DNA of 62,306 bases from Crocinitomicaceae bacterium (GTDB lineage Bacteria > Bacteroidota > Bacteroidia > Flavobacteriales_D > Crocinitomicaceae): NCBI GenBank assembly GCA_024643555.1, contig JAHEMQ010000010.1:1-62306 (forward strand), given 5' to 3'. Both the position numbers and the translations under genes were made by a program. This document shows, piece by piece, positions 1 to 62,306 of the stretch. The stretch's first letter is position 1. Each line of letters opens with the position of its first letter. The notes below the pieces were generated by a model. That model did no database searches. It was not told the origin of the DNA and saw nothing but the letters and a program-made list of their open reading frames with translations.

Positions 1-2
1 TG

Positions 3-3000
3 ACTTATACTTATACAAATGCGAATGGATGTACGAATTCAGTGAATACAAACTTCACAGTGAACGCGCTTCCAACAGCCGCAATTACTACGAACGGTCC
101 AACAACATTCTGTCAAGGAGGTAATGTGACCTTAACAGCAAGTACGGGAACGGCTTACTTATGGAGTACAGGTGAAACGACAGCGTCTATCGATGCAAGT
201 GCATCTGGAAACTATGTAGTAACCGTAACTAACGCAAACGGATGTGCAGCAGTATCTGCTCCAATCACCGTAACAGTGAACGCTTTACCTGTTGCAACGA
301 TAACAGCAAATAGCGCGACAACATTCTGTGCAGGTGGTAGTGTAACTTTGGTAGCTTCGTCAGGTTCATCATATTTATGGAACACTGGTGAGTATACTCA
401 AAGTATTACTGTTTCAACAGCTGGAACATACAGTGTGACTGTATTAAATGCTTTAGGCTGTAGTGCAATGTCAACAGGAACAGTTGTTACAGTGAATGCT
501 ACCACAACTCCAACAATCACTGTTGGTGGTGGTTCAACAGCAATTTGTCTAGGCTCAAGTGTTCTATTGACGGCAAGTGCAGGTACAGCTTATGTTTGGA
601 ATACAGGTGAAACGACACAATCGATTGTTGCGAATTCAGCTGGTCCTCATTCCGTAACGGTTACGAATGGATCAGGATGTTCAGCTACATCGAACATTAC
701 GAACATTACGGTTAATCCACTTCCTGTAGTTTCGGCTATTTCAGGTGCAAATGCTATCTGTCAAGGAACAACAACTACGTTGACATCTGCAACAACTGGA
801 GGAACTTGGTCATCAAGTAATGTTGCAGTTGCAACAATTGATGCAAATGGTAATGTTTCGGCATTAACTACTGGAAATGTCATCTTTACATATACAGTAA
901 CAAATGCAAATGGTTGTACAAATTCAGTTTCATCTTCGATGACCGTGAATGCGTTACCGGTTGCTGCAATTTCAGCTTCTGGTTCAACAACCTTCTGTGA
1001 TGGTGGATCCGTAATATTAACTGCTACCCCTGGTATTTCTTACGCTTGGGTTGGAGGAGATTTAACACAAAGTTTAACAGTAACAACTTCAGGTACATAT
1101 TATGTGAACGTAACCAATGCCGCTGGATGTACGAGTACTTCTGCACCAATCACGGTAACCGTTCAACCATTACCAACAGTTAATTCAATTACGGGACCTA
1201 CGAATGTATGTATCGGAGCAACAGCTCAGTTGTCCAATTTAACGTCAGGTGGTCAATGGACAAGTGCTAACAATTCATTTGCTTCTGTTGATGCATCAGG
1301 TCTTGTAACTGGAAATGGAGTTGGTACAACTACAATTACTTACACTGTTACAAATGCAAATGGATGTACAGCAAGTACTTCATGGTCAATGACTGTGAAT
1401 GCTGCTCCTGTTGTATCGATCTCTGCTAACGGTCCTACAACATTCTGTGCAGGTGGCTCTGTGACATTAACAGCTTCTGCTGGAACAACATATGTTTGGA
1501 ATAACAGTGCCATTACGCAAAGTATTGATGTAACAAGTTCAGGATTGTACTTTGTAACCATTACAAATACAGCTGGATGTACAGCAACATCAAATGCAAT
1601 AAACGTAACGGTAAATGGATCATCAAATGCTGTAATTACAGCAAATGGACCAACAACATTCTGTCAAGGAAATGATGTAACGTTAACTTCATCGGTTGGA
1701 ACAGCATATTTATGGTCCACAGGTGAAACTACGCAATCAATCGTTGTTTCAACTTCTGGTCAAATTCACGTTGACGTGACGAATGCAAGTGGATGTGTAA
1801 CAACATCTGCCAATGTATACGTCACTGTCATTCCAAGTGTACAGGCGACAATTACAGCAAATGGGCCAACAACTATTTGTAATGGTTCAAATGTGATCTT
1901 AAGTGGTCCGTCTGGAAACAGCATCTCTTACTCTTGGAGTAATGGTGTAACAACAACATCTACTCAAAGTATTACAGTTAATAATGGAGGGGTATATACT
2001 TTGACTGTTTCTTCTGGAAATGGTTGTACTTCAACGGCTAGTCAAACTGTTGTGGTAAATACAAACCCGGCTGTTTCGATTACCGCAAATGGACCAACTA
2101 TTTTCTGTCAAGGAGGGAATGTTACATTGACGGCTTCAGGAGCAACAAGTTATCAATGGAGTGATGGTTCAATTACCCCAAGTATTACAACCGCTACTCC
2201 TGGAAGTTATTATGTAATAGGAACAAATAACAATGGATGTTCAACAACATCTGCTACAACGGTTGTAACAGTTAGTTCAATGCCTTCTGTGGCTGCGATT
2301 ACTGGAGCAAATAATGTTTGTGAAGGTGGCACAATCAACTTGACAAGTGCAACAAACAATGGAACATGGACAAGTAGCAATAACTTCATAGCAACTGTTT
2401 CGAATACGGGAATTGTCACAGGTCTTAATGCTGGTGCGACAACGATTACTTATTCCGTGACAAACGGAGCATGTACTAATGCAGTAACTGCTATTGTCAA
2501 TGTGTTGAATAACCCAGTTGTTCCAATCATTACACCAAGTGGTGCAACTTCAATGTGTCCTGGTGGAACGGTCATTTTATTTGCTTCAAATGGTGCAAAT
2601 TACCAATGGTCAAATGGACCAACAACACCATTTATCACAGTAAACCAATCTGGAAACTACACAGTAACAGTGACAAATGCAAGTGGATGTTCTGCGACTT
2701 CATTGCCAATCAATGTGTTTATTGGTGACAATACAAATCCTGTAATTGTTCCGCCGGCAAATGTTACAATGGCACCGAACTTTAATTGTGAGGCAATCGG
2801 TGTAAATTTAGGTACACCAACTACTTCAGATAACTGTTCGGTTGCAACTGTATCTAATGACGCTCCGGCAATCTTCCCGTTAGGATTAACAACGGTTACA
2901 TGGACAGTTGTGGATGGTTCAGGAAATACGGCTACTGCAACACAATTGGTAAATATTATTGATAATATTTTACCAACAATTAATGTAAACAGCAATATTA

Positions 3001-3815
3001 CTGTGGTTATCAATGACAATGGTTCAACTACCATTTCATTCAATGACGTAAACAACGGAACAACTGATAACTGTGGAATTGCTTCGGTTGTATTAAGTCA
3101 GGACACTTTTGATTGTTCGAATATTGGCGACAATACAATTACTGTAACTGTTACTGATAATAGTGGAAATGTGGCAACTGCTACCATCAATGTAAATGTC
3201 ATTACTTCTGGTACTGATACAGATAATGATGGTATCTTGAATGCATGTGATACGGATGATGACGGTGATGGAATTGATGATACCAACGAAGAGTTAGGTG
3301 ACACAGATGGAGATGGAATTCCAAATAGCCTTGATCCGGATGATGATGGAGATGGAATCCCTACCATTATTGAAGGAACTGGTGATCAGGATGGTGACGG
3401 AATACCTAACTATTTAGACTCTGATTCGGATGGTGATGGTATCAGCGATGATGATGAATGGGATTACTTTGGTTTGGGTGAGCCTGGTCAAGATTGTGAT
3501 CAAGATGGTCTGTATGACTTCTTAGACACAGACAAATGTGGTCCAGTTATCCCAGATGCCTTTACGCCGAACGGAAATAACTATAATGATTATTTCGTAG
3601 TGCCGGGAATCGAAGCTTACCAAACTAGAGAGTTGTTTGTATATAGTCGATACGGAACGCTTGTTTATGAAAGCAACAAGTACAACAATGATTGGGATGG
3701 TACACTTCTGAAAACTGGAAACCCAGTGCCGGATGGAACTTACTATTACATGTTCAAGTTAGATAATGGACTAATTGTAAATGGATACGTTTACATCAAC
3801 CGAGTTAAAAAATAA
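3..3815 (+). CDS. Giant repeat adhesin with type B T9SS sorting domain (5' partial)
   Basis: The frame is open to the left edge and the residues before position 42 already fit the repeat pattern, so the gene begins outside the window. About twelve Ig-like repeats of roughly 72-80 residues fill 66-2724. Two HYR-like domains follow (about 2727-3200), each with conserved DNC and GN motifs. A run of calcium-binding thrombospondin type 3 style DxDxDG motifs comes next (3214-3538), and a CHU_C gliding-motility-associated C-terminal domain ends the protein (about 3550-3812, starting DAFTPNG and ending INRVKK). In known Bacteroidota, such type B domains direct export by the T9SS and surface attachment. 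A PorP/SprF protein and an OmpA protein follow directly, as expected for a type B substrate and its partners. The ligand is unknown. Confidence 0.9.
66..2724 (+). repeat. Tandem Ig-like repeats, two alternating types
   Basis: There are twelve complete repeats of about 216-235 bases. Nine are a PKD/Ig-like form with the landmarks TTFC, a YxW core and a C in the second half. Three (about 717-954, 1170-1404 and 2277-2514) are a Big_2-like form with landmarks SAISGAN or SITGPTN, GGTW or GGQW, and [10 protein letters not shown]. The left window edge starts inside another repeat of the second type. Confidence 0.85.
3214..3538 (+). repeat. Thrombospondin type 3 like Asp-rich calcium-binding repeats
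   Basis: The translation shows a series of DTDxDG and DxDGDGI motifs linked by short PN/L segments. In known proteins this pattern binds calcium and forms a rigid stalk. It sits between the HYR domains and the C-terminal sorting domain, where a stiff linker near the cell surface would be expected. Confidence 0.8.
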
Positions 3816-3836
3816 TCATTCATAGAAATAATTGAT

Positions 3837-4757
3837 ATGAAAAAGACAAATTGCATCATCGCAGCATTAGGAATTGTAATGGCATCATTCCAAGTTCTTG
3901 GACAAGATCCCAACTACCGACAAAATCAGTTCAATGCACTAATGCTGAATCCAGCACAAGCTGGAGCAAACTCATACTCTGATATTTCCACCCTTGCGAA
4001 TGCTCAATGGGGTGGATTTAAAGGGGCTCCGAGAACAATGACACTTTCAGGAAATTTCAATATTCTTAAGAATTTTGGTTTAGGTGTATCATTACTACAA
4101 GATGAATTAGGTCCAGTAAGCAACACACAATTTGCAATTAGTGGAGCTTACCATTTAAAGTTGAATGATAAATGGCGTTTATCTCTTGGAATTAGAGGAA
4201 TAGCTGGAAATTTAAATGTGAATTTAACTGAATTGAATACGACTGTACCTATGGATCCGGATATGTTAACGAACTTAACTACTGGATTAACGTTTAATGG
4301 TGGATGGGGAGCTTTGCTATATCACAAAAACTTCTATCTAGGGGTTGCACAACCACGTGTGGCTCAAACGATTTTTAAAAACCGTGTTACCAATTTATAC
4401 GTTGATGCAAAAGGTGGATATTTAGGTTATATTGGTGGAAATTTTAAGTTGAGTCCAACAGTTCAGTTTAGACCAAATGTGGTCGCTCGATATATGAAAA
4501 ACCTACCTTGGACCGTTGATATGAATGCAATTTTTACGCACAAAATCGGACTTGATTTTGGTGTTAGTTATCAATTGAAAAGTGCTGTAGGTGCGATTGT
4601 GGGTTATGACATTAATAGTCGATTCTATCTTGGCTATTCTTATACATTCCCGACAAGTCGCTTAAATCAGGTTACAGTTCAATCACATGAGATTGCTTTG
4701 CGATACCGATTCAACAATAACACGAGCCGTTGTCAAGGACCTCGTTTCTTCAATTGA
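3837..4757 (+). CDS. PorP/SprF family type IX secretion outer-membrane protein
   Basis: The 306-residue protein has a signal peptide ending near FQVLGQ. It then shows the PorP/SprF family signature: NYRQNQFNALMLNPAQAGA near residues 27-45, an AQWGGFKGAPRT-type motif, and alternating beta strands consistent with an outer-membrane barrel. In Flavobacterium johnsoniae, SprF-like proteins are needed for secretion or surface attachment of a neighbouring type B adhesin. This gene starts 21 bases after the adhesin stop and 17 bases before an OmpA-family gene, so the three probably form one operon. The partner specificity is inferred from position. Confidence 0.9.
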   Translation: MKKTNCIIAALGIVMASFQVLGQDPNYRQNQFNALMLNPAQAGANSYSDISTLANAQWGGFKGAPRTMTLSGNFNILKNFGLGVSLLQDELGPVSNTQFAISGAYHLKLNDKWRLSLGIRGIAGNLNVNLTELNTTVPMDPDMLTNLTTGLTFNGGWGALLYHKNFYLGVAQPRVAQTIFKNRVTNLYVDAKGGYLGYIGGNFKLSPTVQFRPNVVARYMKNLPWTVDMNAIFTHKIGLDFGVSYQLKSAVGAIVGYDINSRFYLGYSYTFPTSRLNQVTVQSHEIALRYRFNNNTSRCQGPRFFN

Positions 4758-4774
4758 TATTTAGTCTATAGCCA

Positions 4775-6724
4775 ATGCGTTTCTTTTTAACATCTTTATT
4801 GGTCATCTTTGCTTCAAGTTCTATTTTGGCGCAGTATGATGTTCAATTAACACCTGCATGTTTCAATACATCCTTTGATGATTTTGGTACAAGAAAGTTA
4901 GGTGACAAATTGTTCGTTCTGTCTGCATCTAAAGATCCTTGTGAGGATATCATGATGGATCCTTACACGAAGAAACCTTATTCAGATTTGTATGAGGTGG
5001 AGGGATGTAAAACAAAAGATGCTAAATTGATTAGTGCTGAAACGAAAGGCCCATTAAATATTAATTCTTGTTATTTCGATGGTCCTATCAGCTCAAATAC
5101 GGCCGGAAATTTATTATTCTTCACGAATAATGCTGGATCCCATGAATATGAAAAATTAACCATTCATTATTCTACAAAAAATGACAAAGGCGAATGGTCC
5201 AAGCCAATTCCGGTCCCATTTAATAATGATAAATACAATGTAACTCATCCATTTTATGATGAGAAAAACAAGGTTCTTTACTTTGTTTCTGACATGCCTG
5301 GAGGTTTGGGTGGTATGGATATTTACCGCGCGAATTTCGATGGAAAGAAATTTGGCGAGAAAGAACTAGTACGTTATGTAAATTCAAAAGGGCATGATTG
5401 TTTCCCTTACATGTTTGACAATAAACTATATTTCACATCTGATGCCTTCAATACAATGGGTGGTTATGACCTATTTGTAATGGAGAATTTTGAGGTTAAA
5501 AACATGGGGGACAAATTTAACACGAAATACGATGACCTTGCTATCATGTTTAATGATAAAAAATCGGGATACATTACCTCCAATCGTGCGAATATGGGGG
5601 TAACTGACGATATTTATGAATTCAAATTAATCGACCTTTTTGTGGATGTTCAACTAGCTTATGTTGTCAAAGACAAAAACTCATTGGAGCCTTTGAAGGA
5701 TGTTGCAGTAAAAATTGTGGATGACTCTACTGGTTTAATATTATTTCAAGGTTTTAGTGATGACTTGGGAAGCTTCTTTCAAAGGTTAGATAGTCTTCCA
5801 ATGAATTCTAAGCATAAATTCAAAATTTCTTTGGAGAAGGAGGGATACGTATCCAAAGATGTTGAGTTTGCATTTACAGCAACAGATACAAATGTTATCA
5901 ATGTTGGAGACTTAGTTGATTTGAATCTTGAACCACTTTCAATTGATATGATCATCAATGAATTGCTTGGTTTAAAAACGATCTACTATGACTTCGATAG
6001 GGCTGATTTGAGAGCAGATGCTATTGTGGAGCTAGACAAGGTGGTCAACTTCATGAATAAGCACACCAAAATCGAAATCGAATTGGGTTCACATACGGAT
6101 TGTCGAGGTCCAAAAATTTATAATTTAGATCTCTCTAATAGACGAGCACTTTCTGCAGCGAATTATATCAAGGCAAGAATTTCAAATCCAAATCGAATTA
6201 GTTATAAGGGATATGGAGAAACAAAATTGAAAGTGGATTGTCCATGTGAGGGAAGGTCACGATCCGCTTGTTCAGAGGAAGATAATCAATTAAATCGTCG
6301 AACTGAGTTCACCATTAAAAGTTTGAATATTTCTACAGAGTTGAATCATGTGAAGCCTAAAGCTGCAACGGCGATTCCGTCAGAAGGCAATCGAAATTTC
6401 ACCTTTAATGAGGATAACGAGGCAGATTTTAGAATTTCTCCAATTACAGATGAAAGTGAAGGTTTGGTATTTAGAGTACAAGTGGAGTCTTCGGCAGCTC
6501 AAATCCCGAATGCAACTGTAAAATACCAAACGCAAGATGTGTATGAATACCAACAAGATAATGCTTACAAATATTGCCTTGGAGGTGCTTTCAAAACCTT
6601 AAAAGAAGCCGTGGCTTTCCAAGATAAAATGCGTCAAAACGGATATCCTCAAGCATTCGTAATCGCATTTAATCAAGGAAAACGCATCACTATTGAACAA
6701 GCGAAAAAATTGGCGCAACAATAG
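4775..6724 (+). CDS. OmpA-family protein with WD40-like N-terminus and SPOR-like C-terminus
   Basis: The protein has 649 residues. A signal peptide (MRFFLTSLLVIFASSSILAQ) is followed by a PD40-type beta-propeller region (about residues 40-290, with YFVSDMPGGLGGMDIY and YFTSDAFNTMGGYD). A carboxypeptidase-regulatory-like fold comes next (about 295-390), then an OmpA peptidoglycan-binding domain (about 400-530, with YYDFDRADLR and GSHTDCRG). A SPOR-like tail ends the protein (about 565-645). This layout resembles the OmpA-type proteins that accompany PorP/SprF and are thought to link the outer membrane T9SS to peptidoglycan (PorE in Porphyromonas is comparable). It sits third in the adhesin-PorP-OmpA cluster. 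Confidence 0.87.
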   Translation: MRFFLTSLLVIFASSSILAQYDVQLTPACFNTSFDDFGTRKLGDKLFVLSASKDPCEDIMMDPYTKKPYSDLYEVEGCKTKDAKLISAETKGPLNINSCYFDGPISSNTAGNLLFFTNNAGSHEYEKLTIHYSTKNDKGEWSKPIPVPFNNDKYNVTHPFYDEKNKVLYFVSDMPGGLGGMDIYRANFDGKKFGEKELVRYVNSKGHDCFPYMFDNKLYFTSDAFNTMGGYDLFVMENFEVKNMGDKFNTKYDDLAIMFNDKKSGYITSNRANMGVTDDIYEFKLIDLFVDVQLAYVVKDKNSLEPLKDVAVKIVDDSTGLILFQGFSDDLGSFFQRLDSLPMNSKHKFKISLEKEGYVSKDVEFAFTATDTNVINVGDLVDLNLEPLSIDMIINELLGLKTIYYDFDRADLRADAIVELDKVVNFMNKHTKIEIELGSHTDCRGPKIYNLDLSNRRALSAANYIKARISNPNRISYKGYGETKLKVDCPCEGRSRSACSEEDNQLNRRTEFTIKSLNISTELNHVKPKAATAIPSEGNRNFTFNEDNEADFRISPITDESEGLVFRVQVESSAAQIPNATVKYQTQDVYEYQQDNAYKYCLGGAFKTLKEAVAFQDKMRQNGYPQAFVIAFNQGKRITIEQAKKLAQQ

Positions 6725-6745
6725 TCAATTTACTTTTACACTTTT

Positions 6746-7873
6746 GTGAAATCGAAACTACCGCACATTGGGACAAGCATCTTTTCGGTGATGTCAACAT
6801 TGGCCAATGAATACCAGGCTATAAATCTATCACAAGGATTTCCTAATTTCCCCGTCGATTATCGCTTATTAGAGCTATTTAAAGAGCAAATCAACGCAAA
6901 TACACATCAATACGCCCCAATGGCAGGATTACTGCTATTAAGGCAGGAAATCGCCCAAAAAATCGTTGAACATTACCAACGAAAGATCAGTGAAGAGAAT
7001 ATTCTAATTACAGCGGGAGCAACCCAAGCTATTTTTGCAACAATTCAAACACTCGTGCATCCAGGTGATGAAGTCATTATTTTGGATCCGAGTTACGATT
7101 GTTATGAAAGTCCGGTGATTCTGTCCGGCGCAAAATCAATCCGTATTCCATTAAACGAGCATTTTTTACCTGATTGGGAACGTATTCGATCTTGTGTCAA
7201 TGATAAAACACGTTTAATCATAACGAATAATCCTCACAATCCAAGTGGAAAAGTGTGGGACATGAATGATTTCAATGAGTTAGTTTCGTTAGTCAATGAT
7301 TACCCTAATCTTTGGGTTTTATCCGATGAAGTGTACGAGTTCATTACCTTTGAGAAAAAGCACATTTCCACACATGAAATCGATGGATTGAAAGACAGAA
7401 GTATCATCGTTTCCAGTTTTGGTAAAACGTTTCACATTACTGGTTGGAAGATCGGCTACCTATATGCACCCACTGAGGTCATGTTGGAAATTCAAAAAAT
7501 TCACCAATATTTAGTCTTTTGTGTGAATAGCCCTGCTCAAGCTGCACTGGCTAAATACTTGCCAGAAATGGATTTGAATTCATTAGGCCCCTTTTATCAA
7601 CAAAAAAGAGATGTCTTTCGAGAGAAAATGATTCCGAGTCGATTTGAATTACTACCGGCAGAGGGTTCTTATTTTCAAGTGGCTTCTTATGCGGAAATAT
7701 CTGATGAATCGGATGTGGATTTTTCCATTCGGTTAACGAAGGAATATGGAGTGGCAAGTATTCCAATGTCTGTTTTCCATGCGGATTTGAAAGACCGAAA
7801 GTTACTTCGCTTTTGTTATGCAAAAGATGATGAAACCTTAAACAGTGCAACGGAACGCTTATGCAAGATTTAA
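6746..7873 (+). CDS. Methionine/glutamine aminotransferase, PLP class I/II
   Basis: The 375-residue class I/II aminotransferase starts at a GTG. The N-terminus INLSQGFPNFP is typical of the kynurenine-oxoglutarate/methionine aminotransferase (YbdL/MtnE-like) branch. The PLP-binding lysine is K227 in SSFGKTFHITGWK, and NNPHNPSGK and SDEVYE are the usual cofactor-site motifs. The family moves the amino group between methionine, glutamine or aromatic amino acids and 2-oxo acids. Its end overlaps the next gene by 13 bases in another frame. That gene is an omega-amidase-like hydrolase, which supports a glutamine-transaminase role in methionine salvage. Confidence 0.88.
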   Translation: MKSKLPHIGTSIFSVMSTLANEYQAINLSQGFPNFPVDYRLLELFKEQINANTHQYAPMAGLLLLRQEIAQKIVEHYQRKISEENILITAGATQAIFATIQTLVHPGDEVIILDPSYDCYESPVILSGAKSIRIPLNEHFLPDWERIRSCVNDKTRLIITNNPHNPSGKVWDMNDFNELVSLVNDYPNLWVLSDEVYEFITFEKKHISTHEIDGLKDRSIIVSSFGKTFHITGWKIGYLYAPTEVMLEIQKIHQYLVFCVNSPAQAALAKYLPEMDLNSLGPFYQQKRDVFREKMIPSRFELLPAEGSYFQVASYAEISDESDVDFSIRLTKEYGVASIPMSVFHADLKDRKLLRFCYAKDDETLNSATERLCKI

Positions 7874-8634
7874 AAGTCAGTTTAATTCAGGCTGATCAAA
7901 CTTGGGAAGATAGAAAGGCAAACATCGACATGTTTGCTTCACTCATTGCGCCATTAACAGACACTGATCTCATCGTACTTCCGGAAATGTTTCACACTTC
8001 TTTTTCCATGAATGTTTCACTCGCTGAACACTGGGAGCATAATGTTGTGATAAATCAGTTAAAAAGTTGGGCCTCACACAAGCAAGCAGCCATTTATACC
8101 TCATTGATGGTGATAGAAGCAGGCAAATTTTATAATCGGGGTGTATTTGTGTTCCCAAAGGGAGAAGTTACCTATTACGACAAACGTAAATCGTTTGGAC
8201 TTGGGGGAGAAGATAAAGTTTTTACGCAAGGAAATCACGAACAAATCGTAGCGTATAAAGGATGGAATATCAATTTGCAAATTTGCTACGATTTGCGCTT
8301 CCCTGAACTCATTCGAAATCGAATCGGTGCTGATGGAAGTCCTGCATATGATCTCCTCATTTACGTTGCCAATTGGCCAAAAAAACGGGTCCTTCACTGG
8401 ACAACCCTACTGAAAGCAAGGGCTATCGAAAACCAATGTTATGTGGTTGGGGTGAATCGAGTAGGAACGGATGGTAATAATTTAGAGTATCCAGGTTCCT
8501 CCGCTGTATATAATGGATTAGGAGAAACATGTTTAGAAATGAATGAACACGAAGGCGTTTCCTCCATTGTAATCGCATATGAACCATTGCAAAATTTGAG
8601 ATTCAACCTGCCTTTTTTGAAGGATAGGAAATAG
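7861..8634 (+). CDS. Omega-amidase-like nitrilase superfamily hydrolase (YafV/MtnU type)
   Basis: The 257-residue protein has the complete nitrilase catalytic set: E42 in LPEMF, K108 in YYDKRKSF and C142 in QICYDLRFPE. The CYDLRFPE motif is typical of the omega-amidase/NIT2 branch. Such enzymes hydrolyse 2-oxoglutaramate or 2-oxosuccinamate to the oxo acid and ammonia. The gene overlaps the upstream aminotransferase, so the two are almost certainly translated together. Known pathways pair these enzymes because removing 2-oxoglutaramate drives glutamine-dependent transamination forward. Substrate specificity cannot be read from the sequence alone. Confidence 0.87.
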   Translation: MQDLKVSLIQADQTWEDRKANIDMFASLIAPLTDTDLIVLPEMFHTSFSMNVSLAEHWEHNVVINQLKSWASHKQAAIYTSLMVIEAGKFYNRGVFVFPKGEVTYYDKRKSFGLGGEDKVFTQGNHEQIVAYKGWNINLQICYDLRFPELIRNRIGADGSPAYDLLIYVANWPKKRVLHWTTLLKARAIENQCYVVGVNRVGTDGNNLEYPGSSAVYNGLGETCLEMNEHEGVSSIVIAYEPLQNLRFNLPFLKDRK

Positions 8635-8646
8635 TTTGTATATTTG
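8616..8646 (+). promoter_or_regulatory. Bacteroidota-type promoter (TTTG - 19 nt - TATATTTG)
   Basis: TTTG at 8616-8619 and TATATTTG at 8639-8646 are separated by exactly 19 bases. This matches the -33/-7 consensus described for the Bacteroidota primary sigma factor. The start codon of the secreted protein is 22 bases downstream. It is the best two-part promoter in the window. Confidence 0.7.
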
Positions 8647-8668
8647 ATAACACGTTAAATTGTAAAAA

Positions 8669-10504
8669 ATGAAAAAAATTGTACTCTCGGCTGTTGTGTT
8701 GACATCTTCGATGTTTGCATTTGCTCAAAAAGCACCAAGAATGGAAACATTTCAGGACTTGGTGAAAGCTCCAAATCACGCTGGTCCAGTAGAATCAACT
8801 GAGAAATCACTCGGAGTGACGATCTGGTCTGATGACTTCTCGACTCCAGCGAATTGGACTATCGATAATAGTGGTCAATCAGGCATCGATTTCGGATGGA
8901 ACATCAACAATGTTTCTGACGGATGGTGGTCAACGGCAGGAATTAACTCTACTTCAGGTGGAAATTATGCAGAATTAGTGAATGGTGATCCAACCGCTTC
9001 TCCTGCTACCCAAGCATTAAATGTTGTTTACAAAATGACAACCGCATTGCCAATTGACGTTGCTTCGTTGGGTGGTTCAAACCAAATTTCTTTGCAGTTT
9101 AAACAATATGGTGCGCGTTTCAACGATTTGCAGGAAATGTTCATTAGTACGAACGGTACTTCATGGACTTCTGTTGGAAATAATTCCGACAAACCAGTTT
9201 TGTCTGCTTCTGGTGGTGCAGCATATTCAAATCCAGACACGAAATCTTTAAATTTGGCGCCTTTCTTAACGTCAGCACCAACGCAACTTTGGATTCGTTT
9301 TCAATGGACAACGAACTATCCGAATTCTGCAACAAATCCTAACGTTTGGATCACTTACGGTTGGTACATCGACGATGTGAAATTGGTAACAAATCCAACA
9401 AATGATTTAGCTGTAACAGGTTCAGATTGGGGATCAGCAGGATTACATTATTTCCAAATTCCTACTGCTCAGGTAGCACCGATTGATTTTACAGCAGATA
9501 TCTTCAATGGTGGTGTAAACAACCAGTCCAATGTAAAATTGAACGTAAACGTGAATAGTGGAACTTTTGTTGGTTCAAGTGCACCTACTTCCATCGTATC
9601 TTTGGATACAATGACGGTAACGCTTGCGACGCAATTCACACCAGCAGCTACGATTGCATCTTATACGTTAACAAGAAACATTACCGCTGATTCAACAGAT
9701 GATGTTCCAGCAAACAATGCCTTGTCGGACATTACATTCAATGTGACAGATTTTATCTATGCACGTGATAACAATGTGATTTCAGGAAGTACGTCAAACG
9801 GAACAACTGGATTTGAAACTGGAAACTTGTACGACATCTACCAAGATGCCTTGTTAAAAGCAATCAATACACGTCTTCCAAACGGAACAAGCGGTGCAAC
9901 TGTAGGAACTGAAATTTATGCACGTTTGTATTCGATTGATCCAACAACTGGAGATTTTGTTTTTGAATCTGAATCAGCACCTTTGGTATTAGCAGCCAAT
10001 AACTTGAACACGAATTTGGTGATGGAATTGGATCCTTATGTAAACGTAACAGCTGGTACAACTTATTTAGCTGTAGTTGGTTCTTACACAAGTGGATTGA
10101 AAGTTTCCAATGCTGGAACCTCTCCAGCACAAACTTCCTTCTTATTAGATGGAAATGATATCGTTTCTTCTACGTTGTTCTACCAAACATCAACACCATA
10201 TGTTCGTTTGAATTTTGATCCAGTTTTAGGTACAGAAGAGTTAGAACAAGTTCAACAAGCGGTGATTATGCCAAATCCATCCAACGGAGTAGCTGAATTG
10301 CAATTTGAATTGTTAAATGCTTCTGATGTAACCGTATCAGTTGTTGACGTAACAGGAAAAGAAGTTCAGCATATAAGCATGAATCAATTAACGAATGGCA
10401 CACACTCAGTTGCTATCGAATCTGCAAAATGGAACAGTGGTGTTTACTTCGTGAACATTGCATCCAACGGGACAGTTTTGACGAAAAAATTCGTGAAAAA
10501 ATAA
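8669..10504 (+). CDS. Secreted protein with MAM/choice-of-anchor-like domain and type A T9SS sorting domain
   Basis: The 611-residue protein has a clear signal peptide (MKKIVLSAVVLTSSMFAFAQ). An N-terminal jelly-roll-like region (about residues 50-240) contains WSDDFSTPANW and WYIDDVKLV, resembling MAM or choice-of-anchor J domains. The middle is beta-rich and resembles other Bacteroidota surface proteins. The last 80 or so residues form a type A sorting domain: MPNPSNG, VVDVTGKEV and SGVYFVNI, ending KKFVKK. Export through the T9SS and surface attachment are expected. It has its own promoter and a strong terminator, so it is probably a single-gene transcript. The binding target is unknown. 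Confidence 0.88.
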   Translation: MKKIVLSAVVLTSSMFAFAQKAPRMETFQDLVKAPNHAGPVESTEKSLGVTIWSDDFSTPANWTIDNSGQSGIDFGWNINNVSDGWWSTAGINSTSGGNYAELVNGDPTASPATQALNVVYKMTTALPIDVASLGGSNQISLQFKQYGARFNDLQEMFISTNGTSWTSVGNNSDKPVLSASGGAAYSNPDTKSLNLAPFLTSAPTQLWIRFQWTTNYPNSATNPNVWITYGWYIDDVKLVTNPTNDLAVTGSDWGSAGLHYFQIPTAQVAPIDFTADIFNGGVNNQSNVKLNVNVNSGTFVGSSAPTSIVSLDTMTVTLATQFTPAATIASYTLTRNITADSTDDVPANNALSDITFNVTDFIYARDNNVISGSTSNGTTGFETGNLYDIYQDALLKAINTRLPNGTSGATVGTEIYARLYSIDPTTGDFVFESESAPLVLAANNLNTNLVMELDPYVNVTAGTTYLAVVGSYTSGLKVSNAGTSPAQTSFLLDGNDIVSSTLFYQTSTPYVRLNFDPVLGTEELEQVQQAVIMPNPSNGVAELQFELLNASDVTVSVVDVTGKEVQHISMNQLTNGTHSVAIESAKWNSGVYFVNIASNGTVLTKKFVKK

Positions 10505-10524
10505 GAATCATCAAATCATTTTTT

Positions 10525-10551
10525 AAAGGCCGGTACATACCGGCCTTTTTT
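10525..10551 (+). terminator. Intrinsic terminator
   Basis: A perfect 10-bp stem (AAAGGCCGGT at 10525-10534 pairing with ACCGGCCTTT at 10539-10548) with an ACAT loop runs into a T tract ending at 10551. It lies 20 bases after the stop of the type A secreted protein and 5 bases before the next start codon. Confidence 0.92.
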
Positions 10552-10556
10552 GTGTT

Positions 10557-10988
10557 ATGTGGGAATTCGAATTAGGCTATTTAGGACTGTTTTTAAGCGC
10601 TTTTTTGGCGGCAACCATACTTCCCGTTGCTTCCGAAGTTGTTTTGCTGGGAATGCTAGGCTTAGGATATGAACCATTTTTGTGTTTGATCATTGCCACC
10701 ACAGGAAATACGCTAGGAGCGATACTGAATTATTTCATCGGTTATGTAGGAAATCCGAATTGGTTAAAAAAGATCGGTGTCACCATTGTACAAATCGAGC
10801 AATGGAAGAGTAGAGCGCTTCGCTACGGAATGTGGCTTGCATTCTTTTCATGGTTACCAATCGTTGGAGACCTCATTGGTGTAGTCTTAGGATTCTTTCG
10901 TGCCCCCATGTTGCCAACTTTCACATTCTTTGGCATTGGTAAACTGCTCCGATATGGTGGAGTGATTTTACTTTATTTTATTTTTTGA
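10557..10988 (+). CDS. YqaA/DedA-like small integral membrane protein
   Basis: The 143-residue protein is almost entirely hydrophobic. It has about four membrane segments and a conserved glycine-rich core (ATTGNTLGAILNYFIGY). A second motif, WLPIVGDLIGVVLGFFR, is characteristic of the YqaA branch of the DedA/SNARE-associated (VTT domain) family. DedA-type proteins act in membrane homeostasis and phospholipid flipping, but the YqaA branch has no settled function. The start lies 5 bases after a strong terminator, so the promoter is unclear. The 3' end overlaps the convergent protease gene by 11 bases. Confidence 0.8.
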   Translation: MWEFELGYLGLFLSAFLAATILPVASEVVLLGMLGLGYEPFLCLIIATTGNTLGAILNYFIGYVGNPNWLKKIGVTIVQIEQWKSRALRYGMWLAFFSWLPIVGDLIGVVLGFFRAPMLPTFTFFGIGKLLRYGGVILLYFIF

Positions 10989-12456
10989 TATCAATTTTTA
11001 AGAACTCAAACACAGGGTCTTTTCGGTCGATTAATTGTTGACGATCGATCCAAATTTCTTGATCTGGTTCAATCGGATTTAATTCAATTTTAGATTTATT
11101 TTTCGGGGTGAATTTTAAAGTCGAAACCGATAAATGAATGTTCGAATGACCCAAAGAATATGGAGCGCTATTTCCAAATGTCCCGCAAATACTTCCCATA
11201 CAAGGTGTTCCAATGATCTTCCCACGGTTCATGTATTTGAACCACCCGGCAAATAATACAGAAGCAGACATGGAGGAACCGTTCATGATTAAAAAACACT
11301 TCCCTCTGTAAGTAAAGTTCAATTGGTTTTGTGGAATATACTCATAAAGAATTGTCTTTGTTGTCCCTATTGGAGATTTGTAAAAATCATATTCCTGACT
11401 GATTAAACCATTCGGATATACCCGCTCTGCACGCTGTTTGAACTGCCACTCCTGATAAAATGGCAAACGAGCAAATCGATCGTAATAGCTGCGCTTGTAC
11501 AAATAATTCATCTGCAAGGCTGCACTGTTCGCATTTAAATAACTCAACACATATTCTTGAGCACGTAACATTCCACCGAGATTGTCACGCAAATCAATGT
11601 ATAATTCCTGCACATTTTTTTCTTTTATTTCTGCGAAACATGCGTCAATGCGCTTCTTGAATTTTTTCAAAGAATATGGGTCAAATGATTCAATGGTCAA
11701 GACACAGCGGTTTTGTTGGTCGATGAAGTAACGAATAGGCCGCTCCTTTTCGCCACTTCGATCGCGTAAATACCTGATCGATTTCACATATTTGGCATCG
11801 TATTCAATGGTGTCGCCTTTTAAATTGACAAGTTTTACTTGCGCTTTGTCGGTGAGCTTCGCACGATGAATCAAATTATAACTTGCCCCCATCATACGCT
11901 GTGCGATTTCATCACGTGCTTGCATCGCATTCCCCTCTGAAAAGCTTAGGCGCTTGCTAAGTTCAAATAAACTGTCCATGGAAATGTGATCAATGGACAA
12001 AATTTCAGCCCCAACAGGAATAGCATTCTTATACATTCCTTCCAAGTAAAATTTGTTGTCAATCTTTACTGTAAAAAATGGCAATACAGCTCGATCTTTT
12101 GGACCTAAATAAAGAAAATCACGGGCATTTAAATTGGTATGAGAATCTTTCATGACCGATAAATAGGTATTAACGATTTGGATAAATTCCATCATCGTTT
12201 TCTCTGTCGAACATGCCGCAAGGGCCTGCTTATAGCCATTCACGAATGCCTCTACACCACAATAAAGTGTAGGATTCGGATGGGTACTTAAGATGTGTTC
12301 ATGCAACTGCTCAATATCAGCTTTCATGGCGGCCGGACAAAGTATCGCCGAACTCACATCATCTTTCGCATAATTAAAAAAGGAAAGACACGATTGTGCT
12401 GTTCCTAAATTGGAAAACAAGGGGCTTAAAAGGAGGATGAAGACGTATTTATGCAT
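10978..12456 (-). CDS. Secreted S41-family peptidase-like protein
   Basis: A signal peptide (MHKYVFILLLSPLFSNLGTAQ) is followed by a helical N-terminal region (about residues 25-120). The tail-specific protease core comes after it: YIDLRDNLGG matches the conserved LRxNxGG strand, and NGSSMSASVLFAGW matches the nucleophile region of S41 peptidases, with the serine in SAS. No obvious PDZ domain lies between these parts. The start codon taken is ATG at 12456; a TTG one codon upstream is less likely. A TAACTTCG motif at 12477-12470 supplies a plausible promoter. Peptidase activity is inferred, and the general base lysine was not identified with confidence. Confidence 0.75.
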   Translation of the reverse strand: MHKYVFILLLSPLFSNLGTAQSCLSFFNYAKDDVSSAILCPAAMKADIEQLHEHILSTHPNPTLYCGVEAFVNGYKQALAACSTEKTMMEFIQIVNTYLSVMKDSHTNLNARDFLYLGPKDRAVLPFFTVKIDNKFYLEGMYKNAIPVGAEILSIDHISMDSLFELSKRLSFSEGNAMQARDEIAQRMMGASYNLIHRAKLTDKAQVKLVNLKGDTIEYDAKYVKSIRYLRDRSGEKERPIRYFIDQQNRCVLTIESFDPYSLKKFKKRIDACFAEIKEKNVQELYIDLRDNLGGMLRAQEYVLSYLNANSAALQMNYLYKRSYYDRFARLPFYQEWQFKQRAERVYPNGLISQEYDFYKSPIGTTKTILYEYIPQNQLNFTYRGKCFLIMNGSSMSASVLFAGWFKYMNRGKIIGTPCMGSICGTFGNSAPYSLGHSNIHLSVSTLKFTPKNKSKIELNPIEPDQEIWIDRQQLIDRKDPVFEFLKIDIKK

Positions 12457-12469
12457 CAAAAGAGTGTCT

Positions 12470-12477
12470 CGAAGTTA
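12470..12477 (-). promoter_or_regulatory. Putative -7 element TAACTTCG
   Basis: TAACTTCG reads on the minus strand 13 bases upstream of the S41-like gene. It is a C variant of the TAnnTTTG motif. The same variant occurs before the genes at 17079, 27282 and 40552. It faces away from the plus-strand motif at 12500. Confidence 0.45.
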
Positions 12478-12499
12478 ACGGATTTACTGCAATAAATGT

Positions 12500-12507
12500 T
12501 ACTTTTG
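12500..12507 (+). promoter_or_regulatory. Putative -7 element TACTTTTG
   Basis: TACTTTTG matches TAnnTTTG and lies 24 bases upstream of the ATG at 12532. It falls inside the longer reading frame starting at 12496, which argues that 12532 is the true start of the lipoprotein. Confidence 0.55.
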
Positions 12508-12531
12508 GAACCATATAATCTTTCAAGTAAT

Positions 12532-12789
12532 ATGAAATTTAATTTACTGCCCATATTAACGCTAACGTTTTTGTTAAGTTCTTGTCACAACAAAGACGAA
12601 AAATTTTGTTCATGTATGGATAAAAGCAAGGAGGTAAATGAGTTAAGTGAAAAGATTTGGCAAAATGAAGGTTCTACAAAAGATAGCTTACGTTTGAAAA
12701 AATTAATTGCCTCAAAAAACCAAATTTGTGAGGAATATGCTTCAAAAAACGGGGAAGAACTGATGCTGCTGAGAGCAGATTGTAACTAA
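12532..12789 (+). CDS. Small Cys-containing lipoprotein, hypothetical
   Basis: The 85-residue product has a lipoprotein signal peptide with lipobox LLSSC near residue 17. The mature part is short, charged and mostly helical, with cysteines in KFCSCMDK and NQICEEY and near the C-terminus. I do not recognise a family. The start is set at ATG 12532 because the lipobox lies at normal distance and a promoter motif overlaps the upstream in-frame ATG at 12496. It ends one base before the TIGR01777 gene and is probably cotranscribed with it. Confidence 0.7.
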   Translation: MKFNLLPILTLTFLLSSCHNKDEKFCSCMDKSKEVNELSEKIWQNEGSTKDSLRLKKLIASKNQICEEYASKNGEELMLLRADCN

Positions 12790-12790
12790 C

Positions 12791-13684
12791 ATGGAAGAAT
12801 TAAAAACAGTATTAATTGCCGGTGGCTCTGGACTCATTGGGAAGCAACTGACAAAGGTCTTTAAAGAACGCGGCTATCGTGTCTATAAACTTTCTCGAAA
12901 TGCCAGAAAACAAGGTCACGTACAATGGAATCCAAAAACGAAGCAAGTAGATGAAAAGTACTTGAGTCGTGTGAATATCTTAATCAATTTGGCAGGGGCT
13001 AATATTGGAAATCGAAATTGGACCGAGAAGCGGAAAAAGGAACTGATCGATTCACGTGTGGAATCCACTGAATTCTTGAGCGAATTAGCAAGCAAAATGC
13101 CACATTTATACTATTATGTCGGCGCATCTGGTGTCAACTGTTATGAAATGGATGCCGAAAGGGTCTTTTCGGAAGAGGATGCCTATGGAGCAGATTTTCT
13201 GAGTGTGCTCGTGAAAGATTGGGAAAAGGCAAGTGACCGCTTTGATGGAATTTGTCCCTACGTTAAATTGCGCATCGCCATGGTACTTTCAAATCGTGGT
13301 GGATCGATGAATGCGATGAAAAGACCAATCAACTTTGGATTGGGATCCCCCATAGGAACAGGTACGCAATACCATCCATGGATTCACATAGATGATCTTT
13401 GCAGAATGATCTTATTTGCTATAGAGCAAAAGTTAGAAGGAACGTATAATGCTGTTGCGCATTGCGATACGAATCAAACGATGATGAAAGGGATTGCAAA
13501 GTACATGAAACGTCCATTCTTCTTTCCAGCGGTTCCTAGCTTTGTACTGAAGTTTTTCTTAGGTGAACGCGCAATGTTAGTACTTTCTGACTTGCGGGTC
13601 TCTAATGATAAGATTGTAAACGCTGGATTTTCATTCAAATACGACCAACTGAACAAAGCACTAAAAGCACTCTTTCCGAAATAA
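12791..13684 (+). CDS. TIGR01777 family NAD(P)-binding epimerase-like oxidoreductase
   Basis: The 297-residue protein starts with a Rossmann dinucleotide-binding motif, AGGSGLIGKQLTK. It contains NLAGANI, an NRNWTEKRKKELIDSRV segment, and the PWIHIDDL motif. These are diagnostic of the TIGR01777/YfcH (SulA-like) branch of the extended SDR family. The C-terminal DUF1731-like part includes the typical L-x-S-x-RV segment (VLSDLRVSNDKI). The length is normal. The family lacks a well-defined substrate; some members affect cell division or redox balance. It follows the small lipoprotein gene with one base between them. Confidence 0.87.
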   Translation: MEELKTVLIAGGSGLIGKQLTKVFKERGYRVYKLSRNARKQGHVQWNPKTKQVDEKYLSRVNILINLAGANIGNRNWTEKRKKELIDSRVESTEFLSELASKMPHLYYYVGASGVNCYEMDAERVFSEEDAYGADFLSVLVKDWEKASDRFDGICPYVKLRIAMVLSNRGGSMNAMKRPINFGLGSPIGTGTQYHPWIHIDDLCRMILFAIEQKLEGTYNAVAHCDTNQTMMKGIAKYMKRPFFFPAVPSFVLKFFLGERAMLVLSDLRVSNDKIVNAGFSFKYDQLNKALKALFPK

Positions 13685-13714
13685 TTTGTTTGAAATTTAA
13701 CATTCAAAAAGAAC

Positions 13715-13745
13715 CTTTGAAAAGTAAAAAAAACTACTTTCAAAG
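13715..13745 (+). promoter_or_regulatory. Inverted repeat in the leader of the PhoH-family gene
   Basis: CTTTGAAAAGTA at 13715-13726 can pair with TACTTTCAAAG at 13735-13745, leaving one bulged A and an A-rich 8-base loop. It ends 9 bases before the ATG at 13755. It could be an operator or an mRNA hairpin. It is not a normal terminator, because A residues rather than T residues follow it on the plus strand. Confidence 0.4.
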
Positions 13746-13754
13746 AAAAAAGGA

Positions 13755-15080
13755 ATGGCGAAATCTCAAAAAATATTCGTGTTAGATACGTCTGTGTTGT
13801 TGCATGACTTCGATTCAATATCAAACTTTGATGAACATTTTGTAGCAGTTCCGATTACGGTACTCGAGGAATTGGATAAATTCAAAGTGGGCAACGATAC
13901 AAAAAACTTCTCGGCAAGGGAAGTCATTCGCTTTATTGATCGACTTTCCGGAAGTGGTTCACTGCAAGAGTGGATTCCTCTCGGACCAGGACTCGGAAGT
14001 TTTAAAATCATCATGGAACAATCCTTGGATCAATTGAATGCAGAAGTCGTTTATGGATCACAAAAAAATGACCATAAAATTATCAACGCCGCTCTTTATC
14101 TGAAGGAAAAGGAAAAACGTAAGTCGGTAATTCTAGTAACGAAAGATATCAACTTACGCATCAAGGCAAAAGCTTTAGGACTTGTAGCAGAGGATTATCA
14201 AACTGGCAAAGTGCATTCCGATGAAATCCAGGCCTCAAGTACTTATTCCATTGAAGGACTCGAATCGACCGTAATTCGCGAAATATTTAACAAAGGAAGC
14301 ATTTCAGAAGAAGGAATTTTAGGGGAGAAAAAAGAGGTGAATGGGTATTATATTTTGAAAAACGGCAAAACCTCGGCACTTGCATTCTATAACCACTTAG
14401 ATGACCGCATTGACCGCATTGAAAAAGAATTTATCTACGGAATAAAGCCGAAAAATGCCGAACAAGCCTTTGCTTTTCATGCCCTCTTAAATCATGACAT
14501 TAAATTAGTGGCACTTCAAGGCGTTGCGGGAACGGGTAAAACACTATTGGCATTAGCCGCCGCATTGGAACAACAAAAATTATTCAATCAAATCATTCTA
14601 GCACGACCTATCGTTCCTTTATCCAACAAGGAAATTGGATTTCTGCCTGGTGATGCCAATGACAAAATAGGTCCGTATATGGAGCCACTTTGGGATAACT
14701 TGAAATTCATTAAGGCGCAATTTGGAGAAAATGAAAAGAAACATAAAGCCATCCTAGAAATGCAAGAATCGGGTAAAATCATCATTACTCCACTTGCATT
14801 TATTCGTGGACGCAGTTTATCGAACATCATGTTTATCATTGACGAAGCTCAAAATTTGACGCCGCACGAAGTAAAAACGATCATTACGCGCGCTGGAGAA
14901 AACACGAAAATTGTCTTTACTGGAGATGTCCATCAAATCGACACACCATATTTGGATGAGAATAGTAATGGACTAGCATACCTCATTGATCGACTCAAAG
15001 GAGAGTCCTTATTTGCACACGTGAAATTGGAAAAAGGAGAGCGCTCAGAATTGGCTAACTTAGCAAATGACCTGCTGTAA
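13755..15080 (+). CDS. PIN domain-PhoH ATPase (YlaK/PhoH2-like)
   Basis: The 441-residue protein fuses an N-terminal PIN nuclease domain (about residues 5-150) to a C-terminal PhoH ATPase domain (about 230-435). PIN acidic motifs include VLDTSVLLHD and LVTKDINLR. The ATPase part has Walker A GVAGTGKT at 256-263 and Walker B FIIDEAQNL. PIN-PhoH proteins are known as RNA helicase/ribonucleases. Most of the expected acidic metal ligands of the PIN domain appear present. It stands alone between a convergent methyltransferase (3-base gap) and an upstream inverted repeat that may regulate it. The biological target RNA is unknown. Confidence 0.9.
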   Translation: MAKSQKIFVLDTSVLLHDFDSISNFDEHFVAVPITVLEELDKFKVGNDTKNFSAREVIRFIDRLSGSGSLQEWIPLGPGLGSFKIIMEQSLDQLNAEVVYGSQKNDHKIINAALYLKEKEKRKSVILVTKDINLRIKAKALGLVAEDYQTGKVHSDEIQASSTYSIEGLESTVIREIFNKGSISEEGILGEKKEVNGYYILKNGKTSALAFYNHLDDRIDRIEKEFIYGIKPKNAEQAFAFHALLNHDIKLVALQGVAGTGKTLLALAAALEQQKLFNQIILARPIVPLSNKEIGFLPGDANDKIGPYMEPLWDNLKFIKAQFGENEKKHKAILEMQESGKIIITPLAFIRGRSLSNIMFIIDEAQNLTPHEVKTIITRAGENTKIVFTGDVHQIDTPYLDENSNGLAYLIDRLKGESLFAHVKLEKGERSELANLANDLL

Positions 15081-15083
15081 TCG

Positions 15084-15935
15084 TTACTGAATCCGAACCA
15101 ATTCACCAAAATACATGGTCTTTTCGGTTTTTGATTCCATGTATAATTGCGAAATAGAAGTTGTTTTCGTGGGAAAGTAAATGTCCGTTAATTCACTAAG
15201 AAAATCGGTGTCTACCGTTGGTGAGTAAGTATTCATAATTAAGAATCCATCTTCTTCCATTAAACTGGAAGCGGTCATCATCAGTTCGTCAATTTTGTCT
15301 TCAAGCTTCCATTTCTCGCCACTTGCACCAATTCCCCATGCGGGAGGATCCATAATAATTCCTTTGTAACGATTGGCTCGTTTCACTTCGCGTGCAGCAA
15401 ATTTTAAGGCGTCCTCATGTACCCATTTGATGTTTAAAAGTTTGCTTTCTTCCATGTTTCGTTTTGCCCAATTCAATGTGGACTTTGCGGAATCAACGTG
15501 ATAGGTGTCTGATCCTTTCAAGCGCGCCATGCAAGATGCTGCACCAGTATAAGCAAAGAGATTCAAAAAGCGCTCTTCTGCAGATAGGTGTTCTTCTATG
15601 AATCTCCAGTTCGCTTCTTGCTCAGGAAACAATCCAATGTGTTTAAATTTAGTAAGTGAAAGGGTGAATTGAAGTCGTTGGTACCGAATGTTCCATTCAC
15701 TCGGAACATTTTTCTTCAAACATTTCCATTTCCCTTGTTGAGCTTTTCCTTCAATGAATTCCCAATGGGCCAATTCCCGCCATTCGGTGAAAGGTTTACC
15801 GCTATGGAAATACGCTTGAACCTCCGGACGAATCGTAATGATTGAACCCCAACGCTCTAGTTTTTTACCGCCACCCGCATCAAGTAATTCATAATCTGCC
15901 CAAGGTTGGGCGTAAATTCTAGGAATATCGCTCAT
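15084..15935 (-). CDS. Class I SAM-dependent methyltransferase, RlmI/RlmK-like
   Basis: The 283-residue protein matches the C-terminal catalytic part of the RlmI/RlmK group (Methyltrans_SAM family). FLNLFAYTGAAS is the SAM-binding loop, YHVDSAK contains the acidic ribose-binding residue, and IIMDPPAWG is the catalytic-site motif. The usual PUA domain is absent, and the N-terminal 90 residues instead form a short beta-rich region. Related enzymes make m5C or m7G in 23S rRNA, and this one may methylate rRNA. It is last in a minus-strand operon, 3 bases after the TPR membrane protein gene. Confidence 0.83.
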   Translation of the reverse strand: MSDIPRIYAQPWADYELLDAGGGKKLERWGSIITIRPEVQAYFHSGKPFTEWRELAHWEFIEGKAQQGKWKCLKKNVPSEWNIRYQRLQFTLSLTKFKHIGLFPEQEANWRFIEEHLSAEERFLNLFAYTGAASCMARLKGSDTYHVDSAKSTLNWAKRNMEESKLLNIKWVHEDALKFAAREVKRANRYKGIIMDPPAWGIGASGEKWKLEDKIDELMMTASSLMEEDGFLIMNTYSPTVDTDFLSELTDIYFPTKTTSISQLYMESKTEKTMYFGELVRIQ

Positions 15936-15938
15936 TCA

Positions 15939-16520
15939 TTAACGCATTTTTGGCGTTTTTTTACGTCCACCCATCATTTGAGCCATGCGCATTTGGTTTT
16001 TAGAAGGTGCCATTTGAAGTTGACTTTGCATCATCTTGATTTGGTCACGCATCATGCCGTTTTTATCCAATTTTTTAGCTTCATTCAACAGAGAAACTGC
16101 TTCACTTTTCCTTCCCGTCTGTGCACAAATACCTGCTAAATGCATGCGCGCTACAGCGTTATCTTCTGCGGTTCTTAAGCCTAGTTCCATCGCTCTTCGC
16201 AAGAGTTTTTCACTGTTCGCGAATCCAAGTTCTTGTCCGCCCATGACCGCTTTCAAAAACAACACATAAGCGTGCTGTCTTCTAGGCAAATATTGAGGTT
16301 GTGTGATGCGATCAATGTACTTTTTCGCTTTATCTGTATTTCCTACACGCATTTGATTCAAGGCCAACAAAACGTTTTCATTTCTGAAAAACGAAAGGAT
16401 AATCAACGCCGTCACAAACAAAAAGGTAATGCCCCATCCCCAATGACCTGAGGTGAATAAATAAACGTTAAATCCTGTCGCAACAAGTGCTAAAACGATG
16501 CGGATAATAAATGCAATCAT
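15939..16520 (-). CDS. Small TPR-containing membrane protein, hypothetical
   Basis: The 193-residue protein has two hydrophobic N-terminal segments (about residues 2-22 and 26-45). A helical tetratricopeptide-like region follows (about 50-160, with NTDKAKKYIDR and ARMHLAGICAQTGRKSEAV). The C-terminus is Met-, Gln- and Lys-rich and strongly basic (QMRMAQMMGGRKK). The predicted topology puts the TPR part in the cytoplasm. I do not recognise a named family. It lies between RidA (22-base gap) and the methyltransferase (3-base gap) on the same strand, so it is probably cotranscribed. Confidence 0.75.
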   Translation of the reverse strand: MIAFIIRIVLALVATGFNVYLFTSGHWGWGITFLFVTALIILSFFRNENVLLALNQMRVGNTDKAKKYIDRITQPQYLPRRQHAYVLFLKAVMGGQELGFANSEKLLRRAMELGLRTAEDNAVARMHLAGICAQTGRKSEAVSLLNEAKKLDKNGMMRDQIKMMQSQLQMAPSKNQMRMAQMMGGRKKTPKMR

Positions 16521-16542
16521 AGGTTCTTTTTTTTATTCAATC

Positions 16543-16977
16543 TTAATCGATGGTAGCAATGCACTTTAACTCTATTGCAATTGGAGTTGGAAGTGAATTT
16601 ATTTCTACGGTCGTTCGGCAAGGTAAATTGTCCTTGAAATATTCAGCATAGACGCGATTGTATACCTGAAAATCTCGTTTCATATGTACTAAAAACACGG
16701 TAACATCCACTAACTGATCCCAACTGGAACCCGATTCCTCTAAGATGATACGTACATTGTCAAAAACACTGCGACATTGTGCTTCAAAGTCGAACTCGAT
16801 GAAGTTTCCATTTTTGTCCAATTTTAATCCAGGTACAGCAGAATCCGTGTCATCTGAACCTGCAACTCTTGGACCAACACCGGATAAAAAGAGGAGGTTT
16901 CCGACGCGTCGCGCATGTGGATACAATCCAACTGGTTTCGGAGCTTTATTGGTAGAAATACGATTTTGATTTGACAT
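16543..16977 (-). CDS. RidA/YjgF family reactive-intermediate deaminase
   Basis: The 144-residue protein has the RidA fold landmarks: GNLLFLSGVGP, VFDNVRIILEESG, VTVFLVHM and PCRTTVEI with the conserved arginine, then IAIELKCIA. RidA proteins hydrolyse reactive enamine/imine intermediates released by PLP enzymes. The YPHARRVGN start and the extra insertion around residues 45-60 resemble the 2-aminomuconate deaminase branch, so a specialised role is possible. The start is ATG 16977, just downstream of a TATATTTG motif. A longer frame starting at 17010 would overlap that promoter. It leads a three-gene minus-strand operon. Confidence 0.85.
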   Translation of the reverse strand: MSNQNRISTNKAPKPVGLYPHARRVGNLLFLSGVGPRVAGSDDTDSAVPGLKLDKNGNFIEFDFEAQCRSVFDNVRIILEESGSSWDQLVDVTVFLVHMKRDFQVYNRVYAEYFKDNLPCRTTVEINSLPTPIAIELKCIATID

Positions 16978-16992
16978 TTCTAAATCTTTCGG

Positions 16993-17000
16993 CAAATATA
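16993..17000 (-). promoter_or_regulatory. Putative -7 element TATATTTG for the ridA operon
   Basis: TATATTTG reads on the minus strand 15 bases upstream of the RidA start at 16977. It matches the TAnnTTTG consensus. No clear TTTG lies 19 bases farther upstream. Confidence 0.55.
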
Positions 17001-17064
17001 CGAAAAGCAATCGATTTTGACCTTAAGCTGGAACACAGCACTCGGATACTTGCGGATAATTGTG

Positions 17065-17072
17065 TAACTTCG
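17065..17072 (+). promoter_or_regulatory. Putative -7 element TAACTTCG for the glycosyltransferase pair
   Basis: TAACTTCG ends 6 bases before the ATG at 17079. It is the C variant also seen at 12477-12470. It supports the short start for the glycosyltransferase and a very short or absent leader. Confidence 0.4.
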
Positions 17073-17078
17073 CTTCAC

Positions 17079-18029
17079 ATGGAACAGAATTCCAAACATA
17101 TCGAATTATCCGTTGTCATTCCAACTTGTAATGAGGAAGGAAACATCAGACCAATGTACGAGCAATTATGCCTGGTCATGGAGCAAGTCCACATCACTGA
17201 TTTCGAGTTCATTTTTGTAGATGATGGAAGTACAGATCAATCTTTGTTGCATGTTCGATCGTTGCGAGTGAAAGACAGCCGAGTAAAATTCATCCAGTTA
17301 AGCAGAAATTTTGGACATCAAAACGCACTAAAAGCTGGTCTAGACCATGCTACTGGAGCAGCAGTGATTAGCATGGATGCTGATTTACAACATCCGCCGG
17401 CCTTAATTCCTACGCTTGTTGAAAAATGGAAACAAGGATTTGAAGTTGTTTATACCATTCGAAGAGACGATCAAAAAGTCCCTCTTCTGAAAAAATGGAC
17501 ATCCAAAGGATTTTACCGAATCACAAATAAATTGTCCGAAATTCCAATGGAAGAGGGAACAGCTGATTTCCGTTTGTTAGATCGAAAAGTCGTGGAGGCT
17601 TTGCGGCAATTCAATGAGACGCATTTATTTTTGCGCGGAATTATTCCATCACTTGGATTCAAACAAATGGGAATTCCTTATACACCGAATGCGCGTGTTT
17701 CCGGACAAACCAAATATTCCTTCTCGAAAATGCTACGTTTTGCCTTAAATGGCATTACTTCATCTAGTGCAAAGCCATTGTACTTTTCCATATATGCAGG
17801 GTTGTTTTTCGCCTTATTGGCGTTCTTATATGGACTTTATGCGGTTTACATTGCCGCCTTTACAAGTGAAGCCATCACCGGTTGGACCTCCATTATTGCT
17901 TCAATATTGTTCATTGGTGGCATTCAATTAATCATGATAGGCATTGTCGGCATCTACTTGGGGAAATTGTTCATTCAAAGTAAAAATCGCCCGCTTTATT
18001 TGATTACCGAAAAAGAATTGAAATCATGA
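17079..18029 (+). CDS. Polyisoprenyl-phosphate glycosyltransferase, GT2 family (GtrB/ArnC-like)
   Basis: The 316-residue protein starts at ATG 17079. The frame is open upstream to 16971, but that extension overlaps the divergent RidA promoter. A GT2 catalytic domain (about residues 8-230) shows VVIPTCNEEGN, FVDDGSTD, SRNFGHQNALKAGLDHA and SMDADLQHPP. Two membrane segments follow (about 235-260 and 270-300), typical of enzymes that load sugars onto undecaprenyl or dolichyl phosphate. The next gene overlaps by 4 bases (ATGA) and encodes a polytopic GT-C-like protein. The pair probably transfers a lipid-linked sugar across the inner membrane onto an unknown acceptor. Confidence 0.88.
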   Translation: MEQNSKHIELSVVIPTCNEEGNIRPMYEQLCLVMEQVHITDFEFIFVDDGSTDQSLLHVRSLRVKDSRVKFIQLSRNFGHQNALKAGLDHATGAAVISMDADLQHPPALIPTLVEKWKQGFEVVYTIRRDDQKVPLLKKWTSKGFYRITNKLSEIPMEEGTADFRLLDRKVVEALRQFNETHLFLRGIIPSLGFKQMGIPYTPNARVSGQTKYSFSKMLRFALNGITSSSAKPLYFSIYAGLFFALLAFLYGLYAVYIAAFTSEAITGWTSIIASILFIGGIQLIMIGIVGIYLGKLFIQSKNRPLYLITEKELKS

Positions 18030-19645
18030 TCGGTGCAATTAGAAAATGGCCTGTGGCAGTACAAACACTGTTATTATTAGTTGCCTTGTATTCCCTGTAT
18101 GGCATTTTAGGTCAGTTTTTTTCGGGGATTTTACCCATTCATGAATGGCGAAAAACAGATTCTCTTTCCATTGCCTTGAATTATGCTAAAGGAGCACCCT
18201 TTCTGGAACCGCAAACCCAATGGATTTCTGCACATGGAAATCGTAACGCGGCAGCAGAATTCCCCATCATCTATTACTTACTTGGAAATCTTTGGAAAAT
18301 CGTTGGTTACCATGAATGGATTTCAAAAGCACTTTCCCTCTCCTTGTTGTTTATGTCCATTTCATTGTTCAGCATGGTTATGGAAAACGTTTTTAAAAGC
18401 AAACAGAAAGCTTTACTTTTCTCCATGATGCTGGCCAGTTCACCAGTACTTATTTTTTATTCTGATTCGATTTTACCCAATATTTTTTCCTTCTCCTTTT
18501 TGCTGCTAGGTGCTTTTGGGGTATTTCATTTTTTAAAATCCAAACAAGTATTTTGGCTAGGATTCCTAACCTTGTTTCTAGGATTGGCGGTTCTACTTAA
18601 AATCACAGCCCTAATTGCCATATTAACTTTCGGCAGTTCATGGTTTTTGTACAGTGTTTTATTTGCTCGGCATTCTTTCAAAACACAAGCTTACTATTAC
18701 GTGTGTTTCCTCTTTTCTTTTTTCTTTATTTTGACTGTTACCTATCTTTGGTACCACTACGCAATTCAATATAACAAAGCGATGGGCTCGGATATTTTTT
18801 CGACGACCATCCGCCCAATTTGGGAAGTGGATGCGGAAACACGAAAAATCATTTGGGAAAAATTTTGGAGACATATGCTTCCGGAATTGTTTCACCCAAG
18901 TATTCTCTTGATTTCACTGGCCTTCTTTTTCTTTGCCATTTGGAAAAAATGGCTCTCTACCTTCCAGATAATAATCGTAATCGTTGGGTTTTTAGGTTGT
19001 GTTTCTTATTTTATCCTGTGGTTTTGGGTCTTCGACGTACATGACTATTATTTGATTGAAGTTTTGTATTTCCCTTTGATTTTATTTGCCTTCTCACTAC
19101 AGGTATTCCATCAGGTAAAGATTTCCCGTGGAAATAAATGGGGACTTGCGAGTATTTTGATTGGGCTCTTTTTTTTACAGGCGATATCCTATGCACATTG
19201 GTCACAGGGAAAGGAAAACATCATTACGAAAAACACCCCTTTTGTAAGTGAATTTGTGAAAGGTAATTGGGGTTATTTTCATTTTTACCACAAAGAACAC
19301 CTGGGACAATTACAAGCTCATGTAAAAAAACTACAAAAAATTATCCCTGTTAACGATACTATTATTTGCCTATCAGATCCGTCGCCAAACATTCAACTAT
19401 ACACCTTGAATCGCATCGGATATTCTCAGTTTAGTTTTCATGAACCTTTTCAAGATGAATCAACGCAACTGGCTGAATTGATCCAGAAAGGCGCTAATTT
19501 TGCTTTAATTATTACGGATGCCGATTGGACGCCACGAAAGGATTGGGAGATGTTTTTGAAACACCCTTTATTCCATAAGAAGAATGTGCGCTTGTTTGAC
19601 TTAAGGCCTTACAAGCAAAAAAATAAAGTTGCTCAGCCAATTTAA
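18026..19645 (+). CDS. Polytopic glycosyltransferase, GT39/ArnT-like
   Basis: The 539-residue protein has about ten to twelve membrane segments. After the first is a conserved loop, HEWRKTDSLSIALNYAKG, resembling the first periplasmic loop of GT-C enzymes. The loop following segment two contains an FPIIYYLLGNLWK motif. A soluble C-terminal region (about residues 400-535) contains ICLSDPSPN and LIITDADWTP. GT-C proteins use polyprenyl-phosphate sugars as donors. Translational coupling to the GT2 gene supports that role. The acceptor could be a glycan, lipid or protein, and nothing here decides which. Confidence 0.75.
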   Translation: MIGAIRKWPVAVQTLLLLVALYSLYGILGQFFSGILPIHEWRKTDSLSIALNYAKGAPFLEPQTQWISAHGNRNAAAEFPIIYYLLGNLWKIVGYHEWISKALSLSLLFMSISLFSMVMENVFKSKQKALLFSMMLASSPVLIFYSDSILPNIFSFSFLLLGAFGVFHFLKSKQVFWLGFLTLFLGLAVLLKITALIAILTFGSSWFLYSVLFARHSFKTQAYYYVCFLFSFFFILTVTYLWYHYAIQYNKAMGSDIFSTTIRPIWEVDAETRKIIWEKFWRHMLPELFHPSILLISLAFFFFAIWKKWLSTFQIIIVIVGFLGCVSYFILWFWVFDVHDYYLIEVLYFPLILFAFSLQVFHQVKISRGNKWGLASILIGLFFLQAISYAHWSQGKENIITKNTPFVSEFVKGNWGYFHFYHKEHLGQLQAHVKKLQKIIPVNDTIICLSDPSPNIQLYTLNRIGYSQFSFHEPFQDESTQLAELIQKGANFALIITDADWTPRKDWEMFLKHPLFHKKNVRLFDLRPYKQKNKVAQPI

Positions 19646-19672
19646 TTTGAAATTATGCGTTATACGCTCGAC

Positions 19673-21991
19673 ATGAAACGAATACTCTCCATTTTACTCC
19701 TTTTTGTTGCCTTTTATTCAAAGGCACAGATTGGCATGGGTTCGTGGAAATTGCATGTGGCAACCGCGAAAGCAATTGACGTTGTGGCGTCTGAATCAAA
19801 AGTCTACACCGCTTACATAAATGGACTCTCGGTTTATGATTTGGCAAATGAGGAGCATGTCCTAATGACCGCACTCAATGGTCTATCAGATATCGATATT
19901 TCTTGCCTATACTATGATTCGCTGCAAAATGCGGTTTACATTGGGTATACGAATGGGAACATTGATAAATTGAAAAATGGACATGTTATAAATATTCCCG
20001 CCATTAAACTTGCTCAAATTTCTGCTTCCAAACGCATCAATCATTTTGAGCGTCATGGCGATTACCTCTATGTAGCCAATGATTTTTCGCTCATTCAATT
20101 AGATGCCAATAAGGATGAGGTCAAGGAGACCTTTTATCCAACAAATGGAACTGAAAGGGTGGTTGATGTCTCAATTTACCAAGATTCTATTTACGCTTTA
20201 ACTCCCACCCAATTGCTGAAAGGATTTTTAACGAATCCACTGTTGCCAGATTTTTCTCAGTGGGTGCGCGACATTCGACTTCCATATCAAACAGCAAATA
20301 AGTATACGGAGATGGACCTATTTCATAGCCGCTTGGTAGTTTTGAAAAAATCAGAGGATTATGGGTCAGATACCGTTTACCGCATCAACGCCAGTGATTT
20401 AGAGGTTGTTACCAATTTGCCATTTACGGTGGAAATTAATTCAATCAATGTTGTAGGTTCTTATTTATCGGTCAATATCGATGGTGTGATCAATATGTAT
20501 AACGACAATCTGCAAATTCCAGAAGCCTATGGAGCAGGAAATTTTAACACTTGGTTTTCATCCGCACGGACCGCGCGAAATCAACAGGGATTATGGTCAG
20601 CTGATTTAAAATCTGGCTTAGTCTTATATCCAAGTGAGATTTCGGTAAAATTCTATCCGGTTGAAGGAACTAAAAATGATCAATTTTACGCCATGGATGC
20701 CCAAAAAGGGAAATTAGCAATTGCCTCTGGACGACTAAACGATAATGCCCCTGGCTTTACTAGAAATGGGGTGCATTTTTATGAAGAAGGATTGTGGAGT
20801 TTGTTGAATGTGAGTCAAGTAACAGCTTGGCCCGAATCAGACACATGGGATTTTATTGATGTGGCTATCAATCCCAATAATACCGATGAAGTTGCCATGT
20901 CAACCTACTCTTATACACCATTGACCTTAATAAATGCTGTAGATACCTTGGTGTTTAATGGTTCAAATTCTCCTATTAAACCAACTTCGATTGGGAATGG
21001 TTGGACTTTAGTATCCGATGTGTTGTTCGACAATAGAGGCAATTTATGGGCCTTAAACGGATACTCAGACCGACCGTTAACCGTTCGAGATAAAACAGGA
21101 AATTGGTATGCCTTCGATTGCGGCAGCGATGGTAAAAACAAGTTCACTAACAAGATGATTCAAGATTATGATGAAATCCTTTGGTTTGCAACGAAATCAG
21201 ATGGCATTATCGGATACAATTACAAGGGTACTCTATCGGACCCAAGTGATGATCAATATGTTTCGATTAATGATGGACCGTTGTCAGGTAATCTTCCATC
21301 CATTGCAGTCACTGCACTTGCAGCGGACTTTGACGGTGAATTATGGATCGGGACGGAATCTGGATTTGCCATATTATACAATGCAGCTTCCGCTTTTGAT
21401 GCACAACCCGGAGACTATAACGCGCAGCAAATCAAAGTGAATTTTGAAGGAAATGTGGAATATGTTTTGGGAAAAACACACATAACCGACATCGAAGTGG
21501 ATGGTGGAAATCGCAAATGGATGGCCACGGCAAATGCGGGAATCATTCTCATGTCCGCAGACGGTTCTGAAATCTTGGAACAACACACCATGGAGAATTC
21601 ACCCATCATCTCCAACACAATTTATGATTTGCAACTGAATCAAGAAACTGGTGAACTTTACATCGTTACAGACAAAGGATTGGTGTCCTATCGAACGAAT
21701 GCGACCTACGAAGACCCTACCTATGAAAGTGTAAAGATTTTCCCAAATCCTGTGAAACCCACGTATTTCGGACCAATCACGATGCAAGGTATTCGCTATA
21801 ATTCGGATGTTAAAATAACGGATGTCGCAGGAAATTTAATTTACCGCACCACCTCAAACGGTGGAACAGCTACTTGGAACGGCCAAAATTTACAAGGAGA
21901 AAAAGTCCCTACGGGAGTATATTTCTTTTGGACCACCACCAATGCTGACGGACGAGATCGTAAAGTTGGAAAAGTGATGGTCATTCGTTAG
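19673..21991 (+). CDS. porZ: PorZ-like type IX secretion system surface protein
   Basis: The 772-residue protein begins with a signal peptide (MKRILSILLLFVAFYSKAQ). An alternative ATG at 19655 adds six residues. The mature start GMGSWKLHVATAKAIDVV, followed by LNGLSDIDISCLYYD and IGYTNGNIDKL, matches the N-terminal propeller of PorZ. Two-component-regulator-like propeller blades continue to about residue 660. A type A sorting domain follows, with IFPNPVKP, ITDVAGNLIY and GVYFFW. PorZ in Porphyromonas gingivalis has nearly the same length and acts in the surface attachment complex that processes T9SS cargo. No other core T9SS gene adjoins it here. Confidence 0.87.
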   Translation: MKRILSILLLFVAFYSKAQIGMGSWKLHVATAKAIDVVASESKVYTAYINGLSVYDLANEEHVLMTALNGLSDIDISCLYYDSLQNAVYIGYTNGNIDKLKNGHVINIPAIKLAQISASKRINHFERHGDYLYVANDFSLIQLDANKDEVKETFYPTNGTERVVDVSIYQDSIYALTPTQLLKGFLTNPLLPDFSQWVRDIRLPYQTANKYTEMDLFHSRLVVLKKSEDYGSDTVYRINASDLEVVTNLPFTVEINSINVVGSYLSVNIDGVINMYNDNLQIPEAYGAGNFNTWFSSARTARNQQGLWSADLKSGLVLYPSEISVKFYPVEGTKNDQFYAMDAQKGKLAIASGRLNDNAPGFTRNGVHFYEEGLWSLLNVSQVTAWPESDTWDFIDVAINPNNTDEVAMSTYSYTPLTLINAVDTLVFNGSNSPIKPTSIGNGWTLVSDVLFDNRGNLWALNGYSDRPLTVRDKTGNWYAFDCGSDGKNKFTNKMIQDYDEILWFATKSDGIIGYNYKGTLSDPSDDQYVSINDGPLSGNLPSIAVTALAADFDGELWIGTESGFAILYNAASAFDAQPGDYNAQQIKVNFEGNVEYVLGKTHITDIEVDGGNRKWMATANAGIILMSADGSEILEQHTMENSPIISNTIYDLQLNQETGELYIVTDKGLVSYRTNATYEDPTYESVKIFPNPVKPTYFGPITMQGIRYNSDVKITDVAGNLIYRTTSNGGTATWNGQNLQGEKVPTGVYFFWTTTNADGRDRKVGKVMVIR

Positions 21992-22011
21992 TCAAACTCA
22001 AGAAGGATTGC

Positions 22012-22019
22012 TATTTTTG
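22012..22019 (+). promoter_or_regulatory. Putative -7 element TATTTTTG
   Basis: TATTTTTG lies 14 bases upstream of the ATG of the DUF6150 gene and matches TAnnTTTG. It probably drives the DUF6150-pnuC-nadR group. Confidence 0.5.
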
Positions 22020-22033
22020 ATAAAAAATATGTC

Positions 22034-22369
22034 ATGAAACAGTTCTTACTTTGTTCCTTTCTGATCCTTCTTTCCAAGTCTAGCTTCGCTCAAAAAGTAT
22101 TCTCTGTAAACTACGCAAGTCAGGCCGATGTCAAGGTATATGTTGTGAAATACGAAAGTCAAGCGGACCTCAAAGTGTTTAAAGTGAAATACGAGAGTCA
22201 AGCTGGTGACAACAATGGAAAATGGTTTTTCACTCAATACGAAAGTCAAGCAAAAAAATCCATCTATTTTGTAGATTACGAAAGTCAAGCAGATTTAAAA
22301 ATATACTTCGTAGACTATGAAAGTCAAGCGGGGTGGAGAAATTCAGCTAAAAAACAATTGCTGTACTAA
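22034..22369 (+). CDS. DUF6150-type small secreted repeat protein
   Basis: The 111-residue protein has a signal peptide (MKQFLLCSFLILLSKSSFAQ). Six repeats follow, with the core YxSQA preceded by two hydrophobic residues and a lysine or aspartate (VKYESQADLKVF, VDYESQADLKIY). The repeat unit is 11-18 residues. The pattern matches the DUF6150 family, whose function is unknown. Alternating hydrophobic and polar residues suggest a small beta solenoid or stacked hairpins. No sorting domain is present, so it is probably periplasmic. The stop codon is directly followed by the pnuC ATG, so both are likely on one mRNA. Confidence 0.82.
   Translation: MKQFLLCSFLILLSKSSFAQKVFSVNYASQADVKVYVVKYESQADLKVFKVKYESQAGDNNGKWFFTQYESQAKKSIYFVDYESQADLKIYFVDYESQAGWRNSAKKQLLY
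22097..22335 (+). repeat. Six in-frame YESQA-coding repeats
   Basis: The DNA repeats a core TACGAAAGTCAAGC (variant TACGCAAGTCAGGC) six times with 33-54 base spacing. The high DNA-level similarity suggests recent duplication or strong constraint. Confidence 0.8.
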
Positions 22370-22933
22370 ATGGCAACTGCACACTTCTTCTCGGAGTGGA
22401 CTGCGGCCCTATTAGGGGCACTTTATCTGTGGCTAATAGCAAAAAAAAACAAATGGGCTTGGCTAGCTGGTGGAGTGAGCTCTTTCTTATATATTTTTAT
22501 TTTTTATCACTCAAAAGTATACGCTCAATCCTATTTATCCATTGCGTATGTCTGTATGAGCGCTTACGCTTTTTGGTCGTGGAATAGAGCGGGCGAGGTT
22601 AAACTCGTTCAATGGAAACTCAGCCAACACCTGCAAGCTATGTTACTTATTTTGCTAGCTGGTGCCATTATTTTGTATGCTCAAAAAGGAAACCTACACC
22701 ATTTTGCAGAAAAGGAAACCTTCACGCTTGATCTTTACATTGCCTTGTTTTCCTTTTACGCCACGATTTTAGGCATCCTAAAAGAAAAAACAAATTGGAT
22801 TTATTGGCTTTTCATCAATTTCGCTTGCATTTGCCTATTTGTGCAACAAGGCTTGTTCCCAACAGCGCTACTTTATTTGTCCTATTTCTTACTGGGTATT
22901 TATGGATTGATTCAATGGAATAAAAAACACTAA
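22370..22933 (+). CDS. pnuC: PnuC-family nicotinamide riboside transporter
   Basis: The 187-residue protein has about six to seven membrane segments and fits the PnuC length and pattern. Segment one ends in ALYLWLIAKKNKWAW, and later SAYAFWSWNR and KTNWIYWLFIN match the conserved aromatic-rich PnuC cores. Some PnuC relatives move thiamine instead, but those usually sit beside a TPP riboswitch or thiamine pyrophosphokinase. Here the next gene is a NadR-like kinase (4-base gap), which supports nicotinamide riboside. The ATG follows the preceding stop with no spacer. Confidence 0.88.
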   Translation: MATAHFFSEWTAALLGALYLWLIAKKNKWAWLAGGVSSFLYIFIFYHSKVYAQSYLSIAYVCMSAYAFWSWNRAGEVKLVQWKLSQHLQAMLLILLAGAIILYAQKGNLHHFAEKETFTLDLYIALFSFYATILGILKEKTNWIYWLFINFACICLFVQQGLFPTALLYLSYFLLGIYGLIQWNKKH

Positions 22934-22937
22934 TTAC

Positions 22938-23435
22938 ATGAGAATCGCTTTTACTGGTCCAGAATCGTGTGGAAAATCTACCTTAGCAACTTGGATGTCC
23001 CAAGCATATCAACTTCCGTTATGTGAGGAATATGCCAGGAAGTACCTCGAACTAGATCCGAATTATGATTTCTCTGACTTAGACAAAATATGTGAGGGTC
23101 AAATAGCGGCTTGGACAAAATTGGGAAATACGTTTGTGGCAGATACGGAAATGACGGTCATTAAAATTTGGTCGGAGTTTCGCTTCCATCGTCTTTCGAA
23201 TTTGATATTAAAAGAATACTCTAACCAATGTTTTGATCATTATTTCCTATGTGCACCAGATATCCCTTGGCAGCAAGACCCGCTGAGAGAAAATCCAGAT
23301 AATCGCGATGAACTATTTGAATTGTACCTGGCGGAATTAAATCAAATGAAGCGTCCATTTACAGTCTTATCAGGAAACTTTTCTCAGCGTCAAAAAGTGT
23401 GTCAAATGGTGATGAGTGGCCTACTTAATTCCTAA
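22938..23435 (+). CDS. nadR: NadR-like ribosylnicotinamide kinase
   Basis: The 165-residue P-loop kinase has Walker A GPESCGKST (residues 7-15). It also has CEEYARKYLE, FVADTEMTVIKIW and CAPDIPWQQDPLRENP motifs of the NadR kinase domain (AAA_28). The regulator and adenylyltransferase domains of enterobacterial NadR are missing, so this is a kinase-only form. It phosphorylates nicotinamide riboside, trapping it as NMN after PnuC uptake. The stop TAA is also the first three bases of the putative promoter motif for the SCO gene. Confidence 0.87.
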   Translation: MRIAFTGPESCGKSTLATWMSQAYQLPLCEEYARKYLELDPNYDFSDLDKICEGQIAAWTKLGNTFVADTEMTVIKIWSEFRFHRLSNLILKEYSNQCFDHYFLCAPDIPWQQDPLRENPDNRDELFELYLAELNQMKRPFTVLSGNFSQRQKVCQMVMSGLLNS

Positions 23436-23440
23436 CTTTG
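23433..23440 (+). promoter_or_regulatory. Putative -7 element TAACTTTG overlapping the nadR stop
   Basis: TAACTTTG includes the TAA stop of the kinase gene and ends 4 bases before the SCO gene ATG at 23445. It matches TAnnTTTG exactly. This places the expected transcription start at or next to the start codon. Confidence 0.5.
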
Positions 23441-23444
23441 CGGT

Positions 23445-24104
23445 ATGAAACGCGTATTCTTTTTAGCCTTACTTTTTCTAATTTGTGTGCCTATCGGATA
23501 TTACCTCATGAATACCAAAAAGGAAAAGCAGCTCCCAATCATCAATCCAATTGATGTGAATGAAGAAATGGTCGATCCTGAATTATTGCGTATAGGATTT
23601 GGTCATCATGTGGGACAATTTTCGTTTCAAAACCAAGATGGTCAGTGGATTAGTCAGAAGGAAATGCAAGGAAAAATTGCTGTAGTAGAGTATTTTTTTA
23701 CTACCTGTAAGAGCATTTGTCCGCTAATGAATCGTCAAATGCAACGTGTGAATGATGCCTTTAAAAAATCGAATGATGTTCGCATCTTTAGTTTTACAGT
23801 CGATCCTGAAACAGATTCAGTTACGCAAATGAAAAAATATGCCTTGGAACATGCGTATACACCAGGCAAATGGCATTTCTTAACAGGAGATAAGGCGGCT
23901 CTATATGCCTTGGCGAGAAAGTCGTTTTTTGTCCTTAAGCCAGCCGAGGCCCAAAACTTGGGAGATGCTGGAAGTGACTTCATACACACCAATAATTTTG
24001 TCCTCATTGATCCACAGCTGCGTATTCGCGGATATTACGACGGAACCTCTCCAAAAGAAGTAAATCAGTTGATTTCCGATATCAAACGCTTGCAATCTGA
24101 GTGA
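23445..24104 (+). CDS. SCO1/SenC family copper chaperone
   Basis: The 219-residue protein has an N-terminal membrane anchor (about residues 4-22) and a thioredoxin-like SCO domain. The copper-binding motif is C88-x3-C92 in TTCKSICPLM, and the histidine ligand is H181 in FIHTNNFVLID. The FSFTVDPETDS strand is also conserved. SCO proteins deliver copper to, or reduce the cysteines of, the Cu-A site of cytochrome c oxidase. A promoter motif 4 bases upstream suggests independent and possibly leaderless transcription. No oxidase gene is nearby. Confidence 0.9.
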   Translation: MKRVFFLALLFLICVPIGYYLMNTKKEKQLPIINPIDVNEEMVDPELLRIGFGHHVGQFSFQNQDGQWISQKEMQGKIAVVEYFFTTCKSICPLMNRQMQRVNDAFKKSNDVRIFSFTVDPETDSVTQMKKYALEHAYTPGKWHFLTGDKAALYALARKSFFVLKPAEAQNLGDAGSDFIHTNNFVLIDPQLRIRGYYDGTSPKEVNQLISDIKRLQSE

Positions 24105-24131
24105 TTGAAAGGAATACCGAACACTTTTCTC

Positions 24132-24139
24132 TATCTTTG
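24132..24139 (+). promoter_or_regulatory. Putative -7 element TATCTTTG
   Basis: TATCTTTG lies 8 bases upstream of the RluB-like start at 24148 and matches TAnnTTTG. Confidence 0.55.
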
Positions 24140-24147
24140 CTTGAATT

Positions 24148-25086
24148 ATGAAAAATACACGCGGAACATCGAGAGGAAGTCAAGCTTCAGACAAGCGTCC
24201 TGCTTCACCAAGCAGAAAGCCGGCAACATCCAAACGAGCAACTACAGACAAAAAGGGTCCAGCTGATAAAAAAGGACCGACCGATAAAAAAACGGTTACC
24301 GATCGTGACAAGCGAAAGTACATTGATTATAAAATTAAAGTGAAAAAGGGAGATCCACTTCCATCATTTAATGAAGATCAAGTACGCTTAAATAAATATT
24401 TGTCCAATGCGGGCGTATGTTCACGCCGTGAGGCCGATGTATTGATACAAACGGGTGTGGTGACGGTGAATGGAAAAATCATCACTGAGTTAGGATACAA
24501 AATTGCTCCTGACGATGTTATTCAATATGATGGGGAGACCATCAACGCGGAAACGAAACGTTATGTTCTATTGAATAAGCCGAAAGGATTCATCACAACC
24601 ATGGATGATCCTCGCGGAAGAAAAACAGTCATGACGCTCGTTAAAAAAGCATGTAGAGAACGCATTTATCCAGTGGGAAGATTAGACCGAGAAACAACAG
24701 GACTATTGCTCTTTACCAATGATGGTGACATGGCAAAAAAATTAACTCATCCGAGATACCAAGCAAAGAAAATTTACCACGTCGAGTTAAATAAACCCGT
24801 TACAAAAGAGGACATGGAAAGATTGTTAAAAGGTGTGGATTTGGAAGACGGTAAAACACGCGTGGATGAGGTTGCTTACATTGAAAATGGAAGTTCAAGT
24901 GAAGTTGGCGTGGAAATACACTCTGGGAAAAACCGAATCGTTCGTCGCTTATTTGAAGCAATGGGCTATGTTGTTGTGAAACTAGATCGCGTTCAATTTG
25001 CTGGATTAACTAAAAAAGATTTGCCAAGAGGATTCTATCGCCACTTGACAGAACAAGAAATTAGTTTTTTAAAAATGACAAAATAA
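24148..25086 (+). CDS. 23S rRNA pseudouridine synthase, RluB/RsuA family
   Basis: The 312-residue protein has a basic N-terminal tail of about 60 residues with DKKGP-type repeats. An S4 RNA-binding domain follows (about 75-135, LNKYLSNAGVCSRREAD), and then an RsuA/RluB catalytic domain. The catalytic aspartate is D180 in VGRLDRETTGLLLFTND. The GKNRIVRRLFEAMG motif closes the active site. The charged extension is common in Bacteroidota homologues. The family makes pseudouridine in 23S (RluB) or 16S (RsuA) rRNA. The stop overlaps the next start (TAATG). Confidence 0.9.
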   Translation: MKNTRGTSRGSQASDKRPASPSRKPATSKRATTDKKGPADKKGPTDKKTVTDRDKRKYIDYKIKVKKGDPLPSFNEDQVRLNKYLSNAGVCSRREADVLIQTGVVTVNGKIITELGYKIAPDDVIQYDGETINAETKRYVLLNKPKGFITTMDDPRGRKTVMTLVKKACRERIYPVGRLDRETTGLLLFTNDGDMAKKLTHPRYQAKKIYHVELNKPVTKEDMERLLKGVDLEDGKTRVDEVAYIENGSSSEVGVEIHSGKNRIVRRLFEAMGYVVVKLDRVQFAGLTKKDLPRGFYRHLTEQEISFLKMTK

Positions 25087-25784
25087 TGATGCGTTTAGGC
25101 GTTTTTTTACTCTTGCTTTTACCCGTTTTCGTTGGATTGAATTCGTGTTCAGATTCCTCTGACTATGTTTCCAAAAATCCGAATGCAGCCTTTTTCTATC
25201 CCTTGGATTCCGTTCCTAAAATCTATTTGTACAGGGATGTATCTGGTGGCTTAGAGGAAGAATTTCATCGTATTTATACGGTGAAGGACCAAGCTGGACC
25301 ACACCTAATCGTGGAAATATATGCAAGCGACGGAAGAATTAAGGAAGCGTATAATTACAACATTGATTCCTTGAATTTGCAAGATTATATGGTGGTTGAT
25401 GTTAATCAAGAGAAAGAAAAGGCCCTGCTTTACAAAAATCAACTTTTTCCAATGAGCTTGAATGAGAACACTTGGTTCGCGGCTAAATTCAAAGGAATTG
25501 TGGATTCTACCGTTATGCTCAGTGAAGTGAAACGACATTTAAAAAGAAAGGAAAAACACGTGGTAATGGACGATGAAGAACCAACCCTTGTTTTTTCAGA
25601 TTTACTTCGCTTAACTGTACTGAATCCATTTACCCGCAAAGAGGAAGCCAAACAAACTACCCGTATTAGTTATTTTGCCAATGGATTTGGATTGGTTGAA
25701 TGGCACAACCTGAATAAAACAGCACATTTTCGTTTAGAACAAGTGCTTACCCAACAAGAATGGATTAAAATGATAACACGATGA
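25086..25784 (+). CDS. Hypothetical lipoprotein
   Basis: The 232-residue protein has a lipoprotein signal peptide with lipobox VGLNSC near residue 21. The mature part is beta-rich with no motif I recognise. It contains FFYPLDSVPKIYLYRD near the start and FANGFGLVEWHN near the end. ATG codons at 25086 and 25089 are both possible starts. It overlaps rluB by one base and the next gene by 4 bases, so the three are translationally coupled. The following gene encodes an outer-membrane barrel, and a joint envelope role is possible but unproven. Confidence 0.75.
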   Translation: MMRLGVFLLLLLPVFVGLNSCSDSSDYVSKNPNAAFFYPLDSVPKIYLYRDVSGGLEEEFHRIYTVKDQAGPHLIVEIYASDGRIKEAYNYNIDSLNLQDYMVVDVNQEKEKALLYKNQLFPMSLNENTWFAAKFKGIVDSTVMLSEVKRHLKRKEKHVVMDDEEPTLVFSDLLRLTVLNPFTRKEEAKQTTRISYFANGFGLVEWHNLNKTAHFRLEQVLTQQEWIKMITR

Positions 25785-26650
25785 AAAAATTACTTCTTAT
25801 CTGCCTAGTGTTCATTGGCTCAGTCGCTCAAGCTCAAACACCTACTAAAAATAATAAAAGATCTACCGCCAAAGGTGCGATGTTTTTTTATTGGGGTTAC
25901 AATCGTTCTACGTACACGAAAAGCAACCTTCGTTTTATTGGTCCTGGCTACGATTTTACCTTAAAGGGAGTAGTGGCACACGATCGTCCGTCACAAGATA
26001 TTAAAACATATGTAAGTCTGACGGATTTTACGGTTCCACAATTTAATTTTCGAATTGGGTACAACATCAAAAAAAATTGGGCAATCACACTAGGGTATGA
26101 CCACATGAAGTATGTTTTGGCTGATGGACCAACCTACCTATTGAATGGAACCATTAATCCAGGCGTCGACCCTGTTACAAACTGGTCAGGAACGTATCAT
26201 GATCAACCAGTGGTGACCCAGTCGAATACCTTTCACTATGAAAATACGAACGGGTTGAATTACATCCACGCCGATATTTCGAATGTTTTCAAAGTATATC
26301 AATCGGATAAAGCACGATTCGCTCTGACCACACTTTGGGGATTTGGAACCGGGCCAATTCTATCCTTTAATGACTTTACATTTGCTGGACAAAAAGATGT
26401 GGCAACCGTTTCTCTTTCTGGATTCGGCGTTTCTGCACACGCGGGTTTACGAGCCGAGTTTTTTAGACGTGTTTTCGTTCAGGCAAATCTTGGTGCCGGA
26501 TTCATTGATCAAGTGCGCGTGAAAACAAGACCAAATGATTACGATTCACACGCAAAACAAGTTTTTGGCTACAGCGAAGGAAACATTGTTGTTGGCGCAC
26601 TATTCTATCTGAATCAAGGAGATAAGTGTGGCGGTTGTCCAAATTGGTAA
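25781..26650 (+). CDS. Outer-membrane beta-barrel protein, hypothetical
   Basis: The 289-residue protein has a signal peptide (MKKLLLICLVFIGSVAQAQ) and long alternating beta strands, such as FRIGYNIKKNWAITLGYD and SAHAGLRAEFFRRVFVQ. The glycine-rich turns are typical of an 8-12-strand outer-membrane barrel. The C-terminus is unusual for a barrel: it ends GDKCGGCPNW, with a CxxC pair after the last strand. I do not recognise a specific family. The start overlaps the lipoprotein stop by 4 bases, and pth begins 3 bases after its stop. Confidence 0.75.
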   Translation: MKKLLLICLVFIGSVAQAQTPTKNNKRSTAKGAMFFYWGYNRSTYTKSNLRFIGPGYDFTLKGVVAHDRPSQDIKTYVSLTDFTVPQFNFRIGYNIKKNWAITLGYDHMKYVLADGPTYLLNGTINPGVDPVTNWSGTYHDQPVVTQSNTFHYENTNGLNYIHADISNVFKVYQSDKARFALTTLWGFGTGPILSFNDFTFAGQKDVATVSLSGFGVSAHAGLRAEFFRRVFVQANLGAGFIDQVRVKTRPNDYDSHAKQVFGYSEGNIVVGALFYLNQGDKCGGCPNW

Positions 26651-26653
26651 GCC

Positions 26654-27217
26654 ATGAAGTTTTTGATTGTTGGATTGGGAAATCCAGGAAAAGAATACGA
26701 AGAAACACGCCATAATATTGGATTTAAAGTGGTAGATGAAATCGCTAAGGAATTAGGAACCACCTTTTCTTTGGATAAAGCCGCTTTTCGCGCAGAAGTG
26801 AAATTTAAAGGTCGCACCCTCATCCTCATTAAACCAATTACCTTTATGAATCTCTCTGGTAAAGCAGTGAATTATTGGCTTCAAGCGGAGAAAATCGAGC
26901 AAAAAAACCTATTGGTCATTACCGATGATATCGCTCTTCCATTTGGAAAATTGCGCATGAAAGGGAAGGGTAGTGATGGAGGACACAACGGTTTAAAAGA
27001 CATTCAAGCCGTATTGAAAACAGAAGTATACGCTCGTTTACGTTTCGGTGTTGGAAATGATTTTTCCAAAGGAAGACAAGCCGATTATGTATTGGGAGAA
27101 TGGAACAAGGAGGAACAACTAGCTCTCCCTGAACGGATTCAAGTAGCCACTGAATTTATTAAGAGTTTTTCCTTTGTTGGTCTAGATATGACAATGACCC
27201 ATTGGAATGGAAAGTAA
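26654..27217 (+). CDS. pth: Peptidyl-tRNA hydrolase
   Basis: The 187-residue protein has full family length. VGLGNPGKEYEETRHNIG contains the catalytic histidine H20. TFMNLSGKAV, VITDDIALPFGKLRMK and GSDGGHNGLKDI are the other conserved motifs. It releases tRNA from peptidyl-tRNA that dissociates from ribosomes. It starts 3 bases after the barrel gene and ends the rluB-lipoprotein-barrel-pth operon. Confidence 0.95.
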   Translation: MKFLIVGLGNPGKEYEETRHNIGFKVVDEIAKELGTTFSLDKAAFRAEVKFKGRTLILIKPITFMNLSGKAVNYWLQAEKIEQKNLLVITDDIALPFGKLRMKGKGSDGGHNGLKDIQAVLKTEVYARLRFGVGNDFSKGRQADYVLGEWNKEEQLALPERIQVATEFIKSFSFVGLDMTMTHWNGK

Positions 27218-27258
27218 ATGAAGACAATATTAAATTTTTATGAATGTAGTATTATTCG

Positions 27259-27266
27259 TAAATTCG
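27259..27266 (+). promoter_or_regulatory. Putative -7 element TAAATTCG
   Basis: TAAATTCG ends 15 bases before the ATG at 27282. The same octamer occurs before ileS (40525-40532). It lies downstream of the in-frame ATG at 27240, supporting the shorter start of the secreted protein. Confidence 0.4.
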
Positions 27267-27281
27267 GATAAATACTACTGC

Positions 27282-28415
27282 ATGATAAAATTTGTACTCG
27301 CTGCTTTTGTTTGCTATTTCTCGGTTGCTTTTACCCAATATTGTACCCTAAATGTAGGCCCAACCTCAACCGTGGATTCTAACGTAGAATTGGTTCAAAT
27401 TTCAGGTGCTTCAGGGAACATCAATTATACGGGTTGTCCCGGTGTCATTGGTGTGCAGGACTTAACGACACTTTCTGTCGCCTTAAACGCCGGAGGAGCA
27501 TACCTTTTAAATGTTAAATTTGGCACTTGTGGTGGAAATTATGCAGGTGCAGGAGAGGTCTGGATTGACTTCGATCTAAATGGAAACTTCGACCCTTATG
27601 AATCCATTGGAACATGGACAGGCACACCTCCAGCAAATGTTACACCCATGAACTTTGTTGTTCCAGCAAACGCACAAAATGGAAACACCCGCATGCGGGT
27701 CATGCAACATGAAGCAGGAACCTTGCCTTTGAATCCTTGTGCTACGTATGCTTGGGGTTCTGTCATGGATTTTGGGATTACCATTGGTAACGGCATCGAT
27801 TGCACGGGATACATTGGAGATGACCAAAACGACCCTATTTTGGTGAATTCCTTACCATTTACAGATTCAAGAGACAACTCCTATTGTTATTCGAACAATA
27901 ATTATGTGTATCCGTCACCGGACTTGTACTATAAATTTATTCCGAATCCGCTTATTCAGTCCGTACACGCTTCCCTTTGTGGCGCTTCATTTGATACCTT
28001 TATGAGTGTGGTTGATATGAATGGAAACGTCATTGCCTTCAATGATGATGCTCCAAACTGCGGAAGCCAATCGGAACTTACATTTGAAACGGCTGGCTTA
28101 GGTTCTGTTTACATCATTGTCGAAGGTTGGGGAATTGAAATGGGGAACTATACCTTAACCTTGAACGCCGATTATGTCGGATTAGAGGAGGAAAAGATAT
28201 CAGTTGTTAAGGTTTTTCCCAATCCAACAAGTGGAAATGTACACTTAAATCAATCCATTGGAATGGCGACGTTATACCATGTGAATGGAACAAAATTGGC
28301 AACCTATAATACAGATCAGGATTTGCAAATTGACCTAAGTGACTTTCAAGCGGGAAGTTACTTTTTAAGGTCTCAAGATGGACAAGTTTCTCAACAAATT
28401 GTTTTGGTCAAATGA
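27282..28415 (+). CDS. Secreted GEVED-domain protein with type A T9SS sorting domain
   Basis: The 377-residue protein starts at ATG 27282, which gives a clean signal peptide (MIKFVLAAFVCYFSVAFTQ). A GEVED-like domain (about residues 20-165) includes VEVWIDFDLNGNF-type acidic residues (EVWIDFDLNGNFDPYESIG). A pre-peptidase/CUB-like region follows (about 170-295). The C-terminal type A sorting domain has VFPNPTSGNV and GSYFLRSQDG. It is probably a surface-attached adhesin or enzyme accessory. It overlaps the first kelch gene by 4 bases (ATGA), so it heads the secreted cluster. Confidence 0.83.
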   Translation: MIKFVLAAFVCYFSVAFTQYCTLNVGPTSTVDSNVELVQISGASGNINYTGCPGVIGVQDLTTLSVALNAGGAYLLNVKFGTCGGNYAGAGEVWIDFDLNGNFDPYESIGTWTGTPPANVTPMNFVVPANAQNGNTRMRVMQHEAGTLPLNPCATYAWGSVMDFGITIGNGIDCTGYIGDDQNDPILVNSLPFTDSRDNSYCYSNNNYVYPSPDLYYKFIPNPLIQSVHASLCGASFDTFMSVVDMNGNVIAFNDDAPNCGSQSELTFETAGLGSVYIIVEGWGIEMGNYTLTLNADYVGLEEEKISVVKVFPNPTSGNVHLNQSIGMATLYHVNGTKLATYNTDQDLQIDLSDFQAGSYFLRSQDGQVSQQIVLVK

Positions 28416-29557
28416 GGAGCATTTTAACATTACTGTTTTGCCTAATAACATTGGCAAGTGAGGCACAATATTGGATCCAAAAATCCTCTTTTGCCGGTGT
28501 GGGACGTCACCGAGCAGTCGGATGCGCAACCGAAAACAAAGGTTATCTTGGATTAGGTCATGTCAATGGTTCAGGTGTTAATTACTCTTACCAAGATTGG
28601 TGGGAATATGACCCGTCCTCTAATTCATGGTCACAACGCGCGAATTTTCCAGTTGCGAATTATGGAGCTACCAGTTTTGTGGTCAATGACCAGCCTTGTG
28701 TCGGGGGAGGAGCAGCCTTAGATGGACAATTTTATACCTTCAATCCAGATCAAAATACTTGGACGGCAATTGCTGCTTGTCCATTTTTTAATCCAGGTGA
28801 TACACAAGGGTTTTCGGTAAATAATAAAGGTTATGTATACGTCGGCCAACAAATGGCAGAATATGACCCAAGTAACAACAGCTGGAGCTTAACTGCTTCA
28901 CCACCGGTATCCTTTGGATCATGGACGTGTTCATTCACCATAGAAGGAAGTGGATACGTGAAAGCCGGGAATAAATTGTTTGAATACAAACCTTTGCATA
29001 ACACATGGACTCAACGTGCAGACTTTCCCGGTACAAGCACAGGAGGAAGTTCTGGTTTTTCGATGCTTCAACGTGGATTTGTCACCTGTGGATATGTTGG
29101 TGGCTTAAGTACGGTGACGAGTCAAGTATGGTCTTTTTATCCAGGAACAAATACTTGGCAAGCGGAATTAGAATTCCCTGGAATCTCTAGACGATTCCCA
29201 GTTGCCTTTTCCATTCATAATAGAGGGTATTTTGGCACAGGAACAAACGGGATTAATCTAAATGATTTCTGGCAATACAATCCTACGATCAATACTTCAG
29301 AGCTTTCCGAGACTGATGATTGGTCATGGAGCATCTACCCGAATCCAAGCTCGGATTTCATTCATCTTGAATTACCCCTTGAATTCCCTTCAGGACAGAT
29401 AGGGGAGTTAAGGAATTTGTCAGGACAGTTGATCCAACGAATCGAGCTGCATCCGGGAATAAATCAATTGGACGTCTCCAATCTTCCTACTGGAACTTAT
29501 TTGATGAGCGTTCAAACTCAAGATCAAACATCGAGTAAACTAGTTAAAATCTTGTAG
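28412..29557 (+). CDS. Kelch-type T9SS type A secreted protein, copy 1
   Basis: The 381-residue protein has a signal peptide (MRSILTLLFCLITLASEAQ). About six kelch-like blades follow, with motifs such as WWEYDPSSNSWSQRANFP and FWQYNP. A type A C-terminal sorting domain ends the protein (YPNPSSDFIHLEL, PTGTYLMSV). Kelch blades form a beta-propeller that binds proteins or glycans. The blade motif WxYDPxxNxWxQRAxFP is shared with the next two genes. It overlaps the GEVED gene by 4 bases and precedes copy 2 by one base. Confidence 0.85.
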   Translation: MRSILTLLFCLITLASEAQYWIQKSSFAGVGRHRAVGCATENKGYLGLGHVNGSGVNYSYQDWWEYDPSSNSWSQRANFPVANYGATSFVVNDQPCVGGGAALDGQFYTFNPDQNTWTAIAACPFFNPGDTQGFSVNNKGYVYVGQQMAEYDPSNNSWSLTASPPVSFGSWTCSFTIEGSGYVKAGNKLFEYKPLHNTWTQRADFPGTSTGGSSGFSMLQRGFVTCGYVGGLSTVTSQVWSFYPGTNTWQAELEFPGISRRFPVAFSIHNRGYFGTGTNGINLNDFWQYNPTINTSELSETDDWSWSIYPNPSSDFIHLELPLEFPSGQIGELRNLSGQLIQRIELHPGINQLDVSNLPTGTYLMSVQTQDQTSSKLVKIL

Positions 29558-29558
29558 T

Positions 29559-30767
29559 ATGAATCGAATGAATTTCTTCCTTTTGTGCATCTTTTCTCCG
29601 GTTTTACTAATGGGACAGTTTAATACTTGGACCAAGAAAAGTGATTTTATTGCCGGAAAAAGAGAACGAGCGGTGGCCTTTTCAATAGGTGATTATGCCT
29701 ATGTTTCAACAGGAGTAGATACGACTGAAACCCTATTAAAGGACCTCTGGCAATACGATCCACAACTAGACACTTGGACTCAAAAAGCTGATTTACCGGG
29801 AGTGGCGAGAAGGGATGCTGTCGCATTCGCAATCCATGGTAAAGGTTATGTAGGAACAGGAATGGACAATGCCAATGCACTTATCGGAAATAAACTGAAA
29901 GATTTGTGGGAATATGATCCTTTGGTAAATGCTTGGACACAAAAAGCAGACTTCCCTGGCTCTGGAGGCAATGGAATTTATTTTTCAACGGCATTCACCG
30001 TAGATAACAAAGGGTATATCTGTGGCGGAAAATGGGGCCCAAGTTTGTACTCAAGTCAACTGTGGGAATACAAACCAGGCAATGATGAATGGATTCAACG
30101 TGCCAATTTCCCGCCCGGAGTTCGTTACCAATTGAGCTCATTTAGCATTGGGAATTTTGGGTATGTGGGACTTGGGGCGAATCAAGATACTTATAAAAAA
30201 GATTTTTACCGCTATAATCCGGGATCGAATCAATGGACTCAAATCGCTGATTTGATTGGTGGAGAGAGAGGAAGCGCTTGTGCATTTACACTTGATAATC
30301 ACGGATTTATTTGCTTGGGTTCAAATGGTGGACTTTTAGGTGATTTGCTGGAATACAATCCAGTATCGAATGAATGGGAGTTGCGCTGTGCCTATGGAGG
30401 TAGCGAACGAAAAAATGCCGTTGCGTTCGTTGTCAATGGCCGCGCATTCGTTGGACTTGGGAAAGGATATTCAGGTAAAAAAGCGAGTATACAAGAGTAT
30501 GCAGCACCCAATTATGCACAATTGTCCGAGCTTGAAAATAGCTGTGACATCTACCCAAATCCAACCAGTGGACAAATTCATTTGAACTCAGAACTAGCCT
30601 TGGAATCCGTTCAAATTTTCAATCAGCAAGGAACAATGTGTTTTCAACAGGAAATTTCATCCCCATCTGAAATGATAGACTTAAGACATCTGTCGGTAGG
30701 AATGTACCTTGTTAGGCTGAAAACAAAAGATGGAAAACACATTCAAAAACAAATCATCATTCACTAG
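29559..30767 (+). CDS. Kelch-type T9SS type A secreted protein, copy 2
   Basis: The 402-residue protein has a signal peptide (about residues 1-19), then six kelch-like blades (LWQYDPQLDTWTQKADLPG, LWEYDPLVNAWTQKADFPG and others). A type A sorting domain ends it (IYPNPTSGQIHL, VGMYLVRLKTKDG). It is clearly paralogous to the genes on either side, indicating tandem duplication. It starts one base after copy 1 and ends three bases before copy 3. The ligand is unknown. Confidence 0.86.
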   Translation: MNRMNFFLLCIFSPVLLMGQFNTWTKKSDFIAGKRERAVAFSIGDYAYVSTGVDTTETLLKDLWQYDPQLDTWTQKADLPGVARRDAVAFAIHGKGYVGTGMDNANALIGNKLKDLWEYDPLVNAWTQKADFPGSGGNGIYFSTAFTVDNKGYICGGKWGPSLYSSQLWEYKPGNDEWIQRANFPPGVRYQLSSFSIGNFGYVGLGANQDTYKKDFYRYNPGSNQWTQIADLIGGERGSACAFTLDNHGFICLGSNGGLLGDLLEYNPVSNEWELRCAYGGSERKNAVAFVVNGRAFVGLGKGYSGKKASIQEYAAPNYAQLSELENSCDIYPNPTSGQIHLNSELALESVQIFNQQGTMCFQQEISSPSEMIDLRHLSVGMYLVRLKTKDGKHIQKQIIIH

Positions 30768-30770
30768 GCG

Positions 30771-31970
30771 ATGCATAGACTTTTATTCTTCCTTTTAATT
30801 TCGTTGTCCTTTGACCTTTGTGCACAGGACTATTGGTATCCGCGCGATACCGTGAAGGGCTCGCCAAAAGCTGCCATGGCGGCGACTTCCTTTCAAAACA
30901 TTGGATTAATAATTGGTGGATTGGATGAGTTTGGGTTTAAACGCAAAATGTATTCTTATTCACCCTTTCAAAATGATTGGGATGAAGAAGTGTCAATTGG
31001 AGGGCCTTCTGGAGATGGATTAGAACGAGGTTCCGCTTCTGCATTTTCCCTTTACCATGAAAACGTGCAGAAAGCATACGTATGCCTGGGACAAACGCCG
31101 ACAGTGGCCTACATGAAGGATTTGTGGGAATTTAATCCACAAACAGAAACGTGGTCTCAAAAAGCAAATTTTGCCGGTTCAGCGCGACGACAAGCGGTTT
31201 GTTTTACATCGGGAAACATCGCATATGTTGGTACGGGAGAAGATGCCCAAGGACTAAAGAAAGATTTTTATGCTTACGATCCAACAACAAATAGTTGGAC
31301 ACAAATAGCCGATTTCTCAGGTACCGCTAGACGTGATGCCGTGGCATTTGAGTTGAATGGATTTGGATTCGTTGGCACAGGAGACGATGGCACGCTGAAA
31401 AATGACCTTTGGATGTATGATGTTCCATCTGATGCTTGGATTGACAAGGCGACCTTTCCTGGAACTCCTCGCGCTGGTGCCGTCGCATGGGGTGCATTCC
31501 CGGTTGCATACGTGGGAACAGGGGAGGACTCAAATGGGGACTTTAAAAATGATCTTTACGAATACAATTATTACCTAAATGCTTGGATTCAACGAGCAAA
31601 TTTACCGGCTCCAGGAAGGAAAAATGCATTTTCGTTCTACATCGATGGTGTTTCGTATGTTGGAGGAGGATACAATGGTATTTTTCTCGAAGATTTTTGG
31701 GCCTATGCTGGCACTGCCGGAATAAATTCAGTTGAAACGGCCGACGTTCAGTTATTCCCAAATCCGACCCAAGGTCACTTGCAGGTGCTTTCGGATGAGG
31801 TCCTGCAACAAATCAGCATTCAATCCATGGATGGCAAACAACTTTTTAATTCATCCGACAACATCAAAGCACTTGAATTAGATGTTTCGAATTGGCCTGT
31901 TGGGACCTATTTTTTCCAATACGAAATCAAGGGTAAAAATTACGTGAAAACATTTGTGAAATGCGACTAA
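30771..31970 (+). CDS. Kelch-type T9SS type A secreted protein, copy 3
   Basis: The 399-residue protein has a signal peptide (MHRLLFFLLISLSFDLCAQ) and about five to six kelch-like blades (LWEFNPQTETWSQKANFAG, FYAYDPTTNSWTQIADFSG). The type A sorting domain has LFPNPTQGHLQV and PVGTYFFQYE. Each blade contains a RRxAVxF-like segment (ARRQAVCF, ARRDAVAF), as in copy 2. Its last 10 bases overlap the start of the DUF4907 lipoprotein gene, so the cluster is one operon. Confidence 0.86.
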   Translation: MHRLLFFLLISLSFDLCAQDYWYPRDTVKGSPKAAMAATSFQNIGLIIGGLDEFGFKRKMYSYSPFQNDWDEEVSIGGPSGDGLERGSASAFSLYHENVQKAYVCLGQTPTVAYMKDLWEFNPQTETWSQKANFAGSARRQAVCFTSGNIAYVGTGEDAQGLKKDFYAYDPTTNSWTQIADFSGTARRDAVAFELNGFGFVGTGDDGTLKNDLWMYDVPSDAWIDKATFPGTPRAGAVAWGAFPVAYVGTGEDSNGDFKNDLYEYNYYLNAWIQRANLPAPGRKNAFSFYIDGVSYVGGGYNGIFLEDFWAYAGTAGINSVETADVQLFPNPTQGHLQVLSDEVLQQISIQSMDGKQLFNSSDNIKALELDVSNWPVGTYFFQYEIKGKNYVKTFVKCD

Positions 31971-32347
31971 TTTTCTTTTTGTGTCTCGGATGCATACTAT
32001 TTGCGTGTTCAGAATCACCGCAAACGAAGGAGTCCTTCAAACCAAAGCAACATGCTCCAAAGATAGAAAAGCAACAACTTGTTCAAACAAGCGCACCGAA
32101 GAGCTCGCGCTATACCGTTGCTACCTTTTCACAGCCAGAGGGATGGGGTTACTACATTTGTGAAAATGGAAAACAAATCATCAACCAAAAATCAATTCCC
32201 GGTGTTCCAGGAAACCAAGGGTTTTCGAGTTCTGAAGAAGCATTAAAAGTGGCTGAATTGGTTCGGACTAAAATCGAAAATGGAACTTTTCCACCGACGA
32301 TTTCAGAGGAAGAACTTCAAAAACTAGGAATTTCTTGGAGTAATTGA
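31961..32347 (+). CDS. DUF4907 lipoprotein
   Basis: The 128-residue protein has a lipobox (CILFAC) near residue 16 and a Lys/Gln-rich linker. The conserved C-terminal domain contains GWGYYICENGKQIINQ, IPGVPGNQGF and AEELVRTKI-type residues, with TISEEELQKLGI at the end. This pattern matches DUF4907, of unknown function. It ends the GEVED-kelch operon and overlaps copy 3 by 10 bases. A lipid-anchored partner of the kelch proteins is a reasonable idea but not shown. Confidence 0.8.
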   Translation: MRLIFFLCLGCILFACSESPQTKESFKPKQHAPKIEKQQLVQTSAPKSSRYTVATFSQPEGWGYYICENGKQIINQKSIPGVPGNQGFSSSEEALKVAELVRTKIENGTFPPTISEEELQKLGISWSN

Positions 32348-32379
32348 GCTAGGTACTCGGCTTTTTAGCTGAAATCAAC

Positions 32380-32387
32380 TAACTTTG
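32380..32387 (+). promoter_or_regulatory. Putative -7 element TAACTTTG before asnS
   Basis: TAACTTTG ends 5 bases before the asnS ATG at 32393 and matches TAnnTTTG. The expected transcription start would be at or within a few bases of the start codon. Confidence 0.55.
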
Positions 32388-32392
32388 TCTCC

Positions 32393-33841
32393 ATGAAAAG
32401 ATACCGAATTTCCGAGATATTAGCTGAAAATTCACCCTTGAAAATTGGTGAAGAAATCAATGTAAAAGGATGGGTTCGTGCCTTCCGAAGCAACCGTTTC
32501 ATTCAATTAAATGACGGTTCTTGTATGGCAAACATTCAAGCCGTTGTTGATTTTGAACAATGGGATGAAGCTCTTTTAAAGCGCATCACCACTGCTTCAG
32601 CATTATCTTTGACGGGAAAATTGGTGGAATCTCAAGGCGCAGGACAACAAGTAGAATTGCAGGTAGAACAAATCGAAATTTTAGGTGATGCCCATCCGGA
32701 TGAGGTTCAAAAAACAGTCATGCAACCGAAACGCCATAGTTTGGATTTCTTGCGTGAACAAGCACATTTGCGATTTAGAACAAACACGTTTGGAGCAGTA
32801 TTCCGTATTCGTCATGCCGTAGCCTACGCCATTCATCAGTTTTTTAACGACCGTGGATTTTATTATCTGCACACACCAATTATTACGGGTTCTGATGCCG
32901 AAGGAGCGGGAGAAATGTTCCGTGTCACAACCCTAGACGCGAAGAATCCACCGTTGAATGAGGATGGGTCCGTGAACTTTAAAGAAGATTTCTTCGGGAA
33001 AGCAGTGAACTTAACGGTTTCTGGACAATTAGAAGCGGAATTGGCAGCAACTGCATTGGGACAAGTGTATACATTTGGACCTACGTTTCGAGCAGAGAAT
33101 TCCAATACTTCGCGTCACCTTGCGGAATTCTGGATGATTGAACCGGAAGTTGCGTTCAATAATTTAAAGGACAACATGGATTTAACAGAAGATTTCTTAA
33201 AATACATCTGTTCCTATGTCCTCAATCATTGTTCGGAAGATGTGAAGTTCTTAAGTGAGCGCGATGCGCAAGAACAAGCACAAAAACCACAGAATGAACG
33301 CAATGAAATGACGTTAATCGAACGATTGAAGTTTGTCATTGAAAATCCATTCAAACGTCTGACCTACACGGAAGCGATTGATGTATTAATGAATTCAAAT
33401 CACTACAAAAAGAAGAAATTCAAATATCCTGTTGAATGGGGAATCGATCTTCAAAGTGAACACGAGCGCTATTTAGTGGAAAAAGAGTTCAATTGCCCAG
33501 TGATTTTAACGGATTATCCAGCGAAAATCAAAGCATTTTATATGCGTTTGAACGAAGATGGAAAAACCGTAGCTGCAATGGATGTCTTGTTCCCTGGAAT
33601 TGGTGAAATCGTTGGTGGTTCACAACGCGAAGAACGGTACGATGTCTTGCTTCAAAAATGTGAGGAATTCCACATTCCAGCGGAAGAACTTTGGTGGTAT
33701 ATGGATACACGTAAATTCGGTACCGTTCCACATGCTGGATTCGGACTTGGTTTCGAACGCATGGTGATGTTCGTAACGGGAATGTCCAACATTCGCGACG
33801 TTATTCCTTTCCCTCGAACACCATTGAACGCTGAGTTTTAA
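32393..33841 (+). CDS. asnS: Asparaginyl-tRNA synthetase
   Basis: The 482-residue class II synthetase has an N-terminal OB-fold (about residues 15-105, [19 protein letters not shown]). The catalytic core contains [41 protein letters not shown] (quoted in part: motif 2 is [15 protein letters not shown]) and the motif 3 region [12 protein letters not shown]. The Asn-type rather than Asp-type catalytic pattern and the length fit AsnS. The stop overlaps the convergent BaiN-like gene in a shared TTAA. Confidence 0.95.
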
Positions 33842-35058
33842 TCCAGGCAATTTTTCCCTGCAATATATCCAGTGGTCCACGCGGCTTGAAAATTGAATCC
33901 GCCCGTGACTCCGTCTATATCAAGTATTTCTCCAGCGAAGTGCAAGCCTGGAACACGTTTGCTTTCCATATTGCGAATGTCGATGTTCGTCATAGCAACT
34001 CCGCCAGCAGTCACAAACTCCTCTTTGAAAGTGGTCTTGCCTTTGACTTCGTAACGATCGTTTAGGAGGATATTGACCAACTTATTGGTGTTCTTTTTGC
34101 CGAGTTCATGCCAGCGTATTTCACTCGGAATGTCGGCTTTCGTCAGTAAGAAATGCCAGAGTCGATTGGTAATGGGAAAGGGATTCAAATTTTGCACTTT
34201 TTTAGCGCCATGGAGTTGGGCAGTGTGTTCAATGTCTGCCCGTAAATCAACTTCCTTCTTGTCATTCAACCAATTCACTAACACGTGAAAATGATAGGTT
34301 TTTTCTGCTAGAATTCGTGCTCCCCAAGCGGAAAGCAAAAGCACTGCCGGACCACTCATGCCCCAATGTGTGATGAGCAAAGGACCTTGTCCAAGGAGTT
34401 TTGTTCCTTCCACTCTAACACTGGCTTTCTCAACCACAGTTCCCATTAATTCGCGTACGGGATTTTCAGGCATATTGAAGGTAAATAACGACGGAAGTGG
34501 CTCAACAATGTCATGTCCCAATTCTTCCAACCAAGCGAAGTTACTGCGTTTGGGTTGTCCTCCGGTTGTCACGATTACTCGCGTGGCATCAACTATTTTT
34601 TGATCCGAATGTAGCTTGAATCCATGCGGTAGCACCTCGATTTTTTTGACCCCTTGATTCATCCATATATGCACCCCAAGTTTTTTAGCCTCGGATAAAA
34701 AACAATCAATAATGGTTTGCGAATCGTTACTTTCAGGGAATAAACATCCGTCCGGATAAGTTTTCATGCGGATTCCGCGCTCGGCAAACCAGTCGATGGT
34801 CGATTGCGCATTGAATTGTTCAAAGGCTTTCTTCAGGTAGTTTTCTCCTCTTGGATAATAGGTCGATAATTGTTTGTTATCAAAACAGGCATGTGTCACA
34901 TTGCAGCGTCCACCACCAGAAACCTTCACTTTTGCTAATAGTTTGGATGATTTTTCTAAAATGCTCACTTGTGCCGTTGGATGGTGTTTTTTCGCACTTA
35001 AGGCCGCAAAAAATCCTGCAGCTCCTCCTCCAATAATAACAATGTGCTGTTTCGACAT
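33838..35058 (-). CDS. BaiN/HI0933-type flavoprotein (NAD(P)/FAD-dependent oxidoreductase)
   Basis: The 406-residue protein opens with a FAD-binding motif, [19 protein letters not shown], followed by the family motif [13 protein letters not shown]. Near the C-terminus, [12 protein letters not shown] and [24 protein letters not shown] are diagnostic of the HI0933/YhiN (BaiN) group. Some members reduce bile-acid intermediates, but most have unknown substrates. Its promoter TAATTTTG lies 8 bases upstream, and its stop overlaps asnS. The enzyme is widespread, and context gives no substrate hint. Confidence 0.9.
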
Positions 35059-35066
35059 ATGATGGG

Positions 35067-35074
35067 CAAAATTA
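35067..35074 (-). promoter_or_regulatory. Putative -7 element TAATTTTG
   Basis: TAATTTTG reads on the minus strand 8 bases upstream of the BaiN-like start. It matches TAnnTTTG and separates this gene from the Gre-like gene upstream. Confidence 0.5.
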
Positions 35075-35076
35075 GC

Positions 35077-35523
35077 CTAAAATATGGATTGAATCACCAT
35101 TTTTCTTCCTTGAAAACTGACTTCATCTTTCTCAGATTTACCGAGCAGTGCAGTTCCCAATGGTGCTTGTGGATTTAAACAAAACACAGCTTGATCATCC
35201 ACCTGTAAAAGCCCATGTCCGATTGAAAAATAATACCATTGATTTTCACATTTCACCAAGGAACCCAAACTAACTTTTAGGTGTTTTTTTGTGGAATCGA
35301 TGCGATTTAGTGTGGTGAGTTGTTCTTCGATGATTTGAACCTGTTTTCCTAGCTTTTCTTGTTCCAATTGAACCATGGCAACACCAACCTCGTGTTTATC
35401 GCCTGCAGAGCTTTTAGCATCATTCGATTTTCCTTCGGATGCATCGCGTAAAATGGTATTTAATTTCTGATGTTTTTGTTGAAGAGCCTCGCTTAAGGCC
35501 TCGTGAATTTTGATTTTTAACAT
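35077..35523 (-). CDS. GreA/GreB-like coiled-coil protein
   Basis: The 148-residue protein has an N-terminal coiled coil (about residues 1-80), whose tip carries acidic residues in SSAGDKHEVG. The C-terminal domain (about 80-145) resembles the FKBP-like Gre domain (GSLVKCENQWYYFSIG, PLGTALLGKSEKDEV). Family proteins from Flavobacteriia are often mislabelled 3-oxoacyl-ACP synthase, which this sequence does not support. The start is ATG 35523; the frame extends upstream to 35562 but overlaps the PorP/SprF gene. It may bind RNA polymerase through the secondary channel, although a true cleavage-factor role is not shown. Confidence 0.75.
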   Translation of the reverse strand: MLKIKIHEALSEALQQKHQKLNTILRDASEGKSNDAKSSAGDKHEVGVAMVQLEQEKLGKQVQIIEEQLTTLNRIDSTKKHLKVSLGSLVKCENQWYYFSIGHGLLQVDDQAVFCLNPQAPLGTALLGKSEKDEVSFQGRKMVIQSIF

Positions 35524-35527
35524 GGGC

Positions 35528-36529
35528 TTATTTTCCAAATAGATAGCAAAATGAGAATTCAAAAGCCCCTTGCGTTTTCGCTAAATCGGAAAGACCGGAA
35601 ATGGTAAAATCATAAGACACATTCAATTGATATTGATTCACTTGAAATCCTACTTTTCCAATCATGGCATCCTTCCATCGATTGTATAATCCAAAGGACA
35701 AAAAGTTTTGAGAAGCAGATTTTCCCGAGAGACTACCTTTGATGTAATAACGATAGGCTGCACCATACACACATTCATGTGAGGATTTTTGCTGTTGGTA
35801 GAAAAGCAATGGAACCAACGCTGTTTTCGTGTTTTTCATGGAAATTTCTGCACTCGCAAAAAGAGTACTTCGCATGTATAAACGTTCCTTTTCATTGGCT
35901 AAAAACGAATAAACAGGTCTATTCACATGGAAAAACCCGAGTCCAGCTGTTGCGCTATGAATCACCCATGATTGACTTCCCGCATTGCTTTTTCGATAGC
36001 GGTATAAGGTTCCCGCTCCTGCGTCTTTGAATGAAAATTGTGCCGTGGGCAATGGTTCCCCGCTCAAAATACTCGGGTCATACGCCAAACCATTGTATTG
36101 ATTTCCCCACCTTCCATTATTCCCGTCGATGCTGCGTTGCCCTAAACCTGCATAGATTCCAAGCCCCAAAGTGGAATTTCGTCCTAGACTTAAATGATAC
36201 GCACCACTTATGGAAATCTGCGAAGTTCGAATGGATAAATCACCTGTTTGGTCGTTGTATATTTGCAGACCCAAAGCGAAAAATCCATTGCTTCGGCGTT
36301 TGTCTTTTTGCAAACGTGCATCGAATCCTGCAGCCATTGTTTGAAAAGGACTGGCCAGACTTTTCCACTGAGTTCGGTAATTCAATCCTGCGCGAATTGG
36401 GGCCTCACTTCCTGTTTGTGCAGGATTGACCAATAATGGAGTTTGATCTACTTGTGAAAAATGTAAATCTTGGGCTTGTGTACCGAAATAAACGAGGGAA
36501 CACAAGAAAATGAGTTGAGTTTTCTTCAT
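35528..36529 (-). CDS. PorP/SprF family type IX secretion outer-membrane protein, second copy
   Basis: The 333-residue protein has a signal peptide (MKKTQLIFLCSLVYFGTQAQ) followed by the family signature LHFSQVDQTPLLVNPAQTG. Alternating beta strands form an outer-membrane barrel. It starts 3 bases after the stop of the large SprB-repeat protein at 36533-40384, so they are cotranscribed. The parallel with the cluster at 3-4757 supports a partner role in export of that protein. It is distinct from the copy at 3837-4757. Confidence 0.9.
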   Translation of the reverse strand: MKKTQLIFLCSLVYFGTQAQDLHFSQVDQTPLLVNPAQTGSEAPIRAGLNYRTQWKSLASPFQTMAAGFDARLQKDKRRSNGFFALGLQIYNDQTGDLSIRTSQISISGAYHLSLGRNSTLGLGIYAGLGQRSIDGNNGRWGNQYNGLAYDPSILSGEPLPTAQFSFKDAGAGTLYRYRKSNAGSQSWVIHSATAGLGFFHVNRPVYSFLANEKERLYMRSTLFASAEISMKNTKTALVPLLFYQQQKSSHECVYGAAYRYYIKGSLSGKSASQNFLSFGLYNRWKDAMIGKVGFQVNQYQLNVSYDFTISGLSDLAKTQGAFEFSFCYLFGK

Positions 36530-36532
36530 CGC

Positions 36533-39500
36533 TTATTTCATTAAAGTGAGGTTTCCAGAACGAATAACAAAATCGCCATTCTGCAGTTTGATGGTTAATT
36601 TGTAGGCAAATACACCTGCATTCAATTCCTTGTCTTTGTACTTCCCATCCCAGCACGCGTTTTGATCTTTCGTTTGAAACACACACTGCCCCCAACGATC
36701 ATAAATCGAATAGTCTAATTCTGCAATGCAATTTCCATATACGCATGCTTGCTTATTTTCATTGTTTGCACTAGCCGGTGAAAAGATGGTAGGAACATAA
36801 ATATCTCCACAGACTTCCGTGACGTAAATCATCACCTCTGCTTGACCGGTACAGCCGTTTGGAGCTGTTCCAGTTACCGTGTAAAGCGTTGTAGCAGTGG
36901 GTGAAGCACTTGTGCTGGCGCAAGTTGGACATGTTAAATCATCCGGAGGACTCCATTGATAACTGGCGGCACCGAAAGCATTGATGATGACACTTTGTCC
37001 AGACAAAATGGAGGTGGAAATCGGACTTGCCGTTACATTAATGGATCCTGTTCCTGGTATGAGATAGGATTCCGAACTTGCACAATCATGTGCATCGCTA
37101 ATCGTTAAACTAGGTGTGCTTCCTGGAGCTAAATTAGAAAGACTTGTTGCGTTTTGTCCGGATGGACTCCAAGTATACGTGTATGGACCTGTTCCGCCAG
37201 AAACAACAACAGATATCGATCCATTGTCGGTGGTACAGGAGGATGGAATAATGGTTTCGGTAATCGTGATTTGAGTTGGTTCCGTAATCGTTACACTAGC
37301 TGTTCCAATACACCCGGTATTATCCGTGACTTGAACAGCATAAATTCCTGCACTCAAATTACTTGCGGTGGCATTTGTCCCTCCGCTTGGTGTCCATGCA
37401 TACGTGTACGGAGAAGTCCCACCTGAAACTTGCGCCATTGCTGCACCGTTTGTCCCACCAAAACAGGAAATATTCGATACGGTGCAATTTACTGTCGGAC
37501 CGTTCGAATTACTAACAGTCGCTGTGCCATTGCTCGTACATCCATTCGCATCGGTAATCACCAACGAATAGACGCCTGCTGCTAAATTTGCAACTGTGGC
37601 AGTGTTTCCATTTCCAGGTGTCCACAAATAACTGTAAGGCGCTGTTCCTCCGTTAACCAAAGCACTTACAGATCCATTGGATGTTCCACACAAGGTACTG
37701 ACTGAACTCGTGCCCACCGCAAGCGCTGCAGTTGGCTGTGTCACATTTATTGTCATACTTCCTGGACAATTATTGACGTCCAAAATGGATACCGAATACG
37801 TTCCTGCAAGCAAATTGTTTACGTTCGCTCCATTCCCTGTGTTGGGAGTCCACGAATAAGTATAGGGTCCTATTCCGCCACTTGCATTCACAGTAATTGC
37901 TCCGTTGTTTCCACCAAAACAAGAGACATTCGTGATGTTACTTGCATTCACGGTTAAAGAGGTACAAGGTGTTGTTGTGCACGGAACTAGGTTTACAGCC
38001 GTGAAGGTGTAAACGGTTCCAGCATTATCGGTGACTTGAAATTGTGTGGACCCAGCCGGTGGAGTGACCGTCGTTCCCGTGGCAAAATTGACATATGCAG
38101 CCGGAGAACTACACGAAGTAACGGGCGTAAAACCATTTAAACATTGTCCAAAAAACCAAGTATATCCGCAATTTTGACATTCTGTTTGATTCGTGATCGG
38201 TGTATTCGTTGCAGGAACATAGTTCGACCAAGAATAAGGTCCTACACCACCTGAAACAGTGAATTGTCCATTCGATTCCAAACAAACTTGTAAGCCGGCA
38301 CAAGGACTCACTGTGATTTGAATGGAATCAGCACCACAAGGTAAGGTGTAAACAATCGTTTGAACACCAACTCCAGCGATACTTGGATTAAACACTCCAT
38401 TCGCATTTACGCCAGGCCCTGACCATGTTCCACCAGTCGTGCCAGCTGTTAAGGAAATTGGAGCGTCCGTAATGCAAACCGAATTTGGTTGACAAATGGT
38501 TGCGTCACAACACGTGCTTGCAATGGGCGCACAGGTTCCAACTGCAATGGAGCGTATGGCACCGCTGCGGGTACTACTTGTGGATGTCCCCGTTCCTCCC
38601 ACAGCAATTAACTCACCATTGGTATTGATTTCTAAATCATATACAGCAAATGTGGTTGGATAGAAGGCTTGTTGAATTAATAATTGGTCGTATTTAACAA
38701 CCCCAGTGGTTGATCCCACGTATATGTTGCCGCATTGATCGATTGCAATTCCTGAATTTCCAACGGTATAACCACCCAAAAAAACACTGTTGTATTGTCC
38801 TCCTGGAATGGTATTATCCTGAATGAAAGAACAATCTTGTAAACTGCGTTTTTCAATTTTATTTCCACGGTTAAAATACAGGTGATTTTGGTCAGCAGCT
38901 AGGGCGCAAATCCCTGAATTGTCATAACGGTAATTTTCCAACTTATATCCCCATCCAGCACCATGATTCATTTTGAAAAAGCTCGTTGTACCAGTTGGAC
39001 AAAGCGTAAAATTGTCATTTACATATCCCATGGTATCTTGGGTCATGAAGTAGTATTTCCCGTTTTTAGCAGAGGTAATCGACCGCACTTCCTCTACATT
39101 GGGTGGAATACTCGTTGTTGGACCATTGGAAATAAACTGTTGATTAGTGATGTTCAAGTTGGAGGTATTGACATTGTAAATCACAGCATCTAATTGCAAC
39201 AGAGCACCTCCAGTTCCACCAATGACCAAACTACTTTCATCACAATTAAAGGCGATGGTCCAAAATTCAGCACTGGAAAGTATTCCCCCTGGATTGGCAT
39301 TGTTTAGAAGTAGTGCACCAGTTGGACTAATTTTCTGAATTTGTGCCACTGATCCCGCTGTTACATAAGAATTTCCCGCATTGTCAACAGCAAAGGTTCC
39401 TAACCACACGTTGGATGTATCGTAAGGCGTGTTGTAAGTCCATTGCAAGGTTCCGCTGGCATTGTATTTTAAAATTTGCATGGGCATAATTCCCCCAAGT

Positions 39501-40384
39501 GCATAGACATTTCCTGCGCCATCCCGATCACATTCCCATACAACATCCCAATTTGTCGCAAAAACGGGTGTTTGGATCCATGGATCGATGAATAAATCTG
39601 CTGTTTGCTGGTAAGATCCTACATTAAATTTGACCTTTTTTTGGCTCACTTGAAAATTGCTTTTCAGCTCTTTTTTCTCTTCACCTTGAAACGAATACGG
39701 TGCGTGGTCAATGATGTCGCCAAAGGCAGATGGAATATGAATTTCTCCTTGAATAAACTGGACGTTTCGATCGTATTCCATTTCAATGTCTGCAGGATTC
39801 CCGCCGGGATGCACTATGAACACATACTTCAATCCAATTTGAGGGTGTACGGTAAATTTTAAATCGATGAATGGATAAATGTTCTCATATATGAGCTCTT
39901 CAAAGGCCTTTGCATGTGAAATCGCTTCATAACTTCCGTCTGTATTTTGAACCGAATAATTATGATCATCGGTCCTGGGTCTGAGTCCGAATAATTTCAC
40001 TTTTGCATTGGCGTTGACATAGCGCATGGAAACTTCGTCGCTTTTAAATTTGAATTTCCCAACGATGCGCTCTTGCTCTTTGTATTCTTGAGGAACATGC
40101 GCCAATGAAGCCCTTAAAGCATCGCGTTCTGCTTTGGGCACTTTAACAGCTTCTAGAAAGGAATAGTTGATTCCTGATTTTCCAAAGAAAATGCGTGTGG
40201 AACCAAAGTCAACACCGTACAATATTTTCCCTGTTTCATTTGTGGCAAATGCATCAAATTGACCTTTATTCTCAATAAAAACACGGGCTTTTTGGTAGGA
40301 TACACTCCAATTTTCCCCCTTTTCTTGTGCGAAAAGTGAAAAAAAACCGAATAAACTAAAGCATAATAGTAGTCGTTTGTTCAT
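36533..40384 (-). CDS. Large SprB-repeat surface protein with type B T9SS sorting domain
   Basis: The 1283-residue protein has a signal peptide (about residues 1-19). An N-terminal domain rich in FIENKGQF-like residues follows (about 30-270; the DUF7948/SBBP-associated type). A beta-propeller region runs from about 270 to 610 (with GNVYALGG, GNSYVTAGS and GNIYVGSTTG). A cysteine-rich stretch lies at about 610-810, and four SprB-like repeats at about 810-1115. The CHU_C sorting domain ends the protein (about 1200-1283, with DIYVPTIFSPASANN and ending NLTLMK). It is probably displayed on the surface as an adhesin. PorP/SprF lies directly downstream. A TATATTTG motif lies 25 bases upstream. Confidence 0.9.
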   Translation of the reverse strand: MNKRLLLCFSLFGFFSLFAQEKGENWSVSYQKARVFIENKGQFDAFATNETGKILYGVDFGSTRIFFGKSGINYSFLEAVKVPKAERDALRASLAHVPQEYKEQERIVGKFKFKSDEVSMRYVNANAKVKLFGLRPRTDDHNYSVQNTDGSYEAISHAKAFEELIYENIYPFIDLKFTVHPQIGLKYVFIVHPGGNPADIEMEYDRNVQFIQGEIHIPSAFGDIIDHAPYSFQGEEKKELKSNFQVSQKKVKFNVGSYQQTADLFIDPWIQTPVFATNWDVVWECDRDGAGNVYALGGIMPMQILKYNASGTLQWTYNTPYDTSNVWLGTFAVDNAGNSYVTAGSVAQIQKISPTGALLLNNANPGGILSSAEFWTIAFNCDESSLVIGGTGGALLQLDAVIYNVNTSNLNITNQQFISNGPTTSIPPNVEEVRSITSAKNGKYYFMTQDTMGYVNDNFTLCPTGTTSFFKMNHGAGWGYKLENYRYDNSGICALAADQNHLYFNRGNKIEKRSLQDCSFIQDNTIPGGQYNSVFLGGYTVGNSGIAIDQCGNIYVGSTTGVVKYDQLLIQQAFYPTTFAVYDLEINTNGELIAVGGTGTSTSSTRSGAIRSIAVGTCAPIASTCCDATICQPNSVCITDAPISLTAGTTGGTWSGPGVNANGVFNPSIAGVGVQTIVYTLPCGADSIQITVSPCAGLQVCLESNGQFTVSGGVGPYSWSNYVPATNTPITNQTECQNCGYTWFFGQCLNGFTPVTSCSSPAAYVNFATGTTVTPPAGSTQFQVTDNAGTVYTFTAVNLVPCTTTPCTSLTVNASNITNVSCFGGNNGAITVNASGGIGPYTYSWTPNTGNGANVNNLLAGTYSVSILDVNNCPGSMTINVTQPTAALAVGTSSVSTLCGTSNGSVSALVNGGTAPYSYLWTPGNGNTATVANLAAGVYSLVITDANGCTSNGTATVSNSNGPTVNCTVSNISCFGGTNGAAMAQVSGGTSPYTYAWTPSGGTNATASNLSAGIYAVQVTDNTGCIGTASVTITEPTQITITETIIPSSCTTDNGSISVVVSGGTGPYTYTWSPSGQNATSLSNLAPGSTPSLTISDAHDCASSESYLIPGTGSINVTASPISTSILSGQSVIINAFGAASYQWSPPDDLTCPTCASTSASPTATTLYTVTGTAPNGCTGQAEVMIYVTEVCGDIYVPTIFSPASANNENKQACVYGNCIAELDYSIYDRWGQCVFQTKDQNACWDGKYKDKELNAGVFAYKLTIKLQNGDFVIRSGNLTLMK
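37045..37960 (-). repeat. Four SprB-type repeats
   Basis: Four repeats of about 72-80 residues share SCFGGNNG, GPYTYSW, LAGTYSV and DxNxC landmarks. They match the SprB repeat described in the Flavobacterium gliding adhesin. Confidence 0.8.
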
Positions 40385-40409
40385 TGCGTAATTCAGTGTT
40401 TGGTTTAAA

Positions 40410-40417
40410 CAAATATA
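40410..40417 (-). promoter_or_regulatory. Putative -7 element TATATTTG for the SprB-repeat operon
   Basis: TATATTTG reads on the minus strand 25 bases upstream of the start at 40384. It matches TAnnTTTG. The 167-base spacer to ileS (40385-40551) also contains the divergent ileS motif. Confidence 0.55.
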
Positions 40418-40524
40418 AACTTTTCAAGACTAAAATAAAATGGGCTAGAATATGAATCAACGGGTATAAAACGTGCGCTACTTTTCTGTTCCAATCCTAC
40501 CTTGTTCCTTTGGTCCATTTATCG

Positions 40525-40532
40525 TAAATTCG
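40525..40532 (+). promoter_or_regulatory. Putative -7 element TAAATTCG for ileS
   Basis: TAAATTCG lies 19 bases upstream of the ileS start. TTG at 40502-40504 is 20 bases farther upstream and could be the -33 element. Confidence 0.45.
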
Positions 40533-40551
40533 CAATCTCAAAAGTTCAAGA

Positions 40552-43500
40552 ATGATGCGCTCAAAATATCCGGAATATAAAGGATTAAATTTGCCCAACG
40601 TGGCTCAATCGGTTTTAGAAAAATGGCAAAATGATTCCATTTTCGAAAAATCTATTACTACCCGAGAAGGCAACGATTCCTATGTGTTCTTTGAAGGACC
40701 TCCTTCTGCGAATGGTTTGCCGGGAATTCACCATGTAATGGGTAGAGCAATTAAGGATATTTTCTGCCGTTATCAAACATTGAAAGGAAAACAAGTGAAA
40801 CGGAAAGCTGGTTGGGATACCCACGGATTACCAGTGGAACTTGGCGTAGAAAAAGAACTTGGAATAACCAAAGAGGACATCGGCACGAAAATCAGTGTGG
40901 ACGAATACAATGATGCCTGTCGAAAAGCGGTCATGCGTTACACCGACATCTGGAATGAGTTAACAATAAAAATGGGGTATTGGGTGGACATGGAAGATCC
41001 ATATATTACCTACGAACCAAAATACATGGAATCCGTTTGGTGGTTACTCGCTCAATTGTATCAGAAAAATTTGATTTACAAAGGATACACCATCCAACCC
41101 TACTCGCCAAAAGCGGGAACAGGACTCTCTTCTCACGAATTGAATCAACCTGGTTGTTACAAGGATGTGAAAGACACAACAGTAGTTGCGATGTTTAAAG
41201 CGAACAATCCTGCTACGATTGCGGCTACTTTTCAGCTAGGTGAAGCTGTCAGCGGACATGCGAAGGACATTCATTTTCTGGCATGGACGACCACTCCATG
41301 GACACTTCCTTCGAACACCGCTTTGACGGTAGGACCGAACATTGAATATGCTTTAGTTGCCACGTATAATCAATATACGCACGAACCAATCACAGTTATT
41401 CTCGCTAAAAATCTAATTGGATACCAATTCAGTAAAGGATTTGAAGCACAGGAATCCATGTCCGCTTTATCGAGCTATGAAGCCGGAGCGAAAATCATTC
41501 CATATACAGTTTTAGGAACCTGTTACGGAAAGGATTTACTTGGAATTTCATATGAACAATTATTGCCTTATGCATTACCAGCAGAAAATCCTGAGAAAGC
41601 TTTTGTGGTGATTCCTGGTGATTTCGTGACGACAGAAGACGGAACGGGGATCGTTCATACGGCGCCAACCTTTGGTGCGGATGACGCGAAAGTTGCAGCG
41701 GACGCAGGAGTTCCGGCGATGTTGGTAGCGGACGAGCGCGGAAACTTGGTGCCTTTGGTTGACTTACAGGGTCGTTTTCGTCCTGAAATGGCTGAATTTG
41801 CTGGCATGTACGTGAAAAACGAATATTATAATGAAGGCGAAGAACCAGAACGTTCAGCTGATGTGCAAATTGCCATCAAATTAAAAGAAGAAAACAAGGC
41901 TTTTAAAGTCGAAAAATACGAGCACAATTACCCACATTGTTGGAGAACAGATAAACCCGTTTTGTATTATCCGCTCGATTCTTGGTTTATCCGTGTGACA
42001 GATAAAAAAGACCGAATGGTGGAATTGAATCAGACCATTCAATGGAAACCAGAATCTACAGGTTCAGGTCGCTTTGGAAAATGGTTGGAAAATGCCAACG
42101 ATTGGAACCTTTCGCGCTCTAGGTATTGGGGAATTCCCATTCCAATATGGTCGACAGCAGAAGGAGATGAGCGTATTTGCATCGAATCTGTTGCGCAATT
42201 GAAAGCGGAGTGTGAAAAGTCTATTGTTGCTGGATTCATGCAGTCAAATCCTTTTGCTGCGTTTGAAACTGGAGATATGTCCACCGAAAATTACGCTCAA
42301 ATCGATTTGCACAAACACCGAGTAGATGCAATAACGTTGGTATCGCCTTCTGGCAAACCGATGAAAAGAGAAGCAGATCTCATCGATGTTTGGTTTGATT
42401 CGGGATCTATGCCCTATGCGCAATGGCATTATCCGTTTGAAAACAAAGAACTCATAGAAAATCGCCAAGCGTATCCTGCAGATTTCATTGCAGAAGGCGT
42501 GGATCAAACCCGAGGTTGGTTCTATACTTTACATGCCATTTCTACCATGGTGTTTGATTCCGTTGCCTATAAAAATGTAGTGTCAAATGGATTGGTACTC
42601 GACAAAAATGGACAAAAAATGTCCAAGCGTTTAGGAAATGGAATTGATCCTTTTTCTACCCTTGAGAAATACGGTCCGGATGCGACGCGTTGGTACATGA
42701 TCACCAATGCGCAACCATGGGACAATTTGAAATTTGATTTGGATGGAATTACAGAAGTGCAACGTAAATTTTTCGGGACACTCTACAACACGTATTCCTT
42801 CTTTGCTTTATATGCGAACGTGGATGAATTTGATTATTCAGAAGCGGAAATTCCGTTAAACGAGCGACCGGAAATTGATCGTTGGGTTCTTTCCAAACTT
42901 CATTCGCTCGCTGCAGAAGTTGATCAGGCGTTTACAGAATATGAACCAACAAAAGCCGGACGCGCCATTCAAGATTTTGTGACCGAACAATTATCCAATT
43001 GGTACGTGCGCTTATGTCGCCGTCGTTTTTGGAAAAATGATGACCCGAAGGATAAACTTGCGGCCTATCAAACCTTGTACACTTGCCTGGAAACAGTGGC
43101 TATTTTGGCTTCACCAATCGCACCATTCTTCATGGATCAATTGTTCCAAGATTTAACGAAAGTTTCGGGCAGACATGGACTTGAATCAGTGCATTTAGTA
43201 AATTACCCGAAGGTGGATGATGCATGTATCGATAAACGATTAGAAAGCCAAATGGAATTAGCTCAAAAGTCTTGCTCCTTGGTGCTAGGCTTGAGAAAAA
43301 AACACATGATTCGTGTGCGTCAGCCACTACAAAAAATGATGATTCCTGTGTTAAGCCAAGATATTGCTGACCAAATCATGCATGTCAAGGAGTTGATACT
43401 TTCCGAAGTAAATGTTAAAGAATTGGAATTGTTAACGGATGGAGCAGGAATGCTCGTGAAAAGCATCAAACCAAATTTCAAAACAATCGGCCCGAAATAC

Positions 43501-43980
43501 GGGAAACAAATGAAGTCCATTGCGAATTTAGTGGCAGGCTTTACACAAGAAGACATTGCAAGCATTGAACAAAATTCAGGTTGGAGTGGGGAAATAGAAG
43601 GCTCGACAGTGGTTTTAGAGTTGACGGACTTTGAAATCAATGCACAAGATATCCCTGGATGGTTGGTCGCAACTGAAGGAGGAATCACGGTTGCATTGGA
43701 CATCACAATTTCCGAAGACTTAAAGGCAGAAGGTCTAGCTAGAGAAATTGTCAACCGAATTCAAAACATGCGTAAGGACGCTGGATTGGAAGTGACGGAT
43801 CGTATTGAAGTGATGCTGGATACAACCCAAGTAATTCAGGCAGCAATGAAACAATTTGAAGCGTATATTTGCAATGAAGTTCTTGCAAGTGGATTGCGTT
43901 TTGAAGTACTCACAGAAGGACAAAAGGAAGACATCGAAGCGGAAGGAGATACCATGATTCAATTAACTAAACTGATTTAA
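40552..43980 (+). CDS. ileS: Isoleucyl-tRNA synthetase, eukaryote-like long form
   Basis: The 1142-residue class I synthetase has the signature HHVM (residues 60-63) in place of HIGH and KMSKR at 689-693. An editing (CP1) domain lies between them (about 215-450, with LAWTTTPWTLPSN and TEDGTGIVHTAP). The anticodon-binding and C-terminal extension follow. The motif PSANGLPGIHHVMGR and the length match the type 2 (eukaryote-like) IleS clade, which is often mupirocin-resistant. ATG 40555 is an alternative start. It probably shares its transcript with the downstream biotin-carrier gene, 4 bases away. Confidence 0.95.
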   Translation: MMRSKYPEYKGLNLPNVAQSVLEKWQNDSIFEKSITTREGNDSYVFFEGPPSANGLPGIHHVMGRAIKDIFCRYQTLKGKQVKRKAGWDTHGLPVELGVEKELGITKEDIGTKISVDEYNDACRKAVMRYTDIWNELTIKMGYWVDMEDPYITYEPKYMESVWWLLAQLYQKNLIYKGYTIQPYSPKAGTGLSSHELNQPGCYKDVKDTTVVAMFKANNPATIAATFQLGEAVSGHAKDIHFLAWTTTPWTLPSNTALTVGPNIEYALVATYNQYTHEPITVILAKNLIGYQFSKGFEAQESMSALSSYEAGAKIIPYTVLGTCYGKDLLGISYEQLLPYALPAENPEKAFVVIPGDFVTTEDGTGIVHTAPTFGADDAKVAADAGVPAMLVADERGNLVPLVDLQGRFRPEMAEFAGMYVKNEYYNEGEEPERSADVQIAIKLKEENKAFKVEKYEHNYPHCWRTDKPVLYYPLDSWFIRVTDKKDRMVELNQTIQWKPESTGSGRFGKWLENANDWNLSRSRYWGIPIPIWSTAEGDERICIESVAQLKAECEKSIVAGFMQSNPFAAFETGDMSTENYAQIDLHKHRVDAITLVSPSGKPMKREADLIDVWFDSGSMPYAQWHYPFENKELIENRQAYPADFIAEGVDQTRGWFYTLHAISTMVFDSVAYKNVVSNGLVLDKNGQKMSKRLGNGIDPFSTLEKYGPDATRWYMITNAQPWDNLKFDLDGITEVQRKFFGTLYNTYSFFALYANVDEFDYSEAEIPLNERPEIDRWVLSKLHSLAAEVDQAFTEYEPTKAGRAIQDFVTEQLSNWYVRLCRRRFWKNDDPKDKLAAYQTLYTCLETVAILASPIAPFFMDQLFQDLTKVSGRHGLESVHLVNYPKVDDACIDKRLESQMELAQKSCSLVLGLRKKHMIRVRQPLQKMMIPVLSQDIADQIMHVKELILSEVNVKELELLTDGAGMLVKSIKPNFKTIGPKYGKQMKSIANLVAGFTQEDIASIEQNSGWSGEIEGSTVVLELTDFEINAQDIPGWLVATEGGITVALDITISEDLKAEGLAREIVNRIQNMRKDAGLEVTDRIEVMLDTTQVIQAAMKQFEAYICNEVLASGLRFEVLTEGQKEDIEAEGDTMIQLTKLI

Positions 43981-43984
43981 GACC

Positions 43985-44443
43985 ATGAATTGGATATTTG
44001 ACGGAAAAGAAGTTGCCACAGCGGGCGGAGCAGCCATCACTTGGCACGACCACCGCTTTTTTGAAATCACCCATAATGGTGTGGTTTTTCATGGTGAAAT
44101 GATGAAAGATGACTCGGAGAATCGTGCCCTAACCATCAAAATTAATCACCGTGTTTTTCAAGTGAAAAGAAAGGGTGAATTAGATGAAATTATTGCTTCA
44201 TTAGGCTTTGACAAGCCGAAGATTCGCAAGCTAAAAGAACTAGCAGCGCCAATGCCTGGACGTGTAACGAATATTCACGTGGAAGTTGGTCAATCAATCG
44301 AACCTGGTGATCCAATTTTATCCTTGGAAGCCATGAAAATGGAAAATGTTTTAAAGGCAGAAGGAATGGGCATAGTAAGTCAAATCAATGTGATTCAAGG
44401 CGATGTAGTTGACAAAGGAACGATATTGGTTTCCTTCGATTAA
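43985..44443 (+). CDS. Biotin carboxyl carrier-type subunit
   Basis: The 152-residue protein has a poorly conserved N-terminal half (about 1-75) and a C-terminal biotinyl domain (about 80-152). The biotinylated lysine is K118 in LEAMKMEN, and APMPGRVTNIHVEVGQSIEPGDP is the usual barrel start (key residues P, G, G, D). This form occurs in acetyl/propionyl/methylcrotonyl-CoA carboxylases of Bacteroidota. A carboxyltransferase beta subunit is encoded 12 kb away at 56381-57922. No biotin carboxylase gene is in the window. It follows ileS by 4 bases. Confidence 0.88.
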   Translation: MNWIFDGKEVATAGGAAITWHDHRFFEITHNGVVFHGEMMKDDSENRALTIKINHRVFQVKRKGELDEIIASLGFDKPKIRKLKELAAPMPGRVTNIHVEVGQSIEPGDPILSLEAMKMENVLKAEGMGIVSQINVIQGDVVDKGTILVSFD

Positions 44444-44446
44444 CCC

Positions 44447-44878
44447 TTATTTGATCCATATTTCAATCGATTTATTGTCGTTTAAAGTAATTTTCGCCTC
44501 TTCAAAGCTCGGAGCGGAAAACATCCCCCGTGCATTTCTCGAAAAACCATACGCTTCTGTTGGGGCGCCAACTAGATTTTTATCCAAAATCCCATTGTTG
44601 TTTTCATCGTGAAAAACAGCAACCGCATAGTCGTTTTTGTCTAAATCAAGAAAGGTGTATTTTGTTTTGGATTTTGTCGTTTCAACAAACACACCTTTAA
44701 ATTGCTTTCCTTTTATTGGAAAGGAATCTTCTTTGCGAAACAAGCCAAAAGATATTTTTCCTTTTGAGTTTTGAATGTTGGTTACGGTAACTGTTAAATC
44801 GTTCCGCGTACTATGCGAACGCTTTCCAGAGGTGAAAGAGACCAAACCGAATAAAAGAAATATGGAAAGTGATTTCAT
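44447..44878 (-). CDS. DUF2141 secreted protein
   Basis: The 143-residue protein has a signal peptide (about 1-18). A compact beta-sandwich domain then shows VTNIQNSKGKISFGLF, DLDKNDYAVAVFHDENNNG and LDKNLVGAPTEAYGFSRNA. These motifs are characteristic of DUF2141, a family of unknown function usually exported to the periplasm. It converges with the biotin-carrier gene with 3 bases between stops. No clear promoter was found; a TAAACTTG motif upstream is one base off consensus. Confidence 0.88.
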   Translation of the reverse strand: MKSLSIFLLFGLVSFTSGKRSHSTRNDLTVTVTNIQNSKGKISFGLFRKEDSFPIKGKQFKGVFVETTKSKTKYTFLDLDKNDYAVAVFHDENNNGILDKNLVGAPTEAYGFSRNARGMFSAPSFEEAKITLNDNKSIEIWIK

Positions 44879-44951
44879 ACCTGCCTAACAAGTTTAACAA
44901 TAATTTGTTTGGATTCCATGACTTTCATGCGGTTTTCCTCATAATCCTGCC

Positions 44952-44959
44952 TAAATTTG
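44952..44959 (+). promoter_or_regulatory. Putative -7 element TAAATTTG before galE
   Basis: TAAATTTG ends 4 bases before the galE ATG at 44964 and matches TAnnTTTG, implying a very short or absent leader. Confidence 0.55.
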
Positions 44960-44963
44960 TATC

Positions 44964-45989
44964 ATGAGTAAATTCGTTTTAGTAACAGGAGGAGCCGGAT
45001 ACATTGGTTCTCACACAGTGATTGCCTTAATAGCGAGAGGATATACACCTGTCATTGTGGATGATTTTAGAAACGCCAATGAAGTGGTGATGAAAGGCCT
45101 TTCTGAAATTTTGGGCTATGAACCCATTTTACATCGCGCAGATATTTGTGATCCGTCTGAAATGAAAGCGATTTTTCAAAGGTACAATTTCCATGGTGTG
45201 ATTCATTTTGCCGCCTATAAGGCAGTAGGAGAATCTGTACAAAGACCCTTGAAGTACTATCAAAATAATTTAGCTGGATTGGTAAATATCCTTTCACTGA
45301 TGGAGGAATTTAAGGTCTTGAATTTCGTCTTTTCTTCTTCTTGTACGGTTTACGGGGAACCAAAAGAAACCAAGGAAGTACATGAAGAAACGCCAAAAAG
45401 TTTACCGGAATCGCCTTATGGTTACACCAAATGGATTGGGGAACAAATCATCTCAGATTTCTTTCAGTCAGCTCCTGAATTTCACTTAATGAACCTGCGC
45501 TATTTCAATCCTGTAGGAGCACATCCAAGCGCTAAAATCGGAGAATTCCCTATTGGAAAACCGAATAATTTATTGCCTTTTGTCACGCAAACAGCCATTG
45601 GAAAGCAAGAATGTCTAACCGTATTTGGCGACGATTATCCAACGCGCGATGGTTCTTGTGTTCGAGACTACATTCATGTCATGGACCTTGCGGAAGCACA
45701 TGTACAAGCCATACAATTCTTGGAAAATCAAAACCAAGGATGCTTAGAAGCGGTTAATATCGGAACCGGAACCGGAACAACTGTACTAGAAGTCATTCGC
45801 GTTTTTGAACACGTAACGAATCAAACACTCCATTACCAAATTGGACCGAGAAGGGCAGGAGATGTAATCGAGATTTTCGCAAATGCAACAAAGGCAAATT
45901 CGCTGTTATCATGGAAGGCTTCACGTTCGATAGAAGATGCCGTTCGCGATGCGTGGAATTGGGAATTAGCCTTAAATAAACAGTCCTAA
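44964..45989 (+). CDS. galE: UDP-glucose 4-epimerase
   Basis: The 341-residue extended SDR enzyme has the NAD-binding motif GGAGYIGSHT (residues 8-17), SSSCTVYGEP and the catalytic YGYTK. The LRYFNPVGAHPS, CVRDYIHVMDLA and VNIGTGTGT segments are conserved in GalE. It interconverts UDP-glucose and UDP-galactose for polysaccharide synthesis. It leads a tight group with tatD (1-base gap) and an asparaginase gene. The promoter motif 4 bases upstream suggests a leaderless transcript. Confidence 0.94.
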   Translation: MSKFVLVTGGAGYIGSHTVIALIARGYTPVIVDDFRNANEVVMKGLSEILGYEPILHRADICDPSEMKAIFQRYNFHGVIHFAAYKAVGESVQRPLKYYQNNLAGLVNILSLMEEFKVLNFVFSSSCTVYGEPKETKEVHEETPKSLPESPYGYTKWIGEQIISDFFQSAPEFHLMNLRYFNPVGAHPSAKIGEFPIGKPNNLLPFVTQTAIGKQECLTVFGDDYPTRDGSCVRDYIHVMDLAEAHVQAIQFLENQNQGCLEAVNIGTGTGTTVLEVIRVFEHVTNQTLHYQIGPRRAGDVIEIFANATKANSLLSWKASRSIEDAVRDAWNWELALNKQS

Positions 45990-45990
45990 G

Positions 45991-46794
45991 ATGTCCTTTC
46001 TAATCGATACACATGCGCATTTGTATGCAGAAGAATTCACGGAGGATTTATCAGCGATGATGCAACGTGGCCAAGACGCCGGACTTCGCGCGATTTTATT
46101 GCCAAATATTGATGTGAGTTCCATTGAACCCATGGAGAAATTGGCAGCTAGCTATCCGCACTGCATTCAAATGATGGGACTTCATCCGACGTATGTCAAA
46201 GAAAATTGGGAGCAGGAATTGGCGCAAATTGAAACGAAGCTTTTTGCGAATCCGAATCAGTATTGTGCCATTGGAGAAATAGGCATGGACCTTTATTGGG
46301 ACAAAACCTTTTTGGAAGAACAGAAAATGGTTTTTCGTCGTCAATTGCAATGGGCAAAAGAACTAAAGCTACCGATTGCTATACATGTGCGAAAAGCTTT
46401 TGACGAGCTTTTTCAAATCATGGACGAAGAATGGACGCCATCACTTAAAGGCGTTTTTCATTGCTATACTGGTAGCGCAGAACAAGTGAAAAAAATCCTC
46501 ACCTATGAACACTTTTACTTTGGAATAGGGGGAGTCTTGACTTACAAAAATGCGGGATTACAAGAGGTCCTTCCTCACATTCCTTTGAATCGACTTGTAC
46601 TTGAAACGGATGCGCCGTATTTAAGCCCAGTCCCTTACCGTGGCAAACGAAACGAATCAAGTTTTGTCGCTGAGGTTGCGGGTAAAATAGTTGACATATT
46701 AGGGATTTCCATGGATGAGGTCAAACAAACAACGAGTTCAAATGCCATCGAATTATTTCAATTGCAAAAATTCCTAAATTTATCCCATGACTAA
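45991..46794 (+). CDS. tatD: TatD-family metal-dependent hydrolase (DNase)
   Basis: The 267-residue TIM-barrel protein has IDTHAHLY (metal ligands), AIGEIGMDLYWD, FHCYTGS and LETDAPYLSPVPYRGKRNE. All TatD metal-site motifs appear present. TatD enzymes are Mg-dependent 3'-5' exonucleases or, in some branches, tRNA deacylase-like. It begins one base after galE, and its end overlaps the asparaginase start by 8 bases. Confidence 0.93.
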   Translation: MSFLIDTHAHLYAEEFTEDLSAMMQRGQDAGLRAILLPNIDVSSIEPMEKLAASYPHCIQMMGLHPTYVKENWEQELAQIETKLFANPNQYCAIGEIGMDLYWDKTFLEEQKMVFRRQLQWAKELKLPIAIHVRKAFDELFQIMDEEWTPSLKGVFHCYTGSAEQVKKILTYEHFYFGIGGVLTYKNAGLQEVLPHIPLNRLVLETDAPYLSPVPYRGKRNESSFVAEVAGKIVDILGISMDEVKQTTSSNAIELFQLQKFLNLSHD

Positions 46795-47803
46795 CATTCT
46801 CCTCATTTACACCGGTGGTACCATTGGGATGATTAAAAATCCATTGACGGGAGAATTAGAGAGTTTTAATTTCAAGCACATTCACGACCATGTTCCCGAG
46901 TTGGGACGCTTGAATGTTCACATCGAAAGCATCAGTTTTGATCAACCCATCGATTCATCCGAAATGAACTTAGGGCATTGGAAAATCATGGCAGAAATGG
47001 TCAGCGATCACTATGAAAATTACGATGGATTTGTCATTTTACATGGTTCAGATACCATGGCCTTTTCTGCTTCGGCGTTGAGCTTCATGTTGCAAGGACT
47101 TAAAAAACCAGTCGTTTTTACGGGCTCGCAATTGCCCATCGGGACCATTCGTACAGACGGAAAAGAAAACTTAATAACAGCCATTGAAATTGCGGGAATG
47201 CAAGATGAACATGGAGTGGCCTTGCTACAAGAAGTGGCGGTTTATTTCGAGTATTCATTATATCGCGGGAACCGAAGCAGCAAAATATCGGCAAACCAAT
47301 TTGAGGCGTTTCAATCCCCAAATTATCCCGAATTAGCAAAGGCAGGTGTTCAGATTGAATGGCAGAAAGACCGTTTGTTCCGAAGTCCTTTGAATGCACT
47401 AAATGTATTTACGGCGTTTAGCGACGAATTGGCCTTAATTCGCTTATTTCCAGGCATTCATTTTGGAGTATATGAAACCATTTTTACCAATCCACAAGTC
47501 AAAGCAATCGTATTAGAGACATATGGCTCTGGCAATGCTCCTTCTGATGCGACCTTTCAAGCACTTGTTTCAAACTTCATTGCAAGAGGTGGAGTTGTCC
47601 TCAATATTACGCAATGTGGTTCAGGGGCAGTGCAACAAGGAGCGTATCAAACCAGTTCGTTTTTTGAGCGCGTAGGTGTGGTGAGTGGAAGAAATCTCAC
47701 TTCTGAGGCGGCCATTACCAAATTGATGTACTTGCTTGGTCAGCCTTCTACTTTGGACCTAAAACAAAAATTACAGGAATCCCTTGTCGGCGAAATGGAC
47801 TAA
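46787..47803 (+). CDS. ansA: L-asparaginase type I
   Basis: The 338-residue protein has the two asparaginase signatures YTGGTIGM (first catalytic threonine) and FVILHGSDTMAFSASAL (second threonine and aspartate). It lacks a signal peptide, fitting a cytoplasmic type I enzyme that hydrolyses asparagine to aspartate and ammonia. It overlaps tatD by 8 bases in another frame. The stop shares a CTAA with the convergent ftsE-like gene. Confidence 0.92.
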   Translation: MTNILLIYTGGTIGMIKNPLTGELESFNFKHIHDHVPELGRLNVHIESISFDQPIDSSEMNLGHWKIMAEMVSDHYENYDGFVILHGSDTMAFSASALSFMLQGLKKPVVFTGSQLPIGTIRTDGKENLITAIEIAGMQDEHGVALLQEVAVYFEYSLYRGNRSSKISANQFEAFQSPNYPELAKAGVQIEWQKDRLFRSPLNALNVFTAFSDELALIRLFPGIHFGVYETIFTNPQVKAIVLETYGSGNAPSDATFQALVSNFIARGGVVLNITQCGSGAVQQGAYQTSSFFERVGVVSGRNLTSEAAITKLMYLLGQPSTLDLKQKLQESLVGEMD

Positions 47804-48477
47804 GCTTTTTTCACTTCGATTAATTCACTTTCCTCCACTTTCACAATTCTTCCCGGGAATTTTTCCACCATGTTCATATCGTGCGTTGCCATTAATATCG
47901 CAGTGTTTTCTTCTTTTGCCACGGCAATTAAAAGCTGCATGATTTCCTCGGAAGTTTCTGGGTCTAGGTTCCCTGTTGGTTCATCGGCCAAAATCAGTGA
48001 AGGTTGATTTAATAAAGCGCGTGCAATGGAAACGCGTTGTTGTTCTCCACCAGACAAGGTATGAGGGAAGTTGTTTGCTTTTTGCTCAATGCCCACTAAT
48101 TGAAGACAACTTAAAGCTCTTTTCTGTATGAGCACTTTATCCTTCCAACCTGTGGCGCCTAGAACGAATTTTAAGTTTTCGATCACCGTACGATCGGGGA
48201 GTAATTGAAAATCTTGAAATACAATTCCAATTTTTCTTCGAAGAAAAGGAATCTCTTTTTTGGAAATACGCTTAAGGTTATATCCAGAGACATGTCCTTC
48301 CCCTTCTGTCAAAGGCAATTCACCATAAAGTGTTTTTAATAAACTACTTTTCCCACTTCCGGTTTTACCAATTAGGTAGGCAAATTCAGTTTCTTCTAAA
48401 TCAAACCAAACGTTCTTCAAGATCAACTTATCTTGTTGATAGATTTGGGCATTTGCGAGGGTTATTACTTTTGACAC
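47800..48477 (-). CDS. ftsE: FtsE-like ABC transporter ATP-binding protein
   Basis: The 225-residue ABC protein has Walker A IGKTGSGKSS, signature LSGGEQQR and Walker B LILADEPTGNLDPE, with a switch histidine in MATHDMNMV. The length, the short N-terminus and the LPDRTVIENLKF segment fit FtsE, which with FtsX controls peptidoglycan hydrolases at division. No ftsX-like gene adjoins it, so the assignment rests on sequence type alone, and other small ABC subunits (for example LolD-like) remain possible. The start codon is GTG. Confidence 0.75.
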   Translation of the reverse strand: MSKVITLANAQIYQQDKLILKNVWFDLEETEFAYLIGKTGSGKSSLLKTLYGELPLTEGEGHVSGYNLKRISKKEIPFLRRKIGIVFQDFQLLPDRTVIENLKFVLGATGWKDKVLIQKRALSCLQLVGIEQKANNFPHTLSGGEQQRVSIARALLNQPSLILADEPTGNLDPETSEEIMQLLIAVAKEENTAILMATHDMNMVEKFPGRIVKVEESELIEVKKA

Positions 48478-48616
48478 GGCATATACTTTAGAACAAAAGT
48501 GCTCATTTTGCTGTAACCATTTAAATCCTACTCCGATAATATCTTAACACTTTCAGGTTTAAAACTTTTAAAGGCCCTCTCTTTCTAGCACGTCCCCAAT
48601 TGTAATTTTACATTCT

Positions 48617-51600
48617 ATGAATCGTAACTTGCGCCATCTCGTCTTTGCATTCTTGCTACCCATTCATTTTTGGGCTCAAGAATCGGCAAAATATGCCGGT
48701 GAAAATGCTACCTATTTCCGAGCAGAAGAATTATATGAAAAAGCCCAATATAGTGCGGCAAAACAGGAATTCAGAAGCTTTATCAATGGAAGTATTTCAT
48801 CCAATAAAAATCAAAATGATCCGCTCTTAGTCAAAGCGTATTATTACGAGGGAATTTCTGCTCTCGAATTGTATAACAATGATGCCATTCCCTTGTTGGA
48901 TGCATTTAACAAGGCATATCCAGACAATTTATACAAGAACAAAATTGCCATAAAAGTCGGAAATTATCATTTTCAAAATGAGGATTATGAATCTGCACAA
49001 ATTGCTTATTCAAAAGTGCCGATTCGCGAAGTGGAGTCAGAAGAAAAGGAAGAAGTACTCTTTAAAATGGGGTATTCTGCCTTTCAAAATGGCGACTTGG
49101 AGTCATCTTACGACGCTTTTAGAGAAGTGAAAGATGGTTCCACGCAATATGCGAAACCAAGCCTGTACTTTTATTCCCACATTTCTTACACCAGAAATGC
49201 CTTGCAAGTGGCATTGGAAGGATTCCAAAAATTACGAACAGATTCCACGTTTTGTGGTGTTGTTCCCTATTACATTGCTCAAATTTTACACAAACAAGGT
49301 AAATTTCAAGAAGTCATCGATTTTGCACCAACAGTCTTGAGTTGCTCCATGGTCAACAATGAATCGGATATTCAACACATTATCGGTGATGCTTATTATC
49401 AATTAGGAAAATTCACAGAAGCGATTGGCTATTTGGAAAAATTTCATGCAAAATCAAAAGGAACACGCGATGATTTCTATGAGCTTGGCTTCGCATATTA
49501 TAAATCTAATCAATTCGAGAAAGCCATCAAGAACTTTGATAAAGTATCAAGACAAGATGATAGCCTTGGTCACATAGCCATGTATCAAATTGGTGATTGC
49601 TACTTGAAAGTGGACAAACTTTTACCCGCGAGAAGCGCCTTTGAACGTGCTTCTGAAATGACAAGTCTTTCAACAATTCAGGAAGATGCACTTTATCAAT
49701 TTGCCGTTATTTCTTTTAAAGTGGACATCAATCCGTACGATGAATCTGTCCGTGCATTTGAAAATTACTTGAGTCGTTATCCAAATACGAAGCGAAAATC
49801 AGATGTGTTTCAATATTTGGTGAATGTCTATACCAATACAAGTAACTACGCGAAGGCATTAGAAAGCTTGGATAAATTGCCTTCCATGGATGCTAAATTG
49901 AAACGCGTGTATCAAACGGTTGCATTTAATTATGGCGTAGAATTGTTCCAAAAAAATAATTTCACGGATGCAATGACGGCTTTTAAGGCGGTAGAAAAAT
50001 ACCCAATGGACCCTCAAATGGTTGCACTGGCCAGATATTGGGTGGCGGATATTCACTTCCGTCAAAAAGAATTGAAAGAGGCTATTTCGATGTACCGTGA
50101 ATTTATTTCTTCACCAGCCTCCAACTCTTTACCGGAAAAAATTGATGCGTATTACAACATTGGATATGCATACCTGGACCAAGAGGCATATGATCAATCC
50201 ATTGAATCGTTTAGAACTTATTTACAGTTTGCGCCAAAGGACAAAAACAAAGTTTTGGATGCAACATTCCGTGTTGCAGATTGCTACTATTTGACACGTC
50301 AAAACTTATTGGCTGTTCAGTTCTACAAGGATGCGTTGGCATTAAATTCAGGTTTAAATGATAAAGCCATGTATTATTTGGCAAAAGCCTACGGATTTAA
50401 TGATCAAGCTCAGGATAAAATCAAAACATTAAATGATTTATTGTCGAATTACAAAAAATCAAAATACCGAATGACCGCTTCATTCGAATTAGGTCGTACC
50501 TACATGACAGAGCGAGAATTCGATCAAGCATTGATGACATTTGAGAATTTTTTGAATGAATACCCGAATTCAACCTATGTTTTAGATGTTCGCTTAGACA
50601 TGGCAGATGCTTACTATAAAAAATGGGATTATGTAAAAGCTGAATCTGCTTATAAAAGCATCTTGGCAGAGTTTGCACAACAACGTGAAATATGTGAGAA
50701 AGTTGTGAAGTCTCTGATGGATGTATACAATGCACAAAAAAATCCAGAATTGGCTTCTAAAATTGCAGACCAGTACCCCTGTGCGAATGTCTCCAAAGAG
50801 GAAAAAGAGAACATGTTCTATTCTCCGGCATGGAACAGTTATTTAGATAGTAACTATGCGGAAGCAGCTCCAAAATTTGAAGTGTATTTAGCAAAATTCC
50901 CAACAGGAAGATTTGTTGATGAAACCTATTTCTATCTAGGCAATAGTTATTTGAAAATCAAAGACACGGTGAATGCCATGGGATATTTTGAGAAATTCCT
51001 AGAAACCCCAACGACAGCCTATTCAGAGTATGCAGCGGCCAAATTGGCGTTTTATTTTTACGGTAAAAAGGACTATGCCAAAGCGAATGGGTATTACAAA
51101 AAGTTAGACAATTTGGCGTCCAAACCAACAGCAACTTTCCAAGCGAAACTTGGCCAAATGCGCTGTTCCTTCTTAATAGAAGACTACATAAATGCGATCG
51201 TTAACGCGAAGTTTGTCCTTGAAAATGCAGCCATCACACCACAATTGAAAATAGAGGCGGAATATTCCATTGGTTTATCGAACTATCACTTAAAAGAATA
51301 CAATAGTGCTAAACCTTCTTTGGAATGGTTAGTGAAGAACACCACCACAGCAATGGGATCGGAAGCGAAGTATTTGTTGGCAGATATTTATTTTAAAAAC
51401 AAAGAATTGGCATTGGCTGAAACCGAAATAAAATCCTTGGTGAAAATGAAACCAAGCTACAATTATTGGGTGGCGAAAGGACTGATGTTGCAGACGAGAA
51501 TTCACATGTTAAACGATGATTTATTCCAAGCAGAACAAACACTTAAATCGGTGATCGACTTCTACCCGGATTCCAACGATGGAATTCAATCAGAAGCAAC

Positions 51601-51691
51601 GGACCTTTGGGATGAATTGATGCAGCTGAAAAATCCTCCTGCCACAGAAGAAAAGGAACCAGAAATGAAAATTGAAATCAATGAAAATTAA
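48617..51691 (+). CDS. Large TPR protein (periplasmic or membrane-associated)
   Basis: The 1024-residue protein has a signal peptide (about residues 1-19, ending HFWAQ). Many tetratricopeptide repeats run almost to the C-terminus, with recurring AxxYYxxxxYxxA patterns such as ADIHFRQKELKEAISMYREF and YYLAKAYGFNDQAQDK. Repeats resembling YbgF and outer-membrane assembly lipoproteins are common. The C-terminus is charged (PATEEKEPEMKIEI). It is followed 4 bases later by an outer-membrane barrel gene. A scaffold or periplasmic partner role is likely. I cannot match it to a named protein. Confidence 0.8.
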   Translation: MNRNLRHLVFAFLLPIHFWAQESAKYAGENATYFRAEELYEKAQYSAAKQEFRSFINGSISSNKNQNDPLLVKAYYYEGISALELYNNDAIPLLDAFNKAYPDNLYKNKIAIKVGNYHFQNEDYESAQIAYSKVPIREVESEEKEEVLFKMGYSAFQNGDLESSYDAFREVKDGSTQYAKPSLYFYSHISYTRNALQVALEGFQKLRTDSTFCGVVPYYIAQILHKQGKFQEVIDFAPTVLSCSMVNNESDIQHIIGDAYYQLGKFTEAIGYLEKFHAKSKGTRDDFYELGFAYYKSNQFEKAIKNFDKVSRQDDSLGHIAMYQIGDCYLKVDKLLPARSAFERASEMTSLSTIQEDALYQFAVISFKVDINPYDESVRAFENYLSRYPNTKRKSDVFQYLVNVYTNTSNYAKALESLDKLPSMDAKLKRVYQTVAFNYGVELFQKNNFTDAMTAFKAVEKYPMDPQMVALARYWVADIHFRQKELKEAISMYREFISSPASNSLPEKIDAYYNIGYAYLDQEAYDQSIESFRTYLQFAPKDKNKVLDATFRVADCYYLTRQNLLAVQFYKDALALNSGLNDKAMYYLAKAYGFNDQAQDKIKTLNDLLSNYKKSKYRMTASFELGRTYMTEREFDQALMTFENFLNEYPNSTYVLDVRLDMADAYYKKWDYVKAESAYKSILAEFAQQREICEKVVKSLMDVYNAQKNPELASKIADQYPCANVSKEEKENMFYSPAWNSYLDSNYAEAAPKFEVYLAKFPTGRFVDETYFYLGNSYLKIKDTVNAMGYFEKFLETPTTAYSEYAAAKLAFYFYGKKDYAKANGYYKKLDNLASKPTATFQAKLGQMRCSFLIEDYINAIVNAKFVLENAAITPQLKIEAEYSIGLSNYHLKEYNSAKPSLEWLVKNTTTAMGSEAKYLLADIYFKNKELALAETEIKSLVKMKPSYNYWVAKGLMLQTRIHMLNDDLFQAEQTLKSVIDFYPDSNDGIQSEATDLWDELMQLKNPPATEEKEPEMKIEINEN

Positions 51692-51695
51692 TCGT

Positions 51696-53414
51696 ATGAA
51701 ATTCGTATTCACTATATTGACGCTCCTTTTCGCCTCCGAGCTTTTGGCTCAGCGTGATGACGTCGTTTATGAAATGCGTGCACAACGATCGGTCGAACCG
51801 GCCTTTCGCATTTTGGCACATCCAAAAATCATCGACACGGTGAAAGCTGCTCAAGTAAAGGCGTATCCACTTTTGTTTTTCCAAGTCCCAACGAAAATTT
51901 CCTTGGATACCATTGAAGCTGCCAGTGTGGAAACAACAGAAAAATTAAAACAATTGTATCCTTTCTATGCGAAAGTAGGAGTTGGTTCAACCATTATGCC
52001 AATGGGAGAATTATATTATCATTCAACCCGATCTAGAGCGTATCAATATGGTGCAAATGTAAAGCACTTGAGCTCCTTTGGTGACATCAAAGACAGAAAC
52101 AAAGTCGTTTATGCTCCGGCACAATACGACCGCACAAGTGCAACAGTATTTGGGAAAATCAATGAACGAAACTATAATTTGTCGGGGGATTTTAACTATC
52201 AAAATAATGGATTTCATTATTATGGGATTCAAAACGACAGTATTTCGAAGGACTCCATCGCTCAACGTTTTCAATTATACAATGGTTCCGCTGAATACGT
52301 TGCGAATCGTGGCGATAGTGCTCGATTGAATGTTAAAATTAGAACAGACTATTCGAATTTTCAATCCAGAAAACCGTCCGATGTGTTGGCGGATTGGCGT
52401 GCCGTTGAAAACCATTTCAATATGAAATCACGCCTATGGTACAACAACAGAAATGAACGATTTTATGGCGACATCGGTATTCGATACAACGGCTATAAAT
52501 ACGGTATTTTAGACTCAGTAATGAGTGTTGGCGATACCGGAATTTCAAATCAAAACACAATCATTGATTTCAAACCAGGCGTTTGGACACAAATGTTGGA
52601 TAATCGTTTGAAAATTGAAATTGGTGTGGGAATCACAGCGGATTTACACACGGAAAAAAATGTGGTTTATCTGTATCCTCATGCAGAATTTAAATACTCG
52701 ATGTTCCATGATATCTTTATCCCATACTTGGGAATCCGAGGTGGATTAAAACAAAATACCTTTCAAAGTTTGTCCGCTCAAAATCCTTTTATCCGCACCA
52801 ATCAAACTTTGTTGAATGAACATAATCCGTTCGACATTTATGGAGGATTCAAAGGAACCTTGAGTAAACGCATGAGTTTTAACATTGGTGCTAGTTTCGC
52901 ACACATCGAAAACAAAGCCTTGTTTGTGACCGATACGTTTGGACTCTACCGCAATCAATTTCACGTGATTTACGATACCCTGAATTTGACTACCATTGAA
53001 GGCTCTTTGAGTTATCAAATGAATGAAAAATTGAAAATAGATGGAATTGCTCGCTTCTATTCCTACGAAATGTACCATCAAGCGCGCGCTTGGAATTTAC
53101 CGCAACTTCAATGTTTAGTCCGTGGTTCTTACAACCTCTACGATAAATTCTTGATCAATTTGGATGGTACTTTGGAAACTGGTAGAAATGCCTTGGTTTA
53201 CGCGACCGGAGATGGTGTAAAAGAAGAAAATGGCCAGTATTTTGTCAATCTTGGAACCATTGTTGACCTTAATTTAGGAGTGGAGTACCGATACAGCCCG
53301 CGTGTTTCAGCCTTTTTACAGTTGAATAATGTGGCAGCACAACGCTACAACCGTTGGTACAATTATCCTGTTCAACCATTCCAAGTAATGGGTGGAATTA
53401 CGGCCCGTTTCTAA
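51696..53414 (+). CDS. Outer-membrane beta-barrel protein, TonB-receptor-like without plug
   Basis: The 572-residue protein starts at ATG 51696, giving a clean signal peptide (MKFVFTILTLLFASELLAQ). ATG 51681 is also possible but overlaps the upstream stop. The mature part shows long amphipathic strands (RRSYHYQAGN-like alternation; for example LSGDFNYQNNGFHYYG) and ends with an aromatic residue (GGITARF), as outer-membrane barrels do. The usual plug domain of TonB-dependent receptors is not evident. It pairs with the large TPR gene, suggesting an envelope complex of unknown cargo. Confidence 0.75.
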   Translation: MKFVFTILTLLFASELLAQRDDVVYEMRAQRSVEPAFRILAHPKIIDTVKAAQVKAYPLLFFQVPTKISLDTIEAASVETTEKLKQLYPFYAKVGVGSTIMPMGELYYHSTRSRAYQYGANVKHLSSFGDIKDRNKVVYAPAQYDRTSATVFGKINERNYNLSGDFNYQNNGFHYYGIQNDSISKDSIAQRFQLYNGSAEYVANRGDSARLNVKIRTDYSNFQSRKPSDVLADWRAVENHFNMKSRLWYNNRNERFYGDIGIRYNGYKYGILDSVMSVGDTGISNQNTIIDFKPGVWTQMLDNRLKIEIGVGITADLHTEKNVVYLYPHAEFKYSMFHDIFIPYLGIRGGLKQNTFQSLSAQNPFIRTNQTLLNEHNPFDIYGGFKGTLSKRMSFNIGASFAHIENKALFVTDTFGLYRNQFHVIYDTLNLTTIEGSLSYQMNEKLKIDGIARFYSYEMYHQARAWNLPQLQCLVRGSYNLYDKFLINLDGTLETGRNALVYATGDGVKEENGQYFVNLGTIVDLNLGVEYRYSPRVSAFLQLNNVAAQRYNRWYNYPVQPFQVMGGITARF

Positions 53415-53417
53415 GTA

Positions 53418-54446
53418 ATGGAAACAGAAGCGATTGTCTTAACGAAAATTGGTTCAGCGGCTCAAGCCTTTGAGCGAAAAATAATCCACTTACCAGAAAT
53501 TGGCGTAGATGAAGTCTGCATCGAAAGTGAAGCTTTTGGACTAAATTATGCAGATGTCATGGCGCGACATGGACTCTATAAAGAAGCCCCAGCATTGCCC
53601 TGTGTTTTGGGTTATGAACTAGTAGGAAGGATTATAGCTGTTGGTGAAAAGGTATCCAAAGACTGGATTGGAAAGCGTGTTTTGGCTTTTTCCCGTTTTG
53701 GTGGCTATGCTCGAAAAGTGCACACCAAAGAAAATGCCATCGTTGCTATAAACGATATTCCAACTGAAATTGCAATGGCACTCTCTACCCAAGGGGTGAC
53801 TGCTTATTACATGTCTGAGGTCATTTCTCCCATACGAAAAAATCAACATGTTTTAATTCACGCAGCGGCAGGGGGAGTTGGTTCGTTATTGATTCAATTG
53901 GCCAAAAGAAAAGGTGCCGTGGTCTATGCAAAAATTGGCTCAGAAGACAAACGCGCATTCGTCAAAACACTAGGTGCGGACGTTGTATTGAATTACCGAA
54001 CCGCGAATTACGAAGAAGAATTGTCGAAGTCATTAGGAACAGCAAAATTGAGCGCTAGTTTTAATCCGGTTGCGGGTGATACCATCAAAAAGGACATGAA
54101 GTTATTGGGTCCGAACGGACGCTTATTTTTGTTCGGTGGATCACAAATGATGGGAGGAAAATTTGGTTTATTCTCCAAATTGAATTTTTTATTTAAAATG
54201 GGGATTGCCTTGCCCATTGGACTGATGATGCAATCTAAAAGCATCATCGGAGTGAACATGTTAAAGATAGCAGATGAATACCCGGATATCATTGCGGAGT
54301 GTATGAATGAAATGCTCGCATTGTTTGAGAAAGATGAAATCACCACTCATGTGGGAGGAATTTTTACCGTGGATCAAATGTGTGAAGCGCACGAATTTTT
54401 GGAAAGCGGAAAATCAATGGGGAAAATAACCGTTCGCTGGAACTAA
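53418..54446 (+). CDS. Zinc-independent MDR quinone oxidoreductase (VAT1-like)
   Basis: The 342-residue medium-chain dehydrogenase/reductase has the GroES-like start (NYADVMARHGLYKEAPALP) and the NADPH motif HAAAGGVGSLLIQLAKRKG. No zinc-ligand cysteines of alcohol dehydrogenases are apparent, so a quinone/enoyl reductase or VAT1-like role is likely. It starts 3 bases after the barrel gene, and its stop shares a CTAA with the convergent small gene. The substrate is unknown. Confidence 0.85.
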   Translation: METEAIVLTKIGSAAQAFERKIIHLPEIGVDEVCIESEAFGLNYADVMARHGLYKEAPALPCVLGYELVGRIIAVGEKVSKDWIGKRVLAFSRFGGYARKVHTKENAIVAINDIPTEIAMALSTQGVTAYYMSEVISPIRKNQHVLIHAAAGGVGSLLIQLAKRKGAVVYAKIGSEDKRAFVKTLGADVVLNYRTANYEEELSKSLGTAKLSASFNPVAGDTIKKDMKLLGPNGRLFLFGGSQMMGGKFGLFSKLNFLFKMGIALPIGLMMQSKSIIGVNMLKIADEYPDIIAECMNEMLALFEKDEITTHVGGIFTVDQMCEAHEFLESGKSMGKITVRWN

Positions 54447-54691
54447 GCCTTTTTTGAGTTAAAAAACGACTTTAAAAAGCCAATGATTTGCTTTCTAAAT
54501 AGAAACATCAACAGCAAATAAGGGATAATCATCAAGTACAGAATCCCACCGTTGATATTGTTTCCAAAAGAATCCTCATCCAATGAAGCGTTTTGTTCTG
54601 CCAGCATTTTACACTGTGAACACCCTTGTGCAAAAATGGATTGGGATGTAGAAATAAGCGCTATAAATAGCCCTAGAATTTTAACCTTCAT
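54443..54691 (-). CDS. Small membrane protein with CxxC motif, hypothetical
   Basis: The 82-residue protein starts at ATG 54691. An upstream TTG start would overlap the promoter motif. It has a signal peptide or first membrane segment (MKVKILGLFIALISTSQSIFA), then QGCSQCKMLAEQ with a CxxC pair. A second hydrophobic segment (about residues 49-67) and a basic C-terminus follow. The CxxC may bind metal or be redox-active. I recognise no family with confidence. Confidence 0.7.
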   Translation of the reverse strand: MKVKILGLFIALISTSQSIFAQGCSQCKMLAEQNASLDEDSFGNNINGGILYLMIIPYLLLMFLFRKQIIGFLKSFFNSKKA

Positions 54692-54709
54692 GTCTAAAAT
54701 ATTCGTTAA

Positions 54710-54717
54710 CAAAAGTA
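54710..54717 (-). promoter_or_regulatory. Putative -7 element TACTTTTG, minus strand
   Basis: TACTTTTG reads on the minus strand 18 bases upstream of the small CxxC gene start. It lies 28 bases from the identical octamer facing the opposite way at 54746-54753. Confidence 0.55.
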
Positions 54718-54745
54718 CGCAAGATTAATTCCAATTCAAAATACT

Positions 54746-54753
54746 TACTTTTG
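54746..54753 (+). promoter_or_regulatory. Putative -7 element TACTTTTG, plus strand
   Basis: TACTTTTG ends 3 bases before the ATG at 54757. It is identical in sequence to the divergent motif at 54717-54710. The position suggests a leaderless transcript of the TPR lipoprotein operon. Confidence 0.55.
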
Positions 54754-54756
54754 CTT

Positions 54757-55764
54757 ATGCGATTTCTTTTAGTTCTTATTTCCGCCCTTGTTTTCTTGCC
54801 ATTAACAAGTTGTGATTTCTCGGCAAAAAAAGTGGACACTTCCAATTTGTCCTTGGATAGTTTGATTGTTCTTTTTCCGGATAGTGTTGAACTTTTAGTG
54901 AAAAAAGGAAACCAATTAATCGAGAAGGTTCAGTACCAAGAAGCCTTAGAAGTAGCTGCAAAAGCATATCGATTAGATAGTTTAAAATTTGAAACACGAG
55001 TATTGTACGCGGAAGCACTCATTAATAAACCGAGCAGAACAGCAGATGACATGTTGCGTGGTCACCTGATGTACAAAGTCTTGGTGAAATCAAATCCCAA
55101 AAGTGAAAAAGCATTGGTTGGCTTCGCAAATACCTACACCATGCTGGAAGACATGGACAATTCCTTTGTATACATTAATAAAGCCCTTCGAATTAATCCA
55201 AGGTACCGAGACGCCTACATTTTAAAAGGGACAAATTATCGTTTGAAACAGAACTTAGATTTAGCCATTTCTTCTTACGAAACGGCCGTTCAAATTGACC
55301 CAAAATGCACAACAGCCTATTTATCTCTGGCGGTTTTATATGAACTAAAAGGGAAACCAGAACTTGCCATGGAAAAATATACGACGGCATATCAGTTAGC
55401 TCCTCGAAATACAGAAGTGATTTATGCATTGGCATTTGCAAAGGAAAACAATGGAAAAATCAATGAGGCCTTATCTTTATATCGTCGAATGTCAAAAATT
55501 GACTCCACTTATGCAGATGCATACTTTCACATTGCACGCATTTATCAATTCGAAAAACCGCAATTAGACTCTGCCATGATTTATTATAAACGGGCGATTA
55601 AAGCGAATCAAGAGCACGTTCCATCCTATCATAATCTTGGCTTGTTGTACGAAGAAAAAAATGACATCACCAATGCCTTATTTACCTATGCCAAGGTCTT
55701 GAAAATAGATCCAGAATATGCTTTAACGAAAGAACGTGTGGCCGCATTGAAAAATAAGCGATGA
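54757..55764 (+). CDS. TPR lipoprotein
   Basis: The 335-residue protein has a lipoprotein signal peptide with lipobox LPLTSC near residue 19. The rest is tetratricopeptide repeats, with motifs like YINKALRINPRYRDAYILKG and AIKANQEHVPSYHNLGLLYE. The start is ATG 54757; a TTG two codons upstream is less likely because it overlaps the promoter motif. It overlaps the next gene by 4 bases (ATGA), so the two are translationally coupled. TPR lipoproteins often act as scaffolds in the envelope; the partner is unknown. Confidence 0.82.
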   Translation: MRFLLVLISALVFLPLTSCDFSAKKVDTSNLSLDSLIVLFPDSVELLVKKGNQLIEKVQYQEALEVAAKAYRLDSLKFETRVLYAEALINKPSRTADDMLRGHLMYKVLVKSNPKSEKALVGFANTYTMLEDMDNSFVYINKALRINPRYRDAYILKGTNYRLKQNLDLAISSYETAVQIDPKCTTAYLSLAVLYELKGKPELAMEKYTTAYQLAPRNTEVIYALAFAKENNGKINEALSLYRRMSKIDSTYADAYFHIARIYQFEKPQLDSAMIYYKRAIKANQEHVPSYHNLGLLYEEKNDITNALFTYAKVLKIDPEYALTKERVAALKNKR

Positions 55765-56348
55765 ACCGACAAGAAAAAATAGCATCATTGATTGGTGATG
55801 TGCTGATCCCGATTTTAGGTTATTTTCTTTGGAATTGGAGCATCTATTTTATCTGCCTTTTTATTTTAATCGACCAATTTTCAAGAGAACTATCTTTCCT
55901 CATTCGAATGCGCATTCTAAGGAATCGCTTTCGTTTAAGCCTACGTTCCTATGTCCTGAACATGCTCGTTTTTTTCGGATTTATTTCAATGATGCATGTG
56001 TTCAATTACCTCTTATATCCCGGTATTGGATTCCTTGACAAAATGGAGGCATTTTTCTGGTATAAGGACACTGGAATTGCACAAGGATTTCTGTTATTTC
56101 CCTTGATTATTTTCGGTGAACGACTCCGGTTTAAAATGAATATCAAACAATTTTCAGATGAAATGCACCTGCAATCATGGCAAAATCATTCTGTTCAATT
56201 GTTCTCCTATTTCATCATTTTTCTCATACTGAGCATAGGTATGACGAGGTTTTCATTGTCCAAAAATCACCTCTTTTTATGCCTCATTTTAGGGCTTGCA
56301 GGAGTAACACTTTTTGCTGAAAAACTTCGGGCTTTTTTCCCGAGGTAA
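55761..56348 (+). CDS. Polytopic inner-membrane protein, hypothetical
   Basis: The 195-residue protein has about five hydrophobic segments (near residues 10-35, 50-75, 90-115, 130-155 and 165-185). Short basic loops lie between them. I recognise no family. It is translationally coupled to the TPR lipoprotein gene by an ATGA overlap. The next gene, a carboxylase subunit, has its own promoter motif 7 bases after this stop. Confidence 0.7.
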   Translation: MNRQEKIASLIGDVLIPILGYFLWNWSIYFICLFILIDQFSRELSFLIRMRILRNRFRLSLRSYVLNMLVFFGFISMMHVFNYLLYPGIGFLDKMEAFFWYKDTGIAQGFLLFPLIIFGERLRFKMNIKQFSDEMHLQSWQNHSVQLFSYFIIFLILSIGMTRFSLSKNHLFLCLILGLAGVTLFAEKLRAFFPR

Positions 56349-56355
56349 TTTCCCT

Positions 56356-56363
56356 TAAATTTG
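56356..56363 (+). promoter_or_regulatory. Putative -7 element TAAATTTG
   Basis: TAAATTTG lies 17 bases upstream of the carboxylase ATG at 56381. It covers the alternative GTG start at 56363, supporting the ATG. Confidence 0.55.
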
Positions 56364-56380
56364 TGTTCTTAGTAGAAATT

Positions 56381-57922
56381 ATGGACAGAAATTTACTTTT
56401 AGCTCAAAAAAGAAAAGAGTTACATTTAGCGGGTGGAAAAGAACGCATCGAAAAACAACATCAACAAGGAAAGTTAACGGCTAGAGAACGTGTTACGTTA
56501 TTATTGGACGAGAATTCTTTCAATGAAATCGGTGCTTTTGTGGAACATCGTTCAAGCAATTTTGGATTAGAAAAACAAAAATACCCAGGAGATGGTGTCA
56601 TAACAGGCTTTGGAACAATTCATGGACGCTTAGTTTATGTCTATTCGCAAGACTTTACGGTACTTGGAGGATCTCTGTCGGAAACACAAGCCGCAAAAAT
56701 ATGCCGTGTCATGGACTTGGCCATGAAAAACGGCGCGCCGATTATCGGAATGAATGATTCTGGTGGCGCTAGAATTCAAGAAGGTGTCGTTTCCTTAAGT
56801 GGCTATGCAGATATTTTCTTTCGAAACACGAGGGCATCTGGCGTAGTACCTCAACTTTCGTTAATTATGGGTCCTTGTGCAGGTGGTGCGGTTTATTCTC
56901 CTGCCTTGACTGACTTCATTTTTATGGTGGAGGAAACGTCCTATATGTTTGTGACGGGTCCGAACGTGGTGAAAACGGTTACTCATGAAGAAGTTACCTC
57001 AGAGGACCTTGGTGGTGCTAAAACGCATGCTGAAAAATCAGGGGTGAATCATTTCACGGCTTCGAACGATATGGAGTGTATTAAAAAAGCACGGGATCTC
57101 ATCACCTATTTACCACAAAACTCCTACGAATTAGCGCCTGAACCAGGTGTTTTCGATTTTACGCCGTCCAAACTTACTAATATTGGTAAGATTCTACCAG
57201 AAAACACGAATACTCCATACGACATCAAAAAGGTGATAGATGCACTTGTAGATGACTTAAGTTTTAGAGAAGTTCAAGAAGACTTCGCAAAAAACATTGT
57301 AGTCGGATTTGCGCGTTTAGAAGGAAAAACAATTGGCATCATCGCCAATCAACCTGCGGCAATGGCCGGGGTTTTAGACATCGACGCCTCGAGAAAAGGG
57401 GCGCGTTTTGTGCGTTTTTGTGATTCATTCAACATTCCTTTATTGGTGATTGAAGATGTGCCTGGGTTTTTGCCAGGTACGGACCAAGAATGGCGCGGAA
57501 TCATTACCCACGGCGCAAAATTACTGTATGCATTTGCCGAAGCAACCGTGCCTAAAATCACTGTCATCACTAGAAAAGCGTATGGTGGTGCCTATTGTGT
57601 GATGAACTCTAAAAGTTTAGGAGCAGATTTAAATTTTGCTTGGCCAACTGCGGAAATCGCCGTTATGGGAGCAAAAGGAGCGGCAGAAATTATTTTCAAA
57701 CGCGAGATTTCTTCTGCTGAAAATCCACAAGAAAAATGGTTAGAAAAAGAAGCGGATTATGCGGATACTTTTGCCAACCCCTATCGTGCAGCAGAAAGAG
57801 GGATTATCGATGATGTTATTTTACCAGAGGAGACGCGTCAAAAGTTGATTCAAGGCTACAAAATGCTCGAGAAAAAAGCAGAAACGTTGCCAAGAAAAAA
57901 GCACGGGAATATTCCTTTATAA
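56381..57922 (+). CDS. Acyl-CoA carboxylase carboxyltransferase beta subunit (PccB-like)
   Basis: The 513-residue protein has the full carboxyltransferase architecture. Motifs include KQHQQGKLTARERVTLLLDE near the start and oxyanion-type segments DSGGARIQEG and MGPCAGGAVYSPALTD. The C-terminal half has DVPGFLPGTDQEWRGIITHGAKLLYAFAEATVP (key residues PGFLPG, G, A) and RKAYGGAYCVMNSK. It fits propionyl- or acetyl-CoA carboxylase type subunits that take CO2 from biotin. The start ATG 56381 is favoured over GTG 56363. Carrier and carboxylase subunits are not adjacent; a carrier lies at 43985. Confidence 0.92.
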   Translation: MDRNLLLAQKRKELHLAGGKERIEKQHQQGKLTARERVTLLLDENSFNEIGAFVEHRSSNFGLEKQKYPGDGVITGFGTIHGRLVYVYSQDFTVLGGSLSETQAAKICRVMDLAMKNGAPIIGMNDSGGARIQEGVVSLSGYADIFFRNTRASGVVPQLSLIMGPCAGGAVYSPALTDFIFMVEETSYMFVTGPNVVKTVTHEEVTSEDLGGAKTHAEKSGVNHFTASNDMECIKKARDLITYLPQNSYELAPEPGVFDFTPSKLTNIGKILPENTNTPYDIKKVIDALVDDLSFREVQEDFAKNIVVGFARLEGKTIGIIANQPAAMAGVLDIDASRKGARFVRFCDSFNIPLLVIEDVPGFLPGTDQEWRGIITHGAKLLYAFAEATVPKITVITRKAYGGAYCVMNSKSLGADLNFAWPTAEIAVMGAKGAAEIIFKREISSAENPQEKWLEKEADYADTFANPYRAAERGIIDDVILPEETRQKLIQGYKMLEKKAETLPRKKHGNIPL

Positions 57923-57954
57923 GGGTCCGCAAGTAAAAGTTGTAAATCGCATCC

Positions 57955-57962
57955 TATCTTTG
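57955..57962 (+). promoter_or_regulatory. Putative -7 element TATCTTTG
   Basis: TATCTTTG lies 55 bases upstream of the giant adhesin start at 58018. It matches TAnnTTTG and implies a leader of about 50 bases, longer than most in this window. Confidence 0.5.
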
Positions 57963-58017
57963 GCAACCTTTTCGCTCCAATTTCGTTATAATCAAGCTAT
58001 AAACTCTCCTAAAAGCT

Positions 58018-61000
58018 ATGAATGAATTGAAAAAAACTACGTTTTTTAAGCTAAGAATTTTACTCCTCGCGATTGCTTTACTAGGCGGTACCTTACATAG
58101 CTATGTTCATTCACAAGTCATCAATCCCTTCGCCATCCGTTATCAGACCTCGCAAAAAGGTGGACTTCGTTTTATCTCAAATGCTTCAGTAACTTGTAAT
58201 TCTTCCACAACATGTACAACCGCAAAAGCGGAGTTTCCGCCGGCGGGAACAGGACAGAACAACAATTTTACCATGAGCTATATCGACATCGATGGCGATG
58301 CGAGTACCTATATGTCGTCATCGGATAGTTTGAATCTAGCAAATTGTAGTGAAATTTTGTGGGCAGGATTGTATTGGGGGGCTAAAATCACGACTTCAAC
58401 TACCAATTATGCCAATCGAAGCAATGTGAAGTTGAAAGTGAACAATGGCGCGTACCAAACATTAGCAGCGGATCAAACCTTGGCTTATTCTGGAACGGTT
58501 TCCTATTTTTGCTTCAAAAACATTACGAGTATTGTACAATCCGCTGGAATCAAAGCGCGTTTCACAGTAGCAGACTTGGTGACACAGACCAACTCCACGA
58601 ATCTATGGGGTGGATGGACCATCGTTGTCGTTTACAAAAACACCGCACAATCCTTTAAAAACTTAACGGTGTTCGATGGACTTGCCAATGTGAGTCAAGG
58701 AACAAGTTCGAATACGGTAACCATTCCAGTTTCTGGGTTTTTAACGCCTATCAGTGGAGCTGTGAATTTTGAATTAGGGGTGGTTGCATACGATGGTGAC
58801 CGAAATCAAACTGGAGATCAGTTACTTTTTAATGGTGTTGGAACGAACTATGTACAAGTGACAGATGCATTGCACAATGCAACGGATATGTTCAATAGTA
58901 CAATAGCCTATGGTGGCGTTTTAACTCCTTTTAGAAATCCAAGTAATAACAATAACCTTGGATATGATGCATCAATTTATTTACCAAACAACGCCACCCA
59001 AAATTACCTGGGAAATAATGCGACTTCGGCAAATATCCGAGTAACAACATCATCTGAAACCATTATCACGCGAGTACTTACCTCTGCCATTGACATTTAT
59101 GAACCCGATTTAAGGGCTTCTGTTACGGTGAATGACTTAAACGGTGGTGCGGTTGTTCCAGGAGATATATTGGAATATACCGTAACCGGTAAAAACATTG
59201 GTTCGGATGTTTCCATCAATACTTTCATCACGGACACTCTAGATATCCGTACGAATTATGTACCTAATTCAATCACCTACTTGAATGGACCATTTGCAGG
59301 TGCGAAAACGGATGCGGCAGCGGATGACCAAGCGGAATATGACGCAGCAAATCGCGTGGTGCGAATGCGCGTTGGAACGGGTGCAACTGCTACCACGGGA
59401 GGACAAATGTTGAATTCAGTAAATGGTGCTGATAGTTCATCCGTTCGCTTTCAAGTAGTCGTAGTCAATGACTGCTTGATTCTAAAATGCGATAGTACCC
59501 TAGAAAACAAAGCCTATATTTTTGGTACAGGTGTCTTATCGGGTTCAACAGTGAATAACAATGGTGCTTCCGATGTTTACGACGCTTTGGGTTGTGCCAC
59601 TTCTGCCAATAATATGGTTACCATAAATACCACTGGGTGTCCTGTGGTAGGCGTTGGGTCAAATCCACCGCTTTGCATAGGTGATACTTTGCACTTAACC
59701 ACACTTTATTCTCAATGGGCAAATTATGCTTGGACCGGACCAAATGGATTCACATCTAATGTTCAGAATCCTTCCATTTCTAATTTGAATAATAACAATG
59801 CTGGTACTTATGCCTTAAACATTACATTTACGGGATCGTCTTGTACATTCAGTAATCTAACGGAATCTGTTGTTGTTCATCCAACTCCTTTAATAAATTT
59901 AGTCAATCTCACGAATAGCACTTGTTACAATTCGGATAATGGAACAATTACGGTAAGTGCAACGGGCGGTCAACCGATTAGTTATTCATGGTCAAATGGA
60001 AATACAAATAGTACAATAAATAATCTAAGTCCGGGTTTATACAGCATTTCGGTTCAGGACAATTATACCTGTGTTAATGATACAGTATTTCCTATAACTG
60101 AACCGGACACGCTTGTCTCAAACATAGCCATCACTTCAAATTATCACGGGCAGAATATTTCTTGTTACAATGCTGCAGATGGATCTGCAACAGCTTCAGC
60201 TACGGGTGGAACATTGCCTTATACCTATTTATGGTCGAACGGTCAAACGAGTGCAACGGCAACCGGACTTTCTGCGGGGACCTATTCCGTTACTGTCACT
60301 GATGCCCATGGTTGCATCTCGACAAAATCGGTGACATTATCCCAACCTACAGCGGTAACTTTGGGGACTATCTCAACTCCTGTACTCTGTTTTGGTGGAT
60401 CAACAGGTGCAATTGGATTATCTGCTTCCGGAGGGACATTCCCGTATACCTATATTTGGTCAAATGGACAAATTACCCAAAACCTGAATGGTCTTTCTGC
60501 TGGCATATATTCTGTTCAAGTTTCAGATGTGAATGGTTGTTTAACTTCCGCCCAAGCAACGGTTACTCAGCCATCAGCGCCTTTAAATAGCCAAGATACC
60601 CATGCAGATGTTTTATGTTATGCGGGATCAACCGGATCAATCGATTTAACGGTTTCAGGTGGAACACCTGCTTACAGTTACACTTGGAATACCGGTGCAA
60701 CAACACAAGATTTATCAAACTTACCTGTAGGATCTTACGAAGTGGTGATCACCGACAACAATAACTGTACTTCACAATATACAGTTTCCATTTCTCAACC
60801 AGTTGCACCATTATCTATTTCAGGATTAGTTACCCCAATTGGATGTCTAGGTCAATCATCTGGTGCTATAAATATTGGTGTTTCAGGTGGAACCCTGCCG
60901 TACGCATATTCCTGGAGCAATGGCAGTACTTTACAGAATATTTCGTCACTTCCTTCTGGGAATTACTCGGTTTTAATAACGGATAGTCATAACTGTACCC

Positions 61001-62306
61001 TAACATCTTCTTATACGATCATTGAACCACTATCACCCTTGGCATTATCTGAAGTTCATAATGATATCTATTGTTTCGGCGCTGCTACAGGTAACATCAA
61101 TGTGACTGCTGTTGGAGGAACTACGCCGTATTCTTTTGCGTGGAGTAACTTTACATACACCGAAGATTTAACCTCCATTCCAGCCGGAACATATCAGCTT
61201 CAAGTGGAAGATGCAAATGGCTGTCAAGATTCGCTATCAGTGACCTTAATTAACCTATCGAATCCAATTTTGATGAGTGAAGTACATACCAATGTTCTGT
61301 GCTTCGGTGACACTACAGGCACCATCGATTTAACCGTTTCAGGTGGTTCAGCACCATTTACATACCTCTGGAACAATGGTTCAACCTTAGAAGATCTCTC
61401 GAATGTCAGTGGAGGAACATACAGCGTGATTGCACTTGATGCGAATAACTGTACCGATACCTTAGTAACAACCATTGTACAACCTACTTCCGGTTTGAAT
61501 TTAACGGAAACTCATACGAATGCATCTTGTATGAGTACAATCAGTGGGTCCATTGACTTGACTGTGACAGGTGGAGTTCCTGCGTATTCCTATGCATGGA
61601 ACAACGGTGCAACAACACAAGACATAACGGGTTTATCAAGTGGAACCTATGTAGTTCAAGTAACTGATAACAATGCCTGTGTTTCCGATTTAACAATCGT
61701 TGTCATCGACCCTTCAAATACCGTGGTGGTTAGCGCTGTAGTTGATTCTGTCAATTGCTTTGGAGGAGCAGATGGGTCGATCAATTTATCACCATCTGGT
61801 GGTATGCCAGGCTATGTATTTGATTGGAGCACTGGTGCCATTGCTGAAGATTTAACAAACCTTTCTCCTGGAAACTATTATGTGAATGTGGACGATGTTT
61901 TGGGTTGTGGGTTATTTTTAACTTTTACAGTTGAACAACCTGCAAGTCCATTAACAGTGACAGGTCAAAACAATAATGTTATTTGCTTTGGTCAACAAAA
62001 TGGGGTCATTGATTTGACTGTGACAGGCGGAACGCCGGGATATACTTATGTTTGGACGAATGGACAAACAACCCAAGATTTATCAAATTTAACTTCGGGA
62101 ACGTATGCTGGAACCATTCACGATGCAAATGGATGTTCACAAAGTTATGTTGGTCAAATAACGGAACCTGGTTCTTCTTTAACGATTAACCTGACCTCAA
62201 CTCCATCCTTATGTTTTGGTGGCACAAGTGGTGGAGTAAATTTAACGGTAACAGGTGGAGTTCCAGGCTACACGTATAGTTGGAGCAATGGATCAACGAC
62301 AGAAGA
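58018..62306 (+). CDS. Giant SprB-repeat adhesin (3' partial)
   Basis: The reading frame is open from ATG 58018 to the window edge, giving at least 1429 residues with no stop. It has an N-terminal signal anchor (about residues 9-35). A domain of about 310 residues with WGGWTIVVVYKN and DGLANVSQG comes next. A DUF11-like domain follows (about 375-540, GDILEYTVTGKNIGSD), then ten full SprB repeats from about 59905, with an eleventh cut by the edge. Landmarks are CFGGxxG, TGGTPxYxYxW and LSxGTY. The size and repeat type match the SprB gliding adhesin family. A type B sorting domain and a PorP/SprF gene are expected beyond the window. Confidence 0.9.
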   Translation, partial: MNELKKTTFFKLRILLLAIALLGGTLHSYVHSQVINPFAIRYQTSQKGGLRFISNASVTCNSSTTCTTAKAEFPPAGTGQNNNFTMSYIDIDGDASTYMSSSDSLNLANCSEILWAGLYWGAKITTSTTNYANRSNVKLKVNNGAYQTLAADQTLAYSGTVSYFCFKNITSIVQSAGIKARFTVADLVTQTNSTNLWGGWTIVVVYKNTAQSFKNLTVFDGLANVSQGTSSNTVTIPVSGFLTPISGAVNFELGVVAYDGDRNQTGDQLLFNGVGTNYVQVTDALHNATDMFNSTIAYGGVLTPFRNPSNNNNLGYDASIYLPNNATQNYLGNNATSANIRVTTSSETIITRVLTSAIDIYEPDLRASVTVNDLNGGAVVPGDILEYTVTGKNIGSDVSINTFITDTLDIRTNYVPNSITYLNGPFAGAKTDAAADDQAEYDAANRVVRMRVGTGATATTGGQMLNSVNGADSSSVRFQVVVVNDCLILKCDSTLENKAYIFGTGVLSGSTVNNNGASDVYDALGCATSANNMVTINTTGCPVVGVGSNPPLCIGDTLHLTTLYSQWANYAWTGPNGFTSNVQNPSISNLNNNNAGTYALNITFTGSSCTFSNLTESVVVHPTPLINLVNLTNSTCYNSDNGTITVSATGGQPISYSWSNGNTNSTINNLSPGLYSISVQDNYTCVNDTVFPITEPDTLVSNIAITSNYHGQNISCYNAADGSATASATGGTLPYTYLWSNGQTSATATGLSAGTYSVTVTDAHGCISTKSVTLSQPTAVTLGTISTPVLCFGGSTGAIGLSASGGTFPYTYIWSNGQITQNLNGLSAGIYSVQVSDVNGCLTSAQATVTQPSAPLNSQDTHADVLCYAGSTGSIDLTVSGGTPAYSYTWNTGATTQDLSNLPVGSYEVVITDNNNCTSQYTVSISQPVAPLSISGLVTPIGCLGQSSGAINIGVSGGTLPYAYSWSNGSTLQNISSLPSGNYSVLITDSHNCTLTSSYTIIEPLSPLALSEVHNDIYCFGAATGNINVTAVGGTTPYSFAWSNFTYTEDLTSIPAGTYQLQVEDANGCQDSLSVTLINLSNPILMSEVHTNVLCFGDTTGTIDLTVSGGSAPFTYLWNNGSTLEDLSNVSGGTYSVIALDANNCTDTLVTTIVQPTSGLNLTETHTNASCMSTISGSIDLTVTGGVPAYSYAWNNGATTQDITGLSSGTYVVQVTDNNACVSDLTIVVIDPSNTVVVSAVVDSVNCFGGADGSINLSPSGGMPGYVFDWSTGAIAEDLTNLSPGNYYVNVDDVLGCGLFLTFTVEQPASPLTVTGQNNNVICFGQQNGVIDLTVTGGTPGYTYVWTNGQTTQDLSNLTSGTYAGTIHDANGCSQSYVGQITEPGSSLTINLTSTPSLCFGGTSGGVNLTVTGGVPGYTYSWSNGSTTE
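59905..62306 (+). repeat. SprB repeats, ten complete and one partial
   Basis: Successive units of about 69-72 residues share C-F/Y-G near the start, GGTPxYxYxWSNG in the middle and LSxGTYxVxVTDxNGC toward the end, closing with a proline. The array continues past the window edge. Confidence 0.88.

Follow-up and report, generated by a model that had tools for sequence, protein, structure and literature searches.

The window analysed here is a stretch of 62,306 nucleotides from the genome of a freshwater-type Bacteroidota. At positions 27282–32347 it carries five genes, all called on the + strand, in the order GEVED, K1, K2, K3 and DUF4907, with intergenic spacings of -4, +1, +3 and -10 bases. 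The first gene (27282..28415) encodes a GEVED-domain protein of 377 aa (PF20009, 3.6e-16, 60.2 bits; PF18962, 9.9e-11; TIGR04183, 36.8 bits). Its start was placed at the ATG at 27282; the longest ORF begins at 27240. Only the GEVED and sorting domains of this protein reach an E value of 1 in Pfam, and it is probably an adhesin-like surface protein. The next three genes encode kelch propellers, each carrying a T9SS type A sorting domain: K1 (28412..29557; 381 aa; Kelch_3 and Kelch_1 over cut-off; PF18962, 7e-10), K2 (29559..30767; 402 aa; PF24681, 1.3e-33; PF18962, 4e-13) and K3 (30771..31970; 399 aa; PF24681, 1.9e-23; PF18962, 2.3e-09). The last gene (31961..32347) encodes a lipoprotein of 128 aa having a lipobox with Cys16 and a DUF4907 domain (PF16250, 5.5e-20) that scores 71.3 bits against a gathering score of 25. 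N-terminal signal peptides were judged by eye, and a helix spans residues 2–17 of the K2 structure model. No RNA family or tRNA was detected within the window. Scans for promoters and terminators returned fewer sites than in shuffled sequences and are therefore uninformative.

The preliminary description had proposed a tightly packed secreted operon with type A sorting domains on its four larger products and a final DUF4907 lipoprotein devoid of one, and these features are borne out. Por_Secre_tail (PF18962) was found in all four large proteins at 37.8–49.9 bits, over the Pfam curated cut-offs, and TIGR04183 of NCBIfam passed its cut-off in those four, with no match in the DUF4907 protein. Kelch families likewise exceed the Pfam curated cut-offs in K1, K2 and K3, as does the GEVED match of the first protein. 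A T9SS in the host is indicated by a PorZ-type N-terminal propeller (19655–21991) and a PorP/SprF protein (35528–36529), both also encoded in the window.

The same description took the kelch proteins for tandem duplicates. They are paralogues indeed, but a recent duplication was rejected: K1, K2 and K3 share 25–29% identity within the window and form old clades in the kelch tree (8 near-identical rows removed). From these sequences, we regard them as old paralogues retained in a fixed order. The K2 model (pLDDT 91.6) superimposes on solved kelch domains with Z of about 36–38 over 260–294 residues and rmsd of about 1.4–2.2, and in this predicted structure the repeats close into a propeller.

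The cassette is flanked by genes outside the system, a peptidyl-tRNA hydrolase on the left (26654..27217, + strand; PF01195, 2.7e-62) and an asparaginyl-tRNA synthetase on the right (AsnS; 32393..33841, + strand; an ORF named by eye). In two cassette-less relatives the hydrolase gene lies immediately before AsnS, which served as the marker gene for site and tree comparisons. We considered a mobile cassette with frequent transfer. The cassette tree, which omits G012, G070, G073 and genes of <200 residues, recovers the same main clades as the AsnS tree, and every insertion site represented by more than one row forms one side of a branch; frequent transfer is thus unsupported. Even so, mapping the cassette label onto the AsnS tree takes 8 changes, whether by loss or by gain.

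Among relatives, kelch and DUF4907 genes are neighbours on one strand at 29 of 33 DUF4907 loci. The full five-gene order occurs without interruption at 22 of these loci and with an insertion at one further locus, several of the remainder being cut by contig ends. The order therefore recurs beyond chance. K2 and DUF4907 are both present or both absent in 58/61 genomes of the genus. Cassettes in the window's taxonomic order hold three or four propeller copies, and a sorting tail was found on all 85 of their kelch ORFs.

We then considered the rest of the phylum, where kelch and DUF4907 genes are adjacent on one strand at 27/27 sampled loci. Adjacency at this rate, together with the 29/33 among relatives, shows that DUF4907 is not placed randomly with respect to kelch genes, the outcome that the preliminary description had named as grounds against itself being random placement. 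The form of the module differs from that in the window: a single kelch protein, nearly always a lipoprotein and usually with a surface-export signal, carries a sorting tail in 0/27 cases. A third form is a giant adhesin with a T9SS type B tail and an N-terminal kelch domain. As the pair persists across the lipoprotein, type A and type B forms, the constant unit is the kelch propeller with DUF4907, and the export route is exchangeable. We found neither a published description of the kelch-DUF4907 arrangement nor a paper on DUF4907.

One could also read the cassette as separate surface proteins gathered in one operon for shared regulation only, with DUF4907 having a role unrelated to kelch. No GEVED gene was seen next to the pairs of the wider phylum; the cassette thus has a part that is not obligatory, which suits such a reading. 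However, kelch and DUF4907 stay together although their site, phylogenetic group, gene order and export route vary. Shared regulation alone predicts this poorly, and we consider the explanation rather unlikely.

The preliminary description had suggested that the lipoprotein might anchor the other products at the surface. Consistent with this, a lipobox is present at 32/32 readable order-level DUF4907 loci. However, few members of the family have the surface-export signal, judged by acidic residues after the Cys; the window protein has one such residue among the six following, and two are present in 8/32 of the order-level proteins. Because this rule is heuristic and those eight exist, surface exposure retains some likelihood at the order level; in most genomes the signal is not clear. 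In the phylum sample, 10/27 DUF4907 proteins lack a lipobox by rule and have a hydrophobic N-terminal segment instead, so that about a third look transmembrane-anchored from their sequences. Moreover, DUF4907 is kept even beside kelch proteins that are lipid-anchored themselves. T9SS type A cargo requires no separate lipoprotein anchor. That DUF4907 anchors the exported kelch proteins at the surface of the outer membrane thus appears very improbable.

The model of the window DUF4907 protein has a low-confidence linker and a compact C-terminal domain, with pLDDT of about 90–98 per block from residue 51. Its sequence had no match in the PDB. The best Foldseek hit of the model had an E value of 0.32 (MmoD, 6d7k) and the best VIA hit a Z of 5.5 across 61 residues, closely followed by unrelated rows; matches of this kind to a predicted structure indicate neither a novel fold nor the absence of a known one.

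The phylum-level pairs are further linked to genes of the BAM accessory proteins. A BamH-like (DUF4270) gene is present at 25/27 loci and a BamG gene at 23/27. These loci are non-independent (13 come from genus g29, 15/27 from one family, and 15 genera are represented in all), and the Fisher p values for the associations ignore kinship; the BamH association is present in 13/15 genera. Within g29, two DUF4270 genes were counted in each of 13 genomes that carry DUF4907, and one in each of G154, G165 and G181, which lack it. Second BamH or BamG copies were absent from all 19 control genomes without DUF4907, a set of cassette-less class members taken from those listed, seemingly by completeness and not at random, with G068 left out. 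G106, G335, G350 and G488 have no recognised BamG or BamH apart from those linked to kelch, so a second copy is not established for them.

This linkage admits a reading in which the kelch protein would help to build an alternative BAM canopy as a structural subunit, with DUF4907 as a further subunit and the T9SS form of the window as a later re-use. BamI of Bacteroides thetaiotaomicron offers a precedent, carrying a six-bladed propeller that contacts BamH according to the available part of PMC12578637. No BamI chain was among the sequence or fold matches listed, which leaves kinship to BamI possible. Against the canopy, no BamH or BamG gene lies beside the cassette in the window or at order-level loci, and the window genome has one DUF4270 match and one strong BamG match, with no second copy recognised. 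The cassette also occurs without second BamH/BamG genes in two f14 genomes and at the Hymenobacter and giant Bacteroidales loci read. We judge a canopy subunit to be distinctly unlikely.

At 18/27 phylum loci a PF06580-type histidine kinase ORF lies directly 3' of DUF4907, and in every such case a response-regulator ORF is found no more than two genes further on (Pfam-checked at L093 and L104). Along with the membrane-held and not clearly surface-exposed DUF4907, this would fit an outside-to-inside sensor: the propeller would bind a ligand outside the cell, DUF4907 would relay the signal in the periplasm, and a LytS-type kinase and LytTR regulator would respond inside, the kinase having been lost or lying elsewhere in the window's lineage. 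However, no kinase was found within the window cassette or immediately next to it and none is labelled at the Hymenobacter plasmid locus, T9SS forms retain DUF4907 without a kinase, and the kinase may merely control transcription of the module. A sensor is in our view unlikely.

We favour, with a probability of roughly 0.4, the reading that this cassette represents one version of a surface module of kelch and DUF4907 that is widespread and can change its export route, and in which DUF4907 would be a periplasmic escort or assembly partner. The propellers would be displayed outside the cell, probably for ligand binding. DUF4907 would be their small, periplasm-facing, membrane-held partner, acting on the propeller before or during outer-membrane passage for escort, assembly or quality control. 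Such a role is preferred to surface anchoring because DUF4907 mostly lacks the export signal and often seems to have a transmembrane helix. Over most of the phylum the kelch protein would be exported as a lipoprotein to the surface, with a second BamG-BamH pair encoded alongside. In the window's order it would leave by the T9SS type A route, the propeller having been multiplied and the GEVED adhesin-like protein joined, and the giant adhesin would use type B. Some observations count against an escort: G070 has a DUF4907 gene without a kelch gene, kelch genes without a DUF4907 neighbour occur at G000:C86 and G494:C17, and the kinase following DUF4907 at 18/27 loci would suit signalling equally well. 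A bolder version is possible but doubtful, namely that DUF4907 is a dedicated kelch-propeller partner under any export machine, that the second BamG-BamH pair mainly builds the kelch lipoprotein, and that the window's order switched from the lipoprotein/BAM route to T9SS.

Finally, we compared the module with known systems. The NanM/YjhT mutarotases share the kelch propeller and give weak profile matches, but K2 scores 74.4 bits against a TIGR03547 cut-off of 256.35, K1 and K3 score lower, and this candidate was rejected. The CshA-kind fibrillar adhesins, in the available part of PMC10952558, also bear a GEVED domain in a surface protein; unlike them, the window protein is short, T9SS-sorted and devoid of a stalk or NR2 domain by Pfam. 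The cassette resembles ordinary T9SS type A cargo (TIGR04183) in the sorting domain on four of its five proteins and in the PorZ- and PorP/SprF-type proteins of the window, and differs in having no recognised enzymatic domain and a set of three paralogous propellers with DUF4907 regularly behind them. A further parallel is with BamG2-BamH2, the second-copy BAM subunits of Bacteroidota, whose role is left open in the available parts of two 2025 papers (PMC12611786, PMC12578637), being hardly expressed and deletable without the defects tested; the word 'kelch' is absent from the main text of both. Most phylum-level pairs adjoin BamH-like and BamG genes. Here BamH is smaller than its main counterpart and accompanied by BamG, a situation that the same parts of these papers describe for B. 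thetaiotaomicron. The window cassette differs in having no such neighbours, its genome no recognised second BamH or strong second BamG, and its kelch proteins a sorting tail in place of the lipoprotein form. A constant genomic partner offers BamG2-BamH2 a testable client or subunit, possibly a regulator, and building the kelch lipoprotein, if that is what the pair does, would account for its role. DUF4907 in turn acquires a partner and a role that can be tested, and homologous propellers that seemingly travel as surface lipoproteins or through T9SS according to lineage make two export routes comparable on one fold.

The five open reading frames (ORFs) at 27282–32347 (+ strand), previously described as a tightly packed operon of a GEVED gene, three kelch genes (K1, K2 and K3) and a DUF4907 gene, were found as claimed, with spacings of −4, +1, +3 and −10 bases. 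In Pfam and NCBIfam searches the first ORF showed one GEVED domain, the next three matched kelch families and the last matched DUF4907; T9SS type A sorting domains were identified on the GEVED and the three kelch proteins, all above the curated cut-offs. Cys16 is the lipobox cysteine of the DUF4907 protein, and the residues after it read SESPQT. To the left of this cassette lies the peptidyl-tRNA hydrolase gene (pth), and to its right the asparaginyl-tRNA synthetase gene (asnS; named by eye). The window also encodes a PorZ-type protein (19655–21991, + strand, 5.3 kb upstream of the cassette, whose C-terminus matches CHU_C) and a PorP/SprF protein (35528–36529, − strand), so some T9SS components, at least, are present in the host. 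The PorP/SprF gene adjoins one for an SprB-repeat protein having a CHU_C sorting domain and DUF7948 (36533–40384, − strand); the two look like a type B cargo and its partner. The genome (2.19 Mb, 118 contigs) is 86% complete. Its nearest named relatives are mostly records labelled Crocinitomicaceae or Flavobacteriales, and the isolate names of many of them can be read as pointing to lakes, ponds or wastewater.

The high-confidence model of K2 (pLDDT 91.6) shows a propeller with the sorting domain after it, and it matched solved kelch domains, NS1-BP, LZTR1 and Keap1 among them, with Z of about 36–38. The Keap1 kelch domain has six blades. The model of DUF4907 has a confident C-terminal domain of three strands, a long helix and a short helix, for which sequence and structure comparisons gave no convincing match. 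GEVED is described as adhesin-associated in passages of PMC10952558, and its occurrence with three propellers suggests that cells of the window's lineage have a binding layer on their surface.

DUF4907 is present in 33 of 100 relatives, counting the window genome, and we read the gene surroundings at all 33 loci (the window and 32 further stretches). A same-strand kelch gene directly adjoins DUF4907 in 29 of them. At the other four, K3 and DUF4907 are parted by a 1.5 kb insert (L044 of genome G025, 8410–9532) with two ORFs, neither assigned to a Pfam family; a 149-residue ORF holds the K3 position (L032); a contig end interrupts the locus (L034); or DUF4907 has no kelch neighbour (L060 of G070). 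The DUF4907 gene at L060 has as neighbours a gene for a VTC-domain protein and one for a small protein that weakly matches secreted domains. The uninterrupted order GEVED-K1-K2-K3-DUF4907 is kept at 22 of the 33 loci, and a locus from another family of the order (L063) has four kelch genes. In a set of 61 congeneric genomes, DUF4907 and K2 (E at most 1e-40) are both present in 29 and both absent in 29; DUF4907 occurs without K2 in G001 and G006, and K2 without DUF4907 in G029, all three being assemblies of 260–360 contigs.

The location of the cassette varies among the relatives: between pth and asnS, next to asnS only, or at other sites. Two genomes without DUF4907 (G018 and G048) have pth directly before asnS with gaps of 384 and 115 bases, i.e. 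an empty site. Trees built from the cassette and from AsnS agree in their main clades, which makes inheritance by descent, with loss and relocation, likelier than frequent transfer.

The kelch genes had also been taken for tandem duplicates. They are paralogues, but not recent ones. In a tree of 62 kelch domains, the K1-, K2- and K3-type sequences form one clade each (support 99, 100 and 100), and these clades reach beyond the window's genus to other genera and to one more family of the order. The three window proteins share 25–29% mutual identity, and the cultured Crocinitomix catalasitica has K2-type and K3-type genes followed by DUF4907. On these sequence comparisons the paralogy within the window is old. 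The remaining kelch gene in the window genome (G000:C86) falls far outside the cassette kelch family in the tree.

Across the phylum, DUF4907 was found in 29 of 395 sampled genomes, two of which belong to the window's genus. At all of the remaining 27 loci (L091–L117) a same-strand kelch ORF adjoins DUF4907 (26 upstream, 1 downstream), and the linkage looked for in other genomes was thus observed both in the relatives and in this wider sample. When K2 was searched against 12 genomes, nine from outside the order, every non-order match apart from one G358 gene lay at a DUF4907 locus. Compared with the 25–29% among the three window proteins, K2 is 37% identical to the kelch protein of L093, which belongs to a distant lineage, 38% to that of Dysgonomonas hofstadii and 39% to a giant Bacteroidales form.

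The sorting tail is absent from all 27 phylum kelch proteins. A simple rule scored 17 of them as having a lipobox and an acid-rich stretch (at least two acidic residues among the next six), 8 as having a lipobox with fewer acidic residues and 2 as having no lipobox; L092, with CSNDDDDD, is mis-scored, L116 apparently has a missed lipobox, and L111 has an uncertain start. Such acid-rich stretches fit the Bacteroidetes lipoprotein export signal, for which SDDDD and SDDFE are described in passages of PMC5080379; two or more acidic residues is also the criterion applied in PMC12578637. In alignments, the lipoprotein form stops at the point where the T9SS tail starts in the other form. Two Bacteroidales records have DUF4907 directly followed by giant proteins of 3013 (L295:1160–10201) and 3008 (L296:1460–10486) residues, in which a search of the first 2658 residues detected SprB repeats and Ig_7 domains as well as a kelch domain at the N-terminus; the L295 protein has a C-terminal T9SS type B domain (TIGR04131). 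On a 13 kb plasmid of Hymenobacter monticola that also carries relaxase and MobC genes (L290, NZ_CP094540.1, 294–1896), the gene after DUF4907 encodes a kelch protein bearing a type A domain. A LytS-type histidine kinase ORF comes directly after DUF4907 at 18 of the 27 phylum loci, each with a response-regulator ORF within two genes. A DUF6268 ORF lies just upstream of the kelch gene at many phylum loci (L093:6031–6870, for example), mostly from one genus (g29).

Since the linkage persists even where site, gene order, copy number or export route differ, the propeller together with DUF4907 is likely to be the functional unit. At all 32 readable order-level loci the DUF4907 protein has a lipobox, but in just 8 of them do at least two acidic residues come after the Cys. 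Among the 27 proteins of the phylum sample, 17 carry a lipobox (one of these acid-rich), and the other 10 have a hydrophobic N-terminal segment without one. From these features DUF4907 most likely faces the periplasm, where it may act on the propeller prior to its exit from the cell.

A DUF4270 gene adjoins the pair at 25 of the 27 phylum loci (exceptions G219 and G358, both of family f14), divergently at 22. Solved BamH (9n2d chain C) is matched by a profile of proteins of this kind with E 2.6e-9, and a BamG gene lies next to the DUF4270 gene at 23 of 27 loci; NCBIfam gave BamG matches for 15 of 18 candidate ORFs, the other three being guesses at L104 and L115. Two DUF4270 genes occur in 19 of the 27 genomes, and two strong BamG matches (at least 150 bits) in the same 19; neither doubling was seen in 19 genomes without DUF4907. 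No BamH or BamG was found at the order-level loci. Of 60 relatives including the window genome, 57 have one DUF4270 gene and three have none; BamG gave one strong match in the window genome. In Dysgonomonas hofstadii and D. macrotermitis, BamG-BamH is divergent from kelch lipoprotein-DUF4907, and the Siphonobacter order is kelch-DUF4907-BamH. In G106, G335, G350 and G488, NF053685 and PF14092 recognise no BamG or BamH other than the linked ones; either divergence hides the main copies from these profiles, or these lineages use the linked pair.

Literature searches returned no paper on DUF4907 and, among the matches listed, one on DUF4270 (concerning iron deficiency) and nothing relevant on kelch with T9SS, surface lipoproteins, F. 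johnsoniae or BamA; of 12 papers matching BamG2 or BamH2, two were relevant. The word 'kelch' is missing from the main texts of PMC12611786 and PMC12578637, figures and supplements lying outside the search; the linkage may be drawn in Extended Data Fig. 3a of the former, which shows gene neighbourhoods. Passages of these two papers describe BamG2 and BamH2 as dispensable, hardly expressed paralogues, encoded in a putative operon in B. thetaiotaomicron. Based on copy number, shorter length and pairing, we infer that the genes beside the kelch-DUF4907 pair, in genomes among which the papers' species were not identified, correspond to BamG2 and BamH2.
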